This document shows, in pieces, positions 1 to 53,546 of a DNA stretch of 53,546 bases. Where the stretch lies: the NCBI GenBank assembly GCA_029260575.1, contig JAJDDB010000033.1, positions 1-53,546 on the forward strand, written 5' to 3'. Below the pieces are notes generated by a model, which searched no databases, was not told where the DNA came from, and saw only the letters and a list, made by a program, of their open reading frames with translations. Source of the stretch: Phycisphaerales bacterium (lineage in GTDB: Bacteria; Planctomycetota; Phycisphaerae; Phycisphaerales; SM1A02). A program made the translations under genes and the position numbers. The first letter of the stretch is position 1. Each line of letters opens with the position of its first letter.

Positions 1-1
1 A

Positions 2-625
2 CCTGCGCCTTACAGAGGCAAACACCTGCCTTGGAAGACGTTCCTTCGAGCGCACTGGGGAGCTGTTGTCGCAGCAGACTTCTTTACAGTCGAGGTCTGG
101 ACATGCCGTGGTTTGACCCGCTACTCGGTGTTCTTTGTAATCGACTTGGCGACACGAAAAGTTGAAATCGCCGGCATCTCATCCAATCCAACTGGGGCGT
201 GGATGGCGCAACTGGCTCGGAATCTGACAGACTCACTTGACGGATTCTTGCGCGGTAAACGACTGTTTATCTGCGATCGTGATCCGCTCTACACGACAGA
301 GTTCCGTGATGTGTTTGCATCTGTTGGTGTTCAAGTGTTCCGACTGCCAGCCAAAAGTCCCGATCTGAACGCATTTGCGGAGCGCTTCGTCAGATCAATC
401 AAAGAGGAATGTCTGAATCGATTGATCATCTTTGGAGAACACCACCTGCGGTTTTCCATAGACGAATACATGCAACACTATCATCTTGAACGCAACCACC
501 AAGGACTCGTGAACCAACTCATCTTGAACCACAAGCAGGCAGGATCATGTCCAAACAACAAGGTCGAATGTCGAGAACGATTGGGCGGGATGCTCAAGTT
601 CTACCATCATCGGACAGCGGCGTAG
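2..625 (+). CDS. IS transposase with DDE integrase core, 5'-truncated by the window edge
   Basis: The frame is open from the first bases of the window, so this is the C-terminal 207 residues of a transposase that catalyses insertion-sequence strand transfer. The rve catalytic core is visible: first Asp in AADFF, second Asp in FICDRDPLY, Glu in [16 protein letters not shown], followed by the usual HLERNHQGL segment. It resembles the complete transposase at 9246-10298 (same VRS.K.ECLN and G..HL blocks, both ending in a short G(M/L)LK.Y tail), but the two have clearly diverged. The family is the IS3/IS481-like integrase-core group common in Planctomycetota; I cannot place it in a named IS. The N-terminal HTH part lies outside the window. 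Confidence 0.9.
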
Positions 626-978
626 AGCTGGTCTATGCCGAAGAGTATGCGACGCTGCTGAATCGATCGGCGCTAATTGTTCGAGTGAAGCAGCCGTTCA
701 TCGATTGGGCCAACGCCATCGATGATGGTCCGAAGGCAATATTGGAGACCTACGAGCCAACACTGATGTTGATCGAGGATATGGAAGACCCTGCTGAATG
801 GAAGCGAGTCGAGAAGCGGTTGTGGAAATGCATCTTTGAGTATCAGTTGGCGAACTGGCATCGTGATCCAATTGAGTGGCCGCATCCGAGGAGTTTGGTC
901 ATGTTTCGTCAGTGGTTCGATGTCGAACTGCATCTCGGCGTGTATGACACGTGTGACGATCCGATACTGGAGACATGA
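547..978 (+). CDS. Conserved hypothetical protein, N-terminus uncertain because of the abutting IS
   Basis: A 143-residue acidic, Trp-rich protein without a recognisable catalytic motif. The part after about residue 38 ([16 protein letters not shown], later WHRDPIEWP and [11 protein letters not shown]) looks like a small conserved hypothetical family whose members I would expect to start at the equivalent of NRSA. Here the frame instead continues upstream into the end of the transposase gene, with the only ATGs at 547 and 568 and a CTG at 658. The IS therefore appears to have landed at the 5' end of the gene, which may now be a fusion or have lost its native start. No function can be assigned. 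Confidence 0.6.
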
Positions 979-1040
979 AGCAATCAGAGCACACGCGAGC
1001 CAGTTTGGTGTTCAACTGAATTCTGGAACCAAATTGTGTC

Positions 1041-1499
1041 CTAATACGGAGCAAGAACTGATCCGCGTAATCGAGTTTCACGCCGCGACGACTTGTCAAT
1101 CTTGACTGGTCTCAACACAGAAACTGTTGCGGAGACATCACCGCCAGAATGAACCTTCATTGTAGTCTGATGCTGTTCAACTGAGCATTCGATGCGCCGA
1201 GTCAAACAGTAGATGTGCCTTGTCTTGCAACGAATGACTCGAACGAATCCAGCCTTTCGGAGTGGCGTCAGATGATGACTGACTGTACGTACCGAGAGAT
1301 CAAGGATGTCAGCGATGCTCGAGACATCCTGTTCTCTCTGAGCAAGCGTTTCGAGGATCTCCAACCGAATCTCGTGATTCAGGACTGACAACAACTGTGC
1401 CAACGGTTTGGCGCTGAGACACGGAACAGGAGATGCCGGCGGAGCTGTTCGGATCATTGTAAGACTCAGATCATGGACGCCTGGCGATACGGCGATCAC
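1041..1499 (-). CDS. ArsR-like winged-helix transcriptional regulator
   Basis: A 152-residue protein (GTG start; an ATG at 1457 giving 138 residues is equally possible) with a central ArsR/SmtB-type winged helix. LSVLNHEIRLEILETL forms the first helices, VSSIADILDLSVRTVSHHL the helix-turn-helix, and LRKAGFVRVIRCKTRHIYCLT the wing. There is no clear metal-binding cysteine pair in the recognition helix, so the ligand is unknown. A beta-rich C-terminal extension follows the wing. The protein is organised like the regulator at 52852-53208, sharing the (H)(I/F)YCLT block and the tail. A perfect palindrome 60-80 bp upstream is a candidate autoregulatory operator. The gene stands alone on its strand. 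Confidence 0.8.
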   Translation of the reverse strand: MIAVSPGVHDLSLTMIRTAPPASPVPCLSAKPLAQLLSVLNHEIRLEILETLAQREQDVSSIADILDLSVRTVSHHLTPLRKAGFVRVIRCKTRHIYCLTRRIECSVEQHQTTMKVHSGGDVSATVSVLRPVKIDKSSRRETRLRGSVLAPY

Positions 1500-1800
1500 C
1501 CTTGATGACGTGAGTCATTGTTGTCTTTGGAATCAAGTCTGCGGTGGCGAAAATCTGGCATTTGCAAGATCTTGCAAATGAGGAATGGCTTTCAAGCGCA
1601 GAGAGTGGCTATGGCGCAACCAATGCAGGCGGTTTACATGCCGAGCAAGCCAGGAACTGCAACAGTTTGGCGCTCTGAACTTGCAGCATCAACTGCTATG
1701 GCTATGGCATGAACCAAAGACGTTCAGCTAGAGGAGTTCGACTCCCCTGGGTGACGGCGCATCGTGACGCTGCATTATGCTCCAACTGAAGACTGGTGCA
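1500..1800. other. Intergenic stretch between ArsR-like gene and secreted hydrolase gene
   Basis: About 300 bases without a convincing gene. The one clear structure is the 22-bp palindrome at 1559-1580. A small hairpin at 1733-1746 (GGAG / CTCC around TTCGA) resembles a tRNA T-arm in isolation but no tRNA can be folded around it. Confidence 0.6.
1559..1580. promoter_or_regulatory. Perfect 22-bp palindrome, candidate operator
   Basis: The half-site CATTTGCAAGA is followed immediately by its exact reverse complement, with no spacer. It lies 60-81 bp upstream of the GTG start of the ArsR-like gene, in the position expected for an operator bound by a dimeric winged-helix regulator. It is not followed by a T-run, so a terminator is less likely. 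Confidence 0.6.
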
Positions 1801-4800
1801 CTACGAGCACGCCCCCCACTGACGAAGCAACTCAAGGAGATCAAAGACGTCCACGACGTCAAAGGGAGCGGCAATTCCTGCCCCGGGACCATTTGCTCCC
1901 CAATCGCGCAAGAGCTCAAGAAGATCGAATATGTCTACGACGCCATCGCAACCAGGCGCGTAAACGTCAGCAATGTCTGCTGAACACGTTGGGTCGCAAC
2001 AGAAGACCTCTTGACATGTCATGCCAATGCCCTGGAACTCGCCGCCAGCCGCAGTGCAGGCCTGCACTGTCGTCGGGAAGACACAGCTGCCATCAGCAAA
2101 GCAGCACGGTCCGTTTTCTGAGATGGGGCAGTCCTGACAGACGGTGCCATCACCTAGATACATGCCGCCAGGAAGATTGGCGCACTCCGCGGGAGTCGAG
2201 TCACCTACACATGGCAAATCCTCTCGACAACACGCTCCGCGCTCATGTACGTCAATCGACTTGCAGGCAACGTTGTTCGCCGGGTTTTCCAGCACAGGCG
2301 TTGAAATCCGGACGCACAGATCGTGGAATCCTCCGATGGAGATTTGCACGCCTGTGAACTCGACGAGTTGGCTGGATTGTGCAGACAGGGATTGCAACGT
2401 TGTACTGGCCAACTGCTGCCCACCTGCACGAGGATCGCCATCGAAGAGCTCAATATCGATCGGATCGAGGGCATCCCAACGGGCGAGATTCTGAATGAGC
2501 GCAGACACGTCGAAAGACTCGTCGGTGTAGGGATCCTCGTTGCTGAAGGTGATGTTGGCCGGTGCCACAGCGGGATCGCCGACTTTCAGGAACGTGTATC
2601 GGAGTGTTGATGTCGGCGTCGTCGGGTTGACCCAAATGACATTGCTGCTGTGCATTCTCGCACTGCCGTTGATGACGCTTTCGTCCGGTGGGAGGAAGAA
2701 CTCGACGCCGTCACCAAGACATGTTGCAAAGAGACCCAGGAATCCGCGCTTGTCATAGACCACTGCGTCCATGCCAAGGGCCAAGTCGTCTTCTCCGTGG
2801 CTCGTCTCATCATCAAGTGTGACACGAGTCCACGTGCCACCTTGCCAGAGCCAGACCTGTACCTCATCAGTGTTCTGGTCAGTTGATACTGCTACGCGAC
2901 CATCGTTCACGCTGAGCATATAGATGGATACGACCGGTGACCAGATCTCGACAGGACTGCTGTCTGATCCAACCGTGATCTTCTTAACGCGATCGTCACG
3001 CTGGACCCAAGTGCCATGCTGATCAACTTCGAATGTGAATTCTGCCCAGCCGATCATGTTTCCACCGGCATCGGAACGGCCCAGTGACCGATCTACTGAT
3101 GGCATGGGTTGACTTCCATTGCCGCTGTAGGTTGTGACCTGAGTCGTCTGCCCGGTATTCACGTCATAGACATACAGGTTGTACGCGCCATGCCAAGGAA
3201 ACTGCGAGTCAAACACGTAGTAGGTGCGAATGAACGCGACAAATCCATTGCCCACACCGACGAGGTACTCGTATCGAGCATCTGTGCTTACGGCAAACTC
3301 GGTCTGCGTGATCAAGTCGTATGCATAGATGTCTTGTGTATTATCGCCGGCACGTTCATCTTCCCAAGCGACAATATCACCCTCAATTCTCGGCCGGAAT
3401 TGTTCGCCTGTCTGTACACAGATCTCGTATTCGATTCCTGTGATGAGGTCATATCCGAAGATGTCAAAGCTGTTTGAACCGCCGTATCGATTCTCCGCCC
3501 AGACGATAAACGTGCCATTCGTGTCAGTCGATTCAACTGGATTGGCTGTCGGCACATCAAAGAAAGGAACGTCTTGCGTGACCAATCCACTAATCACAAT
3601 ACAGTTGTCGTCGCTGTCATCGCAGAGGAAGCCGTCTGACACAACACAAATGCGTCGAGTGATCGGACCTAAACTCATACCTGACGTGTCAATGTGCGCG
3701 CTGAACTCAAGCTGATCACCAGGCGCGAGGTTTTCGTGAGGCAGCGGCGGGCCTGTAACAGTGGTGCCTTGGCTTGGCGGATTGATCTGCACTGCTTCCA
3801 GGTCCATTGGAGCGTTGCCATCGTTTCGAATGGCAAACGGCACTGTCACAATGTCGCCGACATTCGCAACGCCGAAATCAGATGCCGGCGGTTGAACGTA
3901 GACCCACGGAGCCTGCTGTATGTCGAGGAGTTGATGTCCGGAGATCACGAACGGCGACAACGGGCTGTCATACTCGATCACGACATCAAAAGAGAACGTG
4001 CCAGCGAGCTGACGCGGTATGCAGAACGACCACGTATCGCCGGCATCCTCCGGCTCGATACAACCCGAGCCCGGCGGAATCACAGGGTAATCGATTGGAA
4101 AGCTGTCAAAGCAATGGAACGAGCTCCCGTCACCCTGGATGTGAACCTCTACATCATGTGCAGGAGCGTTGCCGATGTTCCGTAGATTCAAATGAACTTC
4201 GATGTGCTCGCCGCTGTGCGCCTGGCCATCACCGTTGCCACAATCTCGAAGTGCGTCATCAATGACGACCTCACATACTTCGAAGACCGGTTCAAATTCA
4301 CCTTGAATGGGAATGTACCGGCTCACATCAAACTGTTGGCTGTACTGCGCACCACCTATTGAATACGTGACGTCGATGAATGCCGTGAGAGAGCAGGAAT
4401 CGGGAATCGTTGAGAAGTCAAAGTCGAAGTCGTCATCGCAATCAACTTCCCCCTGGCCAATAAGCCCGTAGTCCACAGTGTCATCCGTCACCGTGACCGG
4501 GCAGCCGGAAATCGTGACATGGGCTTGTACCGATTGAACATCTACAGAACTTGTAAGGCACACGAGCAAGGAGATTCCTTCCTCGCCAGCTTCGGGAATG
4601 CCATCACCATCGCCGCCAGGGTCATCCCATGTGACGCTTGCGATCGACAACGCGCTTCCCGGAGTCGAAGTGATACTCAGATTGTCAACGCCGACCGTCG
4701 CTGTCGCCGGACCCGAAAGGCTTTCAAGCCGACAGTCAAGCAAGTAAGACTCATTCCTTGAAATGGCAGCGCTGATGGGCACAGTGATCGTCTGCCATCC

Positions 4801-6087
4801 GGAAACAGAACTCAGCGGCTGCTGAGCAAGTGCATAGCCGCCACCCGAAGGATCGTTGAGGTTTACTAACAGCACGTCGTCCGATGAAGTCGCGAAGACC
4901 TTGTACCTGAATGACAACTCCGTATCGGATCCCGAAAGAAAGAACCGGTTATGAGCACGGGATGGCTGTGAAGGAGTAAGCCGCAGGTACCAGTTGGAAC
5001 CTTCCGCGACGACTGCGGCACTCCCGCTACCACCGTGATAAAGCCAGCCGGAATATCCAAGGTCGAATCGACCGTTGTGAATGGCCGGCGGGTTGCCGGG
5101 ATCTGCATGATTGGACGATTGGGAAGGACGATTACCGGCGCCGCCTCCGAGCCGCGAGTAGTAGGACCCTTGGCAGGCTGGAGAGGTACATCCGGGATCG
5201 AACGGATTGGTGCCGTCGTAGGCGTCTGGATTGATGTCGCAACCGCAGTTGTCGTCGACATTCCCCTGAATAGTTCCGGAATACCACGCATGAACTTTCT
5301 TGTGCTCAGCCCAGCAGAACAGGCCGTCAAGGGAATCCTCGTCGAGCGCATCTGTCAAGTCAAAGTTGAATCCATACGGCAATGCAACACCATTTGGGTC
5401 CTGCTGGTCGCATGGCTCCGTACACGCATCGTGACGAAAGTAGTTGTCGACCCATGTGTTCGGCGACCACTTGCTGTGGGGGAACGGATCGAGCCAGTTG
5501 CAACCGCTTCCACAATTCCCATCCACAGGATGAGGATCGAGCGTCGTGACGTGATCCACTGGAATACTGTCGGCCGCAAGTCGCCGCACGGCTTCGCTGT
5601 TCACCGAGGCCCCGCGACTATGACCAATGAAATGAAGAAAGCGGTTCTGCAGCGGATCGATCGTCAGATCACCGCGAGAATCACGAAGTGCTGCAAACAA
5701 TGCATCGCCTGCTGCCTCAGCGTAGCTCCAGTTGATTCCGGGGATTGTGCAGATGCCCAGACCACCATCCGACTCCTCGACCCAATCAAAGATGAGCACA
5801 ATGTGCTGCGACGCCGAGCTGTTGCCGGACTTGTATTTCCACTCGCCCGTACCCGGGTCGTACTGAAAAACAGCGCCTTTGCCCTCCGGCGATGCCGCGA
5901 GGATCTCCTCAGCCATGCTAAACGTCCAACATGGTGGACCGCCCAAGAAGCAGTCGTCCAGATGAAACCCGTGTGTAATGACCGTTGTTGTCGCTTGCGC
6001 CGCGAGAGGCCGAGACAGCCCGACGCTCGCCAAGAATGCGACACCTATTGCCAGCCAACGTGTGCAACTAAACTTTCGCCGCGCCAT
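1801..6087 (-). CDS. Giant secreted alpha/beta hydrolase with beta-propeller and dockerin-like C-terminus
   Basis: A 1428-residue exported protein. The start at 6087 is chosen for its GGGAG Shine-Dalgarno and because it opens a classic signal peptide (MARRKFSCTRWLAIGVAFLA...LAAQA); the frame is open to 6126. After the signal comes an alpha/beta hydrolase domain with VITHGFH (oxyanion region) and nucleophile Ser157 in FIGHSRG, rich in cysteine pairs. Next come beta-sandwich regions, TolB-like propeller repeats (IVWAENRYGG, IVAWEDERAG, FDIFGYDL, DIYAYDL), a CARDB-like domain near 1180-1290, and two Cys-rich repeats (GACCRED, GPCCFADGSC). The C-terminal pair IFDLLELLRDWG / VFDLLELLRQWG is the tail seen on many Phycisphaerae secreted proteins. 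The substrate is unknown; lipase or esterase activity is inferred from the fold. It is a plausible type II secretion substrate. Confidence 0.85.
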   Translation of the reverse strand: MARRKFSCTRWLAIGVAFLASVGLSRPLAAQATTTVITHGFHLDDCFLGGPPCWTFSMAEEILAASPEGKGAVFQYDPGTGEWKYKSGNSSASQHIVLIFDWVEESDGGLGICTIPGINWSYAEAAGDALFAALRDSRGDLTIDPLQNRFLHFIGHSRGASVNSEAVRRLAADSIPVDHVTTLDPHPVDGNCGSGCNWLDPFPHSKWSPNTWVDNYFRHDACTEPCDQQDPNGVALPYGFNFDLTDALDEDSLDGLFCWAEHKKVHAWYSGTIQGNVDDNCGCDINPDAYDGTNPFDPGCTSPACQGSYYSRLGGGAGNRPSQSSNHADPGNPPAIHNGRFDLGYSGWLYHGGSGSAAVVAEGSNWYLRLTPSQPSRAHNRFFLSGSDTELSFRYKVFATSSDDVLLVNLNDPSGGGYALAQQPLSSVSGWQTITVPISAAISRNESYLLDCRLESLSGPATATVGVDNLSITSTPGSALSIASVTWDDPGGDGDGIPEAGEEGISLLVCLTSSVDVQSVQAHVTISGCPVTVTDDTVDYGLIGQGEVDCDDDFDFDFSTIPDSCSLTAFIDVTYSIGGAQYSQQFDVSRYIPIQGEFEPVFEVCEVVIDDALRDCGNGDGQAHSGEHIEVHLNLRNIGNAPAHDVEVHIQGDGSSFHCFDSFPIDYPVIPPGSGCIEPEDAGDTWSFCIPRQLAGTFSFDVVIEYDSPLSPFVISGHQLLDIQQAPWVYVQPPASDFGVANVGDIVTVPFAIRNDGNAPMDLEAVQINPPSQGTTVTGPPLPHENLAPGDQLEFSAHIDTSGMSLGPITRRICVVSDGFLCDDSDDNCIVISGLVTQDVPFFDVPTANPVESTDTNGTFIVWAENRYGGSNSFDIFGYDLITGIEYEICVQTGEQFRPRIEGDIVAWEDERAGDNTQDIYAYDLITQTEFAVSTDARYEYLVGVGNGFVAFIRTYYVFDSQFPWHGAYNLYVYDVNTGQTTQVTTYSGNGSQPMPSVDRSLGRSDAGGNMIGWAEFTFEVDQHGTWVQRDDRVKKITVGSDSSPVEIWSPVVSIYMLSVNDGRVAVSTDQNTDEVQVWLWQGGTWTRVTLDDETSHGEDDLALGMDAVVYDKRGFLGLFATCLGDGVEFFLPPDESVINGSARMHSSNVIWVNPTTPTSTLRYTFLKVGDPAVAPANITFSNEDPYTDESFDVSALIQNLARWDALDPIDIELFDGDPRAGGQQLASTTLQSLSAQSSQLVEFTGVQISIGGFHDLCVRISTPVLENPANNVACKSIDVHERGACCREDLPCVGDSTPAECANLPGGMYLGDGTVCQDCPISENGPCCFADGSCVFPTTVQACTAAGGEFQGIGMTCQEVFCCDPTCSADIADVYAPGCDGVVDIFDLLELLRDWGANGPGAGIAAPFDVVDVFDLLELLRQWGACS

Positions 6088-6169
6088 GACCTGCTCCCTG
6101 CGTGGATTGAAGAGCACCCCCCGCAATCCACTACGTTGGTAGTGAGGTCATCTGGTGGATTTGTCGAGA

Positions 6170-8260
6170 CTAATCTGTCGAAGAATCGTCTCGCGTATCC
6201 GAATCGCGGGTGACAATTGGCGGCAGATCATCCAGGTAGAGCGTTCTCGGATCGGGTGCTTTGCCTTCTTCTTGCAAGTTAACATACGGCTCGGAAGGTA
6301 TGAAAGAATCGGCCAGAAGCTCGCCCGTATGGCTGAGTAGGAACATTACGGACCCTATTTTGTCGCCAGCGAGTAGTTGGTCGTCAAGGAAAACGTCAAC
6401 TCTGGCAAAATCGTCTCGCATTGACTCCTCGATCGCTGGAAGAATTTTTGCTCCGCTGAAGTTGCGCGCAAGATCGGGAGGATGCAGTGCCTTGTACCAA
6501 ACTACCGTCCCTTGATTGGCAAAGGGAGGTGCGGTGTCTAGAAATTCTCGTTCGATATGATCCATTGTCGCCAACAGCCCCATGCACACAACGGTCGGGT
6601 ATGTATCGAGATCAACACCGCGTTTCGCCCAGCGGACTTCCTTGTTGTCCCCGCCAAGAATGAGAAGATTGTGATCCTTGAGATACACAGGGGGACTGAG
6701 TGAGCCGTCATGCCAGATCTGATATAGCAATTGGTTCTCTAGTGAATAGATTCGAAGACAACGCGGGCTCAGCGGGGCATGACCAAAGATGACGACTAGT
6801 TCCGGACCGTCGAACTCCTCGAAAATTTCAATCGCAGATACGTAATCTGCATCGAATTGCTCTCCTGCAAACTCCAGCCGATCATTTCGCAAGGACAACG
6901 GGATGTCCGCGTCTGTTATCTCTGCAGACCAGAGCGGCACATCTAGGCTTGAATCGATATCGAAGACACACATGCGCCTCTGATGTGGGCTTGGATCGTC
7001 AAAGCTGTGTACGACTGCTAGGAGGCGGCGCCCCTCGTAGAGCCCTGTCCCGTCGATTAGATGCGTAATCCGGCTAGACATTCGATGATTTGCGTGCCAT
7101 TGCTTGAGCAGAGAGCCTCCGATCGATTGAAGCTGGGCACTACGACCATTCGAAGAGAATTGGATGTGACTTGGATGTGTCAGCAGGAATCTGGTTGAGC
7201 CGACAGTCAATACCAATGACAATCCAATGATGCACATACAGGATAATGATGTCATCATGATTGGATGCTGTCCTACCCAGCGAGCCGCTCTCTGCCACGC
7301 AGTTGGTCTCCGCGCTTCAATCGGCTCGCGGTGAAGATGCCGGCGGATGTCAGCCGCCACTTCCGCAGTGGACTGGTAGCGATCAGATTGCTCTTTCGCG
7401 AGGGCCTTCGTGAGGATTGCGTCAAGATCACCGCGAAGTTCTCGATTGAGTTCGCTTGGTGGTCTGGGTTGCTGTTCTTCAATCGTGCGGGCGATTTGTG
7501 TATGGCTCTTGCCTGCAATGTCATAGGGCAGGCAACCGCAAAGAAATTCGTAAAGCACAACACCGAGCGCGTAGACATCGCTTGTCACGTCAACGTTTTT
7601 GAGGTCGACTCCACACTGTTCCGGGCTCATGTACGCCAGAGTTCCAATGATATGTCCGACCTCAGTCATCGCCGTCGAACGTGTGATTTCAGAATCCGTG
7701 GCTCGGGCCACGCCGAAGTCGATAATCTTCGGCCGCCCCATCTTGTCGATGAGGATGTTCGCAGGCTTCAAATCCCTGTGAATGATGCTCTTGATATGAC
7801 CGTGATGAACCGCGTCACACACATCCGCAAACAACTCGAGGCGCTGCCGAATCGACAGTTCCATTTCCCTGCAGAATGTTGTGATACTGCGCGCGTCAGG
7901 AACTAACTCCATCGCGAAATACGGTGCGATCCCCTGCCCGTCATTGAATGTGCCCGAATCGTAAAGCTGTGCGATACCCGAGTGGTTGAGCCGGGCCATC
8001 GTCTCCGTCTCGTTTTGAAATCGTCGCAGTGATGATCGCGAGGCCACACCCTGCCGCATGACCTTCAGTGCCACCAATCGGCGAGAGCCAACCTGCTGGG
8101 CTTCGTAAACCTTTCCCATGCCTCCGGATGCGATCAATCCCTGAATCTGAAACCCGGGTATATTCGGAGTCAGGTCAGGGACTAGGTCCTCCGAGGAGTC
8201 GGTGGATTTCTCCTCCCGCAGCGCGGCCGCCAATCGTCCAAAATCACTCGGCTCAGTCAT
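6170..8260 (-). CDS. Membrane Ser/Thr protein kinase (PknB-like)
   Basis: A 696-residue Hanks-type kinase. The ATG at 8260 is preferred because the in-frame extension to 8413 would overrun the divergent promoter region. The kinase domain spans about residues 37-305: glycine loop IASGGMGKVYEA, ATP-binding Lys66 in VALKVM, catalytic HRDLKPAN (Asp163), DFG (Asp181) and MSPEQ. A single transmembrane helix at about 334-356 is followed by a roughly 340-residue extracytoplasmic domain without recognised repeats, presumably the sensor. It is divergent from an ECF sigma factor 123 bp away, a pairing known in planctomycetes where kinases sit beside ECF sigma genes. The kinase probably controls that sigma factor, but this is inference. 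Confidence 0.93.
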   Translation of the reverse strand: MTEPSDFGRLAAALREEKSTDSSEDLVPDLTPNIPGFQIQGLIASGGMGKVYEAQQVGSRRLVALKVMRQGVASRSSLRRFQNETETMARLNHSGIAQLYDSGTFNDGQGIAPYFAMELVPDARSITTFCREMELSIRQRLELFADVCDAVHHGHIKSIIHRDLKPANILIDKMGRPKIIDFGVARATDSEITRSTAMTEVGHIIGTLAYMSPEQCGVDLKNVDVTSDVYALGVVLYEFLCGCLPYDIAGKSHTQIARTIEEQQPRPPSELNRELRGDLDAILTKALAKEQSDRYQSTAEVAADIRRHLHREPIEARRPTAWQRAARWVGQHPIMMTSLSCMCIIGLSLVLTVGSTRFLLTHPSHIQFSSNGRSAQLQSIGGSLLKQWHANHRMSSRITHLIDGTGLYEGRRLLAVVHSFDDPSPHQRRMCVFDIDSSLDVPLWSAEITDADIPLSLRNDRLEFAGEQFDADYVSAIEIFEEFDGPELVVIFGHAPLSPRCLRIYSLENQLLYQIWHDGSLSPPVYLKDHNLLILGGDNKEVRWAKRGVDLDTYPTVVCMGLLATMDHIEREFLDTAPPFANQGTVVWYKALHPPDLARNFSGAKILPAIEESMRDDFARVDVFLDDQLLAGDKIGSVMFLLSHTGELLADSFIPSEPYVNLQEEGKAPDPRTLYLDDLPPIVTRDSDTRDDSSTD

Positions 8261-8383
8261 TGCGGACCCGTCCCTGCACTCAATACGATTGTACAGAGAG
8301 GATCTGGGAACATATTTCTCGCGAATGATCCCTTGGAAGCAATATCCGGAAGCAGGGTCCTCTAAAACCGACTGAGATCGGCA
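8261..8383. promoter_or_regulatory. Divergent promoter region, kinase / ECF sigma factor
   Basis: A 123-bp spacer between the oppositely oriented start codons of the kinase and the sigma factor; both promoters must lie here. No consensus -35/-10 pair stands out, which would fit an autoregulated ECF-type promoter. AGAGGA and TCCTCT form loose distant inverted arms. Confidence 0.4.
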
Positions 8384-9064
8384 ATGATCTTCCAAACAAC
8401 AAACCACACACAACTGTATATTGCCCGCGACGATCCAGCCGCGATGGCCGCTCTTGTCGTGGCCTATCAGAAGCCGATACTCGAGTTCTTTAGGTCAATC
8501 GCGCGGAACGATGACAAAGCCGCCGATCTCGCCCAGGAATTCATCAAAGGCAAGTTCCTCGGTGGGACGGTCGTCCAGTCTTTCGATCACACTCAAGGAA
8601 CTAGATTCCGCGATTACCTCAAAGAATGTCTCCGCAACTTCTTTCGCGATGTCTGCCGGCGTCCCGATCGATCTGTGCCACTCGGTTCGGTGATCTCTAC
8701 AATTCCCGACGCTGATTGGCAAAAGGCAAACGATGCTCTTGATCGTTCCATTGCCGTTACAGTAATGCAGGAATCGCTCGATGCCGTCGAGCACTCACTT
8801 GTTGAACGCGGGAGGCATCGAGCCTGGCAGGTCTTTGAAGCGAGCTACCTTCGGCCCCTGAAATATGGCTGTGAATGTCCAGATATAGGATCGTTCATGG
8901 AGGAATTCGGAGCGAAGAACCCGCAGGAGATCTACGATTTGAGGAGTTCGGTGATAAAGGACGTAAGACGAGAGGCCAAGCGTCGTGTGGGGATATTAGT
9001 TGACGATGCCGCGGACACCGAAACAGAGCTGAACTACTATCTGAGCTGCATCGCCGCGAAGTGA
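8384..9064 (+). CDS. ECF-type RNA polymerase sigma factor, planctomycetal family
   Basis: A 226-residue cytoplasmic sigma-70-like factor. Region 2 is recognisable at about residues 25-90: FFRSIARNDDKAADLAQEF (core-binding helix 2.2 type) followed by GTRFRDYLKECLRNFFRDVCRRP (2.4-like DNA-binding helix). A linker follows. The C-terminal part (about 140-205: VFEASYLRPL, DIGSFMEEFG, VIKDVRREAKRRV) fits a diverged region 4 as in planctomycete-specific ECF groups that adjoin Ser/Thr kinases. It is longer than a typical ECF factor (about 180-200 aa). No anti-sigma gene is adjacent; the divergent kinase is the obvious partner. The ATG has only a weak GAGA-type Shine-Dalgarno. Confidence 0.8.
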   Translation: MIFQTTNHTQLYIARDDPAAMAALVVAYQKPILEFFRSIARNDDKAADLAQEFIKGKFLGGTVVQSFDHTQGTRFRDYLKECLRNFFRDVCRRPDRSVPLGSVISTIPDADWQKANDALDRSIAVTVMQESLDAVEHSLVERGRHRAWQVFEASYLRPLKYGCECPDIGSFMEEFGAKNPQEIYDLRSSVIKDVRREAKRRVGILVDDAADTETELNYYLSCIAAK

Positions 9065-10529
9065 ATTCCAAGGCCGGAAGCGAGCTGCTCTGTTCTAAAC
9101 ATACTTCGTTCAGAATCGCGTAGAAATGGTTCTACGAACACCGACCCGTTCAAAAACTCTGCGCACCAGATCCTTTCGCCCATCCAGCACTTTTGAGTTC
9201 CAGCGGCTGGGCGACCCGTCCGCGTGAAGTCGATGACGCTTACTCTCAGGCGGCGCAACGATAGTAGTGCTTCAGTAAGCCACTTAGCCGGTTGTCACTA
9301 TGAACGACTCCTGCGCTGGGATATGGCCCGGCGCGCAACGGCGGTAGGTAGCCGCGCCCCGAATGCGGCCGACATTGGTTGTAGTAGGCGGCGTACTCCT
9401 GCACTAGATGATTTAGATGTCGCTCGCCGAGAATCACAAAGTGATTCAGGCACTCATGTTTGACCGAACGCACCCACCGTTCCGCGTAGCCATTGAGTGC
9501 CGGCGAGCGCACAGTCGGCAGCACAATCCTGGCTTGCTCAGATACGAAGACGTCATCGAACGACCGGGTGAACTTGCTGTCGTGATCACGAATCAGATGT
9601 GTGATCGCGACTCCATGATCGAAACAGAAGTTGCGTGCCTGTTGGGTTGTCCAGCAACGGTCAGGATGAGCTGTTGCTGAAGAGACCCACACTCCCCTGC
9701 TCTTCAGATTGATGAAGAACAACACGAAGTACGGAACCATGCCGCGCAGTGTGCACACCGGCATAGAGAAGAAATCACATGCCCACAGTGTGTCGGAGTG
9801 CATCTTCAAGAACTGCGACCATGTGCCGTGATCGCGTTCCGGAGCAGGGTTGATCCCATGCTCTTTCAGGATGTTGCGCACTGTTGCTCGTGAGATTGAG
9901 TTGATGCCGAGCTTGCGAAGCTCTCCGAGAATTCTGGTATATCCCCACGTATTCTCTCGCGCCAATTGAACAACCAACTGTCGAATGGACTCGGCTGTTC
10001 GAGGACGACCAATAGGCCTCTGAGGCGCCACTCGCCGTTGACAACTGTTCCCCTGCTCCCTGATCCAGCGCCTGAAGGTCTCAGGACGGACAATGGTCAC
10101 GAGATCACAGATGGCATCCCCCAATTCCAATCCGAAACGCACCATACGTGCCCTTTCCGCAGGCGTGGTACGGATCTGCTTCGGCAGCCTCGCTCGCAGA
10201 AGCTGGTTCTCTTCCTTTAGATACTGCAGGTACTTGGTCAGCTCGGACTCGGTGCTGCGAGCGATCCAGAACAACAGAGGATGGAAAAAACGAGCCATGA
10301 TCAGCCGCTCCAGCAGTGGAACAGAGTTTTTACACCCCACGCGAGGCAGCCTGCAGGCAAGCGCAACCGTGTACACCGGCGGTCCCCCGCCAGCAGTGAT
10401 TTGACCCCGCGCGCGCCAAAAGCGCGCCAAATACAGTGGAGTTCTTCTGGCGCTCCAGTGGTCATACAGTGGCTTTTTCGTCGAGGGAGGCCCGATTCAG
10501 GCTCATGAGAGGGGTCTGCACGCTAACTC
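9065..10529 (-). mobile_element. Insertion sequence carrying the 350-aa transposase; ends not resolved
   Basis: The transposase gene is flanked by non-coding sequence on both sides: about 180 bp after the sigma gene and 230 bp before the Hsp70 gene. I could not identify matching terminal inverted repeats or a target duplication by eye, so the limits given are the surrounding gene boundaries, not the IS ends. Around 10407-10428 two GCGCGC blocks flank CAAAA, a small hairpin upstream of the transposase that could lie near the left end of the element. Confidence 0.55.
9246..10298 (-). CDS. IS transposase, complete, integrase core (IS3/IS481-like)
   Basis: A 350-residue DDE transposase that appears intact. 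The ATG at 10298 (MARFFHPLLFW) is chosen; the frame is open further upstream without a better start. The N-terminus holds a coiled coil (LTKYLQYLKEENQLLRARL) and an HTH region (VRPETFRRWIRE, then RENTWGYTRILGELRKLG and ISRATVRNILKEHG). The catalytic core has Asp in WACDFF, Asp in LIRDHDSKF and Glu in YAERWVRSVKHECLN. Such single-ORF integrase-core elements are frequent in Planctomycetota. It shares family with the truncated copy at the left edge but is too diverged to be a recent duplicate. Confidence 0.93.
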   Translation of the reverse strand: MARFFHPLLFWIARSTESELTKYLQYLKEENQLLRARLPKQIRTTPAERARMVRFGLELGDAICDLVTIVRPETFRRWIREQGNSCQRRVAPQRPIGRPRTAESIRQLVVQLARENTWGYTRILGELRKLGINSISRATVRNILKEHGINPAPERDHGTWSQFLKMHSDTLWACDFFSMPVCTLRGMVPYFVLFFINLKSRGVWVSSATAHPDRCWTTQQARNFCFDHGVAITHLIRDHDSKFTRSFDDVFVSEQARIVLPTVRSPALNGYAERWVRSVKHECLNHFVILGERHLNHLVQEYAAYYNQCRPHSGRGYLPPLRAGPYPSAGVVHSDNRLSGLLKHYYRCAA

Positions 10530-11984
10530 TTAATCAGCGGGTCGGTTGCTGACGGTGTCGGTTGCCGTCGCGGTCACCATGCCGTTGCGATCGATCACAT
10601 ACTCAACACATATCCGCTGGGTCCGCTTCGTCTCAGTTGGAAGCTTGGTCAGTTCCAACTCGCCGATGAGCAGGCAGTCATCGCGGTCGGCATCAGATTG
10701 CCCTTGGAGGATTTCGATGTGCGCTTCGGTCTGGCCATCATGTTCGAGGTAGAATCGATCCGCACGTTGACATGGGATCGATGTGTTCTTGACGATGATG
10801 ACGTTGTTAACCAAGCATTTTCGCTGGCCCGACCGGTCCACCACACAGCAGCCAACACCGTGCGCGGTGACATCACGAAGAAATACATCGGGAGAAGGAA
10901 TTACTCTGCCGTTGAGCGTTGCCGTTCGCCCGGCACGTTCCATCTCTGCAACGCACGCAAGCGCCGCTCCATAGGCAATGGCTTTCTCGGGATCGACATC
11001 GACCGAAGGTGTCAGCCCCGTATGCTCAGCTACGCGCTGCTGGATGTAGGTCATCCGCGAGGTGCCACCAACCATAAGCAGCTTGTCGATCTCGGAGAAC
11101 GCAAGATTAGCTGCCGCAACAGCGCGATCGAGAGCGTCGAGCGATTGCTTGACCAGTGGTTCGATATCCTGATGGAATTCATCACGATCAATCTCAACGA
11201 CTGTCTGCACACCGTTGTATGACGCGATGATCGGGACTCTCTGCTGGGCGCTCAGCGATCGTTTAGCCGTCTCACACCGCTGGTCCAGATCCAAATGAAA
11301 TAGCGGATCTGTTTCCGGTGACGGTTTCGACTTGCATTTTTTCGCGATTGCTGTCAAGACTCGCTGCTTCAGGCAATTGGTGATGTCATTGCCTCCGAGT
11401 TCGGCGACACCTTCAGTTGCCAATACGTTGAGCTGATCGCCATCGATATCCACAATGGAGTCATCAAACGTCCCGCCACCGAAGTCGAATACTGCTATTT
11501 TTTGACGATCTGCACCATGTGATGCCCCATGCGCGATGGCCGCTGCAGATGGCTCAGTTAGCAGCAACAGCACCTTGATATCGTTGCGCTCATACGCCTC
11601 CGTTAATGCCTGTTTACGGTCATCATGCCAGTTGGCGGGACATGTCGCGACAGCTTCTTTGACCTCAACTCTAAGATGCTGCTCGGCTGATTCCTTCAGA
11701 ACTCTAATGACCTCAGCTGCGGCATCGGTGGCAGTAATTTTGGTGCCCGCAATGAGAGGCTCCGTTGTCCCGAGTTTGAGCTTGAACCAACGAACCAGAC
11801 GCTGAGGGTCGACTGCACCTTGTTCAATGGCATCCGTCCCCACAATTGGTTCACCAATCTCTGGGTAGTACACTGCGGTTGGCACGATGTAGTCGCCACG
11901 TGCGTTAGGGATGGCGCACGGGTCGCCGTTTGTATTGATGTAGGAAATTGTTGCCTGTGTGGTTCCGAGATCTACTCCGAACAT
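10530..11984 (-). CDS. Hsp70 (DnaK-like) chaperone lacking the lid domain
   Basis: A 484-residue cytoplasmic Hsp70. The ATG at 11984 has an AGGAGA Shine-Dalgarno and opens directly with the ATPase signature GVDLGTTQATISYI. The other nucleotide-binding motifs are present: VFDFGGGTFDDS (phosphate 2) and LLMVGGTSRM (adenosine). The substrate-binding beta-domain follows (VTAHGVGCCVV, IIVKNTSIPC, IEILQGQSDADRDD, GELEL). The protein stops after that domain, whereas standard DnaK (about 610-640 aa) carries a further C-terminal lid. It is the last gene of a three-gene operon and its start overlaps the GrpE-like gene by 13 bp. It looks like a dedicated accessory chaperone, not the housekeeping DnaK, since no dnaJ is adjacent. 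Confidence 0.92.
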   Translation of the reverse strand: MFGVDLGTTQATISYINTNGDPCAIPNARGDYIVPTAVYYPEIGEPIVGTDAIEQGAVDPQRLVRWFKLKLGTTEPLIAGTKITATDAAAEVIRVLKESAEQHLRVEVKEAVATCPANWHDDRKQALTEAYERNDIKVLLLLTEPSAAAIAHGASHGADRQKIAVFDFGGGTFDDSIVDIDGDQLNVLATEGVAELGGNDITNCLKQRVLTAIAKKCKSKPSPETDPLFHLDLDQRCETAKRSLSAQQRVPIIASYNGVQTVVEIDRDEFHQDIEPLVKQSLDALDRAVAAANLAFSEIDKLLMVGGTSRMTYIQQRVAEHTGLTPSVDVDPEKAIAYGAALACVAEMERAGRTATLNGRVIPSPDVFLRDVTAHGVGCCVVDRSGQRKCLVNNVIIVKNTSIPCQRADRFYLEHDGQTEAHIEILQGQSDADRDDCLLIGELELTKLPTETKRTQRICVEYVIDRNGMVTATATDTVSNRPAD

Positions 11985-12487
11985 GACTTGGTTCTCCTTG
12001 CGTCTGAAGTTGATGAGCATTCGGATCCGTTAAAGACATACACAGTCACGCACTCCGGCCGGACGAGCCGATCACCATGCCGGCGATAGCCAGGCATGAG
12101 CCGTTGTGCAATTCGCTGATGCCAGGCTGGAATGGATGTGTGGATGCGCTTTATGCACCGCTGATTCGCGGCATCGAACAGATCACTTGGGGTCTGAAAG
12201 GACTCGACACCGAGCGTCGCCAGTAATGCCTCGATCTCAAGCAGATCGATGCGCCGGTTGTCACAAATATGACTCAGTGATAGCGCGACGGCATCAAGCC
12301 CTCGCCTCTCGACTACACCGATGAGCATGCCTCTCAATCGCCCCAGATCCTGACGGTATCGATCGGCTACTCCGATAAGTGATCGGCACAGTGGGAACAA
12401 CAGATTCCGCTCGTGAGAATGCTCTCGAAGCGTTCTACATTCCTTCAGGAGATCAACCAGCATCTGTCGTTCAGTGGTCGTGTTCAT
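11972..12487 (-). CDS. GrpE-like nucleotide exchange factor
   Basis: A 171-residue protein starting at an ATG with AGGAG eight bases upstream. The N-terminal half is helical (KECRTLREHSHERNLLFPLCRSLIG), as in the GrpE stalk. The C-terminal half fits the GrpE beta-wing: IAQRLMPGYRRHGDRLVRPECVTVYV is the expected motif of a charged turn, an R.GD.(L/V).RP block and a hydrophobic strand. The central stretch (GLDAVALSLSHICDNRRIDLLEIEALLATLGV) is unlike canonical GrpE. Position immediately before, and overlapping, the Hsp70 gene makes a role in ADP/ATP exchange on that Hsp70 the natural inference. Confidence 0.75.
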   Translation of the reverse strand: MNTTTERQMLVDLLKECRTLREHSHERNLLFPLCRSLIGVADRYRQDLGRLRGMLIGVVERRGLDAVALSLSHICDNRRIDLLEIEALLATLGVESFQTPSDLFDAANQRCIKRIHTSIPAWHQRIAQRLMPGYRRHGDRLVRPECVTVYVFNGSECSSTSDARRTKSCSE

Positions 12488-12550
12488 CCATTGCTCCTGT
12501 CGCGATGCATGACATCGCTCTATGAGGTCGAAGAGCGCTCACTTCATTGG

Positions 12551-13060
12551 TCACGATTGGATGTGTTTTCTTGCTAATGCAAACTGCTCTGCACGCATTT
12601 GTCGCTCGTAATCCTGTTTTCGTTCACGAGCACGACGCAAAACCTTGTACACAGCGCTTCGGGAGCACCCAAGACGTTCGGCAATCTGCAATTGCGGCAG
12701 GCCCTCGCTGTAGTACAAGGACAGGACTGTCCACTGCGTGTCTGTGAATTGATCACGTACCTGTTCGAGCTGCTCGAAAATACAATGACGGCGATGCCGT
12801 TTGCCTTGCGCGTAATCAGCGGATTCAACAGATCTTGAGACTCGTGTGGTCGAATGTGAACTTCGAACAGGCTGAGCAATCTCCTCGGTGATGGAGGAGA
12901 GAACCTCTGTCAGCTGTTCAATTGGATCGTTACGCGCACTCGACTCACCAGGTAAAGTAGAGTTTGCCATAAGTCCATCAACGACAGACAGAGACGCCTC
13001 AAGTAGAGCCTTGAGTTGAAGCAGGAGTTGAGTTGGGTTGGTCTCGTTCGAACAGCCCAT
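12551..13060 (-). CDS. Sigma-region-4-like HTH regulator of the mini-chaperone operon
   Basis: A 169-residue protein whose C-terminal half is a sigma-70 region-4 type helix-turn-helix: FTDTQWTVLSLYYSEG, then LPQLQIAERLGCSRSAVYKVLRRARER. No region 2 is present; the N-terminal 80 residues are acidic and low in features, so it is more likely a regulator than a sigma factor. It is the first gene of the operon with the GrpE-like (63 bp gap) and Hsp70 genes, and probably controls it. The start codon at 13060 has only a weak GTGAG ahead of it and lies 10 bp from a 7-bp inverted repeat. Confidence 0.75.
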   Translation of the reverse strand: MGCSNETNPTQLLLQLKALLEASLSVVDGLMANSTLPGESSARNDPIEQLTEVLSSITEEIAQPVRSSHSTTRVSRSVESADYAQGKRHRRHCIFEQLEQVRDQFTDTQWTVLSLYYSEGLPQLQIAERLGCSRSAVYKVLRRARERKQDYERQMRAEQFALARKHIQS

Positions 13061-13411
13061 GAAAACTCACGTGTCGAGCTTCGACACCCGAGGCTGCTCA
13101 GATACCCTGCAAAAGCAACAGGCTGAACCTCGACCGTCGAAACGGTGTAACGTTCAGCCCTTAAGCTTTGCCGGGGCACGCCACTCAAAGCGGCGCCTCT
13201 GGTGACCACGGTGGCCCCAGAGCTTTACTTGAATGTCTGATCAAAGTAATACTCAGCCACGCTGCAGAGTCAAGTAAGAATCTCAGAAATTCGATAGGGC
13301 GCAAATCGAATAGATTGCTGCAGCAATCGGCTCTGCATGATCAATATGTGGCCAGCCGACGAACCTCTCTACTCACTGATCATTGCTTAGCGTAATTGAA
13401 CGATACACTGT
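13061..13411. promoter_or_regulatory. 350-bp non-coding leader rich in inverted repeats
   Basis: No gene is supportable here. Five inverted repeats are readable: 13071-13087 (GTGTCGA, 3-base gap, TCGACAC); 13121-13159, a two-tier stem-loop with outer arms GGCTGAAC/GTTCAGCC and inner arms ACCGT/ACGGT around CGAA; 13197-13222 (CTCTGG/CCAGAG); 13289-13311 (ATTCGAT/ATCGAAT with 9-base gap); and 13313-13328, a perfect palindrome GATTGCTGCAGCAATC. They precede the chaperone operon. They may be operators, a structured leader or small RNA, or recombination sites. Confidence 0.55.
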
Positions 13412-13744
13412 TCAACGCTCAGGCTGGACGGCCATGTATCCATTACAGCGCCGACATCGCCAGAGTTCCATGTCAGCGTCACTCTTGGAGATCTTCTCGA
13501 TCTGTGGGCTGTCACAATGAACGCACTTGTCCGTTAAAACAACGAACTTCGCGCCCTTCGCTTCCTCCACCAAGAACTCCGTTCTGCAGCGATGGCAGCG
13601 ATAGCGCACCAGAAGGTACTGATCAAATTCTTCCGGCGTGATCGGAACAGCCCCGAGCCATTCCCACCTATTGCTTTGGCAAGCTGGACATCTCCGCTTT
13701 GTTCTGTGCGCGGATATTCGGGGAAGCTCATCGTACTCGCGCAT
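13412..13744 (-). CDS. Double zinc-ribbon protein (tandem paralogue 1)
   Basis: A 110-residue protein with four CxxC knuckles: CPAC near the N-terminus, CHRC about 40 residues later, CVHC and CRRC near the end. These should form two zinc ribbons, each built from two knuckles. The ATG at 13744 is chosen by alignment with the neighbouring paralogue; the frame extends to a TTG at 13807. There is no catalytic motif, so it is likely a zinc- or metal-binding adaptor or nucleic-acid-binding protein. It lies 90 bp downstream of its paralogue on the same strand, with shared features TKRRCP.C, FLVEE and LWRC..C.G. Confidence 0.75.
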   Translation of the reverse strand: MREYDELPRISAHRTKRRCPACQSNRWEWLGAVPITPEEFDQYLLVRYRCHRCRTEFLVEEAKGAKFVVLTDKCVHCDSPQIEKISKSDADMELWRCRRCNGYMAVQPER

Positions 13745-13834
13745 CGAAGCACACCAGGTGAATCTGAAACCTGCGAAGATGCTCAGCATCTCGATAAAAC
13801 ATGACAACTCGGAACGTTTGCTTATTGCAATGTT

Positions 13835-14200
13835 TCATCGTTGCACAACGATCGTGAAACCATGACATTGCTGGCATCGCCACAGCGATTCGTTTGGTGT
13901 AGACGTCGGCTCCTTAGTGAGGCGACGACTGCCGCAGTGGGCACATTGATCTACCGACTCAGCAAGAAATGAGAATGAGCGCTCTTCTACCAAGAACTCT
14001 TGATCACAGTTGAGGCACTGATATGGCTGAATCGGATATGTGAACGGCTTGCCATCGTTTTCGATAACTTCGCGATCCAATTGTGATCGCTCCTCAAGCC
14101 GCATCCACTTATCGCTCGCACAATGTGGACATCGTCGCTTGGCCCGATGACGGACTATATGGGCGTTGGTTGGCAATGAGGAGTGAGAACCAGAGGACAT
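13835..14200 (-). CDS. Double zinc-ribbon protein (tandem paralogue 2)
   Basis: A 121-residue sister of the preceding gene with the same four knuckles (CPHC, CLNC, CAHC, CQQC) and the conserved AKRRCPHCASDKW, EFLVEERSF and SLWRCQQCHGF segments. The two arose by tandem duplication. It is divergent from the CsoR-type repressor, and the repressor's G/C-tract operator lies 57 bp upstream of its start, so it may share control with the mercury cassette. No Shine-Dalgarno is evident. A role as a soluble metal-binding protein is possible but unproven; a zinc-ribbon nucleic-acid-binding function is the alternative. Confidence 0.75.
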   Translation of the reverse strand: MSSGSHSSLPTNAHIVRHRAKRRCPHCASDKWMRLEERSQLDREVIENDGKPFTYPIQPYQCLNCDQEFLVEERSFSFLAESVDQCAHCGSRRLTKEPTSTPNESLWRCQQCHGFTIVVQR

Positions 14201-14256
14201 ACTGACACGATTCTAGAACATTGAGAACCAAATCCCTACGGAGACCTTCTGGACAA

Positions 14257-14273
14257 ATCCCCCTGGGGGGGAT
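14257..14273. promoter_or_regulatory. CsoR/RcnR-type operator
   Basis: ATCCCCC, a central T, then GGGGGGGAT: a G/C-tract palindrome flanked by A/T, the known operator form of CsoR/RcnR-family repressors. It lies 40 bp upstream of the csoR-like start and 57 bp upstream of the divergent zinc-ribbon gene, so it can repress both. Confidence 0.75.
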
Positions 14274-14312
14274 ATTATCCTTTTCAGAGACTGCTGCTGA
14301 GAGGTGTTCTGC

Positions 14313-14630
14313 ATGGCGAAATCCGGAAAAACGAAGGTTCCAAAGAAACACGAAACGTATCTCGATGATGACCAGGTGCGTTCCTTGGTGAATGCTCTGA
14401 GCCGAATCGAGGGACACGTCTCGTCTGTGAAGCGGATGGTTGACGAGAGGCGATGTGCTGACGAGTTACTCATTCAGATTGCTGCGGTGAAATCGGCTCT
14501 CAATCGTGTCACCGTCCTCATAGTCGAGGGTGAACTGCAATTGTGCCTAACACAGTGCGGAGCTATTGACTCTGAAAAACGATTCGAGTCTGCAATGCGC
14601 GCACTTGCGTCGATGCTCAAACATGGATGA
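14313..14630 (+). CDS. CsoR/RcnR-family metal-sensing repressor with altered ligand set
   Basis: A 105-residue all-helical DUF156 protein. The ATG at 14313 has GAGAGG nine bases upstream. Family landmarks are visible: LSRIEGHVSSVKRMV in helix 1, RRCADELLIQIAAVKSALN in helix 2 with the first Cys, then VEGELQLC with the last Cys. In copper or nickel sensors the latter block usually carries a His (LLE.H...C); here that position is Glu, and the first Cys seems shifted by one residue, so the metal site differs. Its operator is visible upstream. Its stop overlaps or nearly touches the mercury-type transporter gene, so it most likely represses that operon and responds to mercury or a similar soft metal. 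Confidence 0.85.
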   Translation: MAKSGKTKVPKKHETYLDDDQVRSLVNALSRIEGHVSSVKRMVDERRCADELLIQIAAVKSALNRVTVLIVEGELQLCLTQCGAIDSEKRFESAMRALASMLKHG

Positions 14631-14637
14631 TGAGCAA

Positions 14638-15567
14638 ATGAAGATTCGAGTTCTCTATTTCGAGGGTTGTCCGAACCACCTGCCTGCTGTTGAATTGGTC
14701 TGTGATATCGTCGCTGAATTAAACGTCGTAGCTGAAGTCGATGAAGTGAACGTCAGTGATCCCTACAGTGTCAACGAACTCTGCTTTCTCGGTTCACCGA
14801 CCATTCAAGTGGATGGCATTGATGTTGAACCCGAAGCGCGGAATCGCACAGATTTTGCGTACAGTTGTCGCACGTATTCAGACGGAACTGGTTTGCCCAA
14901 TCGCGAGCTTGTCGTGTCAGCAATTGTGACTGCTGCTGGTAGCACAACTACCACTGGGCCCATTAGCGCCAGTTCGGCGATGGGTTCGGTATTCGCTGCT
15001 GTAGCATCATCCGCTTGCTGTTGGTTGCCTCTTTTGGCGCTGACAACTGGAATTTCTGCTGGAGGGGTCGCCACCTTCCTAGATCGCTGGCGACCGTGGC
15101 TGATTGGGATAGCGATCATTTTGCTCGGTGTGTCGTTCTATTCCGTGTACTTCCGCAAGTGGCGAAACTCATGTTGTGAAGCTGGTGCATGTGTCTCTCG
15201 ACGTGACAAACTGCATGTCTTCAATCAGGTGATGGTTTGGACGGCGACTGTAATGGTCGTCGGAATGATACTTTTTCCACTGTGGGGACCGGCTTTCATC
15301 AGCAAGACGCCGACGAATACGTCCGTGCAATCAGCTACGTCTGTGCAACAGCGAAGCATTCGAGTTGAGGGCATGACTTGCGACATGTGTGAAATCCACG
15401 TTGTTCGCGAACTCGGCCACGTTTCGGGCGTTTTGAATGTGGATGCAAGCTATGAACAAGGATTGGCGGTAATCACTTTGGATGCCACCGTGTCGCATCC
15501 GACTTCCGCCGAACTTGCGGCTGCGATCAAAGACGCTGGATACACAATGACCGGAGAGATGCCATAG
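14638..15567 (+). CDS. merT: Mercuric-transport fusion: thioredoxin-fold, MerT-like and HMA domains
   Basis: A 309-residue inner-membrane protein; ATG 14638 is preferred (GGATGATGAG ahead, MKIRVLYFEG start), with ATG 14623 as alternative. Residues 1-95: thioredoxin-like domain with FEGCPNH and GSPTIQVDG. Residues about 110-215: MerT-like membrane part with the vicinal Cys pair SACCWLPLL in the first helix, a cytoplasmic loop NSCCEAGAC, and further helices. Residues about 240-309: HMA (MerP-like) domain with GMTCDMCEIHV. MerT and MerP are normally separate proteins that pass Hg(II) from periplasm to cytoplasm; here they are fused and carry an extra N-terminal domain. No mercuric reductase (merA) is in the window, so the symbol is used for the family only. 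Confidence 0.8.
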   Translation: MKIRVLYFEGCPNHLPAVELVCDIVAELNVVAEVDEVNVSDPYSVNELCFLGSPTIQVDGIDVEPEARNRTDFAYSCRTYSDGTGLPNRELVVSAIVTAAGSTTTTGPISASSAMGSVFAAVASSACCWLPLLALTTGISAGGVATFLDRWRPWLIGIAIILLGVSFYSVYFRKWRNSCCEAGACVSRRDKLHVFNQVMVWTATVMVVGMILFPLWGPAFISKTPTNTSVQSATSVQQRSIRVEGMTCDMCEIHVVRELGHVSGVLNVDASYEQGLAVITLDATVSHPTSAELAAAIKDAGYTMTGEMP

Positions 15568-15609
15568 GCGCTCAAGAGCAAAAGCCTTCCATTCAACAAG
15601 GAGTGACTG

Positions 15610-16812
15610 ATGAGCGGAACGAACATTATCACCCACTTGGCATCTGCGAGCGTAGTTGCCTGGAGCATGACGTACTTCTCTCAAACATCATCGGCACAAG
15701 AGCAGGCCGAACGCACTGGTACAACAACATCATCAAAGCCCCTGTCCTGTTGCACACAGCCTTCGACCAAAATGACTAGCCCTGCAAGTTCGTCCGAACT
15801 CATATCGCTTGCCGAGAGCGTCGATGAGTTCAAAGAACGTTTCAACACCGCATCAGATAGTCCCCGATTCGTTGCAATAATCTCTTCCACGTGCGGCCCA
15901 TGCATCTCGGGTGCAGTCACAGTAAATGAAGCAATCATCAAGGGATTTGTGGATGCCGACGTGGATGTCAGTATCGTCTGGATTGATGTGCTTCCAAGTG
16001 ACGGACCGGAATCGGCAGATCGTGCTTCGCTGATTTTTGATGATGATCGAGTCACGCAATATCACGATCCAAAGCAACACTTAGGTAACGTTTTTGCTGA
16101 AGGGCTCGTCCAAAGACCACCCGCATGGGATATCTACCTCTTCTATCCTGCTGGTATGCAATGGAAGAATGCTGTCCCCAAGCCAATTGACTGGATGCAT
16201 CAACTCGGAGGCGGCGTTGCTGAGATGAGTCGTTTCAAGACGGAAACACTGCTTGCCGCAGACATGCACAGCGCCATGAGCCAACTCGGTTTCGAAACCG
16301 GTCGATCGGCTCCGACAAGCGAGCAGCTTGCGAAGGCACGAACAGCAGCGACGGCCCGTATCGGCAAAGCTGCGTGCGGAACTACTCCCAACAACGGCGA
16401 GCAGTGCAGCCGATGTGCTGCCACAGGCTCAATCGGGCAATGCTCTGTGTCAGGATGGCGATATGTCGTTGCATCGAAAGTTCGCGATTCAGATGATGCG
16501 CCGACCAATCGATTCGAGATGGGAGGCGCTGCAACCGGACCTGTGACTGTGGGCGAAATCGATCCGCGTGATGCACGGCACGTATTCAAGATCGAAGGAA
16601 TGACCTGCCCGGATTGCATCGTTCAAGTTGCTGGAAAAACTCTGCAAGCGCGTGGCATTACACGAGTAGAAGTCGATTATGATCATAAAAGGCTTATCGT
16701 TTATACTCGCGATGAGCCCGGGTCGAAACTGGAGATGCTTCCAACGCATCTTGAAGTTGCTGGCTACCGAATCGAGCCGGTTCGAGACGCTGATGAAGCG
16801 GTGAATGAGTAG
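15610..16812 (+). CDS. Exported thioredoxin-like protein with C-terminal HMA domain
   Basis: A 400-residue protein with AAGGAG eight bases before its ATG. A short signal peptide (to about SSAQ, residue 30) is followed by a Cys-containing linker (LSCCTQP) and a thioredoxin-like domain with the redox/metal motif SSTCGPC near residue 95, plus VSIVWIDVLP and PPAWDIYLFYPAG. A central Cys-rich stretch (GKAACGTT..., QCSRCAATG, QCSVSG) leads to an HMA domain at about 325-395 with GMTCPDCIVQV. It lies 42 bp downstream of the MerT-like fusion and is presumably a periplasmic or membrane-anchored Hg(II)-binding partner; a disulfide-handling role is the alternative. Confidence 0.75.
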   Translation: MSGTNIITHLASASVVAWSMTYFSQTSSAQEQAERTGTTTSSKPLSCCTQPSTKMTSPASSSELISLAESVDEFKERFNTASDSPRFVAIISSTCGPCISGAVTVNEAIIKGFVDADVDVSIVWIDVLPSDGPESADRASLIFDDDRVTQYHDPKQHLGNVFAEGLVQRPPAWDIYLFYPAGMQWKNAVPKPIDWMHQLGGGVAEMSRFKTETLLAADMHSAMSQLGFETGRSAPTSEQLAKARTAATARIGKAACGTTPNNGEQCSRCAATGSIGQCSVSGWRYVVASKVRDSDDAPTNRFEMGGAATGPVTVGEIDPRDARHVFKIEGMTCPDCIVQVAGKTLQARGITRVEVDYDHKRLIVYTRDEPGSKLEMLPTHLEVAGYRIEPVRDADEAVNE

Positions 16813-16838
16813 CTCGTCTCGATGCAGGTTGAATCACT

Positions 16839-17204
16839 ATGCAACGAGTTGTACCGGCGCTGAGGGTCTTCGATTATTCGATCAGCAGAGCGTTCTATGA
16901 GCGACTCGGCTTCACCGAGCAGTGGAGGCATCAGTTCGAGGATGGATTGCCTATTTTTGCTTGCGTGGCGCGCAGCGGAATGGAGATTAATCTGACTGAG
17001 CATGAAGGTGATTGCCAGCCAAGAGGACTCGTTCACTTCTACGTTCCCGACATCGATTCGTTGTTCGAGGAGTATCGAGATCGAGAAGTGCCGATCACAC
17101 AACCGCCGCGTAATTCACTCGGTCCTGATCTACGTGACATGTTGATCATCGACCCGGACGGCAACCGACTATCTTTCATTACGATTACGGGCGACGCAGG
17201 CTAG
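16839..17204 (+). CDS. VOC (glyoxalase/bleomycin-resistance) superfamily protein
   Basis: A 121-residue single-module VOC protein. It starts with VVPALRVFDYSISRAFYERLGF, has LVHFYVPDIDSLFEEY in the middle and ends with DMLIIDPDGNRLSF, where the terminal Asp/Glu metal-ligand region normally lies. Such proteins dimerise around a metal and can act as antibiotic-binding, isomerase or dioxygenase proteins; the length and the P.L.V.D...S..FYE.LGF pattern fit the bleomycin-resistance-like subgroup. It follows the mercury cassette by 26 bp on the same strand and could be co-transcribed, but a link to metal resistance is not evident. Confidence 0.85.
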   Translation: MQRVVPALRVFDYSISRAFYERLGFTEQWRHQFEDGLPIFACVARSGMEINLTEHEGDCQPRGLVHFYVPDIDSLFEEYRDREVPITQPPRNSLGPDLRDMLIIDPDGNRLSFITITGDAG

Positions 17205-17390
17205 AACTGTTCGCGCCGGTGCGGATCGGATGCGTTCGAACAAACAAGTGCTGCTCGGCAAATTGAGGCTCAGGACTCGTCGAATCTTCCGCAACATGTA
17301 TGCCAAATAGCCGTTGTCCAATCCGGAGTATGGGAATCTGAACTCGATGACTTCACAAGCACGACTTGGACCAAAGAGAGGAGGTTAACC

Positions 17391-18446
17391 TTGCGGCGTC
17401 ATATGCGATTGATCTACCCCTTGTTCCTGTCAACCATCTCTGCGACGGTTGTAGCTGAAGACAACACTCTGTCTGTTGTTGTCTTCAACGTTGAATCCGG
17501 AGGCGCGAATATCCAGAGCATCGCCGAGAAGTGTGCGCGGATGGAAGGTGTTGACATCCTCGGTTTGAGTGAAGTTGAGTCGCAGCAGTGGGCAAAGGCG
17601 ATTGAAGCAGCGCTTGAGATGAGCGAGCAACAAGAGTTCTCAACAGCTTGGGGAACCACCGGCAGGCAAGATGCGTTGTGTGTTGTCTATGACGACTCTG
17701 AGTTAGACCTGATCGGAATGGAAGAGCTGCACGACATCAATCCACAGCGCAGGGTACGTTCGCCGCTGGTGTGTTACTTCAGGCACACAAAGAGCGGCAC
17801 AGAATTCGCATTCTGTGTGAATCACTTGTATCGCAGCAAAGATGCCGAACGACACAAGCAGGCACAGCAACTCAATGAGTGGGTGAAGTCGCAGCGAGTC
17901 CCTGTCATAATCGGCGGGGACATGAACTTCGATTGGTCTGTAGCCAACAACGGACAGCATCGCGACAAGGGATTCGACAATCTGACCGCCAACGGTGTTG
18001 TTGAATGGGTGCGCCCTTCAAACATCATCAAAACACATGCCTCAAACTACAACTCAATACTTGATTTCATCTTTGTCACACCAAACGGACCGTGGACAAT
18101 TGAGCAATCAGAGATCGTTGTTGAAGATGGCGACTTCCCCGACAATGGATGGACGAGCGATCATCGACCTGTTGCTGCAGTGCTCAAGATGGGCACCGAA
18201 CCGAACACTGGCGATGATGAAAGTAATGTTCAAGATGCGCCTGATCCGATCATTCTTGCGTTGCAAGAATCGCTCGAAGAATTGGACGCAGCAATCCAGA
18301 AGTTGCAACAGGAAGCAGCACAACTCAGTGATAGTGACCCGGAGCAGCGTACCCTGAAGCGGATGCTTCTCAGTCGACTAGAGCGGATGCATAAGGATGC
18401 AGAGCGGCTTGGCAAGGTTCTTGATCAAGCTGCTGATCAGAACTGA
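17391..18446 (+). CDS. Exported endonuclease/exonuclease/phosphatase family protein
   Basis: A 351-residue EEP-fold hydrolase. The TTG at 17391 is chosen because AGGAGG lies six bases ahead; an ATG follows four codons later. A signal peptide (MRLIYPLFLSTISATVVAED) precedes the catalytic domain, which has the metal- and phosphate-binding motifs LGLSEVES, VNHLYRS, IIGGDMNFDW, ILDFIFV and TSDHRPV (terminal catalytic His). Residues about 285-350 are a coiled coil (LEELDAAIQKLQQEAAQL...). It is therefore a periplasmic or surface nuclease or phosphodiesterase. It converges with an exported metallo-beta-lactamase gene. Confidence 0.88.
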   Translation: MRRHMRLIYPLFLSTISATVVAEDNTLSVVVFNVESGGANIQSIAEKCARMEGVDILGLSEVESQQWAKAIEAALEMSEQQEFSTAWGTTGRQDALCVVYDDSELDLIGMEELHDINPQRRVRSPLVCYFRHTKSGTEFAFCVNHLYRSKDAERHKQAQQLNEWVKSQRVPVIIGGDMNFDWSVANNGQHRDKGFDNLTANGVVEWVRPSNIIKTHASNYNSILDFIFVTPNGPWTIEQSEIVVEDGDFPDNGWTSDHRPVAAVLKMGTEPNTGDDESNVQDAPDPIILALQESLEELDAAIQKLQQEAAQLSDSDPEQRTLKRMLLSRLERMHKDAERLGKVLDQAADQN

Positions 18447-18472
18447 GTCCGCAAGGGTACTTGTCACCAAGC

Positions 18473-19564
18473 CTAATCAGAATACGTAAGCGAGTAGCTC
18501 TGTCCATTCGTCGATATGACGATGGTCTCATTTCTGGCAGTGCAATACGTCGCTTCTCGGTAGGTGTTGAGGTTGTAGGGATTGTCCTGGCCTCGATACC
18601 ATCGCATGCGATGAGGTTCAGACTGCACCGTGTGTTGCTCGACCTTCATACGCACGTCATGAGCAGGATGGCCATGCGAATTGTGATACGAAGCGCTCAC
18701 GACACATACTTCGGGCTTCGTGACATTCAGCCAGTTTGTGGATGTTGATGTGCGCCGCGATCCGTGATGGCCAAGTTTCAAGACGTCGACATCGAGCCAA
18801 TCATCCTCGTACCGGTCGACGATTGCATCTTCCGTGGGAAAGGTCGCATCTCCGGTCAGCAGGCACGCAAACTCTTCATAGACCACCATCAACACAATAC
18901 TGCGCGTGTTCTTGGCAGAGAGGTTGCTGGGATCATCTTCCTCTGCGGCGACGATGTAGATCTCCACATCTCCTGAATCAAACAAGTCGTCGCTTGGATC
19001 ATCAGCATCATCTAGATCATCCTGGTCAATGACGGCGACTTTTTCGAGTTCGATGGTTTCCAACCAGTCGGCAAATCCTCGGTTCTTCTTCTGCCAGGAA
19101 TTCGTCGTGAATGCTTTGGCATTGTGTTCATCCGCATCTCCGATCATGACGAGCTGACCAATGGCGACTCCTTTCAGCACATATGGAATCATGTTGTAGT
19201 GATCAGCATCGGGATGTGTAATGACCAGAACATCAAGCCGGAGGCCATCGAGATGATCACGAACATAGTTCCGCACTGCCAGTGGGTGAGTGTCCGCCAG
19301 TGATCCGCAATCAATGAGGATGTTGGTGCCGTTCGGACACTTGATCAGCGTCGAATCACCTTGGCCGACGTCAATGCAGTGGATTTCTAGATCCCCCGCC
19401 TGCATCGCTGTAAGGCCGATCGAGTCGAAGTGCTTGAGCGTGCTTGCATCAAGTCTTGACTTTGATTCCGTTGCTGGCGTGGCGTCGAACGTCTCTTGCT
19501 TTTGTTCTGTTGAACATGCACAGAGGCAGAATGTCAGCACGATGATGAGCGAAGCACGACGCAT
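18473..19564 (-). CDS. Lipoprotein ComEC/Rec2-like metallo-beta-lactamase-fold hydrolase
   Basis: A 363-residue protein with a lipoprotein signal (MRRASLIIVLTFCLCAC, lipobox ending at Cys17). The metallo-beta-lactamase fold follows: IHCIDVGQGDSTLI, ILIDCGS, the zinc motif VITHPDADHYN, LLTGDA and LKLGHHGSRRTST, the set typical of the soluble domain of ComEC/Rec2 DNA-uptake proteins and their stand-alone relatives. No membrane channel part is present. It is likely an envelope-anchored metallohydrolase, possibly acting on nucleic acid or phosphodiesters. It is convergent with the EEP-family gene 26 bp away, and both are exported. Confidence 0.87.
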   Translation of the reverse strand: MRRASLIIVLTFCLCACSTEQKQETFDATPATESKSRLDASTLKHFDSIGLTAMQAGDLEIHCIDVGQGDSTLIKCPNGTNILIDCGSLADTHPLAVRNYVRDHLDGLRLDVLVITHPDADHYNMIPYVLKGVAIGQLVMIGDADEHNAKAFTTNSWQKKNRGFADWLETIELEKVAVIDQDDLDDADDPSDDLFDSGDVEIYIVAAEEDDPSNLSAKNTRSIVLMVVYEEFACLLTGDATFPTEDAIVDRYEDDWLDVDVLKLGHHGSRRTSTSTNWLNVTKPEVCVVSASYHNSHGHPAHDVRMKVEQHTVQSEPHRMRWYRGQDNPYNLNTYREATYCTARNETIVISTNGQSYSLTYSD

Positions 19565-19917
19565 GTGAGACTCCTCACATAGCTAGAACGCAGAGTTGAC
19601 ATCGAAAGACATACGTTTACACAACGTCAACAGTGTACTGCACCATTACCATATGCGACATATCACCCCTCAGATTATGAAAAGAATAGATTGCCCCGAT
19701 CGCTAGTTGCTGCGAACACGAGATTTACAAGCCGTAAATGAGATATATTCCTCTCGCTAGTGCTGAATCTCGGATTCATCGTCTTGAATATGCCCACGAA
19801 GGCGCTGTCGCAGCGTGGCGATCTCATGTTCATTCACTCCTACTTTGTGACCAATCTGGTAGTATGTATTTAAGGGAGACGTGCTGTCGATCGCGCTAGC
19901 CGATTGAAGGGGGTCCG
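19565..19917. promoter_or_regulatory. Divergent 350-bp control region with two inverted repeats
   Basis: No gene is supported. This spacer separates the divergent metallohydrolase and six-gene operon. It holds inverted repeats at 19651-19663 (ATATG, CGA, CATAT) and 19724-19740 (ATTTAC, 5-base gap, GTAAAT), and an AT-rich GTATTTAAGG at about 19865-19874, roughly 50 bp before the operon start. These are candidate operator and promoter elements. Confidence 0.4.
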
Positions 19918-20928
19918 ATGGGTAAAACGATTCTGTTGGTGCATGGACGGAGTATGAAACCGTTGCCGGAGGCACTCGAGGCTTTGTGGATGCAGGCCAT
20001 CAGAGCCGGTTTAGAGCGTGATCATGGCGCTGACGCTGTCACCGCCTTCGATAACGCAACCGTCGAAATGGTGTACTACGGCAACTACTCAAACGAATTC
20101 CTGCACGACAAGAACCCCGGCAAGTATCCTGATCCGGACAATCCTGAATTCGAGACCGGACAGGTCGAGGGTCGAACAAAAGCACTCGAAGCTCTTCGGG
20201 CCCGACCGCGCGCGGAGTTCTACGACAGAACTGTTTACAAAAACCTACCTCAATCCAGCGGACTGAAAGAGTTCGTGGCGGATCTGTTTGCCGGCTCGCT
20301 GTCGCTCCTGCGAGTGAGCAATCTGATCATCGAACGTGTTGCACCTGACATGGCTGAATACTGGAGTGACGAGACACGGTTCGGTTCCCAGGTTCGAGAG
20401 CGAATGATCAGTCCACTGAAGCGAGCCTTTGATTCAGGTGATTCGATCTGCATCATCGCACACAGTCTCGGCACACTCGTTGCTTATGACACGCTCTGGA
20501 AATTCTCTCGGTACGGCGAATACCGCGGGGCGTTGACCAACGGGGTCAACTACAACGACCACGAATCGTGTCAAGTGGACTTGTTCATCACGCTCGGCTC
20601 ACCACTAGGCGATTCCACAGTCATCAATACCCTGAAAGGCTCAAGCAACGGCGGGCATTTGCGATACCCGGCCAACATCAAGCGCTGGGTCAATATCGCT
20701 GCGGAAGATGATTACATCTCACATGATGGCAGCCTTGCGGACGACTTCCGAGGAATCTTCGAACATGGTCTGATTGATCAGCCCATCGAGGATGAGCGCA
20801 TCTACAACCTGAGCATTGTGCCGACTCGCCCAGATGGTGACGAGGAACAGTGGCGTTCGAATCCGCATCACATTAGCGGTTACCTGATGCATCCTGCTGT
20901 GTCTGATCTCATTGCTGCGTGGCTCTAA
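19918..20928 (+). CDS. Alpha/beta-fold hydrolase, first gene of a six-gene operon
   Basis: A 336-residue cytoplasmic hydrolase with AAGGGGG before its ATG. The oxyanion segment ILLVHGRSMKP opens the domain; the nucleophile is Ser183 in CIIAHSLGTLVAYD; the strand LFITLGSPLG follows; NIAAEDDYIS supplies a candidate acid, and HHISGYLMHP near residue 325 a candidate catalytic His. A long insertion (residues 55-150) after the first strand could shape the substrate site. Lipase, esterase or acyl-transfer activity is inferred from the fold; the substrate is not known. It heads a run of genes for envelope proteins, so it may be the cytoplasmic enzyme of that system. Confidence 0.82.
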   Translation: MGKTILLVHGRSMKPLPEALEALWMQAIRAGLERDHGADAVTAFDNATVEMVYYGNYSNEFLHDKNPGKYPDPDNPEFETGQVEGRTKALEALRARPRAEFYDRTVYKNLPQSSGLKEFVADLFAGSLSLLRVSNLIIERVAPDMAEYWSDETRFGSQVRERMISPLKRAFDSGDSICIIAHSLGTLVAYDTLWKFSRYGEYRGALTNGVNYNDHESCQVDLFITLGSPLGDSTVINTLKGSSNGGHLRYPANIKRWVNIAAEDDYISHDGSLADDFRGIFEHGLIDQPIEDERIYNLSIVPTRPDGDEEQWRSNPHHISGYLMHPAVSDLIAAWL

Positions 20929-20950
20929 CTCGGAATCAAGAGGAAAAAAC

Positions 20951-21607
20951 ATGCCTCGCATCGTGACATTCATAGTGGTGGGAATCATGATCTGCTGCAG
21001 CGGTTGTGTCACAATCCCGCCGGAAGCGCCGGAACTCTCAGCAGAGCTTGGCAAGCGACTAAACGCTATCGAGGAGTCGCACATTGCGCTCGTGCATCGC
21101 CTGATGGACGAAAAGCGTCGGCGAGTCGATGACTTCATACTTCGTGAGTGGCTGCCCGTTTTTGCAGAAGAAGTCTTTAGAGAGCCCGCGATCAACAACG
21201 CTTGGCAGATGGTAGTTGCAGAAGACAATCCGGAGCAACGGCTGCGGTTCCTGATGATGCTCGGACCCAAGCTCCAGGCAACAGTGAATGAGAAACGACT
21301 CGAACTCATCAAGCCACTGGATGAGCTTGAACTGGACATTGAGAGGCGGCTGCGCCAGGAATACGCCCTCGCAACATCCATCAACAACAGCATCACGAGC
21401 TACTTAGCCTCAGCAAGTGCCGTGGCTGAGAACCGCGATCGCCTGCTGGATATGGCCGGCGTGGATCGATCAGCAATCACCGAAGCAATCGACGACGCGG
21501 ACAAGGCTGTGACCACGTTGGTCAAGGGCAAGGATCAACTCGAGGATCGCGTGAACGGATTCCTCAAAGTGGTTGAAGCAGCGAAGGAAACACTTGGCAA
21601 CAAGTAA
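20951..21607 (+). CDS. Helical lipoprotein of unknown function
   Basis: A 218-residue protein, ATG at 20951 with AGAGGA upstream, 22 bp after the hydrolase stop. The N-terminus is a lipoprotein signal ending in ICCSGC (Cys19). The mature part is almost entirely helical and charged, with long amphipathic stretches (SAELGKRLNAIEES, LVHRLMDEKRRR, LDELELDIERRLRQEY, DKAVTTLVKGKDQLEDRV). No known domain is recognised. It is probably an envelope-anchored coiled-coil scaffold acting with the neighbouring peptidase and receptor-like proteins. Confidence 0.8.
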   Translation: MPRIVTFIVVGIMICCSGCVTIPPEAPELSAELGKRLNAIEESHIALVHRLMDEKRRRVDDFILREWLPVFAEEVFREPAINNAWQMVVAEDNPEQRLRFLMMLGPKLQATVNEKRLELIKPLDELELDIERRLRQEYALATSINNSITSYLASASAVAENRDRLLDMAGVDRSAITEAIDDADKAVTTLVKGKDQLEDRVNGFLKVVEAAKETLGNK

Positions 21608-21625
21608 TGCACGAGGAGCACTGCG

Positions 21626-21910
21626 ATGCCCATCGACTGGGAACAGTTTGGCAATGAGATTGACGCGGCCATTGGCAATGCCGTCGAGCGTACGGATGAA
21701 CGGTTGGCAGCGCAGGCATCATCACTGACACGGTTAACTGATGAAGAAGTCGCGGAGTTGTTCCCCACTCCTGCGGATGTCAAGAAGCTGCAGCAGCTCA
21801 TGGCAATCGTGAAATCTGCGGAGGATCAGAACACGAAGGTCACACGGCTTGTCACGAATATCGAGGATCTGGCGCAAACAGCAATTGTACTGCTCTCGAA
21901 ATTCGCCTAA
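21626..21910 (+). CDS. Small helical protein
   Basis: A 94-residue soluble protein with GAGGAGC ahead of the ATG, 18 bp after the lipoprotein gene. It has no signal or membrane segment and is predicted all-helical (DWEQFGNEIDAAIGNAVERTDERLAAQ, VKKLQQLMAIVKSAEDQ, LVTNIEDLAQTAIVLLSKF). The first half resembles the pattern of coiled-coil partner proteins. Function unknown; operon position suggests it binds another member of the set. Confidence 0.72.
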   Translation: MPIDWEQFGNEIDAAIGNAVERTDERLAAQASSLTRLTDEEVAELFPTPADVKKLQQLMAIVKSAEDQNTKVTRLVTNIEDLAQTAIVLLSKFA

Positions 21911-21991
21911 GGGCGCCAAGTCATGGCTGGGGCCCAAGTTCCTGAATAGTCGAACCCATCAAAGCGCACGAGTCACGTAAGGAAGTAAACA

Positions 21992-22528
21992 ATGTTCGCT
22001 CAAACTGGCTTAGAGCTCTTTCGTGGAATTGAACGCCTGCTACTCGCGGCCAATATCCCCGTTCTACTCTACATTGGCTACAAACTCTTCGATCATGGCG
22101 TTCTACAGCCCATGTTGATCGAAGGTGAACATCGCAACTCAAAATTGCGTCTTACGCAAGTCGCTCCTGGCACGTTCTGTTTCATTCTGGCAGTGATATT
22201 GGGCGTGTACGCCATTCTGCATGGAATCGAGCCCGGCGACAGAAGCGTCAACGACGAAAACGGTACACAGTATTCATACCTTGATGGAGGCATGGAGGCC
22301 AGGACGCCGCTGACAACTGAGTTACTTGATAGGGGTTGCCAAGCCTTAGCATGCGAACTTGGAAATACCGGCGATTCGTCATGTTTGAATGAGCTTCGAG
22401 CGAAGCTTCGGGCATTTCCGACGCTGCAGGATCTACGAAATCTCGCCCGCCTGGAAGAGGAAGCTGCAGCAGGAACGAAAGAAGCGCTGGCAGCGCTGGA
22501 AATGGAAAAAGCGAGGATCTTCAAATGA
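21992..22528 (+). CDS. Two-TM membrane protein with helical cytoplasmic tail
   Basis: A 178-residue protein with two transmembrane segments: about 18-36 (LLLAANIPVLLYIGYKLF) and 55-75 (GTFCFILAVILGVYAILHGI). Between them lies a short basic loop (GEHRNSKLRLTQ). The C-terminal 95 residues contain three Cys (RGCQALACELG, SSCLNEL) and end in an acidic/Ala-rich helix (LARLEEEAAAGTKEALAALE). Its stop overlaps the next start by four bases (ATGA), so it is translationally coupled to the peptidase. Unknown family. Confidence 0.75.
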   Translation: MFAQTGLELFRGIERLLLAANIPVLLYIGYKLFDHGVLQPMLIEGEHRNSKLRLTQVAPGTFCFILAVILGVYAILHGIEPGDRSVNDENGTQYSYLDGGMEARTPLTTELLDRGCQALACELGNTGDSSCLNELRAKLRAFPTLQDLRNLARLEEEAAAGTKEALAALEMEKARIFK

Positions 22529-24465
22529 AACTGCTTCAATACCACACTGGCTTCTACCGTCTTACGACTGCAATACTGATTGCTGTCTGCTTCTGTGCCG
22601 TTACAAGAGTCTCGGCACAAGAAGTAGAGCACTATCAGGGAACAATGCTTATTCATCTTCGCGGTCACGATGAACCCTCGATGATGATGCAACACTCGCT
22701 TTCATCTCGTGCAGGCACGGAGATCGCTGAAAGGTACATGTTCGTTGTTCCGTCTATTCAAGCGAGCTTTGTAGCTGCGGCCGAAGGAATGCGGCGCACA
22801 AATCACCCAATATCGCAGCAGTCTATCCGTGCGTTCTTGGTCCCAGCTCAGGATGTCCAGGCGCTCATACTACTTCCAACCGATGACTGTATCGAGATTG
22901 TGATCACAACTGGATTGCTTGATGTCGTTGAAGCGACGTCGTACGCCATACTCGCCGAGGCCGTCGCTCAACGTCGAACAGGACTCGACAAGGCGGCCGA
23001 AGGATTCGATTCATGGCTCGCCGAGCTTCAGCGCCGTGGAGGACAACCATGCGATACTAGAGTGCCATGGCCTGTAAAAACCGACATTGAACTCGATGCA
23101 GAAACCCGATCATTGGTTGATTCGCTCGCAAAATCGCATCCAGATCTCGTCTCTGAATCACCATCCGACAACGAGGCGGTTTTCATTCTGACTCGGGTAC
23201 TCGCCCATAGCCTAATGCAGTTTATTCTCGGACATGAGTTGGCTCATTGTCACGAGGGTCCCAGCGATGGGAGCCGCTTTCGCGAGGAGCAATGCGATCG
23301 ACTGGCGTTTCATGCCATGCATGCTATGGGGAGCGCGCAGATTGATACCGTGATACTTACACTTGTCGTACTTGCCCACTATCAGAACCTTCAAGGTCCA
23401 TTCATTCACAGTGAGATCATGAAGACACTTCAGGGACAGCAATACTTGGAAGTTCGATCGGGGCACGATTGGCAGAAACGAGCAGCATCGCTGCTTGAAG
23501 TATGGGAGAACGGCTACGACGCGCATAATCCGCCATACAACAATCCAATGTACCTTGACGGATGGGAGGACCAGATCCAGAGCATCCGAGAGTACGTGAC
23601 TCGCCCCTTGCCCGAACCGTGTTCTGTGGAGTCGACTGATTACAACCTCCTCCACAGGATCATTGCCGTCGATTTTGAAGACATCGAGTGGAACGCGAAC
23701 GGTAAGCCTCCCATAGTTGATTACGCGTACCGTTTGACAAACGTGCATCCGACAGCGGCGGCCCGATTCACCTTTCAGGTGTACACCGGGTATGAACCTC
23801 GTGATGATTCAAGTGACACTTCCGGCGTGCACAAACTCAAACGCTACTCATTGGAGTTGCAGCCGGGGGAGAATAGACGCATCTCAGATACGCTCGAATG
23901 GTGGCGAGATGCCAACACAATGCCTGTGCTCCGAGAAGGAATTGTCGATGGCACCGTATTCGGTCATTTGCATGCAACGGGATTCTTTTCAACCAGAGAC
24001 ATTGATCGCGTCAAGAAGGCAATTCGACAAACGATGCGAGACTTGTCATCTGGTGAGATCGCGGCACAAGTGTCCATGCCACGATTTGAAACGCGATCTG
24101 CTCAATACTACGACCTTGAGTCGGCTATGCCGCTCAGTAGCGATGCTGAATACGTAGCGAGAGTCGACGGACGGCATGAAGTGCGCTTCGACTACGACGC
24201 GCTTTCAGATCAGATGTCCGGAAATTCCTTGCGCGCCATGGCTACCCAAGCTCAGTTGATCGATTCGCTCCGAGGGCTACTACCATGCGAAGCGAATGAA
24301 GAATATCGAGCGCGCACATCGGAAGATTTCAATCGAGCGACCACGATAGGAATACTGTCGTGCGATGACTACGCCACGCTGTTGGAAGTTCATCTCATTG
24401 TTGAGAACGACTCCGAAGAATGTTCGCTGGAGGTTCACATCATTCGCCGAGGCCAAGATGACTGA
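22525..24465 (+). CDS. Exported zinc metallopeptidase-like protein (HELAH, M48-like site)
   Basis: A 646-residue protein with a signal peptide ending at VSAQE. The zincin motif HELAH is at residues 237-241 after a hydrophobic helix (LAHSLMQFILG), and the third-ligand segment REEQCDRLAFHAMHA follows at 253-267, matching the E..xD arrangement of M48 peptidases (Glu254 as candidate ligand). An upstream stretch with LLPTDDCIEIVITTGLL also fits the beta segment that precedes the active site in M48 proteins. The remaining roughly 350 residues are unlike known peptidases and have beta-sandwich character. Residues are complete, so activity is plausible; the target is unknown. Overlaps its neighbours on both sides. 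Confidence 0.78.
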   Translation: MKLLQYHTGFYRLTTAILIAVCFCAVTRVSAQEVEHYQGTMLIHLRGHDEPSMMMQHSLSSRAGTEIAERYMFVVPSIQASFVAAAEGMRRTNHPISQQSIRAFLVPAQDVQALILLPTDDCIEIVITTGLLDVVEATSYAILAEAVAQRRTGLDKAAEGFDSWLAELQRRGGQPCDTRVPWPVKTDIELDAETRSLVDSLAKSHPDLVSESPSDNEAVFILTRVLAHSLMQFILGHELAHCHEGPSDGSRFREEQCDRLAFHAMHAMGSAQIDTVILTLVVLAHYQNLQGPFIHSEIMKTLQGQQYLEVRSGHDWQKRAASLLEVWENGYDAHNPPYNNPMYLDGWEDQIQSIREYVTRPLPEPCSVESTDYNLLHRIIAVDFEDIEWNANGKPPIVDYAYRLTNVHPTAAARFTFQVYTGYEPRDDSSDTSGVHKLKRYSLELQPGENRRISDTLEWWRDANTMPVLREGIVDGTVFGHLHATGFFSTRDIDRVKKAIRQTMRDLSSGEIAAQVSMPRFETRSAQYYDLESAMPLSSDAEYVARVDGRHEVRFDYDALSDQMSGNSLRAMATQAQLIDSLRGLLPCEANEEYRARTSEDFNRATTIGILSCDDYATLLEVHLIVENDSEECSLEVHIIRRGQDD

Positions 24466-26293
24466 AGTCTGGCAATCTTGGTACCTGTTTGCCGTAGTGC
24501 TTATCACCCTCATCGGAGGAGTTACAGGGCCGGCATCAGCACAGTCACCTCCAGTACGCGAACAATTCGCAACAGGTGACCTACCTCCGAGCTGGACCTT
24601 CACTGGTGAGCCTACTATTCGCGACGGCGCGCTACGATTGCAGTCCGGCGATCAGGCGCGGCCGCCTGGAATGTGGAATACCTTTGAACTCGATATTCGA
24701 GTACTCCTTCGATCAGGAACAATCACGATTGGTTTTGGCCATGAGCAGGGAATCAGTGGTTCAGTCACTATCGATTCGGATGTAATGTATCTCGGCGTGC
24801 CAGGGAATCGCTTTCCAAAGGCTTTATTCGAAGCATCAGGCACGTGGCGATCGGTACGATTGAGAGTTGAAAAGAACGTTGTCGTCGTATTTGGAAATGG
24901 CGAGGAACTCCACCGAGTTAATGACATAGCTGTCGGAAGAGGACCGATCGTATTCCGAGCTCAAGACGACAGCGCAGCGTTTGTCGATGATGTGCGAATC
25001 GTGTCTCTTGAAGTGGCTCGCCCCCAACTGATCAAACTCGCCCCTGCGGAAGCTGTACAAGGATCTGAGCAGACGGCGTGGGTCGTTGGAAAAGATTTGC
25101 AAGAGAACTCGACCGTCGCATTCGCAGGTCGCGGCATTCAAGTGACGTCAAAGAAATTGCACAGCTCCGAACTGCTCGAAATGCAACTCACTATCGACCC
25201 AGATGCTTCCGTTGGTTCACGAGATCTCGTCGTGCGATCTGGCCAATCCCGAAGTCGCCCCGCGGTGACGTTGAACGATGCACTCCGGGTGATACCCCGA
25301 CCCGCCCTGCCACCTCGGATTCACAGCATCGAACCCAGTACATTTGATGTAGGACAGGTACTCGTGGTGCAGGTTACCGGTGAACAGCTCGCGGGGATAT
25401 CTGATGTGCGTGTGTTCCCAGAATCACACGGCATCGTGATTCGATCAGTTGAGTCTATGAGCGCATCAACTGCACGAGTGCAACTTGAGATTGATTCCAA
25501 TGCAGTGTTCGGCCGGCATGAACTTATCCCGCACGGTGCGGATCCGGATATACGACAAGGACAATTCTCTGTACTGACAGCCGCTGCTCAGCCTGCACAA
25601 TCGGGCATAGTTCCTTTCGTCTTGGGCGGTCTCGGTGTTGTTGTGTTCCTCGTGGGCAGCTACATCGCGGGATTCATCACCGGACGCATCACCGATGTAC
25701 CATGGCCACGGTTTGCAAAGCACCTGTGGGAACGCGCAGCAGAAACTGATCTGCCGAACCCCAGACAAGTCTGTACATGGACCTGCAAAGCAGAAGCGGG
25801 AGTGAAGATCAATGACTGGGAAGTCACGAGCCTCCTGGTCGAATCCGTCCTGCCAGATCGCAAAGATCCTCAGGAACAACGTTCCTTAAGTGGGTCAACC
25901 CTTCAGGCACTCAACGATCTCGGCAGATTCAAGGAACTACTCAAGGGCGATGAGGGCGCAGAACAGGAGATCCGACCACTGGTCGATGCGGTACTTGGTA
26001 TCGTGGCGAGTTGGCGTGATGCGGGACGATCTCCGGCAACCATTCGGCTCACGGTCGCGCTCAAGAAACCCATGGCAACACGATTCAGCCTGCTGCACTG
26101 CGAGCAGGTTGACGGCCAAACGACATGGATCGAGAAGCGATCGTGGAGTCGTACCGTCAAAGCCGGCGAGCCGGAGGTGCTGGGACTGATCCAGGGACCG
26201 CATGCAAATGAGCGGGATTTCTCAGGCCGAGCAGGAACCGAGATCTCAGAGCTACTGGTGTCTCTGATTCGCCGCGTTCAGCTTCTTGCGTAA
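24458..26293 (+). CDS. Membrane protein with IPT-like domains and a large cytoplasmic part
   Basis: A 611-residue protein, start ATGACTGA overlapping the peptidase stop by eight bases. A signal sequence (LFAVVLITLIGGVTGPASAQ) leads to a concanavalin-like beta domain (about 35-185) and two IPT/TIG-like immunoglobulin domains beginning PQLIKLAPAEAVQGSEQ and PRIHSIEPSTFDVGQ. One transmembrane helix lies at about residues 388-410 (VPFVLGGLGVVVFLVGSYIAGFI). The C-terminal 200 residues are cytoplasmic with no recognised enzyme motif. The topology is that of a sensor or receptor: extracytoplasmic binding domains coupled to an intracellular region. It is the last gene of the operon. Confidence 0.78.
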   Translation: MTEVWQSWYLFAVVLITLIGGVTGPASAQSPPVREQFATGDLPPSWTFTGEPTIRDGALRLQSGDQARPPGMWNTFELDIRVLLRSGTITIGFGHEQGISGSVTIDSDVMYLGVPGNRFPKALFEASGTWRSVRLRVEKNVVVVFGNGEELHRVNDIAVGRGPIVFRAQDDSAAFVDDVRIVSLEVARPQLIKLAPAEAVQGSEQTAWVVGKDLQENSTVAFAGRGIQVTSKKLHSSELLEMQLTIDPDASVGSRDLVVRSGQSRSRPAVTLNDALRVIPRPALPPRIHSIEPSTFDVGQVLVVQVTGEQLAGISDVRVFPESHGIVIRSVESMSASTARVQLEIDSNAVFGRHELIPHGADPDIRQGQFSVLTAAAQPAQSGIVPFVLGGLGVVVFLVGSYIAGFITGRITDVPWPRFAKHLWERAAETDLPNPRQVCTWTCKAEAGVKINDWEVTSLLVESVLPDRKDPQEQRSLSGSTLQALNDLGRFKELLKGDEGAEQEIRPLVDAVLGIVASWRDAGRSPATIRLTVALKKPMATRFSLLHCEQVDGQTTWIEKRSWSRTVKAGEPEVLGLIQGPHANERDFSGRAGTEISELLVSLIRRVQLLA

Positions 26294-26311
26294 GGCAAGC
26301 TTCAAGATCAT

Positions 26312-26333
26312 TCTCGAAAATAAACGAGATATC
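26312..26333 (+). terminator. Possible weak terminator after the six-gene operon
   Basis: TCTCG at 26312-26316 pairs with CGAGA at 26325-26329, followed by TATCTTTCTG. The stem is only five base pairs and the T-run is broken, so this is a weak candidate. Confidence 0.3.
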
Positions 26334-26449
26334 TTTCTGTTGAAATATACTGAATAAGACCATTTACAACTTGATAGCTTTTGCTTTCTAGGTATCAGTT
26401 GTCGTGCTGACGCGTGATCAGCAATGCCAATTCAGAAAGGAATACACAA

Positions 26450-26857
26450 ATGGCAACGACAGCGAAGAAGAAAACAGCATCATCGAGTGCACGCCCGCCA
26501 AAATCAGCCGCTGCGTCGAAGCGTAAGGCGAAGACACGGCCACCTACGGAGAGGAAGGCGACTGCACGGCCATCGAAACCAAAGACACCCAAACCCGCTG
26601 AAACGCCTCCGACGGCGGCGAAGATTAGTACGAGCATTCTTGACGCTGCCATTCGCGTCTTGCAAGAGGCCAAGAAACCAATGCGATGCAAGGACATCAT
26701 GGAGCAGATGCTCGCTCGCAAGTATTGGACAACGCAAGGTAAGACACCGGCAGCGACGCTCTACTCATCGATTTTTCGTGAGATCAAGACCAAGGGCAAG
26801 GATGCACGGTTCAAGAAACTAGAGCGTGGACTGTTTGCATTGAACCCAACGAAGTGA
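26450..26857 (+). CDS. Histone H1-like tail fused to a HARE-HTH winged-helix domain
   Basis: A 135-residue DNA-binding protein with AAAGGA ahead of the ATG. Residues 1-60 are a disordered Lys/Ala/Pro/Thr-rich tail (AKKKTASSSARPPKSAAASK...) like eukaryotic H1. Residues about 62-133 form a HARE-HTH domain (SILDAAIRVLQEAKKPMRCKDI, MEQMLARKYWTTQGKTP, ATLYSSIFREIKTKG, KKLERGLFALN). HARE-HTH modules are known from chromatin factors, RNA polymerase delta subunits and restriction enzymes; planctomycetes often have such stand-alone versions. It is likely a nucleoid-associated protein. A terminator follows 27 bp downstream. Confidence 0.85.
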   Translation: MATTAKKKTASSSARPPKSAAASKRKAKTRPPTERKATARPSKPKTPKPAETPPTAAKISTSILDAAIRVLQEAKKPMRCKDIMEQMLARKYWTTQGKTPAATLYSSIFREIKTKGKDARFKKLERGLFALNPTK

Positions 26858-26883
26858 ACTAAACCGCTTGCCCGTCCATGATT

Positions 26884-26909
26884 GCCCTGCCATTGCGCAG
26901 GGCTTTCTC
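26884..26909 (+). terminator. Intrinsic terminator after the HARE-HTH gene
   Basis: GCCCTGC at 26884-26890 pairs with GCAGGGC at 26897-26903 across a six-base loop and is followed by TTTCTC. It is well placed 27 bp after the stop codon of the histone-like gene and before the convergent XRE gene. Confidence 0.7.
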
Positions 26910-26937
26910 GCGCTGGCGTGATCAGTCACAGCACTCA

Positions 26938-27165
26938 TCAGCGACGCCGCTTCTTACGCCTTCGAGTTTGCTCAACCCGAGCGAGAAGCGTTGATGCCCG
27001 AATACCCAGAGCCGCACAGAGTCGCATCAGCACCTCAACGGTCGGCGATTTCTGGTCGTGCTCCAGCAGGCTGACGTAATTGCGCGACACACTGGCCTTA
27101 TGAGCCAATTGCTCCTGCGTTAACCCTGCTGCCAATCGCTCCTTACGAAGCTCTGCTCCGATCAT
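26938..27165 (-). CDS. XRE-family transcriptional regulator
   Basis: A 75-residue lambda-repressor-like HTH protein: LRKERLAAGLTQEQLAHKASVSRNYVSLLEHDQKSPTVEVLMRLCAALGI is a complete HTH_3 domain given here in overlapping parts (LTQEQLAHKASVSRNYVSLL being the HTH). It ends in a very basic tail (RRRKKRRR). It is divergent from a small lipoprotein gene, and the shared spacer carries a perfect palindrome over a sigma70-like -10 box, so it probably represses the lipoprotein gene and itself. Confidence 0.88.
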   Translation of the reverse strand: MIGAELRKERLAAGLTQEQLAHKASVSRNYVSLLEHDQKSPTVEVLMRLCAALGIRASTLLARVEQTRRRKKRRR

Positions 27166-27181
27166 TGCCGAAAGCTAGAGC

Positions 27182-27214
27182 TTGACTTGATTCGCGTCTG
27201 CCAACTATAGTTGG
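27182..27214 (+). promoter_or_regulatory. Sigma70-like promoter with palindromic operator on the -10 box
   Basis: TTGACT at 27182-27187, an 18-bp spacer and TATAGT at 27206-27211 make a readable sigma70-type promoter for the lipoprotein gene at 27254. The perfect palindrome CCAACTATAGTTGG (27201-27214) covers the -10 box, a position where the divergent XRE regulator would block polymerase. Confidence 0.7.
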
Positions 27215-27253
27215 AATCACGCTGCGGAAGATCATTCGGAAGGAGACCATTCC

Positions 27254-27649
27254 ATGCGAAACACGTTAGACCAGTTACGCCGCCCACTGCCATACATCAT
27301 TCTTCTGGCGATCATTAGTCTCGGGTGTTACGGCACATCAGTTCAGTTCTACACCACGCGATACGGCTCATGGCGCGACACCCATCCTCCTCGTGTCGTC
27401 GGATTCGAGCGAGGCGAAACGCCCACCATCGTCGTAAATCTAGGGCTCGCGCCGCAATGGGGTGAAAAAGTCGGCACAGTATCCATCAACGATGCAGTGA
27501 CCGGACGAAAAGTTCATGAAGAGAGTCGATTCATGCGAAGCGGATACAGATATGCGTTCACTGCGCCGAACCTCAGCCGCGGTTCATACATGGCCACTTT
27601 GAGTTCCGAAGGCATAGGGCGCTATCACACCAACTTCGATATGAGATAG
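27254..27649 (+). CDS. Small lipoprotein of unknown function
   Basis: A 131-residue protein with GGAAGGAG before the ATG. The signal segment YIILLAIISLGCY ends in a lipobox (SLGC, Cys25). The mature part is beta-rich (TIVVNLGLAPQW, VGTVSINDAVTGRKV, YRYAFTAPNLSRGSYMATL), like a small Ig-type domain. It is the probable target of the XRE regulator upstream and the last gene before the accessory island on the left side. Confidence 0.75.
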   Translation: MRNTLDQLRRPLPYIILLAIISLGCYGTSVQFYTTRYGSWRDTHPPRVVGFERGETPTIVVNLGLAPQWGEKVGTVSINDAVTGRKVHEESRFMRSGYRYAFTAPNLSRGSYMATLSSEGIGRYHTNFDMR

Positions 27650-27668
27650 ACTCATTGCCTACACAAAT

Positions 27669-29636
27669 TCAATCCTCTAACAGCCACTTGTCGCGCAACA
27701 CCAACTGAATGCGTCTCGGCAGGAGCAGACCCTCCCTCGCCAGGATGCGCTCGATCTTCATGAACGCCTTCTCGCTGGTGACCACAACAATCACACGATC
27801 GAATCGGGCACGCAGGCACCTGCGGACGTTTGCCAGAACATCCGACTGTCCGGTCTCGATCTCTATAGCCACGCTCTCGTCACGCTCTCGGGCGACGAGA
27901 TCGACTCTGCCACCGTCAACCGGAGCCTCTACGGCGATTTGATAGCCTCGGCTTCTGAATGATTGGGCGTAATACTGCTGCCAAAACGCATGGGTTATTG
28001 ATGCGCGATCAATTGTATTGCCATGCTGTGAATCAATCGCATGGCGTACTGGCCGAGAGATGCGGAGCAGCACCCGTCGTGTTCGACCGATGGCTACGGT
28101 CTCCTCATCGAATATTCGCCGTTGCACAAGCCCACGCTTCAGCCGTGTGCCCTTGTCGCCACTGAAGCCAAGCCGCTTGTAGCGCCTGTCCACGCCATCG
28201 CGAGGAAACTTCAACACATCCTCTATGAATGACGATTCGTCTTCGCCTATAGACCAATCCTCAACCCGAAACCCCAACACGTCCGCACGTGTTGCCGACA
28301 CACGCCGTCTCAGGGCCGAGCGTGTCAGATTGCCGTGACAGAGGCTGAGCAGCAGGTCGTCCGTCACCGCCCCCTTGTCGAGGTTCACGTGCGGGATCTG
28401 AACGAGGACCGGCTCACGCAAACGATCCTGCAATTTCACGATCGCCTGACCGACTGGTAACTGCGAAATGAATCGCCTGTCAGGTTCGTCAACGCCGGAG
28501 ATGCCGGCAGCAGCCTGAATGTCGCCCGGATCCTTGAGGTTCAGGCACAGTGACGTGTAGGTGTTACCTAGTACGGCCGACGATATCAAATGTGGATGCT
28601 GATCGACCACAACCATGGCAATGCCGATCTCTCGACACTGCCGCATAAGCTGGTTCATCAACGACTCTTTGGTTCGGCGCGGCCCTCTATAGAAAACGTG
28701 ATGGGCCTCCTCGACGATGATCACAAGTTGTAGCTGCTCGCGCTTCCGCGACGACAGTAGAACGTTGTAGAGCCACAGACAGAGAATTGGAACCAGGAAT
28801 GACTTCACATTCGCTGCAAGTGCATCAAGTTCAATGATGCTGCTGGTCTTGACCAGCGATTCAACCAGGTATTTCTGCGTAACAGGCTTGTTCGATTCAA
28901 CACCGGCGAGATGAACACTCTCCACAGCTCTCGTTGCCGAGATCTTCCATCCCCGGATGCGTTCGCGATCCTTGATCAGTTCAACCTGTCTGAGGATCTC
29001 ATCAGTTGATGGTGTGAGGTTGCCTGCCGCGTACACAGTACGCAGTGCCTTCTGGATGATGCTTGTAGCCCCATCTCCAAGCGTGAACGCCGCAGCAAGT
29101 GCATCAACAACATGATTGGCATACACGCCTGGCTCCAGACCGGGTGGAACGGCGAAGGCATTGAACTGCAAAGGTGCAATTGAGCGACCGGGTGTGTGAA
29201 CTCGAACTTGACGCTTCAGGTGTGGAAGAAGGTGTCGTGCGGTGCGCTTCCAATCAAGGAAGACCCATGGGATGTTGAGCGTTTCGAGTTGCCGGATGAT
29301 GTGAAAGACCGCATTGGTCTTGCCGGCCCCTGAGCGCCCGAAGATGGCCATATTCTGGAGCAGTTCGTCTTTGGAGATACCAAGCGGCCATCGCTCTTTG
29401 TCGTACAGAAGCGTTCCTAGTTTGATTGGCCCAGATGCTCTCTTCTTTGGCGGCAGAGAGAGCAGCAGTTTGCTCTCGTACTCCCCAAACGCATGACGCG
29501 CCGTTGAAACGAGTTGTCGGTCCAAGAGAATGCGCAGTTCTGAGTCTGCGTGTTCTCGCGTTCGCTTCCAGCGTCGGACCTGTTCGGGTTGCAGTGGTTT
29601 GAGCCTCTGCGCCAACCGTTCAACGTCCATCGTCAT
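27669..29636 (-). CDS. HerA-like ATPase fused to a PD-(D/E)xK-like nuclease domain
   Basis: A 655-residue protein (ATG 29636 taken; TTG at 29672 and ATG at 29630 possible). Residues about 75-420 form a HerA/FtsK-type hexameric ATPase: Walker A AIFGRSGAGKTN, Walker B LVIIVEEAHHVF, an arginine-rich NQLMRQCREIG and the sensor VVVDQHP. The C-terminal 130 residues (YQIAVEAPVDGGRVDLVARERD, then SVAIEIETG) resemble a restriction-endonuclease fold with Asp and ExE acidic residues; the usual Lys is not obvious. HerA proteins pump DNA for nucleases such as NurA or Sir2 partners in defence and repair. Here both activities appear in one chain. It ends an operon that carries two DNA methyltransferases, so a restriction role is likely. 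Confidence 0.88.
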   Translation of the reverse strand: MTMDVERLAQRLKPLQPEQVRRWKRTREHADSELRILLDRQLVSTARHAFGEYESKLLLSLPPKKRASGPIKLGTLLYDKERWPLGISKDELLQNMAIFGRSGAGKTNAVFHIIRQLETLNIPWVFLDWKRTARHLLPHLKRQVRVHTPGRSIAPLQFNAFAVPPGLEPGVYANHVVDALAAAFTLGDGATSIIQKALRTVYAAGNLTPSTDEILRQVELIKDRERIRGWKISATRAVESVHLAGVESNKPVTQKYLVESLVKTSSIIELDALAANVKSFLVPILCLWLYNVLLSSRKREQLQLVIIVEEAHHVFYRGPRRTKESLMNQLMRQCREIGIAMVVVDQHPHLISSAVLGNTYTSLCLNLKDPGDIQAAAGISGVDEPDRRFISQLPVGQAIVKLQDRLREPVLVQIPHVNLDKGAVTDDLLLSLCHGNLTRSALRRRVSATRADVLGFRVEDWSIGEDESSFIEDVLKFPRDGVDRRYKRLGFSGDKGTRLKRGLVQRRIFDEETVAIGRTRRVLLRISRPVRHAIDSQHGNTIDRASITHAFWQQYYAQSFRSRGYQIAVEAPVDGGRVDLVARERDESVAIEIETGQSDVLANVRRCLRARFDRVIVVVTSEKAFMKIERILAREGLLLPRRIQLVLRDKWLLED

Positions 29637-30057
29637 ACTGTGCGAGTAGTTCGTGTCTTGCGACCAATCCAACGAGTCGATTGTGCAATCCCTGCATATG
29701 TTGTTCGTGACTCATTGCGAGACGGCGACGTTCTTCACCAATGCGATGCAGTTGACGTTGGAACTTCTCGCGCTCCGGAAATCGATACGGACTGTAGCGC
29801 GGTGTCCGCTGCTCCATCTGCATAAGCTCTGTGCCGATTGAGCATTCGACATCAACCAGATCGTGTCTGAGCCTTTGATCCAGCAATCGGTGTTGTGCTA
29901 TCTGATTCAGAACGAGTGCTATCTCTTGCACCATGACATGTGTCGCGTCCGGCCTATTCGATGAGTTGCTCTGCATATGAACGATTCGCCTTGCACGATT
30001 CTCCAGATCATCTGTGAAACTGATGCTGTGTTGTGTTCTTGTCTCCAGGTCAGCCAT
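29620..30057 (-). CDS. Small helical coupling protein between methyltransferase and HerA ATPase
   Basis: A 145-residue, highly charged, all-helical protein. Its ATG lies inside the methyltransferase 3' end (8-bp overlap) and its stop lies inside the HerA gene start, so the three are translationally coupled. Stretches such as LNQIAQHRLLDQRLRHDLVDVE and FQRQLHRIGEERRRLAMSHEQH suggest coiled coils. No known family is recognised. The position suggests a subunit that bridges modification and ATPase/nuclease components. Confidence 0.75.
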   Translation of the reverse strand: MADLETRTQHSISFTDDLENRARRIVHMQSNSSNRPDATHVMVQEIALVLNQIAQHRLLDQRLRHDLVDVECSIGTELMQMEQRTPRYSPYRFPEREKFQRQLHRIGEERRRLAMSHEQHMQGLHNRLVGLVARHELLAQYDDGR

Positions 30058-30820
30058 TCATCTGTTTTGCCTTAGAGCCTGCCGCTCTCCCCCCTTTCAA
30101 TCGTGTCTTGGCAATGTCGATGTATTCAGAATTGAGTTCAAAGCCAATGAAGTGCCTGCCCTGCTCTTTCGCAGCCGCAGCAGTTGTGCCGGACCCCATG
30201 AACGGATCGAGAACGAGATCACCGGGATTGGAACTGATTCGAACAAGCTTCTTGATGAAATCCAACGGCTTCTCGGTGGGATGCGTCGTGCTCTTGGTGC
30301 GAATCGACCATTCATGCACATTGCGGGCTTCACGCTGCTCAGGGAAGTTGAACGTTCCCTGCCTTCCCTTGGTCAGATACATGCACAGTTCAAAGCAACT
30401 TCGCCAACTATTCTTGAAGAAGCTTGGTACTGCCGTAGTCTTGACCATCGCCAATTGATTGCGATACGTGAATCCACGCGCAATTGCCTTGCGAATGAAG
30501 TACCCGTTGTCCTGGCGGGATGTAAACATGTAGAACGCTCCGCCCGGCTTCAGTACGCGATAGCACTCACTGATGACCTGCATGAGAAGGATGTCGTGGT
30601 CGAATGGGTGCAGGCAATCCCACTGGCCCCAGGCTTCCATCGTGGACATGACCCTGCCGTGCCTGATCGTCGTCTTGTTCTTGCCGGCGACGTTGTAGGG
30701 TGGATCAGTAATGACCAGATCGATTGACTCGTCGTCAAGACGCCGTAGTCCTGCAATAGCATCCATGCAGTGAATTTGATCGATCGCGAGTTGTTTGCTC
30801 GTCGCATTTGGCTTGCTCAT
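30050..30820 (-). CDS. DNA methyltransferase (DPPY class, beta-type)
   Basis: A 256-residue N6-adenine/N4-cytosine-type DNA methyltransferase. The catalytic motif IV is LVITDPPYN near residue 40 and the SAM-binding motif I is LVLDPFMGSGTTAAAA near residue 205, an order (IV before I) of the beta group. VHEWSIRTKSTTHPTEKPLDF precedes motif I as usual. No separate target-recognition domain is large, so the specificity is within the core. The start has no Shine-Dalgarno; a TATA-like CTTTATGAAC is centred 25 bp upstream. Likely the protective modification partner of the HerA-nuclease downstream. Confidence 0.93.
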   Translation of the reverse strand: MSKPNATSKQLAIDQIHCMDAIAGLRRLDDESIDLVITDPPYNVAGKNKTTIRHGRVMSTMEAWGQWDCLHPFDHDILLMQVISECYRVLKPGGAFYMFTSRQDNGYFIRKAIARGFTYRNQLAMVKTTAVPSFFKNSWRSCFELCMYLTKGRQGTFNFPEQREARNVHEWSIRTKSTTHPTEKPLDFIKKLVRISSNPGDLVLDPFMGSGTTAAAAKEQGRHFIGFELNSEYIDIAKTRLKGGRAAGSKAKQMNG

Positions 30821-30840
30821 CTGACGATGAACAGAATCTG

Positions 30841-30850
30841 CTTTATGAAC
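30841..30850 (-). promoter_or_regulatory. TATA-like box upstream of the DPPY methyltransferase
   Basis: GTTCATAAAG when read on the gene strand, centred 25.5 bp before the ATG at 30820, with no Shine-Dalgarno between. One of a repeated series in this island. Confidence 0.5.
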
Positions 30851-30882
30851 TTACAACTGAATTGGCGCCGCAAATCCAGTAT

Positions 30883-31671
30883 TCATTGAAGCGGCTTCCA
30901 TGAGTACCAGTCCCGAATCTCAAGCCGCTCTGCCCAAGCGTCGCTGAGAAGGCGATCGCCCAAATGATCCGCACTAAGGTTCCTTGTATTGAGTACCGAT
31001 TGAAGTTCATCGGCAACAGCAGAAGCTTCATGGTTCTTGAGGGGAGCAGGCACTGATTCACCGAGAATCTCGCACCATTCATGCAAGAGAGCCAGGTCCA
31101 TCGCTGCACTCTTCATGTACAGAGCCAAAGGTCGTGATGAACCAATCGGCGATCCTATCTGCATTGCCAGTTCACCAATGTATTCAGCGAGAACAGCTCG
31201 CTGCCGATCACGATGCTCGGGCAATTGCTCGGCAATGTCGTGCTCAACTCGAATGTCACGTGGCAAGGACGTCACCTGACGGAGCAAGTCGTAATACAGA
31301 AACCGGCTGACTTCTTCGATGCCCGCATCACTCGCTCGCTCATGCTTTGATCGCAGCTCCTGCTCATATCGTTCGGGCAATCGATCAGGCTCTACAGGCT
31401 CAGGAATCGTTCGCTCTTGTGCCGGTACCTGCCAGAAGCGACGAATCTTGAACGCGGCATTCACAACCAGATGCACCTTATGCCTCTCATAAGTGGGCAG
31501 GTACAGGAGTTCGTTGAAGTTCCGATCACCGGAAGCCAGGTGTACTGCCGAATCAGACTGCAGGTTCTCGTCCGCCGTGACGAAGAACGCGAGATTCGAG
31601 ACGCGCACAGCATCCTTAACGACTTTGACTGCGTATTCTGGCAACTCTCCTGGATCAATGCTGCGAACCAT
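30883..31671 (-). CDS. Unknown island protein, tandem paralogue B
   Basis: A 262-residue protein not recognised as a known family. It aligns over most of its length with the next gene upstream: ELPEYAVKVVKDAV, KVHLVVNAAFKIRRFWQ, RTIPEP, LP(E)RYEQEL, LLRQVTSLPRDIRVEHDIAEQLPEHRDRQ, and a C-terminal SDAWAERLEIRDWYSW. The pattern is of a helical, soluble protein. The HLVVNAAF.I region occupies the place where ImmA/IrrE-like zincins carry HExxH, but no such motif is present here, so any enzymatic role is speculation. It lies between the methyltransferases in the island and is preceded by a TATA-like box. Confidence 0.8.
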   Translation of the reverse strand: MVRSIDPGELPEYAVKVVKDAVRVSNLAFFVTADENLQSDSAVHLASGDRNFNELLYLPTYERHKVHLVVNAAFKIRRFWQVPAQERTIPEPVEPDRLPERYEQELRSKHERASDAGIEEVSRFLYYDLLRQVTSLPRDIRVEHDIAEQLPEHRDRQRAVLAEYIGELAMQIGSPIGSSRPLALYMKSAAMDLALLHEWCEILGESVPAPLKNHEASAVADELQSVLNTRNLSADHLGDRLLSDAWAERLEIRDWYSWKPLQ

Positions 31672-31691
31672 GCATGATCAAGACAGCATTC

Positions 31692-31701
31692 ACATATAAA
31701 T
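31692..31701 (-). promoter_or_regulatory. TATA-like box upstream of paralogue B
   Basis: GATTTATATG on the gene strand, core centred about 26 bp before the ATG at 31671. No Shine-Dalgarno precedes that ATG. Confidence 0.5.
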
Positions 31702-31763
31702 CTGTCGTCGTCCCATTGCAATAGCCGCATCAACCAGATGTCGGTCGAATCGCAACGATGGAG

Positions 31764-32576
31764 TTATGACGTGTCAACCGCAACTGTTTCGCTCACTTCG
31801 AGCGGAGTCCACACAAACCACTTCTGCATGCCCAGGCACTTGGCCCAAGCATCAGTAACGGAACGATCGCTCGCATGCCCTGATAATGGAGTTGCATTCA
31901 GATTCGCGTCGAGATTTCCGCAATGCGTACTATTGATCGACTCCTGAAATTCAGCTGGCAACGGCTTGCCTGCGATCACGCACAGTTCCCTCATGAATAG
32001 GGCATTCAAGGCATCACGTTTGGAATTGAGGCCCCGTGGCAACATGGCATCAGAACGCGGTCTCAGGAATCGCGATGTGTCAGCAATCCGATCAGCGAGA
32101 TATGCATGCTGTCGATAGTGGTGTTCCGGGAATTGATCTGCAATCTCGCGTTCGATTCGAATCTCCATTGGGCTCGTCGTGAGTTGCTTGACCATCCCAT
32201 TGAAGATCAGCATGCTCGCTCCGAGCACAGTCGACTCATCTGTCTGAGGATGCAGATCACGAAGCTGAAGCTCCCAATATCGAGGCAGACGCGACAAGCA
32301 TGGCTCGGGTATCGCCCGGTGTTCAGGTGAGTCCTGCCACACACTGAGTATCCACAGAGCAGCTTTGAGAACCAGATGCACTCGATGTGTGCGTGCCTTC
32401 GGGCTGGATCCGAACTGATGAAAGTGCTGCGTTGCATCGGCTATTCGCAACACACACTCACTCGTCAAACTGGAGTCTTCATAGATACCGAACGGCTTGC
32501 CCGTAACAGAAACAACTCGTTCAACCACTTGAAGTGCATAGTGCGGTAGGTCACTCAGGCGAATCTCTTGCGTCAC
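31764..32576 (-). CDS. Unknown island protein, tandem paralogue A
   Basis: A 270-residue protein beginning with GTG, paralogous to the gene 92 bp downstream. Shared blocks are DLPHYALQVVERVVSV, RVHLVLKAALWILSVWQ, EHRAIPEP, LPRYWELQL, MVKQLTTSPMEIRIEREIADQFPEHHYRQ and TDAWAKCLGMQKWFVWTPLE. The conserved PEHR/PEHHYRQ and the terminal DAW block make this a genuine family, but I know no function for it. A 12-bp palindromic TATA-like box lies exactly 25.5 bp before its start. As with its sister, the local duplication within a methyltransferase cluster suggests subunits of the same machine, perhaps specificity or sensing components. Confidence 0.8.
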   Translation of the reverse strand: MTQEIRLSDLPHYALQVVERVVSVTGKPFGIYEDSSLTSECVLRIADATQHFHQFGSSPKARTHRVHLVLKAALWILSVWQDSPEHRAIPEPCLSRLPRYWELQLRDLHPQTDESTVLGASMLIFNGMVKQLTTSPMEIRIEREIADQFPEHHYRQHAYLADRIADTSRFLRPRSDAMLPRGLNSKRDALNALFMRELCVIAGKPLPAEFQESINSTHCGNLDANLNATPLSGHASDRSVTDAWAKCLGMQKWFVWTPLEVSETVAVDTS

Positions 32577-32595
32577 GAACGCGCATTGTCATACA

Positions 32596-32607
32596 GGTTT
32601 ATAAACC
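32596..32607 (-). promoter_or_regulatory. Palindromic TATA-like box upstream of paralogue A
   Basis: GGTTTATAAACC, a perfect 12-bp palindrome, centred 25.5 bp before the GTG start at 32576. The stretch before it on the gene strand (CCGAAG) is purine-rich as in an archaeal BRE. Confidence 0.55.
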
Positions 32608-32637
32608 CTTCGGTCGGCAGATCATGATCGGCGTGGA

Positions 32638-32883
32638 TCATGGATCGAGTTCAGACACAGCCTGCTTGTGAATGTCCTGCTTCAGGTTGCCATTTGTTGC
32701 ATCGCCAAATTCAGTTCCGAGCTGTTCCAGGTCGGCAATGGGATCGAATGGCACCGCCAGGAGTTTCAGACCATCGGGTTTTTCGAGAACGATGAACTGC
32801 TCGCCGTACTGCGCTCGAATCCTCCTACTTAGATAGAGCCTGCCTTTTGGGTCACATCGTGTTGAAAGCATCTTGAACTGCAT
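32638..32883 (-). CDS. AbrB/SpoVT-like DNA-binding protein
   Basis: An 81-residue protein (ATG 32883; ATG 32871 is the alternative; the frame is open to 32934). The swapped-hairpin fold is recognisable: STRCDPKGRLYLSRRIRAQYG, then EQFIVLEKPDGLKLLAVP, followed by DPIADLEQLG as in stand-alone archaeal and bacterial AbrB-like regulators. It lies between the TSPPYW methyltransferase (71 bp) and paralogue A (61 bp). A likely role is transcriptional control of the island cluster or of a toxin-like component; no toxin gene of the usual PIN type is adjacent. Confidence 0.75.
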   Translation of the reverse strand: MQFKMLSTRCDPKGRLYLSRRIRAQYGEQFIVLEKPDGLKLLAVPFDPIADLEQLGTEFGDATNGNLKQDIHKQAVSELDP

Positions 32884-32898
32884 CAACCAAGCAAGGCA

Positions 32899-32908
32899 TC
32901 TATATGAA
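32899..32908 (-). promoter_or_regulatory. TATA-like box upstream of the AbrB-like gene
   Basis: TTCATATAGA on the gene strand, centred about 20-21 bp before the ATG at 32883. It is the least well placed member of the island series. Confidence 0.35.
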
Positions 32909-32954
32909 CGTACCGGTGATGCTTGAAGCCTCACATTCGTTGTCTAGGGCGAGG

Positions 32955-34211
32955 CTACGCCGCATTCATAGCCTTCACATTCTGAAGGCGTTGGTTGGCA
33001 AGCTTCACATAGTCCGGGTTAATCTCAAGTCCAATGAATCGACGCCCAAGTCGTTTGGCGACAACAGCAGTTGTGCCCGAACCGACGAACGGATCAAGGA
33101 CCAGACCATTGGCCGGACATCCTGCTCTGATCGGTCGCTCACAAAGCTTCTCCGGAAACACAGCGAAGTGCGCGCCTTTCCGTCTTGCCGTCGAGATGTC
33201 CCAACAGTCTGCTGGGTTTTTCCCCTTCGGTGAGAGCCATCGCGGATCACGTTCCTGAACGATGCGAGCTTCACCACCTGGCGGATGGCCAACCCACCCG
33301 CTTCCACTTGGCACCTTGACCGCTCCCCTGACGCCGATCATCGCGCCAAGTGAACGTGTCTCAGGCGAGATGCTCCAGTAGTCAGCAGGATTCTTGCCTC
33401 GAGGGTGCATCGCATTCGCTTCACCCGGAGACGGCGGCAGACGTCTGCCATGTACGTGATGCGCCGAACGTGGCTGAGAAGGCTTCGCATTTGCCGGTAT
33501 CTTGGCAAGACACTTGTGTGGAACACGTACAGCATCAAGATCGAAGAAGTAGCGTTGCGCCTTTACGAACATAAGCAGATGCTCCCATGAGGAGGTGAAT
33601 CGATCCTTCACACTTGCCGGCATGTGATTAGGTTTGTGCCAGACGATGCGATTGCGAAGTAGCCAGCCGCGCTCAAGCATGCCCAGCATGAACCGCTCGG
33701 GAATACAACACAGTGATTTCTTGCGCGATGTGGGCAGGAAGGATGAAGGCGGCCGAAATGATGTATCAGGTATGCCCTGCTTGAGCCACGGCTTGCTGTT
33801 TGTGCCATTCAAGCGCTGATTCATCACTACCCCGTTGGGACCATAGTTTCCCCAACTGCCTGCGTACGTGTCGCCGAGATTCACCCAGCATGTGCCTGTA
33901 GACTTGAGAACGCGCTTCACATCGTCAAAGATCGAGAGCAAATGCCTGGTGTACATCTCGTACGTCGGCTCCAATCCGAGTTGACCACGCCAGGCTCCAC
34001 ACTGAGTGCAGTGTTGATCACTCTGTTTTGGTCGTGCTTGCCATTCATGCTTACAGGATTCATCGCCATCCCAGATGTTGACGCTGGCATCGCCGTAATC
34101 TCTTGCGCTCCAGTACGGCGGCGACGTGATGACGCAGTCCACCGACTCATCGGATAATTTCCGGAGCCCTTTGCGGGCGTCCAATGTGTGAATTGTATTG
34201 ACGGCAAGCAT
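32955..34211 (-). CDS. DNA N4-cytosine-type methyltransferase (TSPPYW) with zinc-ribbon insert
   Basis: A 418-residue beta-class DNA methyltransferase. Motif IV is CVITSPPYW near residue 30, the TSPPY form typical of N4-cytosine enzymes; motif I is LVLDPFVGSGTTAVVA near residue 380. A four-ligand zinc ribbon (ESCKHEW ... HCTQCGAWRG) follows motif IV, then LGLEPTYEMYTRHLLSIFDDVKRVL. The central 200 residues contain duplicated blocks KNPADYW / KNPADCWDIS that probably contribute to target recognition. It is the first gene of the minus-strand island cluster. No Shine-Dalgarno; an AT-rich TATA-like box lies about 28 bp upstream. Confidence 0.93.
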   Translation of the reverse strand: MLAVNTIHTLDARKGLRKLSDESVDCVITSPPYWSARDYGDASVNIWDGDESCKHEWQARPKQSDQHCTQCGAWRGQLGLEPTYEMYTRHLLSIFDDVKRVLKSTGTCWVNLGDTYAGSWGNYGPNGVVMNQRLNGTNSKPWLKQGIPDTSFRPPSSFLPTSRKKSLCCIPERFMLGMLERGWLLRNRIVWHKPNHMPASVKDRFTSSWEHLLMFVKAQRYFFDLDAVRVPHKCLAKIPANAKPSQPRSAHHVHGRRLPPSPGEANAMHPRGKNPADYWSISPETRSLGAMIGVRGAVKVPSGSGWVGHPPGGEARIVQERDPRWLSPKGKNPADCWDISTARRKGAHFAVFPEKLCERPIRAGCPANGLVLDPFVGSGTTAVVAKRLGRRFIGLEINPDYVKLANQRLQNVKAMNAA

Positions 34212-34234
34212 TTGACATATTCAGGAATCTCCAG

Positions 34235-34243
34235 TCATAAATC
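34235..34243 (-). promoter_or_regulatory. TATA-like box upstream of the TSPPYW methyltransferase
   Basis: GATTTATGA on the gene strand, centred about 28 bp before the ATG at 34211. Confidence 0.45.
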
Positions 34244-34287
34244 TTGAACTGTTTTGATTCGAGCTTGATCGTTCCTATGCTTCGATG

Positions 34288-34306
34288 TGTAGTAGCGAGT
34301 ACTACA
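34288..34306. promoter_or_regulatory. Inverted repeat between divergent methyltransferase and WD40 genes
   Basis: TGTAGTA, five-base gap GCGAG, TACTACA: perfect seven-base arms in the 184-bp spacer between divergent genes. Suitable as an operator for a dimeric regulator, possibly the AbrB-like or a winged-helix protein of the island. Confidence 0.45.
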
Positions 34307-34365
34307 ATGGTGCCGCCTCTTGACAGTTGTTCTGCTGCAGATTGAGTCAGACTCGTTGTCGAAAG

Positions 34366-34375
34366 CTATTTATAG
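34366..34375 (+). promoter_or_regulatory. TATA box with BRE-like GAAAG upstream of the WD40 gene
   Basis: CTATTTATAG centred 25.5 bp before the ATG at 34396, immediately preceded by CGAAAG. This is the closest match in the window to an archaeal BRE-TATA element; there is no Shine-Dalgarno. Confidence 0.55.
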
Positions 34376-34395
34376 ATCGAGTACTTCGGTTGAAA

Positions 34396-35367
34396 ATGCG
34401 ACACGAAAAACCTCCTACTGCTGATCTTCCTCGGTTGGTAGCGACACTATCGAAACATGAGGCGTGCGTGACTCGTCCATGTTGGTCGCCAGATGGCACG
34501 ATGTTGGCCACCCCCGACGATGCCGCTCATATCCGTATCTGGGACACTCGGAATCTTGGGGTCAAACATGTACTTGTAGATCATGAAGACCTCGGAAGAC
34601 ATTCGCGCATCTACGATGTTGCATGGTCGCCCGATTCCACTCGACTCGCCGTTGTTGCTGATGACAGCATTCTGCGAGTATGGGATGTCGCAGCAGAGAG
34701 CATCGAGATGTCAATTGATGTTCGAAGCCGCATGCATAGTGTCGCCTGGTCCAATGATGGTCAGTACGTAGCAGTAGGATGTCGAGACGGGGTGGTGCGC
34801 GTCCTGCAATCAGACGACTTGACGTCACACCGTCATCTTGAGAGACATTCAGATTGGGTGAATGCTGTAGCGTGGAGCCCGAATGGAAAAGAACTTCTCT
34901 CGGTTGGTGGAGATTCCGACTGCACCGTTCGCATGTGGGATGTGGACAGCAGCAGTGTTCTTTGGAAGCGATCACACTTTGATTACGTCCTTCACTGCTG
35001 CTGGTCTCCAGATGCAGAGATGGTGGCGTCGTGTTCCAACGACGGTGAAGTCAAGGTCTTGAACGCTCGAGACGGTGAAGACATCATCCGACTGCAAGCC
35101 CATCGAGATATGGTCAAGGCTGTTTCGTTTTCAGCAAACAGCAGAATCCTTGCATCGAAATCAAGAGATGACACCGTCCGATTGACAGACGTGAAGCTGA
35201 AATCCGAAATCGGAGTCATCCAAGAGCCTGCATCGGGGCGATGGCCGGCCGGTCTTGCATTTCATCCTTCGCGATTGCTGCTGGCAACACTTGGAGTCAA
35301 CACATCTCATGGACGAGATACAGCTGTTCGGATTTGGGATGTCTCTGTGTTGAGTTCGGGCGATTAA
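34396..35367 (+). CDS. Seven-bladed WD40 repeat protein
   Basis: A 323-residue stand-alone WD40 propeller. Seven repeats can be read, each with a WSPDG-like turn and a closing (R/K)(I/V)WD-like strand: CWSPDGTMLATPDDAAHIRI, VAWSPDSTRLAVVADDSILR, SVAWSNDGQYVAVGCRDG, VAWSPNGKELLSVGGDSDCT, CCWSPDAEMVASCSNDGEVK, VSFSANSRILASKSRDDTVR and LAFHPSRLLLATLG. There is no signal peptide, effector domain or membrane segment. It converges with the CHAT-domain gene 67 bp away. In bacterial conflict and signalling systems WD40 propellers serve as sensors or scaffolds for proteases, so a partnership is plausible but inferred from position only. ATG 34396 is chosen by its TATA box. Confidence 0.9.
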   Translation: MRHEKPPTADLPRLVATLSKHEACVTRPCWSPDGTMLATPDDAAHIRIWDTRNLGVKHVLVDHEDLGRHSRIYDVAWSPDSTRLAVVADDSILRVWDVAAESIEMSIDVRSRMHSVAWSNDGQYVAVGCRDGVVRVLQSDDLTSHRHLERHSDWVNAVAWSPNGKELLSVGGDSDCTVRMWDVDSSSVLWKRSHFDYVLHCCWSPDAEMVASCSNDGEVKVLNARDGEDIIRLQAHRDMVKAVSFSANSRILASKSRDDTVRLTDVKLKSEIGVIQEPASGRWPAGLAFHPSRLLLATLGVNTSHGRDTAVRIWDVSVLSSGD

Positions 35368-35434
35368 TTGTTTGACGTAACTGCCCATACAAGCTTGGCC
35401 AAACTTTACGATCCCAATCGAATGAAGACGTGAT

Positions 35435-36514
35435 TCACTTTGTGTCGCGTGAGTTTCTCTGATCGTCGGGCGGTCGTACAATGAAAAGCGAATCTGCATC
35501 AACATCCGGTCCAGTAAATAATTCAGGAACGGCGCTGTTTGAAATCCCTTCCATCATAAGAATAGCTTTCGATTGCTCGAATGCCTGATGCACAGACAGT
35601 CCGAATCCGATTGCTGAATAGAATTGTGCCGCAAACACTCTCGCAGCATCGTCATCGATCTCGTTCGTCATGCCAACGGCTGCATCAACATGGGAAATAA
35701 CCGCCTCAGCTTGCTCACGCGAGTAGCACGTGTTGAAAAACACCAGTTGGATCGCGCCTGAACACGCCAGCATGGTCTGCACAATGGCTTCCTTGCTCAC
35801 ACACTTTGCCTGACCACGATCATCCGTGAAGACAATGTCGCCATCTGGTGAGCCGTGACCGCTAAAATGAATTATGGTGGGGCGAAACTCGTTTATTGCC
35901 TGAAGTACGTCGGTTGGCTGCACAGCCCAGCTCGACCGGAGGTCCACCGAGTCTCTATGCTCGGACAAGCGAATCTTCTGTGAAATCGAACGAACCTCTT
36001 CATCCAAAGCTAGGGGTTCAGTATCTCGAGGATTGGCTGCGAGAAAGAGCACAACGATTTTTTCGGGTAGTGCCAGCATCGCTTCAATCGTTGTCAGTGT
36101 GTGATCGTGCAGTACATCATGTTTTTCAACAGTATCCGTGATCTTCTTCAACTGCTGTGATTGTGCATGCTCCTTGCGCTTCAGATGTTTCCTCTGCTCT
36201 TTCTCCTCCCGTTCTCTGGCTCGTCCAAATTTCGTTTGCGCGTCATGGAGATTCTTCTGTTTCATCGCAATCTTTGTCTCAATGTCGGCTAGGCTTTTTT
36301 CGACACGAACAAGTTCATTATTGAGTCGATCTTGTTCCCTCAGTTTGGCATCTATGACGGACACACTTGAAGTTCTGGATGCGGCTCGAGTCGATGCGTT
36401 GATCTTGCTGACTAGATCTGCTCGGCGCTTGCCCTTCTGTCCCTTATTCCTTTGCAAAGTCGTAAACGCTGATTGAATCTGTTGAACCTGCCGTTGGTAC
36501 ATGCTGCTTGACAT
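35435..36514 (-). CDS. Coiled-coil CHAT-domain (caspase-like) protease
   Basis: A 359-residue protein. ATG 36514 is chosen for GGAGAG eight bases ahead; the frame is open to 36760. Residues 1-165 are a long coiled coil (LNNELVRVEKSLADIETKIAMK, REREEKEQRKHLKRKEHAQ). Residues about 170-350 form a CHAT domain: VVLFLAANPRDTEPLALDEE opens it, the catalytic His is in IIHFSGHGSPDG and the Cys in LVFFNTCYS, followed by AVGMTNEIDDDAA and FYSAIGFGLSVHQAFEQ. CHAT proteases act as effectors or processing enzymes in bacterial death and defence pathways (for example with gasdermins or CRISPR type III). Neither partner is present; the WD40 neighbour is the best candidate sensor. Confidence 0.9.
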   Translation of the reverse strand: MSSSMYQRQVQQIQSAFTTLQRNKGQKGKRRADLVSKINASTRAASRTSSVSVIDAKLREQDRLNNELVRVEKSLADIETKIAMKQKNLHDAQTKFGRAREREEKEQRKHLKRKEHAQSQQLKKITDTVEKHDVLHDHTLTTIEAMLALPEKIVVLFLAANPRDTEPLALDEEVRSISQKIRLSEHRDSVDLRSSWAVQPTDVLQAINEFRPTIIHFSGHGSPDGDIVFTDDRGQAKCVSKEAIVQTMLACSGAIQLVFFNTCYSREQAEAVISHVDAAVGMTNEIDDDAARVFAAQFYSAIGFGLSVHQAFEQSKAILMMEGISNSAVPELFTGPDVDADSLFIVRPPDDQRNSRDTK

Positions 36515-36738
36515 TTGCGACTCTCTCCGCTTAGCGATTTCCTCCAGATCCATGGAGTATAGGCTTGACCAAGATCGCTCAGCCACCAATTCCAATAGCG
36601 CGCGCAATCTAACTCTGGGCCAACTCTCTGTGCGGCAAGAGGTCAGGCAGATGCTCTCCTGCACCATCCAAAACCTTATAAAGCCCACCATCGATGCGCC
36701 TGTAATGACAGCCTGAACAAAGCTGTCGTGCCGGCAAA

Positions 36739-37236
36739 ATGACAAAGGAACTATCACCAACCTCGAACGCTCATGGCTACGGCAGTGGCCTTTGCTACAG
36801 CTTGGCGCTGTTTCTGACGCATGAGGCCAATTTCAAATATTCAATTGCAGAAGTCGAGATGATGGCAGCCGAAGGAGCACTATCGTTCGATGAACGGGAG
36901 CGAGTTGATGTCGAGCATGTGCGTAACGTCACCCAGAGGCTTGCCGCAATTCGTTGGTTCACTCATGCAGTACACCCAATCAGGAATCTAGTGATCCCAG
37001 ACTCCCTTCCAGCTTCGATCAGGCACCGTCTCACCGCACTGCAGCAGAAGTGCGTGGCCTGCACACTCCCCGAACATGACGGCCAACCAACACCGAAGGA
37101 TGTCGCGTGGGCGCTCGACGAAACACGAGAACTCTTGCGCCAGATTGACGAATTTCATGACGTCGCCACTGTGAAGGAGAACCCAAGTGTCAGCAGGAGA
37201 AGAGAGCCGGCGCTCGTTTTCAATGATCGGCACTGA
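36739..37236 (+). CDS. Conserved hypothetical protein near the CHAT gene
   Basis: A 165-residue soluble, mostly helical protein. It begins with GSGLCYSLALFLTHEANFKYS, whose LCY.LA.FL.HE pattern looks like a conserved helix of an uncharacterised family, then has LPASIRHRLTALQQKC and PKDVAWALDETRELLRQIDEF. No enzyme motif is complete (the HE is not followed by a second His). It is divergent from the CHAT gene. The start ATG has no clear Shine-Dalgarno, and a CTTATAAAG lies 60 bp upstream, not at the distance seen for other island genes. Confidence 0.65.
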   Translation: MTKELSPTSNAHGYGSGLCYSLALFLTHEANFKYSIAEVEMMAAEGALSFDERERVDVEHVRNVTQRLAAIRWFTHAVHPIRNLVIPDSLPASIRHRLTALQQKCVACTLPEHDGQPTPKDVAWALDETRELLRQIDEFHDVATVKENPSVSRRREPALVFNDRH

Positions 37237-37310
37237 GAAGATTCTCGAACCGCCTCATAGAGATAGAGCTTCTTCAATAATCGCGAATAAGCGCGCTTTA
37301 GGATTCTGCA

Positions 37311-37607
37311 CTAATGGCCTGCTGCGCTATACACGATTCGGCCACCTGTTCCATCATCCACGGCATAGAGTTCCCGCACCTCCGGAGCAGTACCGCCCTC
37401 TCGTCTTTCTGCCTGGGCTAACAGATGACAGAATGTTGCCGGATGCTTTCTCGTAAGATCTACGACGTACTGCGCTGTCACGTAATCAGCGACGCGGATA
37501 TCAGCCCGGTCGCCTACAGCCAGTGCTGCACCGATGGCCTGAGCCAGATTAACTAATGTGACGTGTTCGTTTGATTCACTTTCATCTCGTGCCGCGTGCG
37601 TGCTCAT
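37311..37607 (-). CDS. Small hypothetical protein
   Basis: A 98-residue acidic protein (LVNLAQAIGAALAVGDRADIRVADYVTAQYVVDLTRKHP is read in overlapping parts; main helix block DYVTAQYVVDLTRKHP). No family recognised. Support comes from the start context: it is divergent from the gene at 37657, and the TATA-like CTTTATTAAG is centred 25 bp before its ATG, as for other island genes. The N-terminal dozen residues are low complexity. Confidence 0.55.
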   Translation of the reverse strand: MSTHAARDESESNEHVTLVNLAQAIGAALAVGDRADIRVADYVTAQYVVDLTRKHPATFCHLLAQAERREGGTAPEVRELYAVDDGTGGRIVYSAAGH

Positions 37608-37626
37608 CCCATACCATTGATGCCCG

Positions 37627-37638
37627 CCTTAATAAAGG
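37627..37638. promoter_or_regulatory. Near-symmetric TATA-like box between divergent genes
   Basis: CCTTAATAAAGG is centred 24.5 bp before the ATG at 37657 (plus strand) and 25.5 bp before the ATG at 37607 (minus strand), so one element sits at the island-typical distance from both starts. Confidence 0.45.
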
Positions 37639-37656
37639 TAATCGAGGGTCCCGGCG

Positions 37657-38433
37657 ATGTCTGATTCCGAATCTCAACCCCCTGTTCGCCAACCTCGTCG
37701 CCCTTTCGATGACGAACTCATACGCGCGATACGAACAGTTCTTCGCCTGATTCCATATGGGATCGGTGCGGCACTGGACGTTCAGATCTTTGACCGAATA
37801 GCCGCACGCGACGCTGAGCGCATGCAAGCCTTCATCGAAGAATTATCTCGCCGCATTGAATCACTCGATGCACAACAGGCATCACTCCTGCGGAAGGATT
37901 TTCTTGACACGGATGAGTTTCGCTACATCTTGCGTGAAGTGTTGTGGCGAGCTGCTCGTGAACACCGACAGGCGAAAATCGATGCGTTCCACGCGGTGCT
38001 GGTCAACAGCATGATGAAGAACCCAGCCCTGCACTTTGACCGGAAGGTGTTCTTTCTCGAAGTGCTCGATGCATTGACCGTTGATCACATTCACCTATTG
38101 AAGCATCTGCATCGACAAAGAGCCGTACTCGGTGTCACTGAGCGCGAATCTGTATCAACAATCTGGGAGTTGTTTCACGCGAAGGATGACACGACACGGC
38201 GATATGTGTATTCGGGGCTGGACACGCTTGCCAATCGACAACTGATTGCAGTTGGCCCGATTCCCTTGGTTCTTGACCGTAGAGTTGACACGGTTACGTC
38301 CGATCCCGACGAGCCTGGAGCAGTCGAATTCAGATCCATCGATCAGTCGCGCCAGTCATATGCGATTACCGATCTCGGAATTGCATTCGTTGCCTTCATC
38401 ACGCTTCAGAGAATCAACGAACTGATTCAGTGA
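37657..38433 (+). CDS. Uncharacterised helical protein with C-terminal winged-helix-like part
   Basis: A 258-residue soluble protein. The N-terminal half is helical and charged (ARDAERMQAFIEELSRRIESL, TDEFRYILREVLWRAAREHRQ). Residues about 130-200 (LDALTVDHIHLLKHLHRQRAVLG, YVYSGLDTLANRQLIAVG) and the terminal YAITDLGIAFVAFI look like a winged-helix module, where an ITDLG-type strand is common. GAGGG nine bases ahead of the ATG could serve as Shine-Dalgarno in addition to the TATA-like box. Similar architectures occur in hypothetical proteins of mobile islands; no function is assigned. Confidence 0.72.
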   Translation: MSDSESQPPVRQPRRPFDDELIRAIRTVLRLIPYGIGAALDVQIFDRIAARDAERMQAFIEELSRRIESLDAQQASLLRKDFLDTDEFRYILREVLWRAAREHRQAKIDAFHAVLVNSMMKNPALHFDRKVFFLEVLDALTVDHIHLLKHLHRQRAVLGVTERESVSTIWELFHAKDDTTRRYVYSGLDTLANRQLIAVGPIPLVLDRRVDTVTSDPDEPGAVEFRSIDQSRQSYAITDLGIAFVAFITLQRINELIQ

Positions 38434-38469
38434 ATGCAGTGCATAATCTCTGAGCGCCTTGCGACCAAC

Positions 38470-39057
38470 TCAGAACGCGCTATGTGCGGGAGCATGAGAC
38501 GCGTAGAGAAGTTGCCGGAGGCTGCGTCCGACAGAAGTAAGGTCGTAGAGTGGATGCTTCTTTTTTCTAAGCAGGACCGGTTGCACAATTCCTTTTGCCA
38601 GGTACAGGCGGATAATGTCCCGGACATTATTGGCGCTCATCCGTAGGTTCGGATCCTGCTGCAGTGCTCGTCGCTTGATCTCCGATGGTTGGAGGGGATG
38701 ATCAAGTGCTTTGATCACGGCAGACCGATGACTGTGACATACCCAGCCGTAGAGATCCCAGTCTACGATCGGGAAATCGTGATCGAATTCCGGAAGCCCT
38801 TGGTCTCTGCGCAGATGTAGTTGAATTTTCTGACCGATGCCGGTCAGCCAGTACACCCTCGATCGCACCGAACAACTGTTCATGCACATTGCCAGACCGT
38901 GCTGCTCAAGCATCCGCAGCGCATGACTCATTTTTCCAAGCGGTATGTCAAATCGCTGAGCAAGCTGCCGGGCAGTCACGGGTTGCATCATGCGTTCAAC
39001 GATTCGCCGACGCAACTGGCTTCGCTGAACACCATCCGGTATTCCTACCTCTTTCAT
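38470..39057 (-). CDS. Double winged-helix DNA-binding protein
   Basis: A 195-residue protein with two winged-helix modules. Module 1 (about 10-75): LRRRIVERMMQPVTARQLAQRF, IPLGKMSHALRMLEQHGLA, VYWLTGIG. Module 2 (about 105-185): SHRSAVIKALDHPLQPSEIKRRA, MSANNVRDIIRLYLAKGIV, PLYDLTSVGRSLRQLL. Both have the TxLG/LTxxG wing ending typical of MarR/ArsR-like regulators. No ligand-binding part is visible. It probably regulates island genes. It is convergent with the gene at 37657 and divergent from a small zinc-finger gene. Confidence 0.78.
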   Translation of the reverse strand: MKEVGIPDGVQRSQLRRRIVERMMQPVTARQLAQRFDIPLGKMSHALRMLEQHGLAMCMNSCSVRSRVYWLTGIGQKIQLHLRRDQGLPEFDHDFPIVDWDLYGWVCHSHRSAVIKALDHPLQPSEIKRRALQQDPNLRMSANNVRDIIRLYLAKGIVQPVLLRKKKHPLYDLTSVGRSLRQLLYASHAPAHSAF

Positions 39058-39214
39058 TCACTGATTGTGTCGATTCATCTTCTTATTGATTCAACTGATC
39101 TGCGCTACCCTCACTTCCCGCCTCCGGTAGCCAACAACCTCCACCTGCGTCATCACCGACATTTGCCATGCAATTCAGTTCAACGCTTTTCAAGAAGCCT
39201 TCGGTAGTGTGAAT

Positions 39215-39424
39215 ATGGATGATGATGAACACGCACCGTGCAAATGCGATCAGTGCAGACGGGGACTGAACTTGGGCGTCAATGTCTACCGCGCTGAGGA
39301 CGGCGTGATCGGCCCCCGGGGGTTCGTCTCACTGGACCAGCCGCAACTGTTCTGCTGTGAATCCTGCCTGCGAGACTTCTATGATGATGTGGATGTGTTG
39401 AGACTTCCAAAACGAATTCCGTAA
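39215..39424 (+). CDS. Small zinc-finger protein
   Basis: A 69-residue protein (ATG 39215; GTG 39209 possible) with two cysteine pairs: CKCDQC near residue 9 and CCESC near residue 47, enough for one treble-clef-like zinc site. The acidic start (MDDDEHAP) and the FVSLDQPQLFCCESCLRDFYDD block suggest a metal-stabilised protein-binding module. Unknown function. Confidence 0.62.
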   Translation: MDDDEHAPCKCDQCRRGLNLGVNVYRAEDGVIGPRGFVSLDQPQLFCCESCLRDFYDDVDVLRLPKRIP

Positions 39425-39454
39425 TCGACCACATGACGTGGTGTGGCCGGACCT

Positions 39455-39892
39455 TCAGTTGAGTTCGTCGTAGATTGCATCAAAGAGACGTCGTGCCTCG
39501 GTCAGTTCATTCAGTCGATCTACGTCTTGCCCACGGTCGAAGTTGTACAACGTTTCAACTGCATCATGTTCCCCACCAAGCACTTTCAGAAGTATGTCAC
39601 TGCGCCGCACATGGATAGAGAGCTTCGAGACTTTACCGCCTTGAATGCCGAACTTGGACGGTTCGCTGAAGAACTTGATGTCCGCTCGGACTTCGGGCTT
39701 CTCGGCATAATGACGTTCAGGCAGATAGACGGCCATGACGCCGTGTCCATCCGGACTCCATTCAACTGAGTAACCACGTTGAATGAACTTCAGAGCCTTC
39801 TCGCGCTTGTACTGCTTCCATGCTTCGAGTTCATCGCGAGTGCCCTCCCAGAGAATGCCGTCTTCATGGATTCCGCCGTGCTCACTCGTCAT
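39455..39892 (-). CDS. Hypothetical protein
   Basis: A 145-residue mixed alpha/beta protein without a recognised domain: WEGTRDELEAWKQYKREKA, a beta segment YSVEWSPDGHGVMAVYLPER, then ADIKFFSEPSKFGIQGGKVS and an acidic helical end (RLNELTEARRLFDAIYDEL). ATG 39892 is preferred over the TTG at 39904 because the TATA-like GCTTAAATAC is centred exactly 25.5 bp upstream and no Shine-Dalgarno is present. Confidence 0.65.
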   Translation of the reverse strand: MTSEHGGIHEDGILWEGTRDELEAWKQYKREKALKFIQRGYSVEWSPDGHGVMAVYLPERHYAEKPEVRADIKFFSEPSKFGIQGGKVSKLSIHVRRSDILLKVLGGEHDAVETLYNFDRGQDVDRLNELTEARRLFDAIYDELN

Positions 39893-39912
39893 CGTTATAG
39901 ACAAGCATGAGA

Positions 39913-39922
39913 GTATTTAAGC
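39913..39922 (-). promoter_or_regulatory. TATA-like box upstream of the 39455-39892 gene
   Basis: GCTTAAATAC on the gene strand, centred 25.5 bp before ATG 39892. Confidence 0.5.
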
Positions 39923-40224
39923 ATTGTGAACAACGATGCTGATATGCCGAAAATTCATGACGAGTTCAATTCAATCAATATTTTCCGGCACCACAATCTT
40001 TATAAAGTCTGCATTCTACTTGCGCCATACATAATGCACGCAGGCTATACACTCGCATGTATTCCCATGCAATGTGATCTGAATCGATCGCGCCTCGGCA
40101 GAGGCTTTGAACCTTCTGGTTCACACGCAAGGGGTTTGTGAACTCCAATCGACCGAACCAATTGGATCACACATCCCTGGAGGCTTGATCCGATTTTGTT
40201 CGTGATGCAGGAATTCAGTTGAGT

Positions 40225-40234
40225 GCTTATAAGC
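40225..40234 (+). promoter_or_regulatory. Palindromic TATA-like box upstream of the integrase
   Basis: GCTTATAAGC, a perfect 10-bp palindrome, centred 25.5 bp before the ATG at 40255. No Shine-Dalgarno lies between. Confidence 0.55.
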
Positions 40235-40254
40235 GCTGCGGCATTCATAAACAG

Positions 40255-41439
40255 ATGGGACTTCGAGAACGATATGAGACACTGAAGAGCAAATTGCTCA
40301 GCGATACTTCTATATGTCGGGAGAATCGAGAGCTCTTCCGGCAATTCTTTGAATACGAGCAGTACAAGCTCAAGCGCCAGAACCAGATGTCTGACATTGA
40401 CGAGCCGTCCTGCAAGACGCTCTATGGTTACGTCACGAAGCTGCGCAACGTCAATCAATGGTTCAAGAACAAGCCATGGACGCAGCTCACGAAGGATGAC
40501 ATCCGTGAAGTCTACGATGCCCTCGAAGACGGTCAGATTTGCAGTTCTCGAGGTACGCGCTTCAAGGATCGCTGGAGCTACTACAACAAGATCTTCAAGA
40601 GCAAGCCGTTCAGAATGGCCGGCAAGGCAGACCTTGCCCGCGAGGTCATTGAATTCGCAGTACCTGCGACTCGGGAAGTCCGATTCGTGACTGAAGAGAC
40701 GTTTCGGAAACTGGTGAGCGTGGTCTCCAATCCCCGCCATCTGCTGCTCTTCTGGCTGGCGTGGGACATCGGCGAGAACATAGGCGCCCTGCTACTGCTC
40801 ACCAAACGCGAATTCTCGCGCCAGATCAATCCGCACACGCAGGAACCGGAGTATCTCGTGAACCTGCCTCGCGGCAAGATCAAGCGAAGCCGGCTCTCGC
40901 GAAGCGAACCAACGCTCTATCCTGAGACTGTCAACTATGCCGACATTGTGCTGGCAAACCTGCAAGACGAAGAACTCGTCTTCCCATTTGGTCACCGCCA
41001 GGCATTGAAGGTCATGCACCGAGCAGTACGACTCACAAACGCCCTCTGCCAGCCGAATCAAGAACCAGTGACCTGGAAAGACCTGCGATCCGGCATGGCG
41101 AGTCATCTCCTGCGGAAAGGCTGGACCAGAGAAGAGGTCGATGCACGTCTCGGGCATACAGCCAACTCGTCAGCGCTCAATGCCTACATCAGCTATCTGG
41201 CGATTGACCGGAGCGCTCCCAAGCGTCGAATGTTCGAATCGGATGTTGAACGGTTGAAGAGTCGAATTGAATCGGAACAGAGTGTCGCAAGTCATACTGC
41301 GGAGCGATTGCATTCTGAACGTGAATCGAATCAGAAGCTGCAACTTGAGTTGCAGCAGACTGCGCGTGATGTCCAGACCATGAAAGAATCCATTCGCCAG
41401 ATCATGACGATGCTCAAGACTTCTACGGTCATCAGTTGA
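40255..41439 (+). CDS. Tyrosine recombinase/integrase of the accessory island
   Basis: A 394-residue site-specific integrase (ATG 40255 chosen by its TATA box; the frame opens at 40219). The N-terminal SAM-like core-binding domain covers about residues 1-140. The catalytic domain carries WKDLRSGMASHLL (second catalytic Arg), RLGHTANSS (His) and AYISYLAIDR with the nucleophilic Tyr. The first Arg position is atypical: the WDIGENIGALLLL segment has Asn where GLR is usual. The C-terminal 60 residues are a coiled coil (RLKSRIESEQSVASHTAERLHSERESNQKLQ). The DLRS.MASHLL..GW...EV.ARLGH layout and coiled-coil tail look more like archaeal integrases than bacterial XerC/D. It probably mobilised the 27.7-41.6 kb island. 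Confidence 0.88.
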   Translation: MGLRERYETLKSKLLSDTSICRENRELFRQFFEYEQYKLKRQNQMSDIDEPSCKTLYGYVTKLRNVNQWFKNKPWTQLTKDDIREVYDALEDGQICSSRGTRFKDRWSYYNKIFKSKPFRMAGKADLAREVIEFAVPATREVRFVTEETFRKLVSVVSNPRHLLLFWLAWDIGENIGALLLLTKREFSRQINPHTQEPEYLVNLPRGKIKRSRLSRSEPTLYPETVNYADIVLANLQDEELVFPFGHRQALKVMHRAVRLTNALCQPNQEPVTWKDLRSGMASHLLRKGWTREEVDARLGHTANSSALNAYISYLAIDRSAPKRRMFESDVERLKSRIESEQSVASHTAERLHSERESNQKLQLELQQTARDVQTMKESIRQIMTMLKTSTVIS

Positions 41440-41642
41440 AGGCTTATCACCTGACCCGGTTTCATCTCGGCATGGACAATGATGATCATTTACGCGCGTA
41501 CGCCGAATCAACTGGCATCCGTGGTTCTATCCGAGGCCGAATTCTCAAGATATTGGGAGAAATCGATCAGCAGTTGCAGAATATCGAACTCCGAATCTCG
41601 ATAGCATTGCGGTCCACTGCGCATGGACCGCGCCCCAAGTAA
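41436..41642 (+). CDS. Possible small protein overlapping the integrase stop
   Basis: A 68-residue reading frame starting at a TTG that overlaps the integrase stop (an ATG at 41472 would give 56 residues). It contains a helical segment GRILKILGEIDQQLQNIELRIS. Coupling to the integrase would fit an excisionase- or accessory-type protein, but it has no HTH signature and could be non-coding. Confidence 0.25.
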   Translation: MKAYHLTRFHLGMDNDDHLRAYAESTGIRGSIRGRILKILGEIDQQLQNIELRISIALRSTAHGPRPK

Positions 41643-41689
41643 GTGCTGACAGAATTCGCAAGTATCATTTCAATTCGTTTTGTGTTTGA

Positions 41690-42286
41690 TTACTCTCTTG
41701 TTCGTGTCAATTGCGCTTTGGCCCATTGCCGCCAATGTGACGTTTCACCACGCAAAGCGATCTCTTTCAGATACCCTGTGGTTTGATCATTCTCGCGATC
41801 GTGTCTGATCTGGCAGCGGCACAAGGCCTGGATCGTGGGAAGATGGTTCGGATACACCTCGAGCGCAGTCACGTACGTTTCTATGGCGTCATCAATGCGG
41901 CCCACCTGTTCGAGTGTCAGTGCAAGATTCATCCTTGGATCAGGATGGCCGGGCATGAGTTTGCGGGCCCACTCAAACTCGTTTGCTGCCTCGTAATACT
42001 CCTGCTTGGCGAGAAGCACGACGCCGAGATTGTTGTGCGCGGGCCCGTAGTACAGATCTGCTGTGAGTGCCTGTTGGAGGAGTAGTTCTGCTTCGTCAAT
42101 CTTCGCATCATCCAACAGCGCCACTGCTTCCAATGTGAGTTGCTGTGCTTTCTGCGGATCGCGAGCAGATTCTGACGGTGGTGAATACGGACTCGTCGTT
42201 GCCTTGGGTTGCAATTCACAACCGACCACCAATAGCGAGCTGAACGCAAGTACGAGACAGCAATATCGAGACAATCCATGAATCAT
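41690..42286 (-). CDS. TPR lipoprotein at the end of the type II secretion operon
   Basis: A 198-residue lipoprotein (signal LVLAFSSLLVVGC, Cys23) with three to four tetratricopeptide repeats: ALLDDAKIDEAELLLQQAL, HNNLGVVLLAKQEYYEAAN, PRMNLALTLEQVGRIDDAI, TIQALCRCQI. Its ATG overlaps the upstream stop by four bases, so it belongs to the secretion operon. Outer-membrane TPR lipoproteins of this type (PilF/PilW-like) act as pilotins that guide secretins to the outer membrane, which is the likely role here for the GspD protein. Confidence 0.85.
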   Translation of the reverse strand: MIHGLSRYCCLVLAFSSLLVVGCELQPKATTSPYSPPSESARDPQKAQQLTLEAVALLDDAKIDEAELLLQQALTADLYYGPAHNNLGVVLLAKQEYYEAANEFEWARKLMPGHPDPRMNLALTLEQVGRIDDAIETYVTALEVYPNHLPTIQALCRCQIRHDRENDQTTGYLKEIALRGETSHWRQWAKAQLTRTRE

Positions 42287-42834
42287 GCAGAAGCCTCCTG
42301 CTCACTGAGATATAGCGCAGACAACAGGATCGTCACGTCATACCGATTGCCGGACACATTGCGCCCCGTCTTATGATTGAGATCGATACGCGTCGTCGTC
42401 CACATCGGATTCGTCTCTCGCCAGGCAGCTAGGAACTGGCCAAGCTCGGCGAGATCAAGATCACTAAGATTGAGCCGAACGGTCTGGCGACGCAATCGCG
42501 GCTCACTCCCGGAAGTGCTGCTTCTTGACTGAACTGCAACATCAGTCTCCGGCGAGAGTCCACTGAAACTACTCTGCGGAAGACCGATCTTCGACAGCAC
42601 TGCGTTGACACGCGCGATCACATCCTGTTCGGGCCGCGACTGTCGTTCAACTCGTTGTTCCTGATCGCGAAGGGCAGTGATTTCTGCAGCAAGTGCGGCA
42701 GTATCGTGTAAAGCGCTTTGCCGAGCATCGGCATGCATGTGAGCATCGGACAGACGTAATGCGCTTCGCATAACGCTGACGACACAGAGAAGCATGACCG
42801 TAACGAACAGCAATAAAAGCAGTCGCGATTTCAT
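42283..42834 (-). CDS. gspM: Type II secretion inner-membrane protein, GspM-like
   Basis: A 183-residue bitopic protein: one N-terminal transmembrane helix (LLLLFVTVMLLCVVSVM), a coiled stretch (TAALAAEITALRDQEQRVE) and a small periplasmic ferredoxin-like domain (TVRLNLSDLDLAELGQFLAAW, YDVTILLSALYL). The family is too divergent to be certain by sequence; size, topology and position after the GspL-like gene (ATGA overlap) support the assignment. GspM/PilO-type proteins pair with GspL/PilN in the assembly platform. Confidence 0.7.
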   Translation of the reverse strand: MKSRLLLLLFVTVMLLCVVSVMRSALRLSDAHMHADARQSALHDTAALAAEITALRDQEQRVERQSRPEQDVIARVNAVLSKIGLPQSSFSGLSPETDVAVQSRSSTSGSEPRLRRQTVRLNLSDLDLAELGQFLAAWRETNPMWTTTRIDLNHKTGRNVSGNRYDVTILLSALYLSEQEASA

Positions 42835-43718
42835 GGCGTTACCTCTGCAATTGCGCCTGTGCGACGGACAAGCTGGATAGTCGTACGGACAGAATCACGA
42901 GAGGAATTGACCCGCGGCTGCCGCAGGTCCCAGGCCGACAGAATCTGGAGTGCATCAGCAAGCTGCTGGACATTTCCTGCGTTGTCCAGTGATCCTTGGA
43001 TCGTAATCATTTGCGGTGTGACTGAGAGTGAAGTCGTTTGGATAGAAACGTTACGCGGCCAGACAGTCAGTAGTTCTGATAGTGCAACGGCTGCATCGGA
43101 TGATTCAATGGGCCCGGTCTGCACGTCGCGTGTTGATCGTAGCTCTCGTGCCAATGCAGTCAGTTGAAGGCGGACCGGAAGCGAGTTCGCGGATGCATCG
43201 TCACCGAGTATTGATCGTGCGACTGTGTTCTCCCGCTCGTCGTAGAGTACTGCTTGCGCTTGCATGGCGTTGATTCTTCGCTCCATGCCGAAGATAAGCA
43301 GCACTGCAATGCCGACGACCAAGACGATGGCAATGGCAAGGCATTGGGTTTTCAATCGACGTGCTTGTGGAGGCGCGAATTGGACGGTCAGGAGATTCAG
43401 TCGTGAAGCCTCCACATTACACTCGAGAAACGTCGGCACTGCGGAAGGAGTGAGCGTAATAGCCCCAGCGAAATTGAGTTCAGAAAGCTCAGTACAAGAC
43501 ATCGCACAGGCTAGGAACGTGTTGGCATCGATCCGTTCGTAGACAGCATGTACATCTTCAATCGGGATCGGCAAGACACTCTCGAACAAGTAACCGAGTG
43601 AACGGAGATTCGGACGCCGCGACTCACCAAGTTGCGTTGTCTCGAGCCGTGCCCAATAGAATTGCTCAGGCGGGAGGCGCATGTGCTTCGATTGGAGAGT
43701 GGCTTGTGCGGTGATCAT
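42831..43718 (-). CDS. gspL: Type II secretion platform protein, GspL/PilN-like
   Basis: A 295-residue protein with a cytoplasmic N-terminal part of about 120 residues, one transmembrane helix (CLAIAIVLVVGIAVLLIFG) and a periplasmic domain with PilN/GspL features (ARELRSTRDVQTG, ALSELLTVWPRNVSIQTTSLSV, ITIQGSLDNAGNVQQLADAL). The cytoplasmic part is shorter than full GspL (about 230 residues), so it is a minimal version that would contact the GspE ATPase. Overlaps both neighbours by four bases. Confidence 0.75.
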   Translation of the reverse strand: MITAQATLQSKHMRLPPEQFYWARLETTQLGESRRPNLRSLGYLFESVLPIPIEDVHAVYERIDANTFLACAMSCTELSELNFAGAITLTPSAVPTFLECNVEASRLNLLTVQFAPPQARRLKTQCLAIAIVLVVGIAVLLIFGMERRINAMQAQAVLYDERENTVARSILGDDASANSLPVRLQLTALARELRSTRDVQTGPIESSDAAVALSELLTVWPRNVSIQTTSLSVTPQMITIQGSLDNAGNVQQLADALQILSAWDLRQPRVNSSRDSVRTTIQLVRRTGAIAEVTP

Positions 43719-44224
43719 GATTGATCTCCGCGAGCTTGTGTACGGTTCGGGTGCAATAAGAGATGTTGGGATCGACCGTCACGGATGAACTCGACGGCTC
43801 CGGCTGTTACATGCACATCGTGATCTCGTAATCGTTCGCCATCTGCTACAACGATGATGCGGTCTTCACGTTCGTCATACAGTGCAGCTTGATGCCGGCC
43901 GTTGTCCTCAATGATCGCGACGAGTTGAACGTGCAGCGGTTCAGGTGCTAGCGCTTCTTGGGAACGAGGTTCTTGTTCAACGACAGGCGAGGGATCGTGC
44001 CACAGCACGGCAAGAAATGCATCTTGATTGATTTCGGTGGATCGTTGCGCGCTGTTGTCAGATCGATCAGGCTCAGCAGCATGCGCTGGGCTGAGACGTA
44101 GAACAAGCGACGTCGGATCGGGGATCCGCTGCAGCGACCATATGCCGCTGACGAAGAGGACAGCAACACCACTGATAAGGGTAGTGGTGCGCAGTCGCTT
44201 CATCTTTCGAATTGGATCATTCAT
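43715..44224 (-). CDS. gspC: Type II secretion protein, GspC-like
   Basis: A 169-residue protein (ATG 44224; a TTG lies three codons earlier) with an N-terminal transmembrane anchor (TTTLISGVAVLFVSGIWSL), a proline-rich linker and one HR-like beta domain: LVAIIEDNGRHQAALYD, IIVVADGERLRDHDVHVT, VEFIRDGRSQHLLL. GspC HR domains bind the secretin N-domain and link inner platform to outer channel. No PDZ domain follows, so this is the short form. Overlaps gspK by eight bases. Confidence 0.68.
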   Translation of the reverse strand: MNDPIRKMKRLRTTTLISGVAVLFVSGIWSLQRIPDPTSLVLRLSPAHAAEPDRSDNSAQRSTEINQDAFLAVLWHDPSPVVEQEPRSQEALAPEPLHVQLVAIIEDNGRHQAALYDEREDRIIVVADGERLRDHDVHVTAGAVEFIRDGRSQHLLLHPNRTQARGDQS

Positions 44225-45161
44225 CGATGACAAGGCTCTGCACGCACTCCCAACCTGAATCTCTTTGTTGATAGACCATCCACCATGAACATTGTGCGAT
44301 GCCGCAATTCACATCAACTCGAAACGACCACGCTGAGCTGCTTCCGACGAACTGGAGCGATGACTGACGGTCACCGGAATCTTCTCGAGGAAGATTACTC
44401 AGAGGTACGGCACTGCCTGTTAGGCGATGCTGTTTGATCATGTCCAGCCCGCCACGTCCAGCTTCAAGCAAAGCTTGTTCAATGAGTGGTATAGGAGCCG
44501 TATTGATATTGATGCGTCCCGGTGACGGAAGGTGCGTGGCGAGTATTGCTCCGAGTGCTGGTTGTTCACCTTCGATGATTCGGAATGATGCGCTGGAGTC
44601 TTTGCGATGTTGGTCATGGTGAGTTGTGTCGGATTGAACGAAATATTGCACTGATGACGTCGGGCCATGTGCTGGAAACACGATAAATCGATCATCGTTA
44701 TCAAGTTTCGTGAAGAGATCGAGCCCAATCACGTCTGCATCATCTAACTCGAATTCATCAACGTGCCGAAGGATTTCAGCTGGGGCGGCGAATCGCAGCA
44801 TTGATCCCCGTTGCGCAAGTTGTATAGGCAGCATGCCGCACTGGTCCCAGGCGGTGATTTGGATATGGATGCTTGATTCGTCGAACTGAATCTGATCGTT
44901 GACGACGTTCACAGCAGGTTCGATTACTTCCGGGGACAACACCACCGAACCTGCTTCCGTATGCAGCCACACTTCAATGATGTGTTCGGTTGCGACAATC
45001 GCGGCATCTGCGTTGCGGAGATCTATACCGCGTTTTTGCTGAAGCCTCGTTGTGGATGCGATTTGTGCAAGGACCACTATTGCCGTAGATGCCACAAGCA
45101 GTACACCTAGCACAACAAGGAGGGCTGCTCCGCGATAGCGAAGTGTGATCGCATGCTTCAC
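44217..45161 (-). CDS. gspK: Type II secretion minor pseudopilin, GspK-like
   Basis: A 314-residue protein starting at a GTG that overlaps the gspJ stop. The N-terminus RGAALLVVLGVLLVASTAIVVLA is the hydrophobic pilin helix with the G-A-ALLVV pattern of GspK, lacking the usual Glu5. The large periplasmic part contains SPGRININTAPIPLIEQALLE, the GspK-type helix-hairpin-helix with INTAP. GspK caps the pseudopilus tip with GspI and GspJ. Confidence 0.87.
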   Translation of the reverse strand: MKHAITLRYRGAALLVVLGVLLVASTAIVVLAQIASTTRLQQKRGIDLRNADAAIVATEHIIEVWLHTEAGSVVLSPEVIEPAVNVVNDQIQFDESSIHIQITAWDQCGMLPIQLAQRGSMLRFAAPAEILRHVDEFELDDADVIGLDLFTKLDNDDRFIVFPAHGPTSSVQYFVQSDTTHHDQHRKDSSASFRIIEGEQPALGAILATHLPSPGRININTAPIPLIEQALLEAGRGGLDMIKQHRLTGSAVPLSNLPREDSGDRQSSLQFVGSSSAWSFRVDVNCGIAQCSWWMVYQQRDSGWECVQSLVIDE

Positions 45162-45637
45162 AACGGAATCCTCCGCCGAACTGACTCTCCATTGGAGCTA
45201 CTGATAAACACACTCAGAATGAGTTCCTCTTCGTCGATAGCGCACTGCCACTCCTGCACGCGATCAAGAAGCAATCGAGTCGACTCATCATTCCGTACAT
45301 CCTTGACAGTCAAGACCAAACGGTTTGTGAGCAGATCGACGTCGTATCTATGCTCTTCAGGCCCAGTTGTACCTGCTACGGATCGAGTAGTGACCAGAAG
45401 CCGATTGTCAACAACATGTACTCGTTCTAGCAGTTCGTCGGTGGGAGAATCGCCAGCGCGTACAGAATCATGTATGAGTTCAAGAGTGCGTTCTGCGGCA
45501 ACTCGCCACGCCGCTTCATGTACCGCTCCGGTTTGTGTTGATGCTGCGATATTGAGCCACTGCGCTCCACCCACCATCACAAGTGCCAGGAGAGCCAGGG
45601 ACACCAATATTTCCACCATGGTCATACCGCGAGTCAT
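45158..45637 (-). CDS. gspJ: Type II secretion minor pseudopilin, GspJ-like
   Basis: A 159-residue pseudopilin; ATG 45637 overlaps the gspI stop and gives the short leader MTRG. The prepilin motif is G|MTMVEILVSLALLALVMVGG with Glu5 after the cleavage site, followed by a beta-rich globular part (LLVTTRSVAGTTG, DVDLLTNRLVLTVKDV, LILSVFISSS). Assignment to GspJ rests on order between gspI and gspK and on size. Confidence 0.78.
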   Translation of the reverse strand: MTRGMTMVEILVSLALLALVMVGGAQWLNIAASTQTGAVHEAAWRVAAERTLELIHDSVRAGDSPTDELLERVHVVDNRLLVTTRSVAGTTGPEEHRYDVDLLTNRLVLTVKDVRNDESTRLLLDRVQEWQCAIDEEELILSVFISSSNGESVRRRIPL

Positions 45638-46029
45638 GGCATCTTGTCCTCGCTCGGCTCTTGCAATCGACGAAGAACAAAGGAGTCCCGCCATTGAACA
45701 GCCAGCCAGGCAAATTCGACTGTTTCATCAGAAGCATTCAGTCGTTTGACGATGATCGGTGTGGCATCCGGTGACTCCGGCCAATCGATCGTAACGTGAT
45801 CAAATACATGAATGTCGTCGATGCCGTACGCAGCAGGATCATCAAGTAAAGTGTCAGCGAATGTATCGAGATCAACATGTACATCAGCTGAGTCTTCGTG
45901 CTCGAGTGATGCGCGTGCCTGCACCATGAGAGGTGTTGTGGATGCAGCAAGCAATGCCAGCATCGCTGTGGCAAGCAGAACTTCAAGTAATGTCAATCCA
46001 CGCCGGTTAGTCACGCTGCCCCTCCTCAA
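45634..46029 (-). CDS. gspI: Type II secretion minor pseudopilin, GspI-like
   Basis: A 131-residue pseudopilin with prepilin peptidase site NRRG|LTLLEVLLATAMLALLAAS (Glu5 conserved; TLLEVL is typical of GspI). The globular part is short. It overlaps gspH by 23 bases upstream and gspJ by four bases downstream, consistent with translational coupling. Confidence 0.8.
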   Translation of the reverse strand: MRRGSVTNRRGLTLLEVLLATAMLALLAASTTPLMVQARASLEHEDSADVHVDLDTFADTLLDDPAAYGIDDIHVFDHVTIDWPESPDATPIIVKRLNASDETVEFAWLAVQWRDSFVLRRLQEPSEDKMP

Positions 46030-46525
46030 CGATGAGACCCGTCAAGCCAGCGATTGACCAGCCTCGTTCGTGGCCACCGAGCGTTATGTGAACTACATAA
46101 TCCACGCTTCGTCCTGAACGACTGACGTCAATGACTTCAAGTGGGTTATTCTTTCTGTCATGCATTGCGATGACGGCACCGTCTGGTAGTTCCTCCTGCT
46201 GAAGAGCAGTCTCGGAATCAATGTCTCGCACAAGAAAATGGCGGTCGACTTCATCGACGATGAGTTGAAGGGAGCCGTGTGTACCGCATTCGATGCGAGC
46301 CAGTCGATCAAGTTGCTGCAGTGCCGATGCAAGTCGTTGGAGTCGAGCCTGATCATCAGCGCGGCTCAGTCCCGAGAGTGTGAGCACACTGACGGCACCT
46401 AAAAGCACTATCACAGCCAGCACTTCAATCAACGTAAATCCCCATTCCCGCCCCCGGTATATGTGAATGCGGGTAGAAGGGCGGAACCTGATGTGCTGTG
46501 CGTGTTGTGCGATCAGGGCGTTCAT
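46007..46525 (-). CDS. gspH: Type II secretion pseudopilin, GspH-like
   Basis: A 172-residue pseudopilin with a rather long basic leader ending REWG, then FTLIEVLAVIVLLGAVSVLTL with Glu5. The C-terminal globular domain (LQLIVDEVDRHFLVRDID, LPDGAVIAMHD, VDYVVHITLGGHERGWSIAGLTG) has the strand order of GspH/FimT-type minor pilins. It overlaps gspG by four bases. Confidence 0.8.
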   Translation of the reverse strand: MNALIAQHAQHIRFRPSTRIHIYRGREWGFTLIEVLAVIVLLGAVSVLTLSGLSRADDQARLQRLASALQQLDRLARIECGTHGSLQLIVDEVDRHFLVRDIDSETALQQEELPDGAVIAMHDRKNNPLEVIDVSRSGRSVDYVVHITLGGHERGWSIAGLTGLIVEEGQRD

Positions 46526-46995
46526 GGTGCGTTACTCTTGTCGCGCAATGACACCGAACTGATGTCGGCATCTTCACCCTCGCCTCCCGGTTGACCATCA
46601 GCGCCGTAGCAAATGATTTCGTAGGGATGTCCATCGGGACCAGGCGTTACGAATAGATAAGGGCGTCCCCAAGGATCGACGAGTTGATCTTCATTCAAAT
46701 AGTACGATTGCGTTGGTGTCGCATGACCAGTACTCAGTGTCTGCAATCCCAATTCGTTGCTCGGCCAGCTGCCGTATTCGATGCGATATAGTTCGAGCTT
46801 GCTGACGACTACACCGATACCGGTTCGAGCGAGTTCGCGTTTAGCTTTGCCGAAGCTCCCGGAGAACCCTGCCAGCAATGTCGCTGCGACAAGACCGAGG
46901 ATGACGACGACAGCCAACACTTCCACCATTGTCATGCCGAACGCCCGTGGTCCAACGACAATGCCGATTCGCCGAGTTGAATATCGAAGCGCCAT
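46522..46995 (-). CDS. gspG: Type II secretion major pseudopilin GspG
   Basis: A 157-residue pseudopilin, leader MALRYSTRRIGIVVGPRAFG, then MTMVEVLAVVVILGLVAATL with Glu5. It carries the GspG hallmarks: LELYRIEYGSWPSNELGLQTL, QLVDPWGRPYLFVTPG and ICYGADGQPGGEGEDADI, where the acidic loop binds calcium in characterised GspG proteins. It would form the shaft of the pseudopilus. The ATG overlaps the gspF stop by one base (TAATG). Confidence 0.93.
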   Translation of the reverse strand: MALRYSTRRIGIVVGPRAFGMTMVEVLAVVVILGLVAATLLAGFSGSFGKAKRELARTGIGVVVSKLELYRIEYGSWPSNELGLQTLSTGHATPTQSYYLNEDQLVDPWGRPYLFVTPGPDGHPYEIICYGADGQPGGEGEDADISSVSLRDKSNAP

Positions 46996-48248
46996 TACAG
47001 CATCTCCTGTAAACGAACGAGGGGGAGGATGGCGGCCATGACGACTACACCGACGAGTGCAGTGAGTGCAATGATCACTGCCGGTTCGAGAATGCGCGTA
47101 AACCGATCAATCAATCGCGATGCTTGCCGGGTGTATCTGTCTGACAAGCGGCGAAGCAGCACGTCAAGTTCGCCGGAGTGCTCACCCAGTTCAACGAGAC
47201 GTTGGAATTCTGCATCGAGCCAATTATCGTCGCTGAGTGATTGTGCTGCTGAATCCCCACGTTCAATCTGGTCGGCTGCACAGGTGATGAGTTGGCGCAG
47301 TGGTCTTTGGCGAACAGTAGGAGCTACGCTGCGCAATGCGTCTACAAGTGGAATACCTGCCTGAAGAAGATCCGCCAGTCTGGTGCAGAATCCCGCCACT
47401 GCAATGCGCTTGACAAGTCGCGGCACACCAATTGGAAATCGGTTCAGACGATGGGCAAACGGTTGCAGCCTTCGCTCAAGAACCGGGCGTGCAAACGCAA
47501 GAATGACCGGCACACAGAAAGCGGAAAGTAGAATCAACGGCCAATACACGGCGAGCCACTGGCCGGTATTCATCACTACGGTTGTGAGTCTCGGTACTTC
47601 GATGTCGTGTTCGATGAGCAGTCCGAGCAGCTGCGGCAATGTGCGTGTACTCATGAAGATGACGACACCAACTGCCACAATGCTCACTATGCACGGGTAG
47701 GCAAGGGCTCCGATCAGCCGCTGATTCAGAATATCAGCTTGCTGGTGTCGATCGCACAGCGTGCGTAACACGACTGCCAATTCACCGGACTGCTGCCCGG
47801 CTTCGACCATGGCAACTTCCGTACTATCAAACCAGTCAGGTCGACTTCGCATGTAGGTGCTCAGTGCTGCACCACTACGGAGTTCTTCATGCAGCATGGC
47901 GAGCATTGTTCGTATCCGAGACCGAGTATTGCCACGACTATGTAGAAGTGTGTCAACAGCTTCAGTGAGCGGCAGGCCCGATTCCAACATGGTGGCCAGA
48001 CTGTCATAGAGTTCGGCACGTTCGTGTCGACGGCGCGATCGCAGATGTTGCTGCCAGCGTTCGACGAGCGGCGCAAACGCACTAATAGTTGGCGTATGCC
48101 ACTGACGTACGGGGCGAAGATCAATGACCTGCAGTCCTATGCGACGCAACGACGCACGTACATCTGCTGCAGTCTCACCTGACAACTGGCCACATCGCTC
48201 GTGATGTGGATCGCCAATCGGCACCGCGGTGTAGCGCCACAGGTTCAT
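46995..48248 (-). CDS. gspF: Type II secretion inner-membrane platform protein GspF
   Basis: A 417-residue polytopic protein. It has the two T2SSF repeats: the first around YDSLATMLESGLPLTEAVDTL with MVEAGQQSGELAVVL, and the second around FCTRLADLLQAGIPLVDALRSV with LVELGEHSGELDVLL. Transmembrane segments are CIVSIVAVGVVIFMS, LAVYWPLILLSAFCVPVIL and PAVIIALTALVGVVVMAAIL. The N-terminal RYTAVPIGDPHHERCGQLSG region matches the GspF start. ATGA overlap with gspE. Confidence 0.94.
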   Translation of the reverse strand: MNLWRYTAVPIGDPHHERCGQLSGETAADVRASLRRIGLQVIDLRPVRQWHTPTISAFAPLVERWQQHLRSRRRHERAELYDSLATMLESGLPLTEAVDTLLHSRGNTRSRIRTMLAMLHEELRSGAALSTYMRSRPDWFDSTEVAMVEAGQQSGELAVVLRTLCDRHQQADILNQRLIGALAYPCIVSIVAVGVVIFMSTRTLPQLLGLLIEHDIEVPRLTTVVMNTGQWLAVYWPLILLSAFCVPVILAFARPVLERRLQPFAHRLNRFPIGVPRLVKRIAVAGFCTRLADLLQAGIPLVDALRSVAPTVRQRPLRQLITCAADQIERGDSAAQSLSDDNWLDAEFQRLVELGEHSGELDVLLRRLSDRYTRQASRLIDRFTRILEPAVIIALTALVGVVVMAAILPLVRLQEML

Positions 48249-49777
48249 AGCAACTCCTGCACGACTCGCTTGGCTTCGAGTTCGCTTGTGATGTCGTCGC
48301 GCACAAGGCGCTGACTCTCGTCATGAAGTGTGCGCATACCTGCTTCATGAGCAGCGGTTCGGATAGTTCGAACCGATTCATTGCGGTTGATTAAGCTGCG
48401 GATCTGTTCATCCACCACCAGCAATTCAAAGAGCCCGGTACGGCCACGGAAACCTGTGTCCAGGCATTCGTCACAGCCCTGACCCTTGCATGGTTGATGC
48501 AGTCGCCGAAGGAGACGTTGAGCCAGGACAGCATTGAGTGAGGCGCTGACGAGGTACGGTTCGACACCAAGATCGATCAAGCGCGTGATCGCACTGGCGG
48601 CATCATTCGTATGCAGCGTTGAAAAGACCAGGTGACCAGTCAGACTTGACTGGATAGCAATGCGTGCGGTTTCCGCATCACGGATTTCACCGACCATGAC
48701 GACATCGGGATCTTGCCTGAGGATGTGACGCAATCCTGATGCAAATGTGACTCCCTTACGCGGATTCACCTGCGATTGACTGATGACCAGACCCGACGAT
48801 GACAAGTCATACTCGATCGGATCCTCGACTGTCATAATGTTGACACCTGGATTGCCGATCCGTCGCAGTGTGGCATACAGCGTTGTCGTCTTGCCCGACC
48901 CCGTAGGGCCGGTGATGAGCACGATGCCCGTCGAACGGGACGCCTGCTCTAGAAATGCACTTGCCACGTCCGGGGGCATACCGAGTGCGTCGAAGTCGGT
49001 GAGTTGCATGCGCTGATCGAGCAGTCGAATGACAGCACGTTCACCGTAGCTGGTTGGCAATGTGCTGAGGCGCAGATCAATGCGAGCGTTGCCGATAGTG
49101 ACTGTGGCTCGTCCATCCTGCGGGATGCGGCGTTCGGCGATGTCCATGCGCCCCATCACTTTGATTCGGCTCACTACAGATCGGGTCAGGTCATTGGAGA
49201 TTTCGCGCACGGTGTGCAGGACGCCATCAAGGCGGTAGCGCACGAGAGTGCGGCCATCGAGCGGTTGAATGTGTACATCACTGGCTTGTCTGGACAGTGC
49301 TTCAAACAAGAGAGCATCAACGAGTTTGATGACGTGACCCTTGCCTTGTGTCGACAATAGATCGCGATCGGCTTGTTCAAGGAGAGAATCGACGTTGTCA
49401 GCGGTGCCGTAGAGAGTGGTAGGCTCGCTCGAGTCATCGGGTTTCGTATCATGTCCGTATGCTTCATCGACAACTTGTGCGATCGTTTCACCATCGGCAA
49501 TGAAGGAGTCGATACTCCTGCCGAGTCGAACGCCGGTATTAAAGACTGCAGCTGGATTCGTGCTCTCAGCAATAGCCAATCGTTCGCGATTTTCAATTGT
49601 GCCCTGTGAGACAATGAGATGCCCACGTGCGAAATCGCGAGGAATGCGTTTCAGGAACTCCTCACTCACCAAATCAACCCGTAGCGAGACAGACTCTTTG
49701 GCAGCAGATTGCTTCGGTCCAGCATCACTGCGGCCACTCGCGTGCGTCTGATCTGTTACAACTGGCGGCGAAGTCAT
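48245..49777 (-). CDS. gspE: Type II secretion ATPase GspE
   Basis: A 510-residue secretion ATPase. The N1/N2 domains occupy the first 150 residues. The catalytic core has LLFEALSRQASDVHIQPLDG and VRYRLDGVLH, Walker A ITGPTGSGKTTTLYATL, the Asp box MTVEDPIEYDL, Walker B DPDVVMVGEIRDAETA and the His box LVFSTLHTNDAASAI. A CxxC-type zinc loop (CKGQGCDECLDTGFRGRTGLFELL) is complete with four Cys. It should power pseudopilus assembly at the GspF/GspL platform. ATGA overlap with gspD. Confidence 0.96.
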   Translation of the reverse strand: MTSPPVVTDQTHASGRSDAGPKQSAAKESVSLRVDLVSEEFLKRIPRDFARGHLIVSQGTIENRERLAIAESTNPAAVFNTGVRLGRSIDSFIADGETIAQVVDEAYGHDTKPDDSSEPTTLYGTADNVDSLLEQADRDLLSTQGKGHVIKLVDALLFEALSRQASDVHIQPLDGRTLVRYRLDGVLHTVREISNDLTRSVVSRIKVMGRMDIAERRIPQDGRATVTIGNARIDLRLSTLPTSYGERAVIRLLDQRMQLTDFDALGMPPDVASAFLEQASRSTGIVLITGPTGSGKTTTLYATLRRIGNPGVNIMTVEDPIEYDLSSSGLVISQSQVNPRKGVTFASGLRHILRQDPDVVMVGEIRDAETARIAIQSSLTGHLVFSTLHTNDAASAITRLIDLGVEPYLVSASLNAVLAQRLLRRLHQPCKGQGCDECLDTGFRGRTGLFELLVVDEQIRSLINRNESVRTIRTAAHEAGMRTLHDESQRLVRDDITSELEAKRVVQELL

Positions 49778-52023
49778 CGGATCAGCCTCGGATGCACAAC
49801 CGGCCAGCCATCGTCAATGCCTGCCGCAGCCACATCGACGCTGCTTAGGTACTTCAGATCCTCAAATCCTCCATGTCGCAACACGGTCGATCGAATAAAG
49901 ACATAGAACTTGGAACGACTGCGCGTGTTGGAGCGGTTCTTGAAAAATTCGCCGACCCCTGGGATGTCGCCGAGCCACGGTACCTGCGATATTGCTTCGG
50001 CATCCGTGAAGATTTCCAGTCCACCAACGGCAATCGTGTATCCGTCGGGAATCGTGACGATGCTCTGCAGACTGTTTTGCTGTCTCGGTGGAGGAATTCC
50101 GGGAGCGCTGGAATCGCCGACAAAGTTGCTGATGGCGACGGAATATTCCAGGACAAGGTGATCGCCTTCAGCGATTTGTGGTCGAACGGTAACTGTTGTA
50201 CCTGCGTCCTGTGTGCCGGCGAACGACGTCGTTGCGACCGTGTCCGAGGCGTTGGTGCTCGTGAATGGTTGTTGGAGGACGGAATTGAGCGTGCCGCCTT
50301 GATTGTTGTTCACCAGCACATGCGGCATCGTCACAGAGCGGCCGTCGTTGATCGTCTGCAGGGCACGCACCACAACCGCAAAATCACCGGGGTTGAGAAT
50401 GACCCCGGAAAATCCTGCGCCACTGGAACTCACGGTCCCGGCAGCCAGCGAACCTGTACTTAGGCCGAAGAGCGATGCCAGTGAAATAAGCGTGTTGCCG
50501 CTGACTTCGAGCTTGCGCAATTCAATGCCGAGGTCGAATGTGTCCGAGTCCGTCAACCCGACAACAAGCACTTCGATCTTGACCTGCGGCTGGCGCTTGT
50601 CGAGTTGATTGATAATCTGTCCGAGTTGCTCAAGCAATCGCGGGTCGCCGATTGCAATAAGGGTGTTCGTTCCTTCATCTGCGGTCAGCTCGATCAGCCT
50701 ACGCTCACCATCGCGCTGACGTATCGGTGAGTCTGTGGCAGGCTGAGGGGATGTACTGCTCGGTGCAGCACCTGGCTTTTCTTCAGAGCGGACGGACGTC
50801 TGCGACCTGTCTCGTCCTCTGCTGATTTGTTCTGTCGCGCCTGGAACATCACTTTCATACAAAGCCAAGTCGGTGGCCGATTCGAGCGCGCCGTGTTCGA
50901 CCAGTTGCTCCAGAATGGCGAGGATCTCTGTGACGCTGCGATTACGAATCGGATACGCCTGCATGGGCCGGCGCCGGTTCTGCGGCGTCTTGTTCAAGCG
51001 ATTGATGAGCTGCTCAATCTTCTGATGCTCGGCAGGTGTCGCGGTGACCAGCAGAGAATCGGTCAGCGTATCTTCCACAATCCTCCACTGATCGCCGGAA
51101 CCCTGTGAGTGTGACTGTCTGCACGTCTTCTCAATGAGCGACTTGACCTCAGCGAGTCCGAAGTGGCTGGGCCGATACGATCGCGTCAACACTCGTTCTC
51201 GAACATCGAACTGTGCAACGAACTCCGTCCAGACGGCCTGTTCGTGCAGCGGCGCAATCAGAACCATTGCAGTCCCATCTGCGGTTGCCGAGAGCTTGCC
51301 GCGCAGATCCTGATGTGTCAGGGCATTCTGTGACTCCACGACAGCGTTGATCTGTGCGGCCAGATACGTCGCCGGAACATGTTCGGTCTCCAGCAACTGC
51401 ACTGTGGTCTCGCGCTGTGGATGATCCAGGATCTCCAGCAGTTCCAGAGCATGCAGGACATTGGGCTTGAGTCCGGAGATGAGCAGCCGATCACTCTTTC
51501 CAAGCGGCTCAATCGATCCGGCGGGTTTAGTGAGTATCGGTTCAAGCGCCGACACGAGGAACTCAACCGACTGATGCTCGATGGATCGGCGCACGCGCAC
51601 ATAGCCGGCCCAATGCGATGATGCCTCGAGACTCTCCGGCGTCTCGACCCGCGCCAGTTGTTTCGCCTCAGCGAGCGGCACGACCTGCAGAACGTCGGCC
51701 TTTGGCGGAACGATAACGGCTTGGCCATTGGACGCGAGTAACTGATTGGTCAGTCGCCACAATGCTTTATCGGTCAAGGCTTCGGCCTGACGAATTGTGA
51801 CCGTCTTGTTCAGCGCAGCCGCGTTGTATTCGATCGAGAACTCCAATCGCGTGGAACACAGATCGACGAGGCGGGCGAGGGACACTTCGCCTGAGACGAG
51901 GGCATACCCTGTGGCGTGCGTGAACTGACCGGCAGCGCACTGAACGAGCGCCAACAGCTCAACGACAGTGATAATCCACTTCAAGGCCGTCTGGAGTTCC
52001 CGATCGCGGGCCAATGCTTGCAT
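49774..52023 (-). CDS. gspD: Type II secretion outer-membrane secretin GspD
   Basis: A 749-residue secretin; ATG 52023 is chosen, with a GTG three codons upstream as alternative. A signal-like helix (LKWIITVVELLALVQCAAG) leads to an N0-type domain (GEVSLARLVDLCSTRLEFSIEYN) and several N1-type repeats (RRSIEHQSVEFLVSALEPI, TEHVPATYLAAQINAVVES, RPSHFGLAEVKSLIEKTC, AYPIRNRSVTEILAILEQLV). The last is followed by a charged, Ser/Pro-rich insert of about 75 residues. The C-terminal secretin barrel has VKIEVLVVGLTD, SVTMPHVLVNNNQGG, GTTVTVRPQIAEGDHLVL and VPWLGDIPGVGEFFKN. First gene of the operon; it is divergent from an ArsR-like gene 209 bp away. Confidence 0.94.
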   Translation of the reverse strand: MQALARDRELQTALKWIITVVELLALVQCAAGQFTHATGYALVSGEVSLARLVDLCSTRLEFSIEYNAAALNKTVTIRQAEALTDKALWRLTNQLLASNGQAVIVPPKADVLQVVPLAEAKQLARVETPESLEASSHWAGYVRVRRSIEHQSVEFLVSALEPILTKPAGSIEPLGKSDRLLISGLKPNVLHALELLEILDHPQRETTVQLLETEHVPATYLAAQINAVVESQNALTHQDLRGKLSATADGTAMVLIAPLHEQAVWTEFVAQFDVRERVLTRSYRPSHFGLAEVKSLIEKTCRQSHSQGSGDQWRIVEDTLTDSLLVTATPAEHQKIEQLINRLNKTPQNRRRPMQAYPIRNRSVTEILAILEQLVEHGALESATDLALYESDVPGATEQISRGRDRSQTSVRSEEKPGAAPSSTSPQPATDSPIRQRDGERRLIELTADEGTNTLIAIGDPRLLEQLGQIINQLDKRQPQVKIEVLVVGLTDSDTFDLGIELRKLEVSGNTLISLASLFGLSTGSLAAGTVSSSGAGFSGVILNPGDFAVVVRALQTINDGRSVTMPHVLVNNNQGGTLNSVLQQPFTSTNASDTVATTSFAGTQDAGTTVTVRPQIAEGDHLVLEYSVAISNFVGDSSAPGIPPPRQQNSLQSIVTIPDGYTIAVGGLEIFTDAEAISQVPWLGDIPGVGEFFKNRSNTRSRSKFYVFIRSTVLRHGGFEDLKYLSSVDVAAAGIDDGWPVVHPRLIR

Positions 52024-52232
52024 AGTGATCACCTACTCCCGACAGCACACAGGCTCGCCACGGAGCAGACCACCGGCAAGGGTCAAAATCCAACACTTAA
52101 CACTTTTTAGAAATGACAAATGACCGGCATCGACCAGACGCCGCGGAATTTGCGCATTACGCTTCCGATTGCGTGCACTGAGTTCAAAGCCTTTCTACGA
52201 TTCGGTATCTCGTCGGTTTACAATCGTTCGTC

Positions 52233-52583
52233 ATGCTCCGGGGGGAATTGAGTGGATTCCCGTTGGCTCCGACGTTCCCAGCTGTGTTTCACTGCCTCGC
52301 CAGCGATGTTCGTACCGCGATTCTCCTTGAATTGGGGCGCGGGTGTCGCCATTTTGGCGAGTTGCAAGAGCTTGTACATTGTGATGAAGCCAGATTGCAT
52401 CGCCAATTGGCAGTCCTGGAAGCGACAGATCTCATACACGTCGATCGTTCCTCCGTTCCCTGGCACTGCTCACTCTCATCGCGCACGACAGTTACGCAGC
52501 TGCCATCCGTCGATGTCCTGTCCATCAAGATTGGACCGCGCGAACGGATCGAATTGAATCTTCGACGACGGGTAGACATGTGA
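52233..52583 (+). CDS. Small ArsR-like winged-helix protein
   Basis: A 116-residue protein with an ArsR-type winged helix: FHCLASDVRTAILLELGRGC, then HFGELQELVHCDEARLHRQLAVLEATDLIHVDRSSV, read in parts. The C-terminal tail (VDVLSIKIGPRERIELNLRRR) is a beta extension like those of the regulators at 1041-1499 and 52852-53208. TACAAT 11-16 bp before the ATG would make a leaderless or very short-leader transcript. It is divergent from gspD and could regulate the secretion operon. Confidence 0.65.
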   Translation: MLRGELSGFPLAPTFPAVFHCLASDVRTAILLELGRGCRHFGELQELVHCDEARLHRQLAVLEATDLIHVDRSSVPWHCSLSSRTTVTQLPSVDVLSIKIGPRERIELNLRRRVDM

Positions 52584-52597
52584 CAGACATATGTCAC
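52580..52597. repeat. Inverted repeat after the ArsR-like gene
   Basis: GTGACA and TGTCAC flank GACATA, with a perfect inner palindrome GACATATGTC at 52587-52596. It overlaps the stop codon of the preceding gene. No T-run follows, so it may be an operator for the next regulator rather than a terminator. Confidence 0.4.
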
Positions 52598-52851
52598 CGC
52601 GCAGCATAGTCCGGTGAGGATATTCTCATGTTTTTTATATCCGTTTTGCCGGCGCTTCGTATCATGTGTCCCATGCGAGCAATCACGTCACGCACTGGCT
52701 GATGGAAACTCGCGACAACGGCAGTCGTCGCATCTGTGGCGAGGGGATCGAGCCGGCCGATTGCGCCGGAAATACCCTTGCCAGAGCTGCAATTGTGATG
52801 ATCCGATAAACGGGCCCGGACGCCCCTGGGCCGCAGGAGCTGGGGACCTGC

Positions 52852-53208
52852 GTGATGGCAAAGATCGTCGTGAACGCCCGTGGCGCTCCCATCAACTCGA
52901 CGATGCGCGGGCTGTTCCGAAGATTAAGCGTCGCACATTCGTGGGAAATACTGCAGGCCCTCGCATATGCGTCAAGCACGGTTGGACATATCGCAGAGCG
53001 TCTTGCTCTCTCCGATAGCGAGATCAGCCGTAGCTTACGCCACCTTCGCGATCACGATCTTGTGAAATATGTCTCGATTAAGAAGAACCATTTCTATTGT
53101 CTGACCTCCAACGTGACCTGTACGTTGATTGATGATTGCATTCATCTCTCGATCGACTGGAAGGATCATTCGACTGCGGTGATCATTCTCGATGCAACGT
53201 TGCCTTGA
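52852..53208 (+). CDS. ArsR-like winged-helix regulator
   Basis: A 118-residue regulator starting with GTG (the next codon is ATG), with GGAG 13 bases ahead. The winged helix is clear: LSVAHSWEILQALAYASSTV, GHIAERLALSDSEISRSLRHL, RDHDLVKYVSIKKNHFYCLT. The C-terminal beta extension (SNVTCTLIDDCIHLSIDW, STAVIILDATL) pairs with that of the 1041-1499 regulator. No cysteine cluster typical of arsenic or zinc sensors lies in the recognition helix, so the signal is unknown. Confidence 0.78.
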   Translation: MMAKIVVNARGAPINSTMRGLFRRLSVAHSWEILQALAYASSTVGHIAERLALSDSEISRSLRHLRDHDLVKYVSIKKNHFYCLTSNVTCTLIDDCIHLSIDWKDHSTAVIILDATLP

Positions 53209-53296
53209 GTAACGAGCATCTGATTCATTGTGCAATAACAGCCACGGTGTGTTCTTACATCGCTTCGCCACAATAATGACTTAATGCAACCAGAAG

Positions 53297-53546
53297 CTAT
53301 TCGCCCACGACGATCTGATTCCAGGTTGCGGTGTTGACGGCCAGATTGGCAGCGAGATTGGTGCTGGCGAGAGCGACATCGAGATTGCCACGTTCACTCG
53401 AGAGCACTGCTGCAGCGCCGGAATCAACCTCTTCGCTGTGTTTGCTGGCGTAGCGCTCCGCGGCAAGAGCCTCACGCAGCGTCACCCACTGCGGCTCACT
53501 GTGATCGACAACGTGGAATTCCCACGGCATGCGCCAATCGGAGCTT
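53297..53546 (-). CDS. 3' end of an unrecognised gene running off the window
   Basis: The frame is open from the right edge of the window to a stop at 53297, giving at least 82 residues. It contains WRMPWEFHVVDHSEPQWVTL, then REALAAERYASKHSEEVDSG, then an Ala-rich helical end (VALASTNLAANLAVNTAT). An internal ATG exists at 53530 but the reading continues upstream of it. No family is recognised. Confidence 0.5.
   Translation of the reverse strand, partial: SSDWRMPWEFHVVDHSEPQWVTLREALAAERYASKHSEEVDSGAAAVLSSERGNLDVALASTNLAANLAVNTATWNQIVVGE

Follow-up and report, generated by a model that had tools for sequence, protein, structure and literature searches.

A cluster of seven genes from a Phycisphaerales bacterium, which an earlier note had read as a single self-marking defence system, probably belongs to an integrative mobile element whose backbone includes a HerA motor-nuclease and whose DNA the methyltransferases would protect. 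The window, that is the whole stretch of DNA that was analysed, is 53,546 nucleotides long, and all coordinates refer to it. Three observations carry this reading: the linkage of a gene set at other loci, a predicted nuclease fold with invariant acidic residues, and the turnover of genes in a slot around the motor. A seven-gene defence system as a conserved unit was rejected by neighbourhood comparison across HerA loci.

The seven genes and the HerA motor-nuclease

All seven ORFs were found where the note had placed them, on the minus strand. They encode a HerA-nuclease (27669-29672), its small partner protein (29620-30057), the methyltransferase MT2 (30050-30820), the tandem paralogues parA (30883-31671) and parB (31764-32576), a small AbrB-like ORF (P0006, 32638-32934) and the methyltransferase MT1 (32955-34211). 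The genes for MT2, the small protein and HerA indeed overlap, by 8 nt for MT2 and the small-protein gene, and by 11, 17 or 53 nt for the small-protein and HerA genes, for a HerA start at ATG 29630, ATG 29636 or TTG 29672, respectively. Both methyltransferases are of the beta class, and MT1 and MT2 match Pfam N6_N4_Mtase (E 1.8e-51 and 3.7e-41). MT1, an SPPY enzyme of 418 aa, contains the motifs TSPPYW and DPFVGSGTT, and a Cys-rich insert (CKHEW...CTQCG) recognised by eye; MT2 is a DPPY enzyme. No separate restriction endonuclease gene was recognised among the seven genes.

The HerA protein combines an ATPase (approximately aa 80-430), a winged helix (approximately 477-547) and a C-terminal domain (approximately 559-660). 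It matches DUF87/HerA above the Pfam cut-off (E 3.3e-7), HerA structures are the top matches of its ATPase in a fold search, and K118, D140, E321, E322 and R347 are invariant in 50 out of 50 aligned homologues. We conclude from the Walker A and B motifs and the HerA core fold that it belongs to the FtsK-HerA superfamily, and is of the HerA type. The C-terminal domain was modelled by AlphaFold2 with a pLDDT of 93.4 and a core order alpha-beta-beta-beta-alpha-beta. The model resembles AF1548 (Z 10.5, rmsd 2.8 over 94), EndoMS (Z 9.4, rmsd 3.5 over 102) and BamHI (Z 8.3, rmsd 5.2 over 104); with Foldseek, R2 retrotransposon proteins ranked first (E 2e-4), above Bax1, SfsA and OkrAI. Residues H561, E582, D591, E604 and E606 are invariant in the same proportion (50/50). 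The catalytic-type motif is ExE, not (D/E)xK, as in BamHI. In the model, the domain has the PD-(D/E)xK fold that the note had proposed, and a nuclease role is predicted for it.

The paralogy of parA and parB was confirmed (33% identity). Both are degenerate relatives of proteins with the zincin motif HExxH, which parB lacks. Among 99 HerA loci scanned, including repeats (L082, L106 and L108 are the same as L039, L041 and L047), only L078 gave matches to parA/parB, and none gave a match to the AbrB-like ORF. No parA relatives were found in phages or plasmids by tblastn, nor in viral contigs by a scan with the par alignment. Two labels proved to be judgements by eye: P0006 matched nothing in Pfam, PADLOC, NCBIfam or PHROG that would make it an AbrB protein, and no tool backed the description of the small protein as helical.

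A gene set shared with other HerA loci

Neighbourhoods were compared for 24 of 80 loci (L052-L071, L073, L074, L076 and L084), for L033-L037 and for the window; L072 is the same locus as L036 and was dropped ahead of the counts. The 29 other loci have in common with the window the HerA-nuclease, the small protein, a tandem winged-helix protein, a 71-aa Cys-rich zinc-finger-like protein and, often, a tyrosine recombinase. Many related loci are short MAG contigs. For 24 loci, window included, the sequence reached 3 kb or more upstream of HerA; the winged-helix gene was present at 22 of them, the small-protein gene at 21, the zinc-like gene at 18 and a recombinase gene at 14, with two recombinases at L062. 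In the window, the winged-helix gene (38470-39057, minus strand) is divergent from the zinc-like gene (39209-39424, plus), and the recombinase Int (40219-41439, plus) lies beyond. All three (38470-41439) fall outside the interval of the earlier note. A DUF7678 protein (39455-39904, minus), with relatives at L055 and L084, is encoded in between. The stretch 34327-38433, putatively cargo, encodes a WD40 protein, a CHAT-domain protein (35435-36760), an Abi_alpha-like protein (37657-38433, a weak match below the Pfam cut-off) and two unknown ORFs. Downstream of HerA, a HARE-HTH protein (26414-26857, plus) is of uncertain membership, and is also found near HerA in L037, L074 and L084.

Across 392 genomes of the phylum, winged-helix matches of at least 80 bits were found in 7, in every case close to a HerA-nuclease or to what remains of one, at a distance of no more than 2 kb in six genomes and of 8.8 kb in the window. 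Int matches above 300 bits were limited to the window's own and to two G093 loci, each no more than 3 kb away from a HerA-nuclease or a remnant; one of these has a HerA remnant, MT2, the winged-helix and zinc-like genes and Int in the order and directions of the window. Int matches a PHROG integrase (E 1.4e-15) and is just below the Pfam cut-off; its subfamily has N at the position of the first catalytic Arg. Some counts speak against an element. Direct matches to the window's Int were found at only 4 other close loci (L062, L064, L074 and L084), the remaining recombinases falling either into another subfamily, which single linkage connects to it, or into a second cluster; 4 of the 15 loci with at least 8 kb on both sides have no recombinase of the two clusters; and HerA relatives at 30-35% identity have no winged-helix match.

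Int adjoins host secretion genes that are syntenic in six relatives, as far as the TPR gene beside it, which places a site-specific recombinase at one end. The right edge of the element would lie at 41440-41690, ahead of the host TPR and type II secretion genes; the left end was not located, and could be beyond the end of the contig. Attachment repeats were sought with exact words and with short local alignment; the matches were all short and none was convincing. Neither an empty site nor excision was found. The relaxase profiles PF03432 and PF08751 had no match in the bacterium's own genome (95.3% complete). The HerA protein matches two PHROGs, one annotated as terminase large subunit (1.8e-11) and the other of unknown function (1.5e-16), and 12 plasmid records at 21-27% identity, none with 80% coverage. 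A scan of IMG/VR viral contigs with the HerA alignment returned no relatives; with the scans of viral contigs by the par alignment and of phages by parA also empty, a phage origin was rejected. Two contigs of one MAG, L057 and L060, are 86% identical over 4.4 kb, and both end before their flanks can be compared.

The variable slot and the role of the methyltransferases

The genes around the motor vary. Of the same 24 loci with 3 kb or more of upstream sequence, 10 have a MT1/MT2-type gene, 3 a Mom-like gene (PHROG 1384, 1e-28) and 3 a gene for the anti-restriction protein ArdC (ArdcN, E 2.6e-32), always alongside a methyltransferase gene; 11 have no methyltransferase, ArdC or Mom-like gene in the stretch covered. 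ArdC is present at 5 of the 30 loci compared, and 12 of the 99 HerA loci scanned gave matches to genes of the MT1 or MT2 type. The HerA tree, which is weakly resolved and has a slot label on 23 of 27 rows, requires 7 or more switches in methyltransferase presence; L074 is labelled there as having a methyltransferase though the gene sits downstream of HerA. Such turnover around the motor is as expected for the anti-restriction slot of an integrative element. DUF2958 and RadC were also seen near related loci.

These counts do not support the claim that the seven genes form one system in which modification marks self DNA. Independent scattering of the genes, which by the note's own account would refute it, was seen in part: the small protein travels with the HerA-nuclease and the methyltransferases do so in part, while parA/parB and the AbrB-like ORF do not. 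Modification-guided restriction is an unlikely alternative. Self DNA would carry the marks of MT1 and MT2, or of Mom in relatives, and the HerA motor-nuclease would translocate along DNA that lacks them and cut it. The top structural matches of the ATPase include SIR2-HerA, HerA-DUF4297 and further anti-phage HerA complexes, the C-terminal domain resembles PaqCI as well as BamHI and EndoMS, the MT2, small-protein and HerA genes overlap, and related loci have defence genes as neighbours. Mom and the methyltransferases both modify DNA, which fits restriction too. Against it stand the 11 loci with no methyltransferase, ArdC or Mom-like gene in the stretch covered, the presence of ArdC, the repeated switches of the methyltransferases, and the linkage of the backbone to recombinases. 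As MT1 and MT2 occupy the slot where relatives have ArdC or a Mom-like modifier, they most likely protect the element DNA from host restriction, rather than supplying the modification activity of a restriction system.

The mobile element would then work as follows. Its backbone would consist of the tyrosine recombinase, the small zinc-like protein, the tandem winged-helix protein, the small partner and the HerA-winged helix-PD-(D/E)xK fusion. HerA subunits may form a hexameric ring pumping double-stranded DNA, which the C-terminal domains would cut, perhaps with the small protein assisting and the winged helix directing them, and the winged-helix and zinc-like proteins may control expression or excision. 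The job of the motor-nuclease is most likely to process or move the element's own DNA in transfer or maintenance, the least certain step of the scheme; destruction of rival DNA and end resection are other candidate roles.

A HerA-NurA-like machine for end resection or replication restart, in which HerA pumps at breaks and the fused nuclease resects, thereby maintaining the element, seems rather improbable. Sulfolobus HerA and the Thermococcus HerA-NurA complex are among the best structural matches, and farther family members adjoin Orc1/Cdc6-like ATPases, but this Cdc6-like cluster was not found at the five close loci L033-L037, and NurA is not fused to HerA and is a different type of protein. 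Archaeal HerA-NurA has a motor and a nuclease in common with the present locus, where the nuclease part is a fused PD-(D/E)xK-fold domain with a small partner protein.

Known systems and neighbouring defence genes

That the gene set matches no described defence system was borne out, and no published description of it was found in the literature searched. HerA-SIR2 and HerA-DUF4297 (Nezha-type) likewise couple a HerA ATPase, a strong structural match, to a destructive effector, which is a separate protein there and a fused C-terminal domain here; identity with them was rejected, as NCBIfam HerA_antiphage scored 41 for a cut-off of 800, and no SIR2 or DUF4297 profile matched the five non-methyltransferase proteins in PADLOC. 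The operons of BREX and DISARM are marked by PglZ, BrxC or Drm genes, and both systems were rejected because no such profile was found in PADLOC for P0001, P0002 and P0004-P0006. MADS, the set mad1-mad8, was rejected too: only mad8 matches in the window, to HerA (E 5.5e-9), ranking below four other HerA profiles. For the two methyltransferases, the best 25 of 84 and of 71 PADLOC families were all type II or orphan methyltransferases. Type II restriction-modification shares beta-class DNA methyltransferases beside a PD-(D/E)xK-fold nuclease, but here the nuclease rides an ATP-driven motor, often with no neighbouring methyltransferase.

The best NCBIfam profile for the ATPase core was CedD (E 8.1e-23, 81 bits for a cut-off of 600), and CedD of the crenarchaeal Ced system is described as essential for DNA import (PMC11868833). 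The 527-position profile stops with the ATPase part (match 199-525), so that a fused nuclease is not expected in CedD. Archaeal islands and integrated elements are described with an integrase, a winged-helix protein, a HerA-like helicase (arCOG00280) and Orc/Cdc6 (PMC4158269, PMC6563490). They contain the same kinds of genes as here in another domain of hosts, and, as far as the consulted parts of these two sources describe them, have no nuclease-fused HerA or swapping anti-restriction slot. A bolder and less likely reading is a distinct class of integrative elements, mostly from Phycisphaerae, with more remote HerA relatives in archaea and in other bacteria. Its engine for mobility or competition would be a HerA ring that carries its own PD-(D/E)xK nucleases and works with a small partner, without canonical relaxase or type IV secretion; in the remote relatives, Orc1/Cdc6-type initiators and degenerate zincin-like proteins would accompany the motor.

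If the mobile element reading is true, the supposed seven-gene defence system becomes an element whose motor-nuclease is conserved and driven by ATP, and whose slot exchanges protective DNA modifiers. One could then test if such motor-nucleases serve a mobile element by moving, guarding or destroying DNA, and neighbourhoods of methyltransferase, HerA and nuclease genes can be anti-restriction, not restriction.

A chromosomal defence island with recombinases and regulators as incidental neighbours is very improbable in spite of the defence genes nearby and the 4 well-covered loci without recombinase, since specific Int and winged-helix families track the HerA-nuclease across the 392 genomes. 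Matches were obtained for 98 PADLOC families among 108 neighbour proteins (taken from 154 candidates at 16 loci, the largest and some small ones being left out) and for 37 families among 67 control proteins, counts that do not settle a defence enrichment, which we do not claim, as the control was mixed (54 of 80 ORFs from the secretion regions of six relatives, some weak and one with Ssp genes, and 13 window genes). Several neighbours at L064, L066, L059 and L084 guessed to be defence genes had no defence match. The mad3 profile matches two neighbours at related loci, one of them at L071 (12340-14415), and mad6 matches one. The slot of L073 contains PD-Lambda-1. At L035, a whole QatABCD defence system stands beside the motor, and the family would provide a starting point for learning how Qat and similar defence systems spread within a poorly studied group of bacteria.

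The seven genes and the predicted HerA motor-nuclease

The seven ORFs that the earlier note had taken for a candidate defence system were confirmed at 27669-34211, all on the minus strand. Both methyltransferases, MT1 and MT2, belong to Pfam N6_N4_Mtase and the ATPase to DUF87/HerA; the genes for MT2, the small protein and HerA overlap. Library searches yielded no family match for the AbrB-like ORF to back its label, and none for the paralogues parA and parB, which are 33% identical.

Residues K118, D140, E321, E322 and R347 of the HerA ATPase, and H561, E582, D591, E604 and E606 of its C-terminal domain, were kept in all 50 rows of a 50-homologue alignment. The ExE replacing (D/E)xK is a BamHI-like variant; the ExETGxS motif is absent, or the protein shorter, in several distant members. 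AlphaFold2 gave a pLDDT of 91.2 for the whole protein and 93.4 for the C-terminal domain alone, with a predicted order alpha-beta-beta-beta-alpha-beta. A profile of this domain found no convincing match among solved structures: designed proteins came first, then, at E 0.01 to 0.07, Cas4, AF1548 and Hjc, all three PD-(D/E)xK nucleases. Foldseek placed three R2 retrotransposon proteins on top. Among the best VIA-align matches were AF1548 (Z 10.5), EndoMS (9.4), PaqCI (8.5) and BamHI (8.3), and since unrelated models often reach Z 7 to 8, the assignment to a nuclease fold rests on the order of its elements and the residues, taken together with the fact that many nucleases agree. The whole model resembles HerA, HerA-NurA, SIR2-HerA, DndH, VirB4 and TrwB.

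A recurrent unit with a variable slot

Neighbourhoods were compared between the window and 29 loci (L-numbers) whose HerA-nucleases are close relatives (at least 41% identical in one search, 42-48% in another), some on truncated contigs. Among the 24 loci that extend 3 kb or more upstream of HerA, the winged-helix gene (window 38470-39057, minus strand) was found at 22, the small gene at 21, the zinc-like gene (39209-39424, plus strand) at 18 and a recombinase at 14. MT1/MT2-type genes were present at 10, ArdC at 3 and a Mom-like gene at 3, and 11 had none of these in the available stretch. Gene order is not universal: L061, L066 and L071 carry their small and winged-helix genes downstream of HerA and oppositely oriented, and the methyltransferase gene of L074 is likewise downstream. 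Single linkage grouped the recombinases into one cluster at 11 loci and another at 4, L062 carrying both. The first comprises two subfamilies, and among the compared loci the window-type Int (40219-41439, plus strand) was directly matched only at L062, L064, L074 and L084. At the first catalytic Arg position, all six covering rows (window, L042, L062, L074, L084, L156) have N (GENI/GENV), and the second subfamily (L035, L036, L053, L061, L068, L071) has R.

Linkage was assessed across the phylum in 392 genomes, with an E cut-off of 0.001. HerA-nuclease was matched in 39 genomes, many of the matches being weak or partial; the counts were 4 genomes for Int, 8 for the winged-helix protein and 7 for the par family. 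Seven winged-helix matches, one a genome, scored at least 80 bits, and each has a HerA-nuclease or a remnant of one nearby, at 8.8 kb in the window and no more than 2 kb away in the other six. The protein was present in all six genomes whose HerA matches reach E 1e-140 or better; it is missing from genomes whose HerA relatives are 30-35% identical, except G093, where it adjoins a second, remnant HerA. Int scored above 300 bits only in the window and at two loci of G093, the latter both within 3 kb of HerA. One of these, L156 (contig C60), has a HerA remnant, MT2, winged-helix, zinc-like and Int genes in the window's order; no match to the small protein turned up there.

Par matches above 100 bits came from three genomes (the source genome, G237 and G506), all of which also carry HerA-nuclease relatives, on the same contig and 20-35 kb apart in G237; four further genomes gave weak matches. 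L078, from a record named Acidobacteriia bacterium, combines a 60-bit par relative bearing HECGH with an MT1 homologue and a HerA relative, and TPR-fused relatives in L170 (39 bits) and L171 (38 bits) bear HELVH and HEATH. This HExxH-type motif is absent from parA and parB, as it is from the copies in G237 and G506; our guess is that they may bind, peptidase activity having been lost. An Orc1/Cdc6-like gene adjoins the par gene in L078 and both G237 copies. In these bacterial records, the Orc1/Cdc6-like genes (L078 17177-18238; L165-L168 on G237 contig C222, where they occupy three places, one split over two ORFs) keep company with par genes, a recombinase, RadC and HerA-nuclease.

Protection of a probable element or restriction

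In relatives, the slot that separates the HerA motor from the winged-helix gene contains MT2, MT1, both, MT2 with ArdC (L057; Pfam ArdcN and MPTase-PolyVal), a Mom-like protein (L053; PHROG 1384), PD-Lambda-1, other genes, or nothing. The PD-Lambda-1 gene (L073 8057-9562, opposite strand) lies between the winged-helix and small genes, with a capP-type gene beyond it (15122-16117). On the weakly supported HerA tree, the 23 labelled loci imply a minimum of 7 changes in methyltransferase presence and of 10 in slot content. DUF2958 occurs nearby at 4 of 30 loci and RadC at 3.

ArdC acts against restriction, as does the phage modifier Mom. The slot contents and their neighbours favour protection of the DNA of a probable integrative element over the self-marking, for the cluster's own restriction enzyme, that the earlier note had proposed; by themselves, methyltransferases and Mom would fit both. 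Fold, residues and gene company lead us to infer that the HerA ring would pump duplex DNA and that the nucleases it bears would cut it, serving the element. That the HerA-nuclease restricts foreign DNA is, in our estimate, unlikely. Resection of the HerA-NurA type seems less probable still. Two relaxase families searched in the source genome gave no match.

A title- and abstract-level search, with preprints and most subscription journals outside it, found no description of this gene set. Published work (PMC4158269, PMC6563490) already describes HerA-like helicases, integrases and Orc/Cdc6 on archaeal islands or integrated elements, so the kind of element is known; the variant appears new within the searchable literature.

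Probable right edge and putative cargo

A secretion-gene probe matched 18 of 61 searched genomes, the source genome included, and six relatives were chosen among these for flank comparison. The type II secretion genes (42283-52032, assigned by eye) are syntenic in all six as far as the TPR gene (41690-42286). Past that gene the relatives match nothing on the Int side, although further on L152 gives a HARE-type match and a weak one of MT2 type, and L150 a transposase match. The right edge of the element is therefore placed between 41439 and 41690. A search for att repeats found no convincing ones. Transposase-like ORFs were seen by eye at 2-625, cut by the contig end, and 9246-10430.

The interval separating MT1 from the winged-helix gene encodes a WD40 protein, a CHAT-domain protein (35435-36760; PADLOC SAVED_CHAT 9.6e-11, also resembling PDC-S66) and a protein with a weak Abi_alpha match. 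Downstream of the L035 HerA-nuclease, four successive genes form a complete QatABCD (12034-16649; profile E 8.2e-208 for QatA, 4e-76 for QatB, 1.3e-103 for QatC and 3.1e-73 for QatD). L059 (17628-19768), L066 (257-2379), L074 (19635-21817) and L037 (44-2646) each encode another HerA-like ATPase, accompanied by a Cys-rich partner gene, 6-10 kb from the first. The HerA-nucleases of L061, L063 and L066 are 73-77% identical under MAG labels Victivallales, Babeliaceae and Planctomycetota, reflecting either cross-phylum transfer or binning error. Neighbour proteins of related loci also included 5-hmdU DNA kinase, MazG and MazG_C domains (Pfam) and CBASS cyclase and phospholipase profiles (PADLOC).
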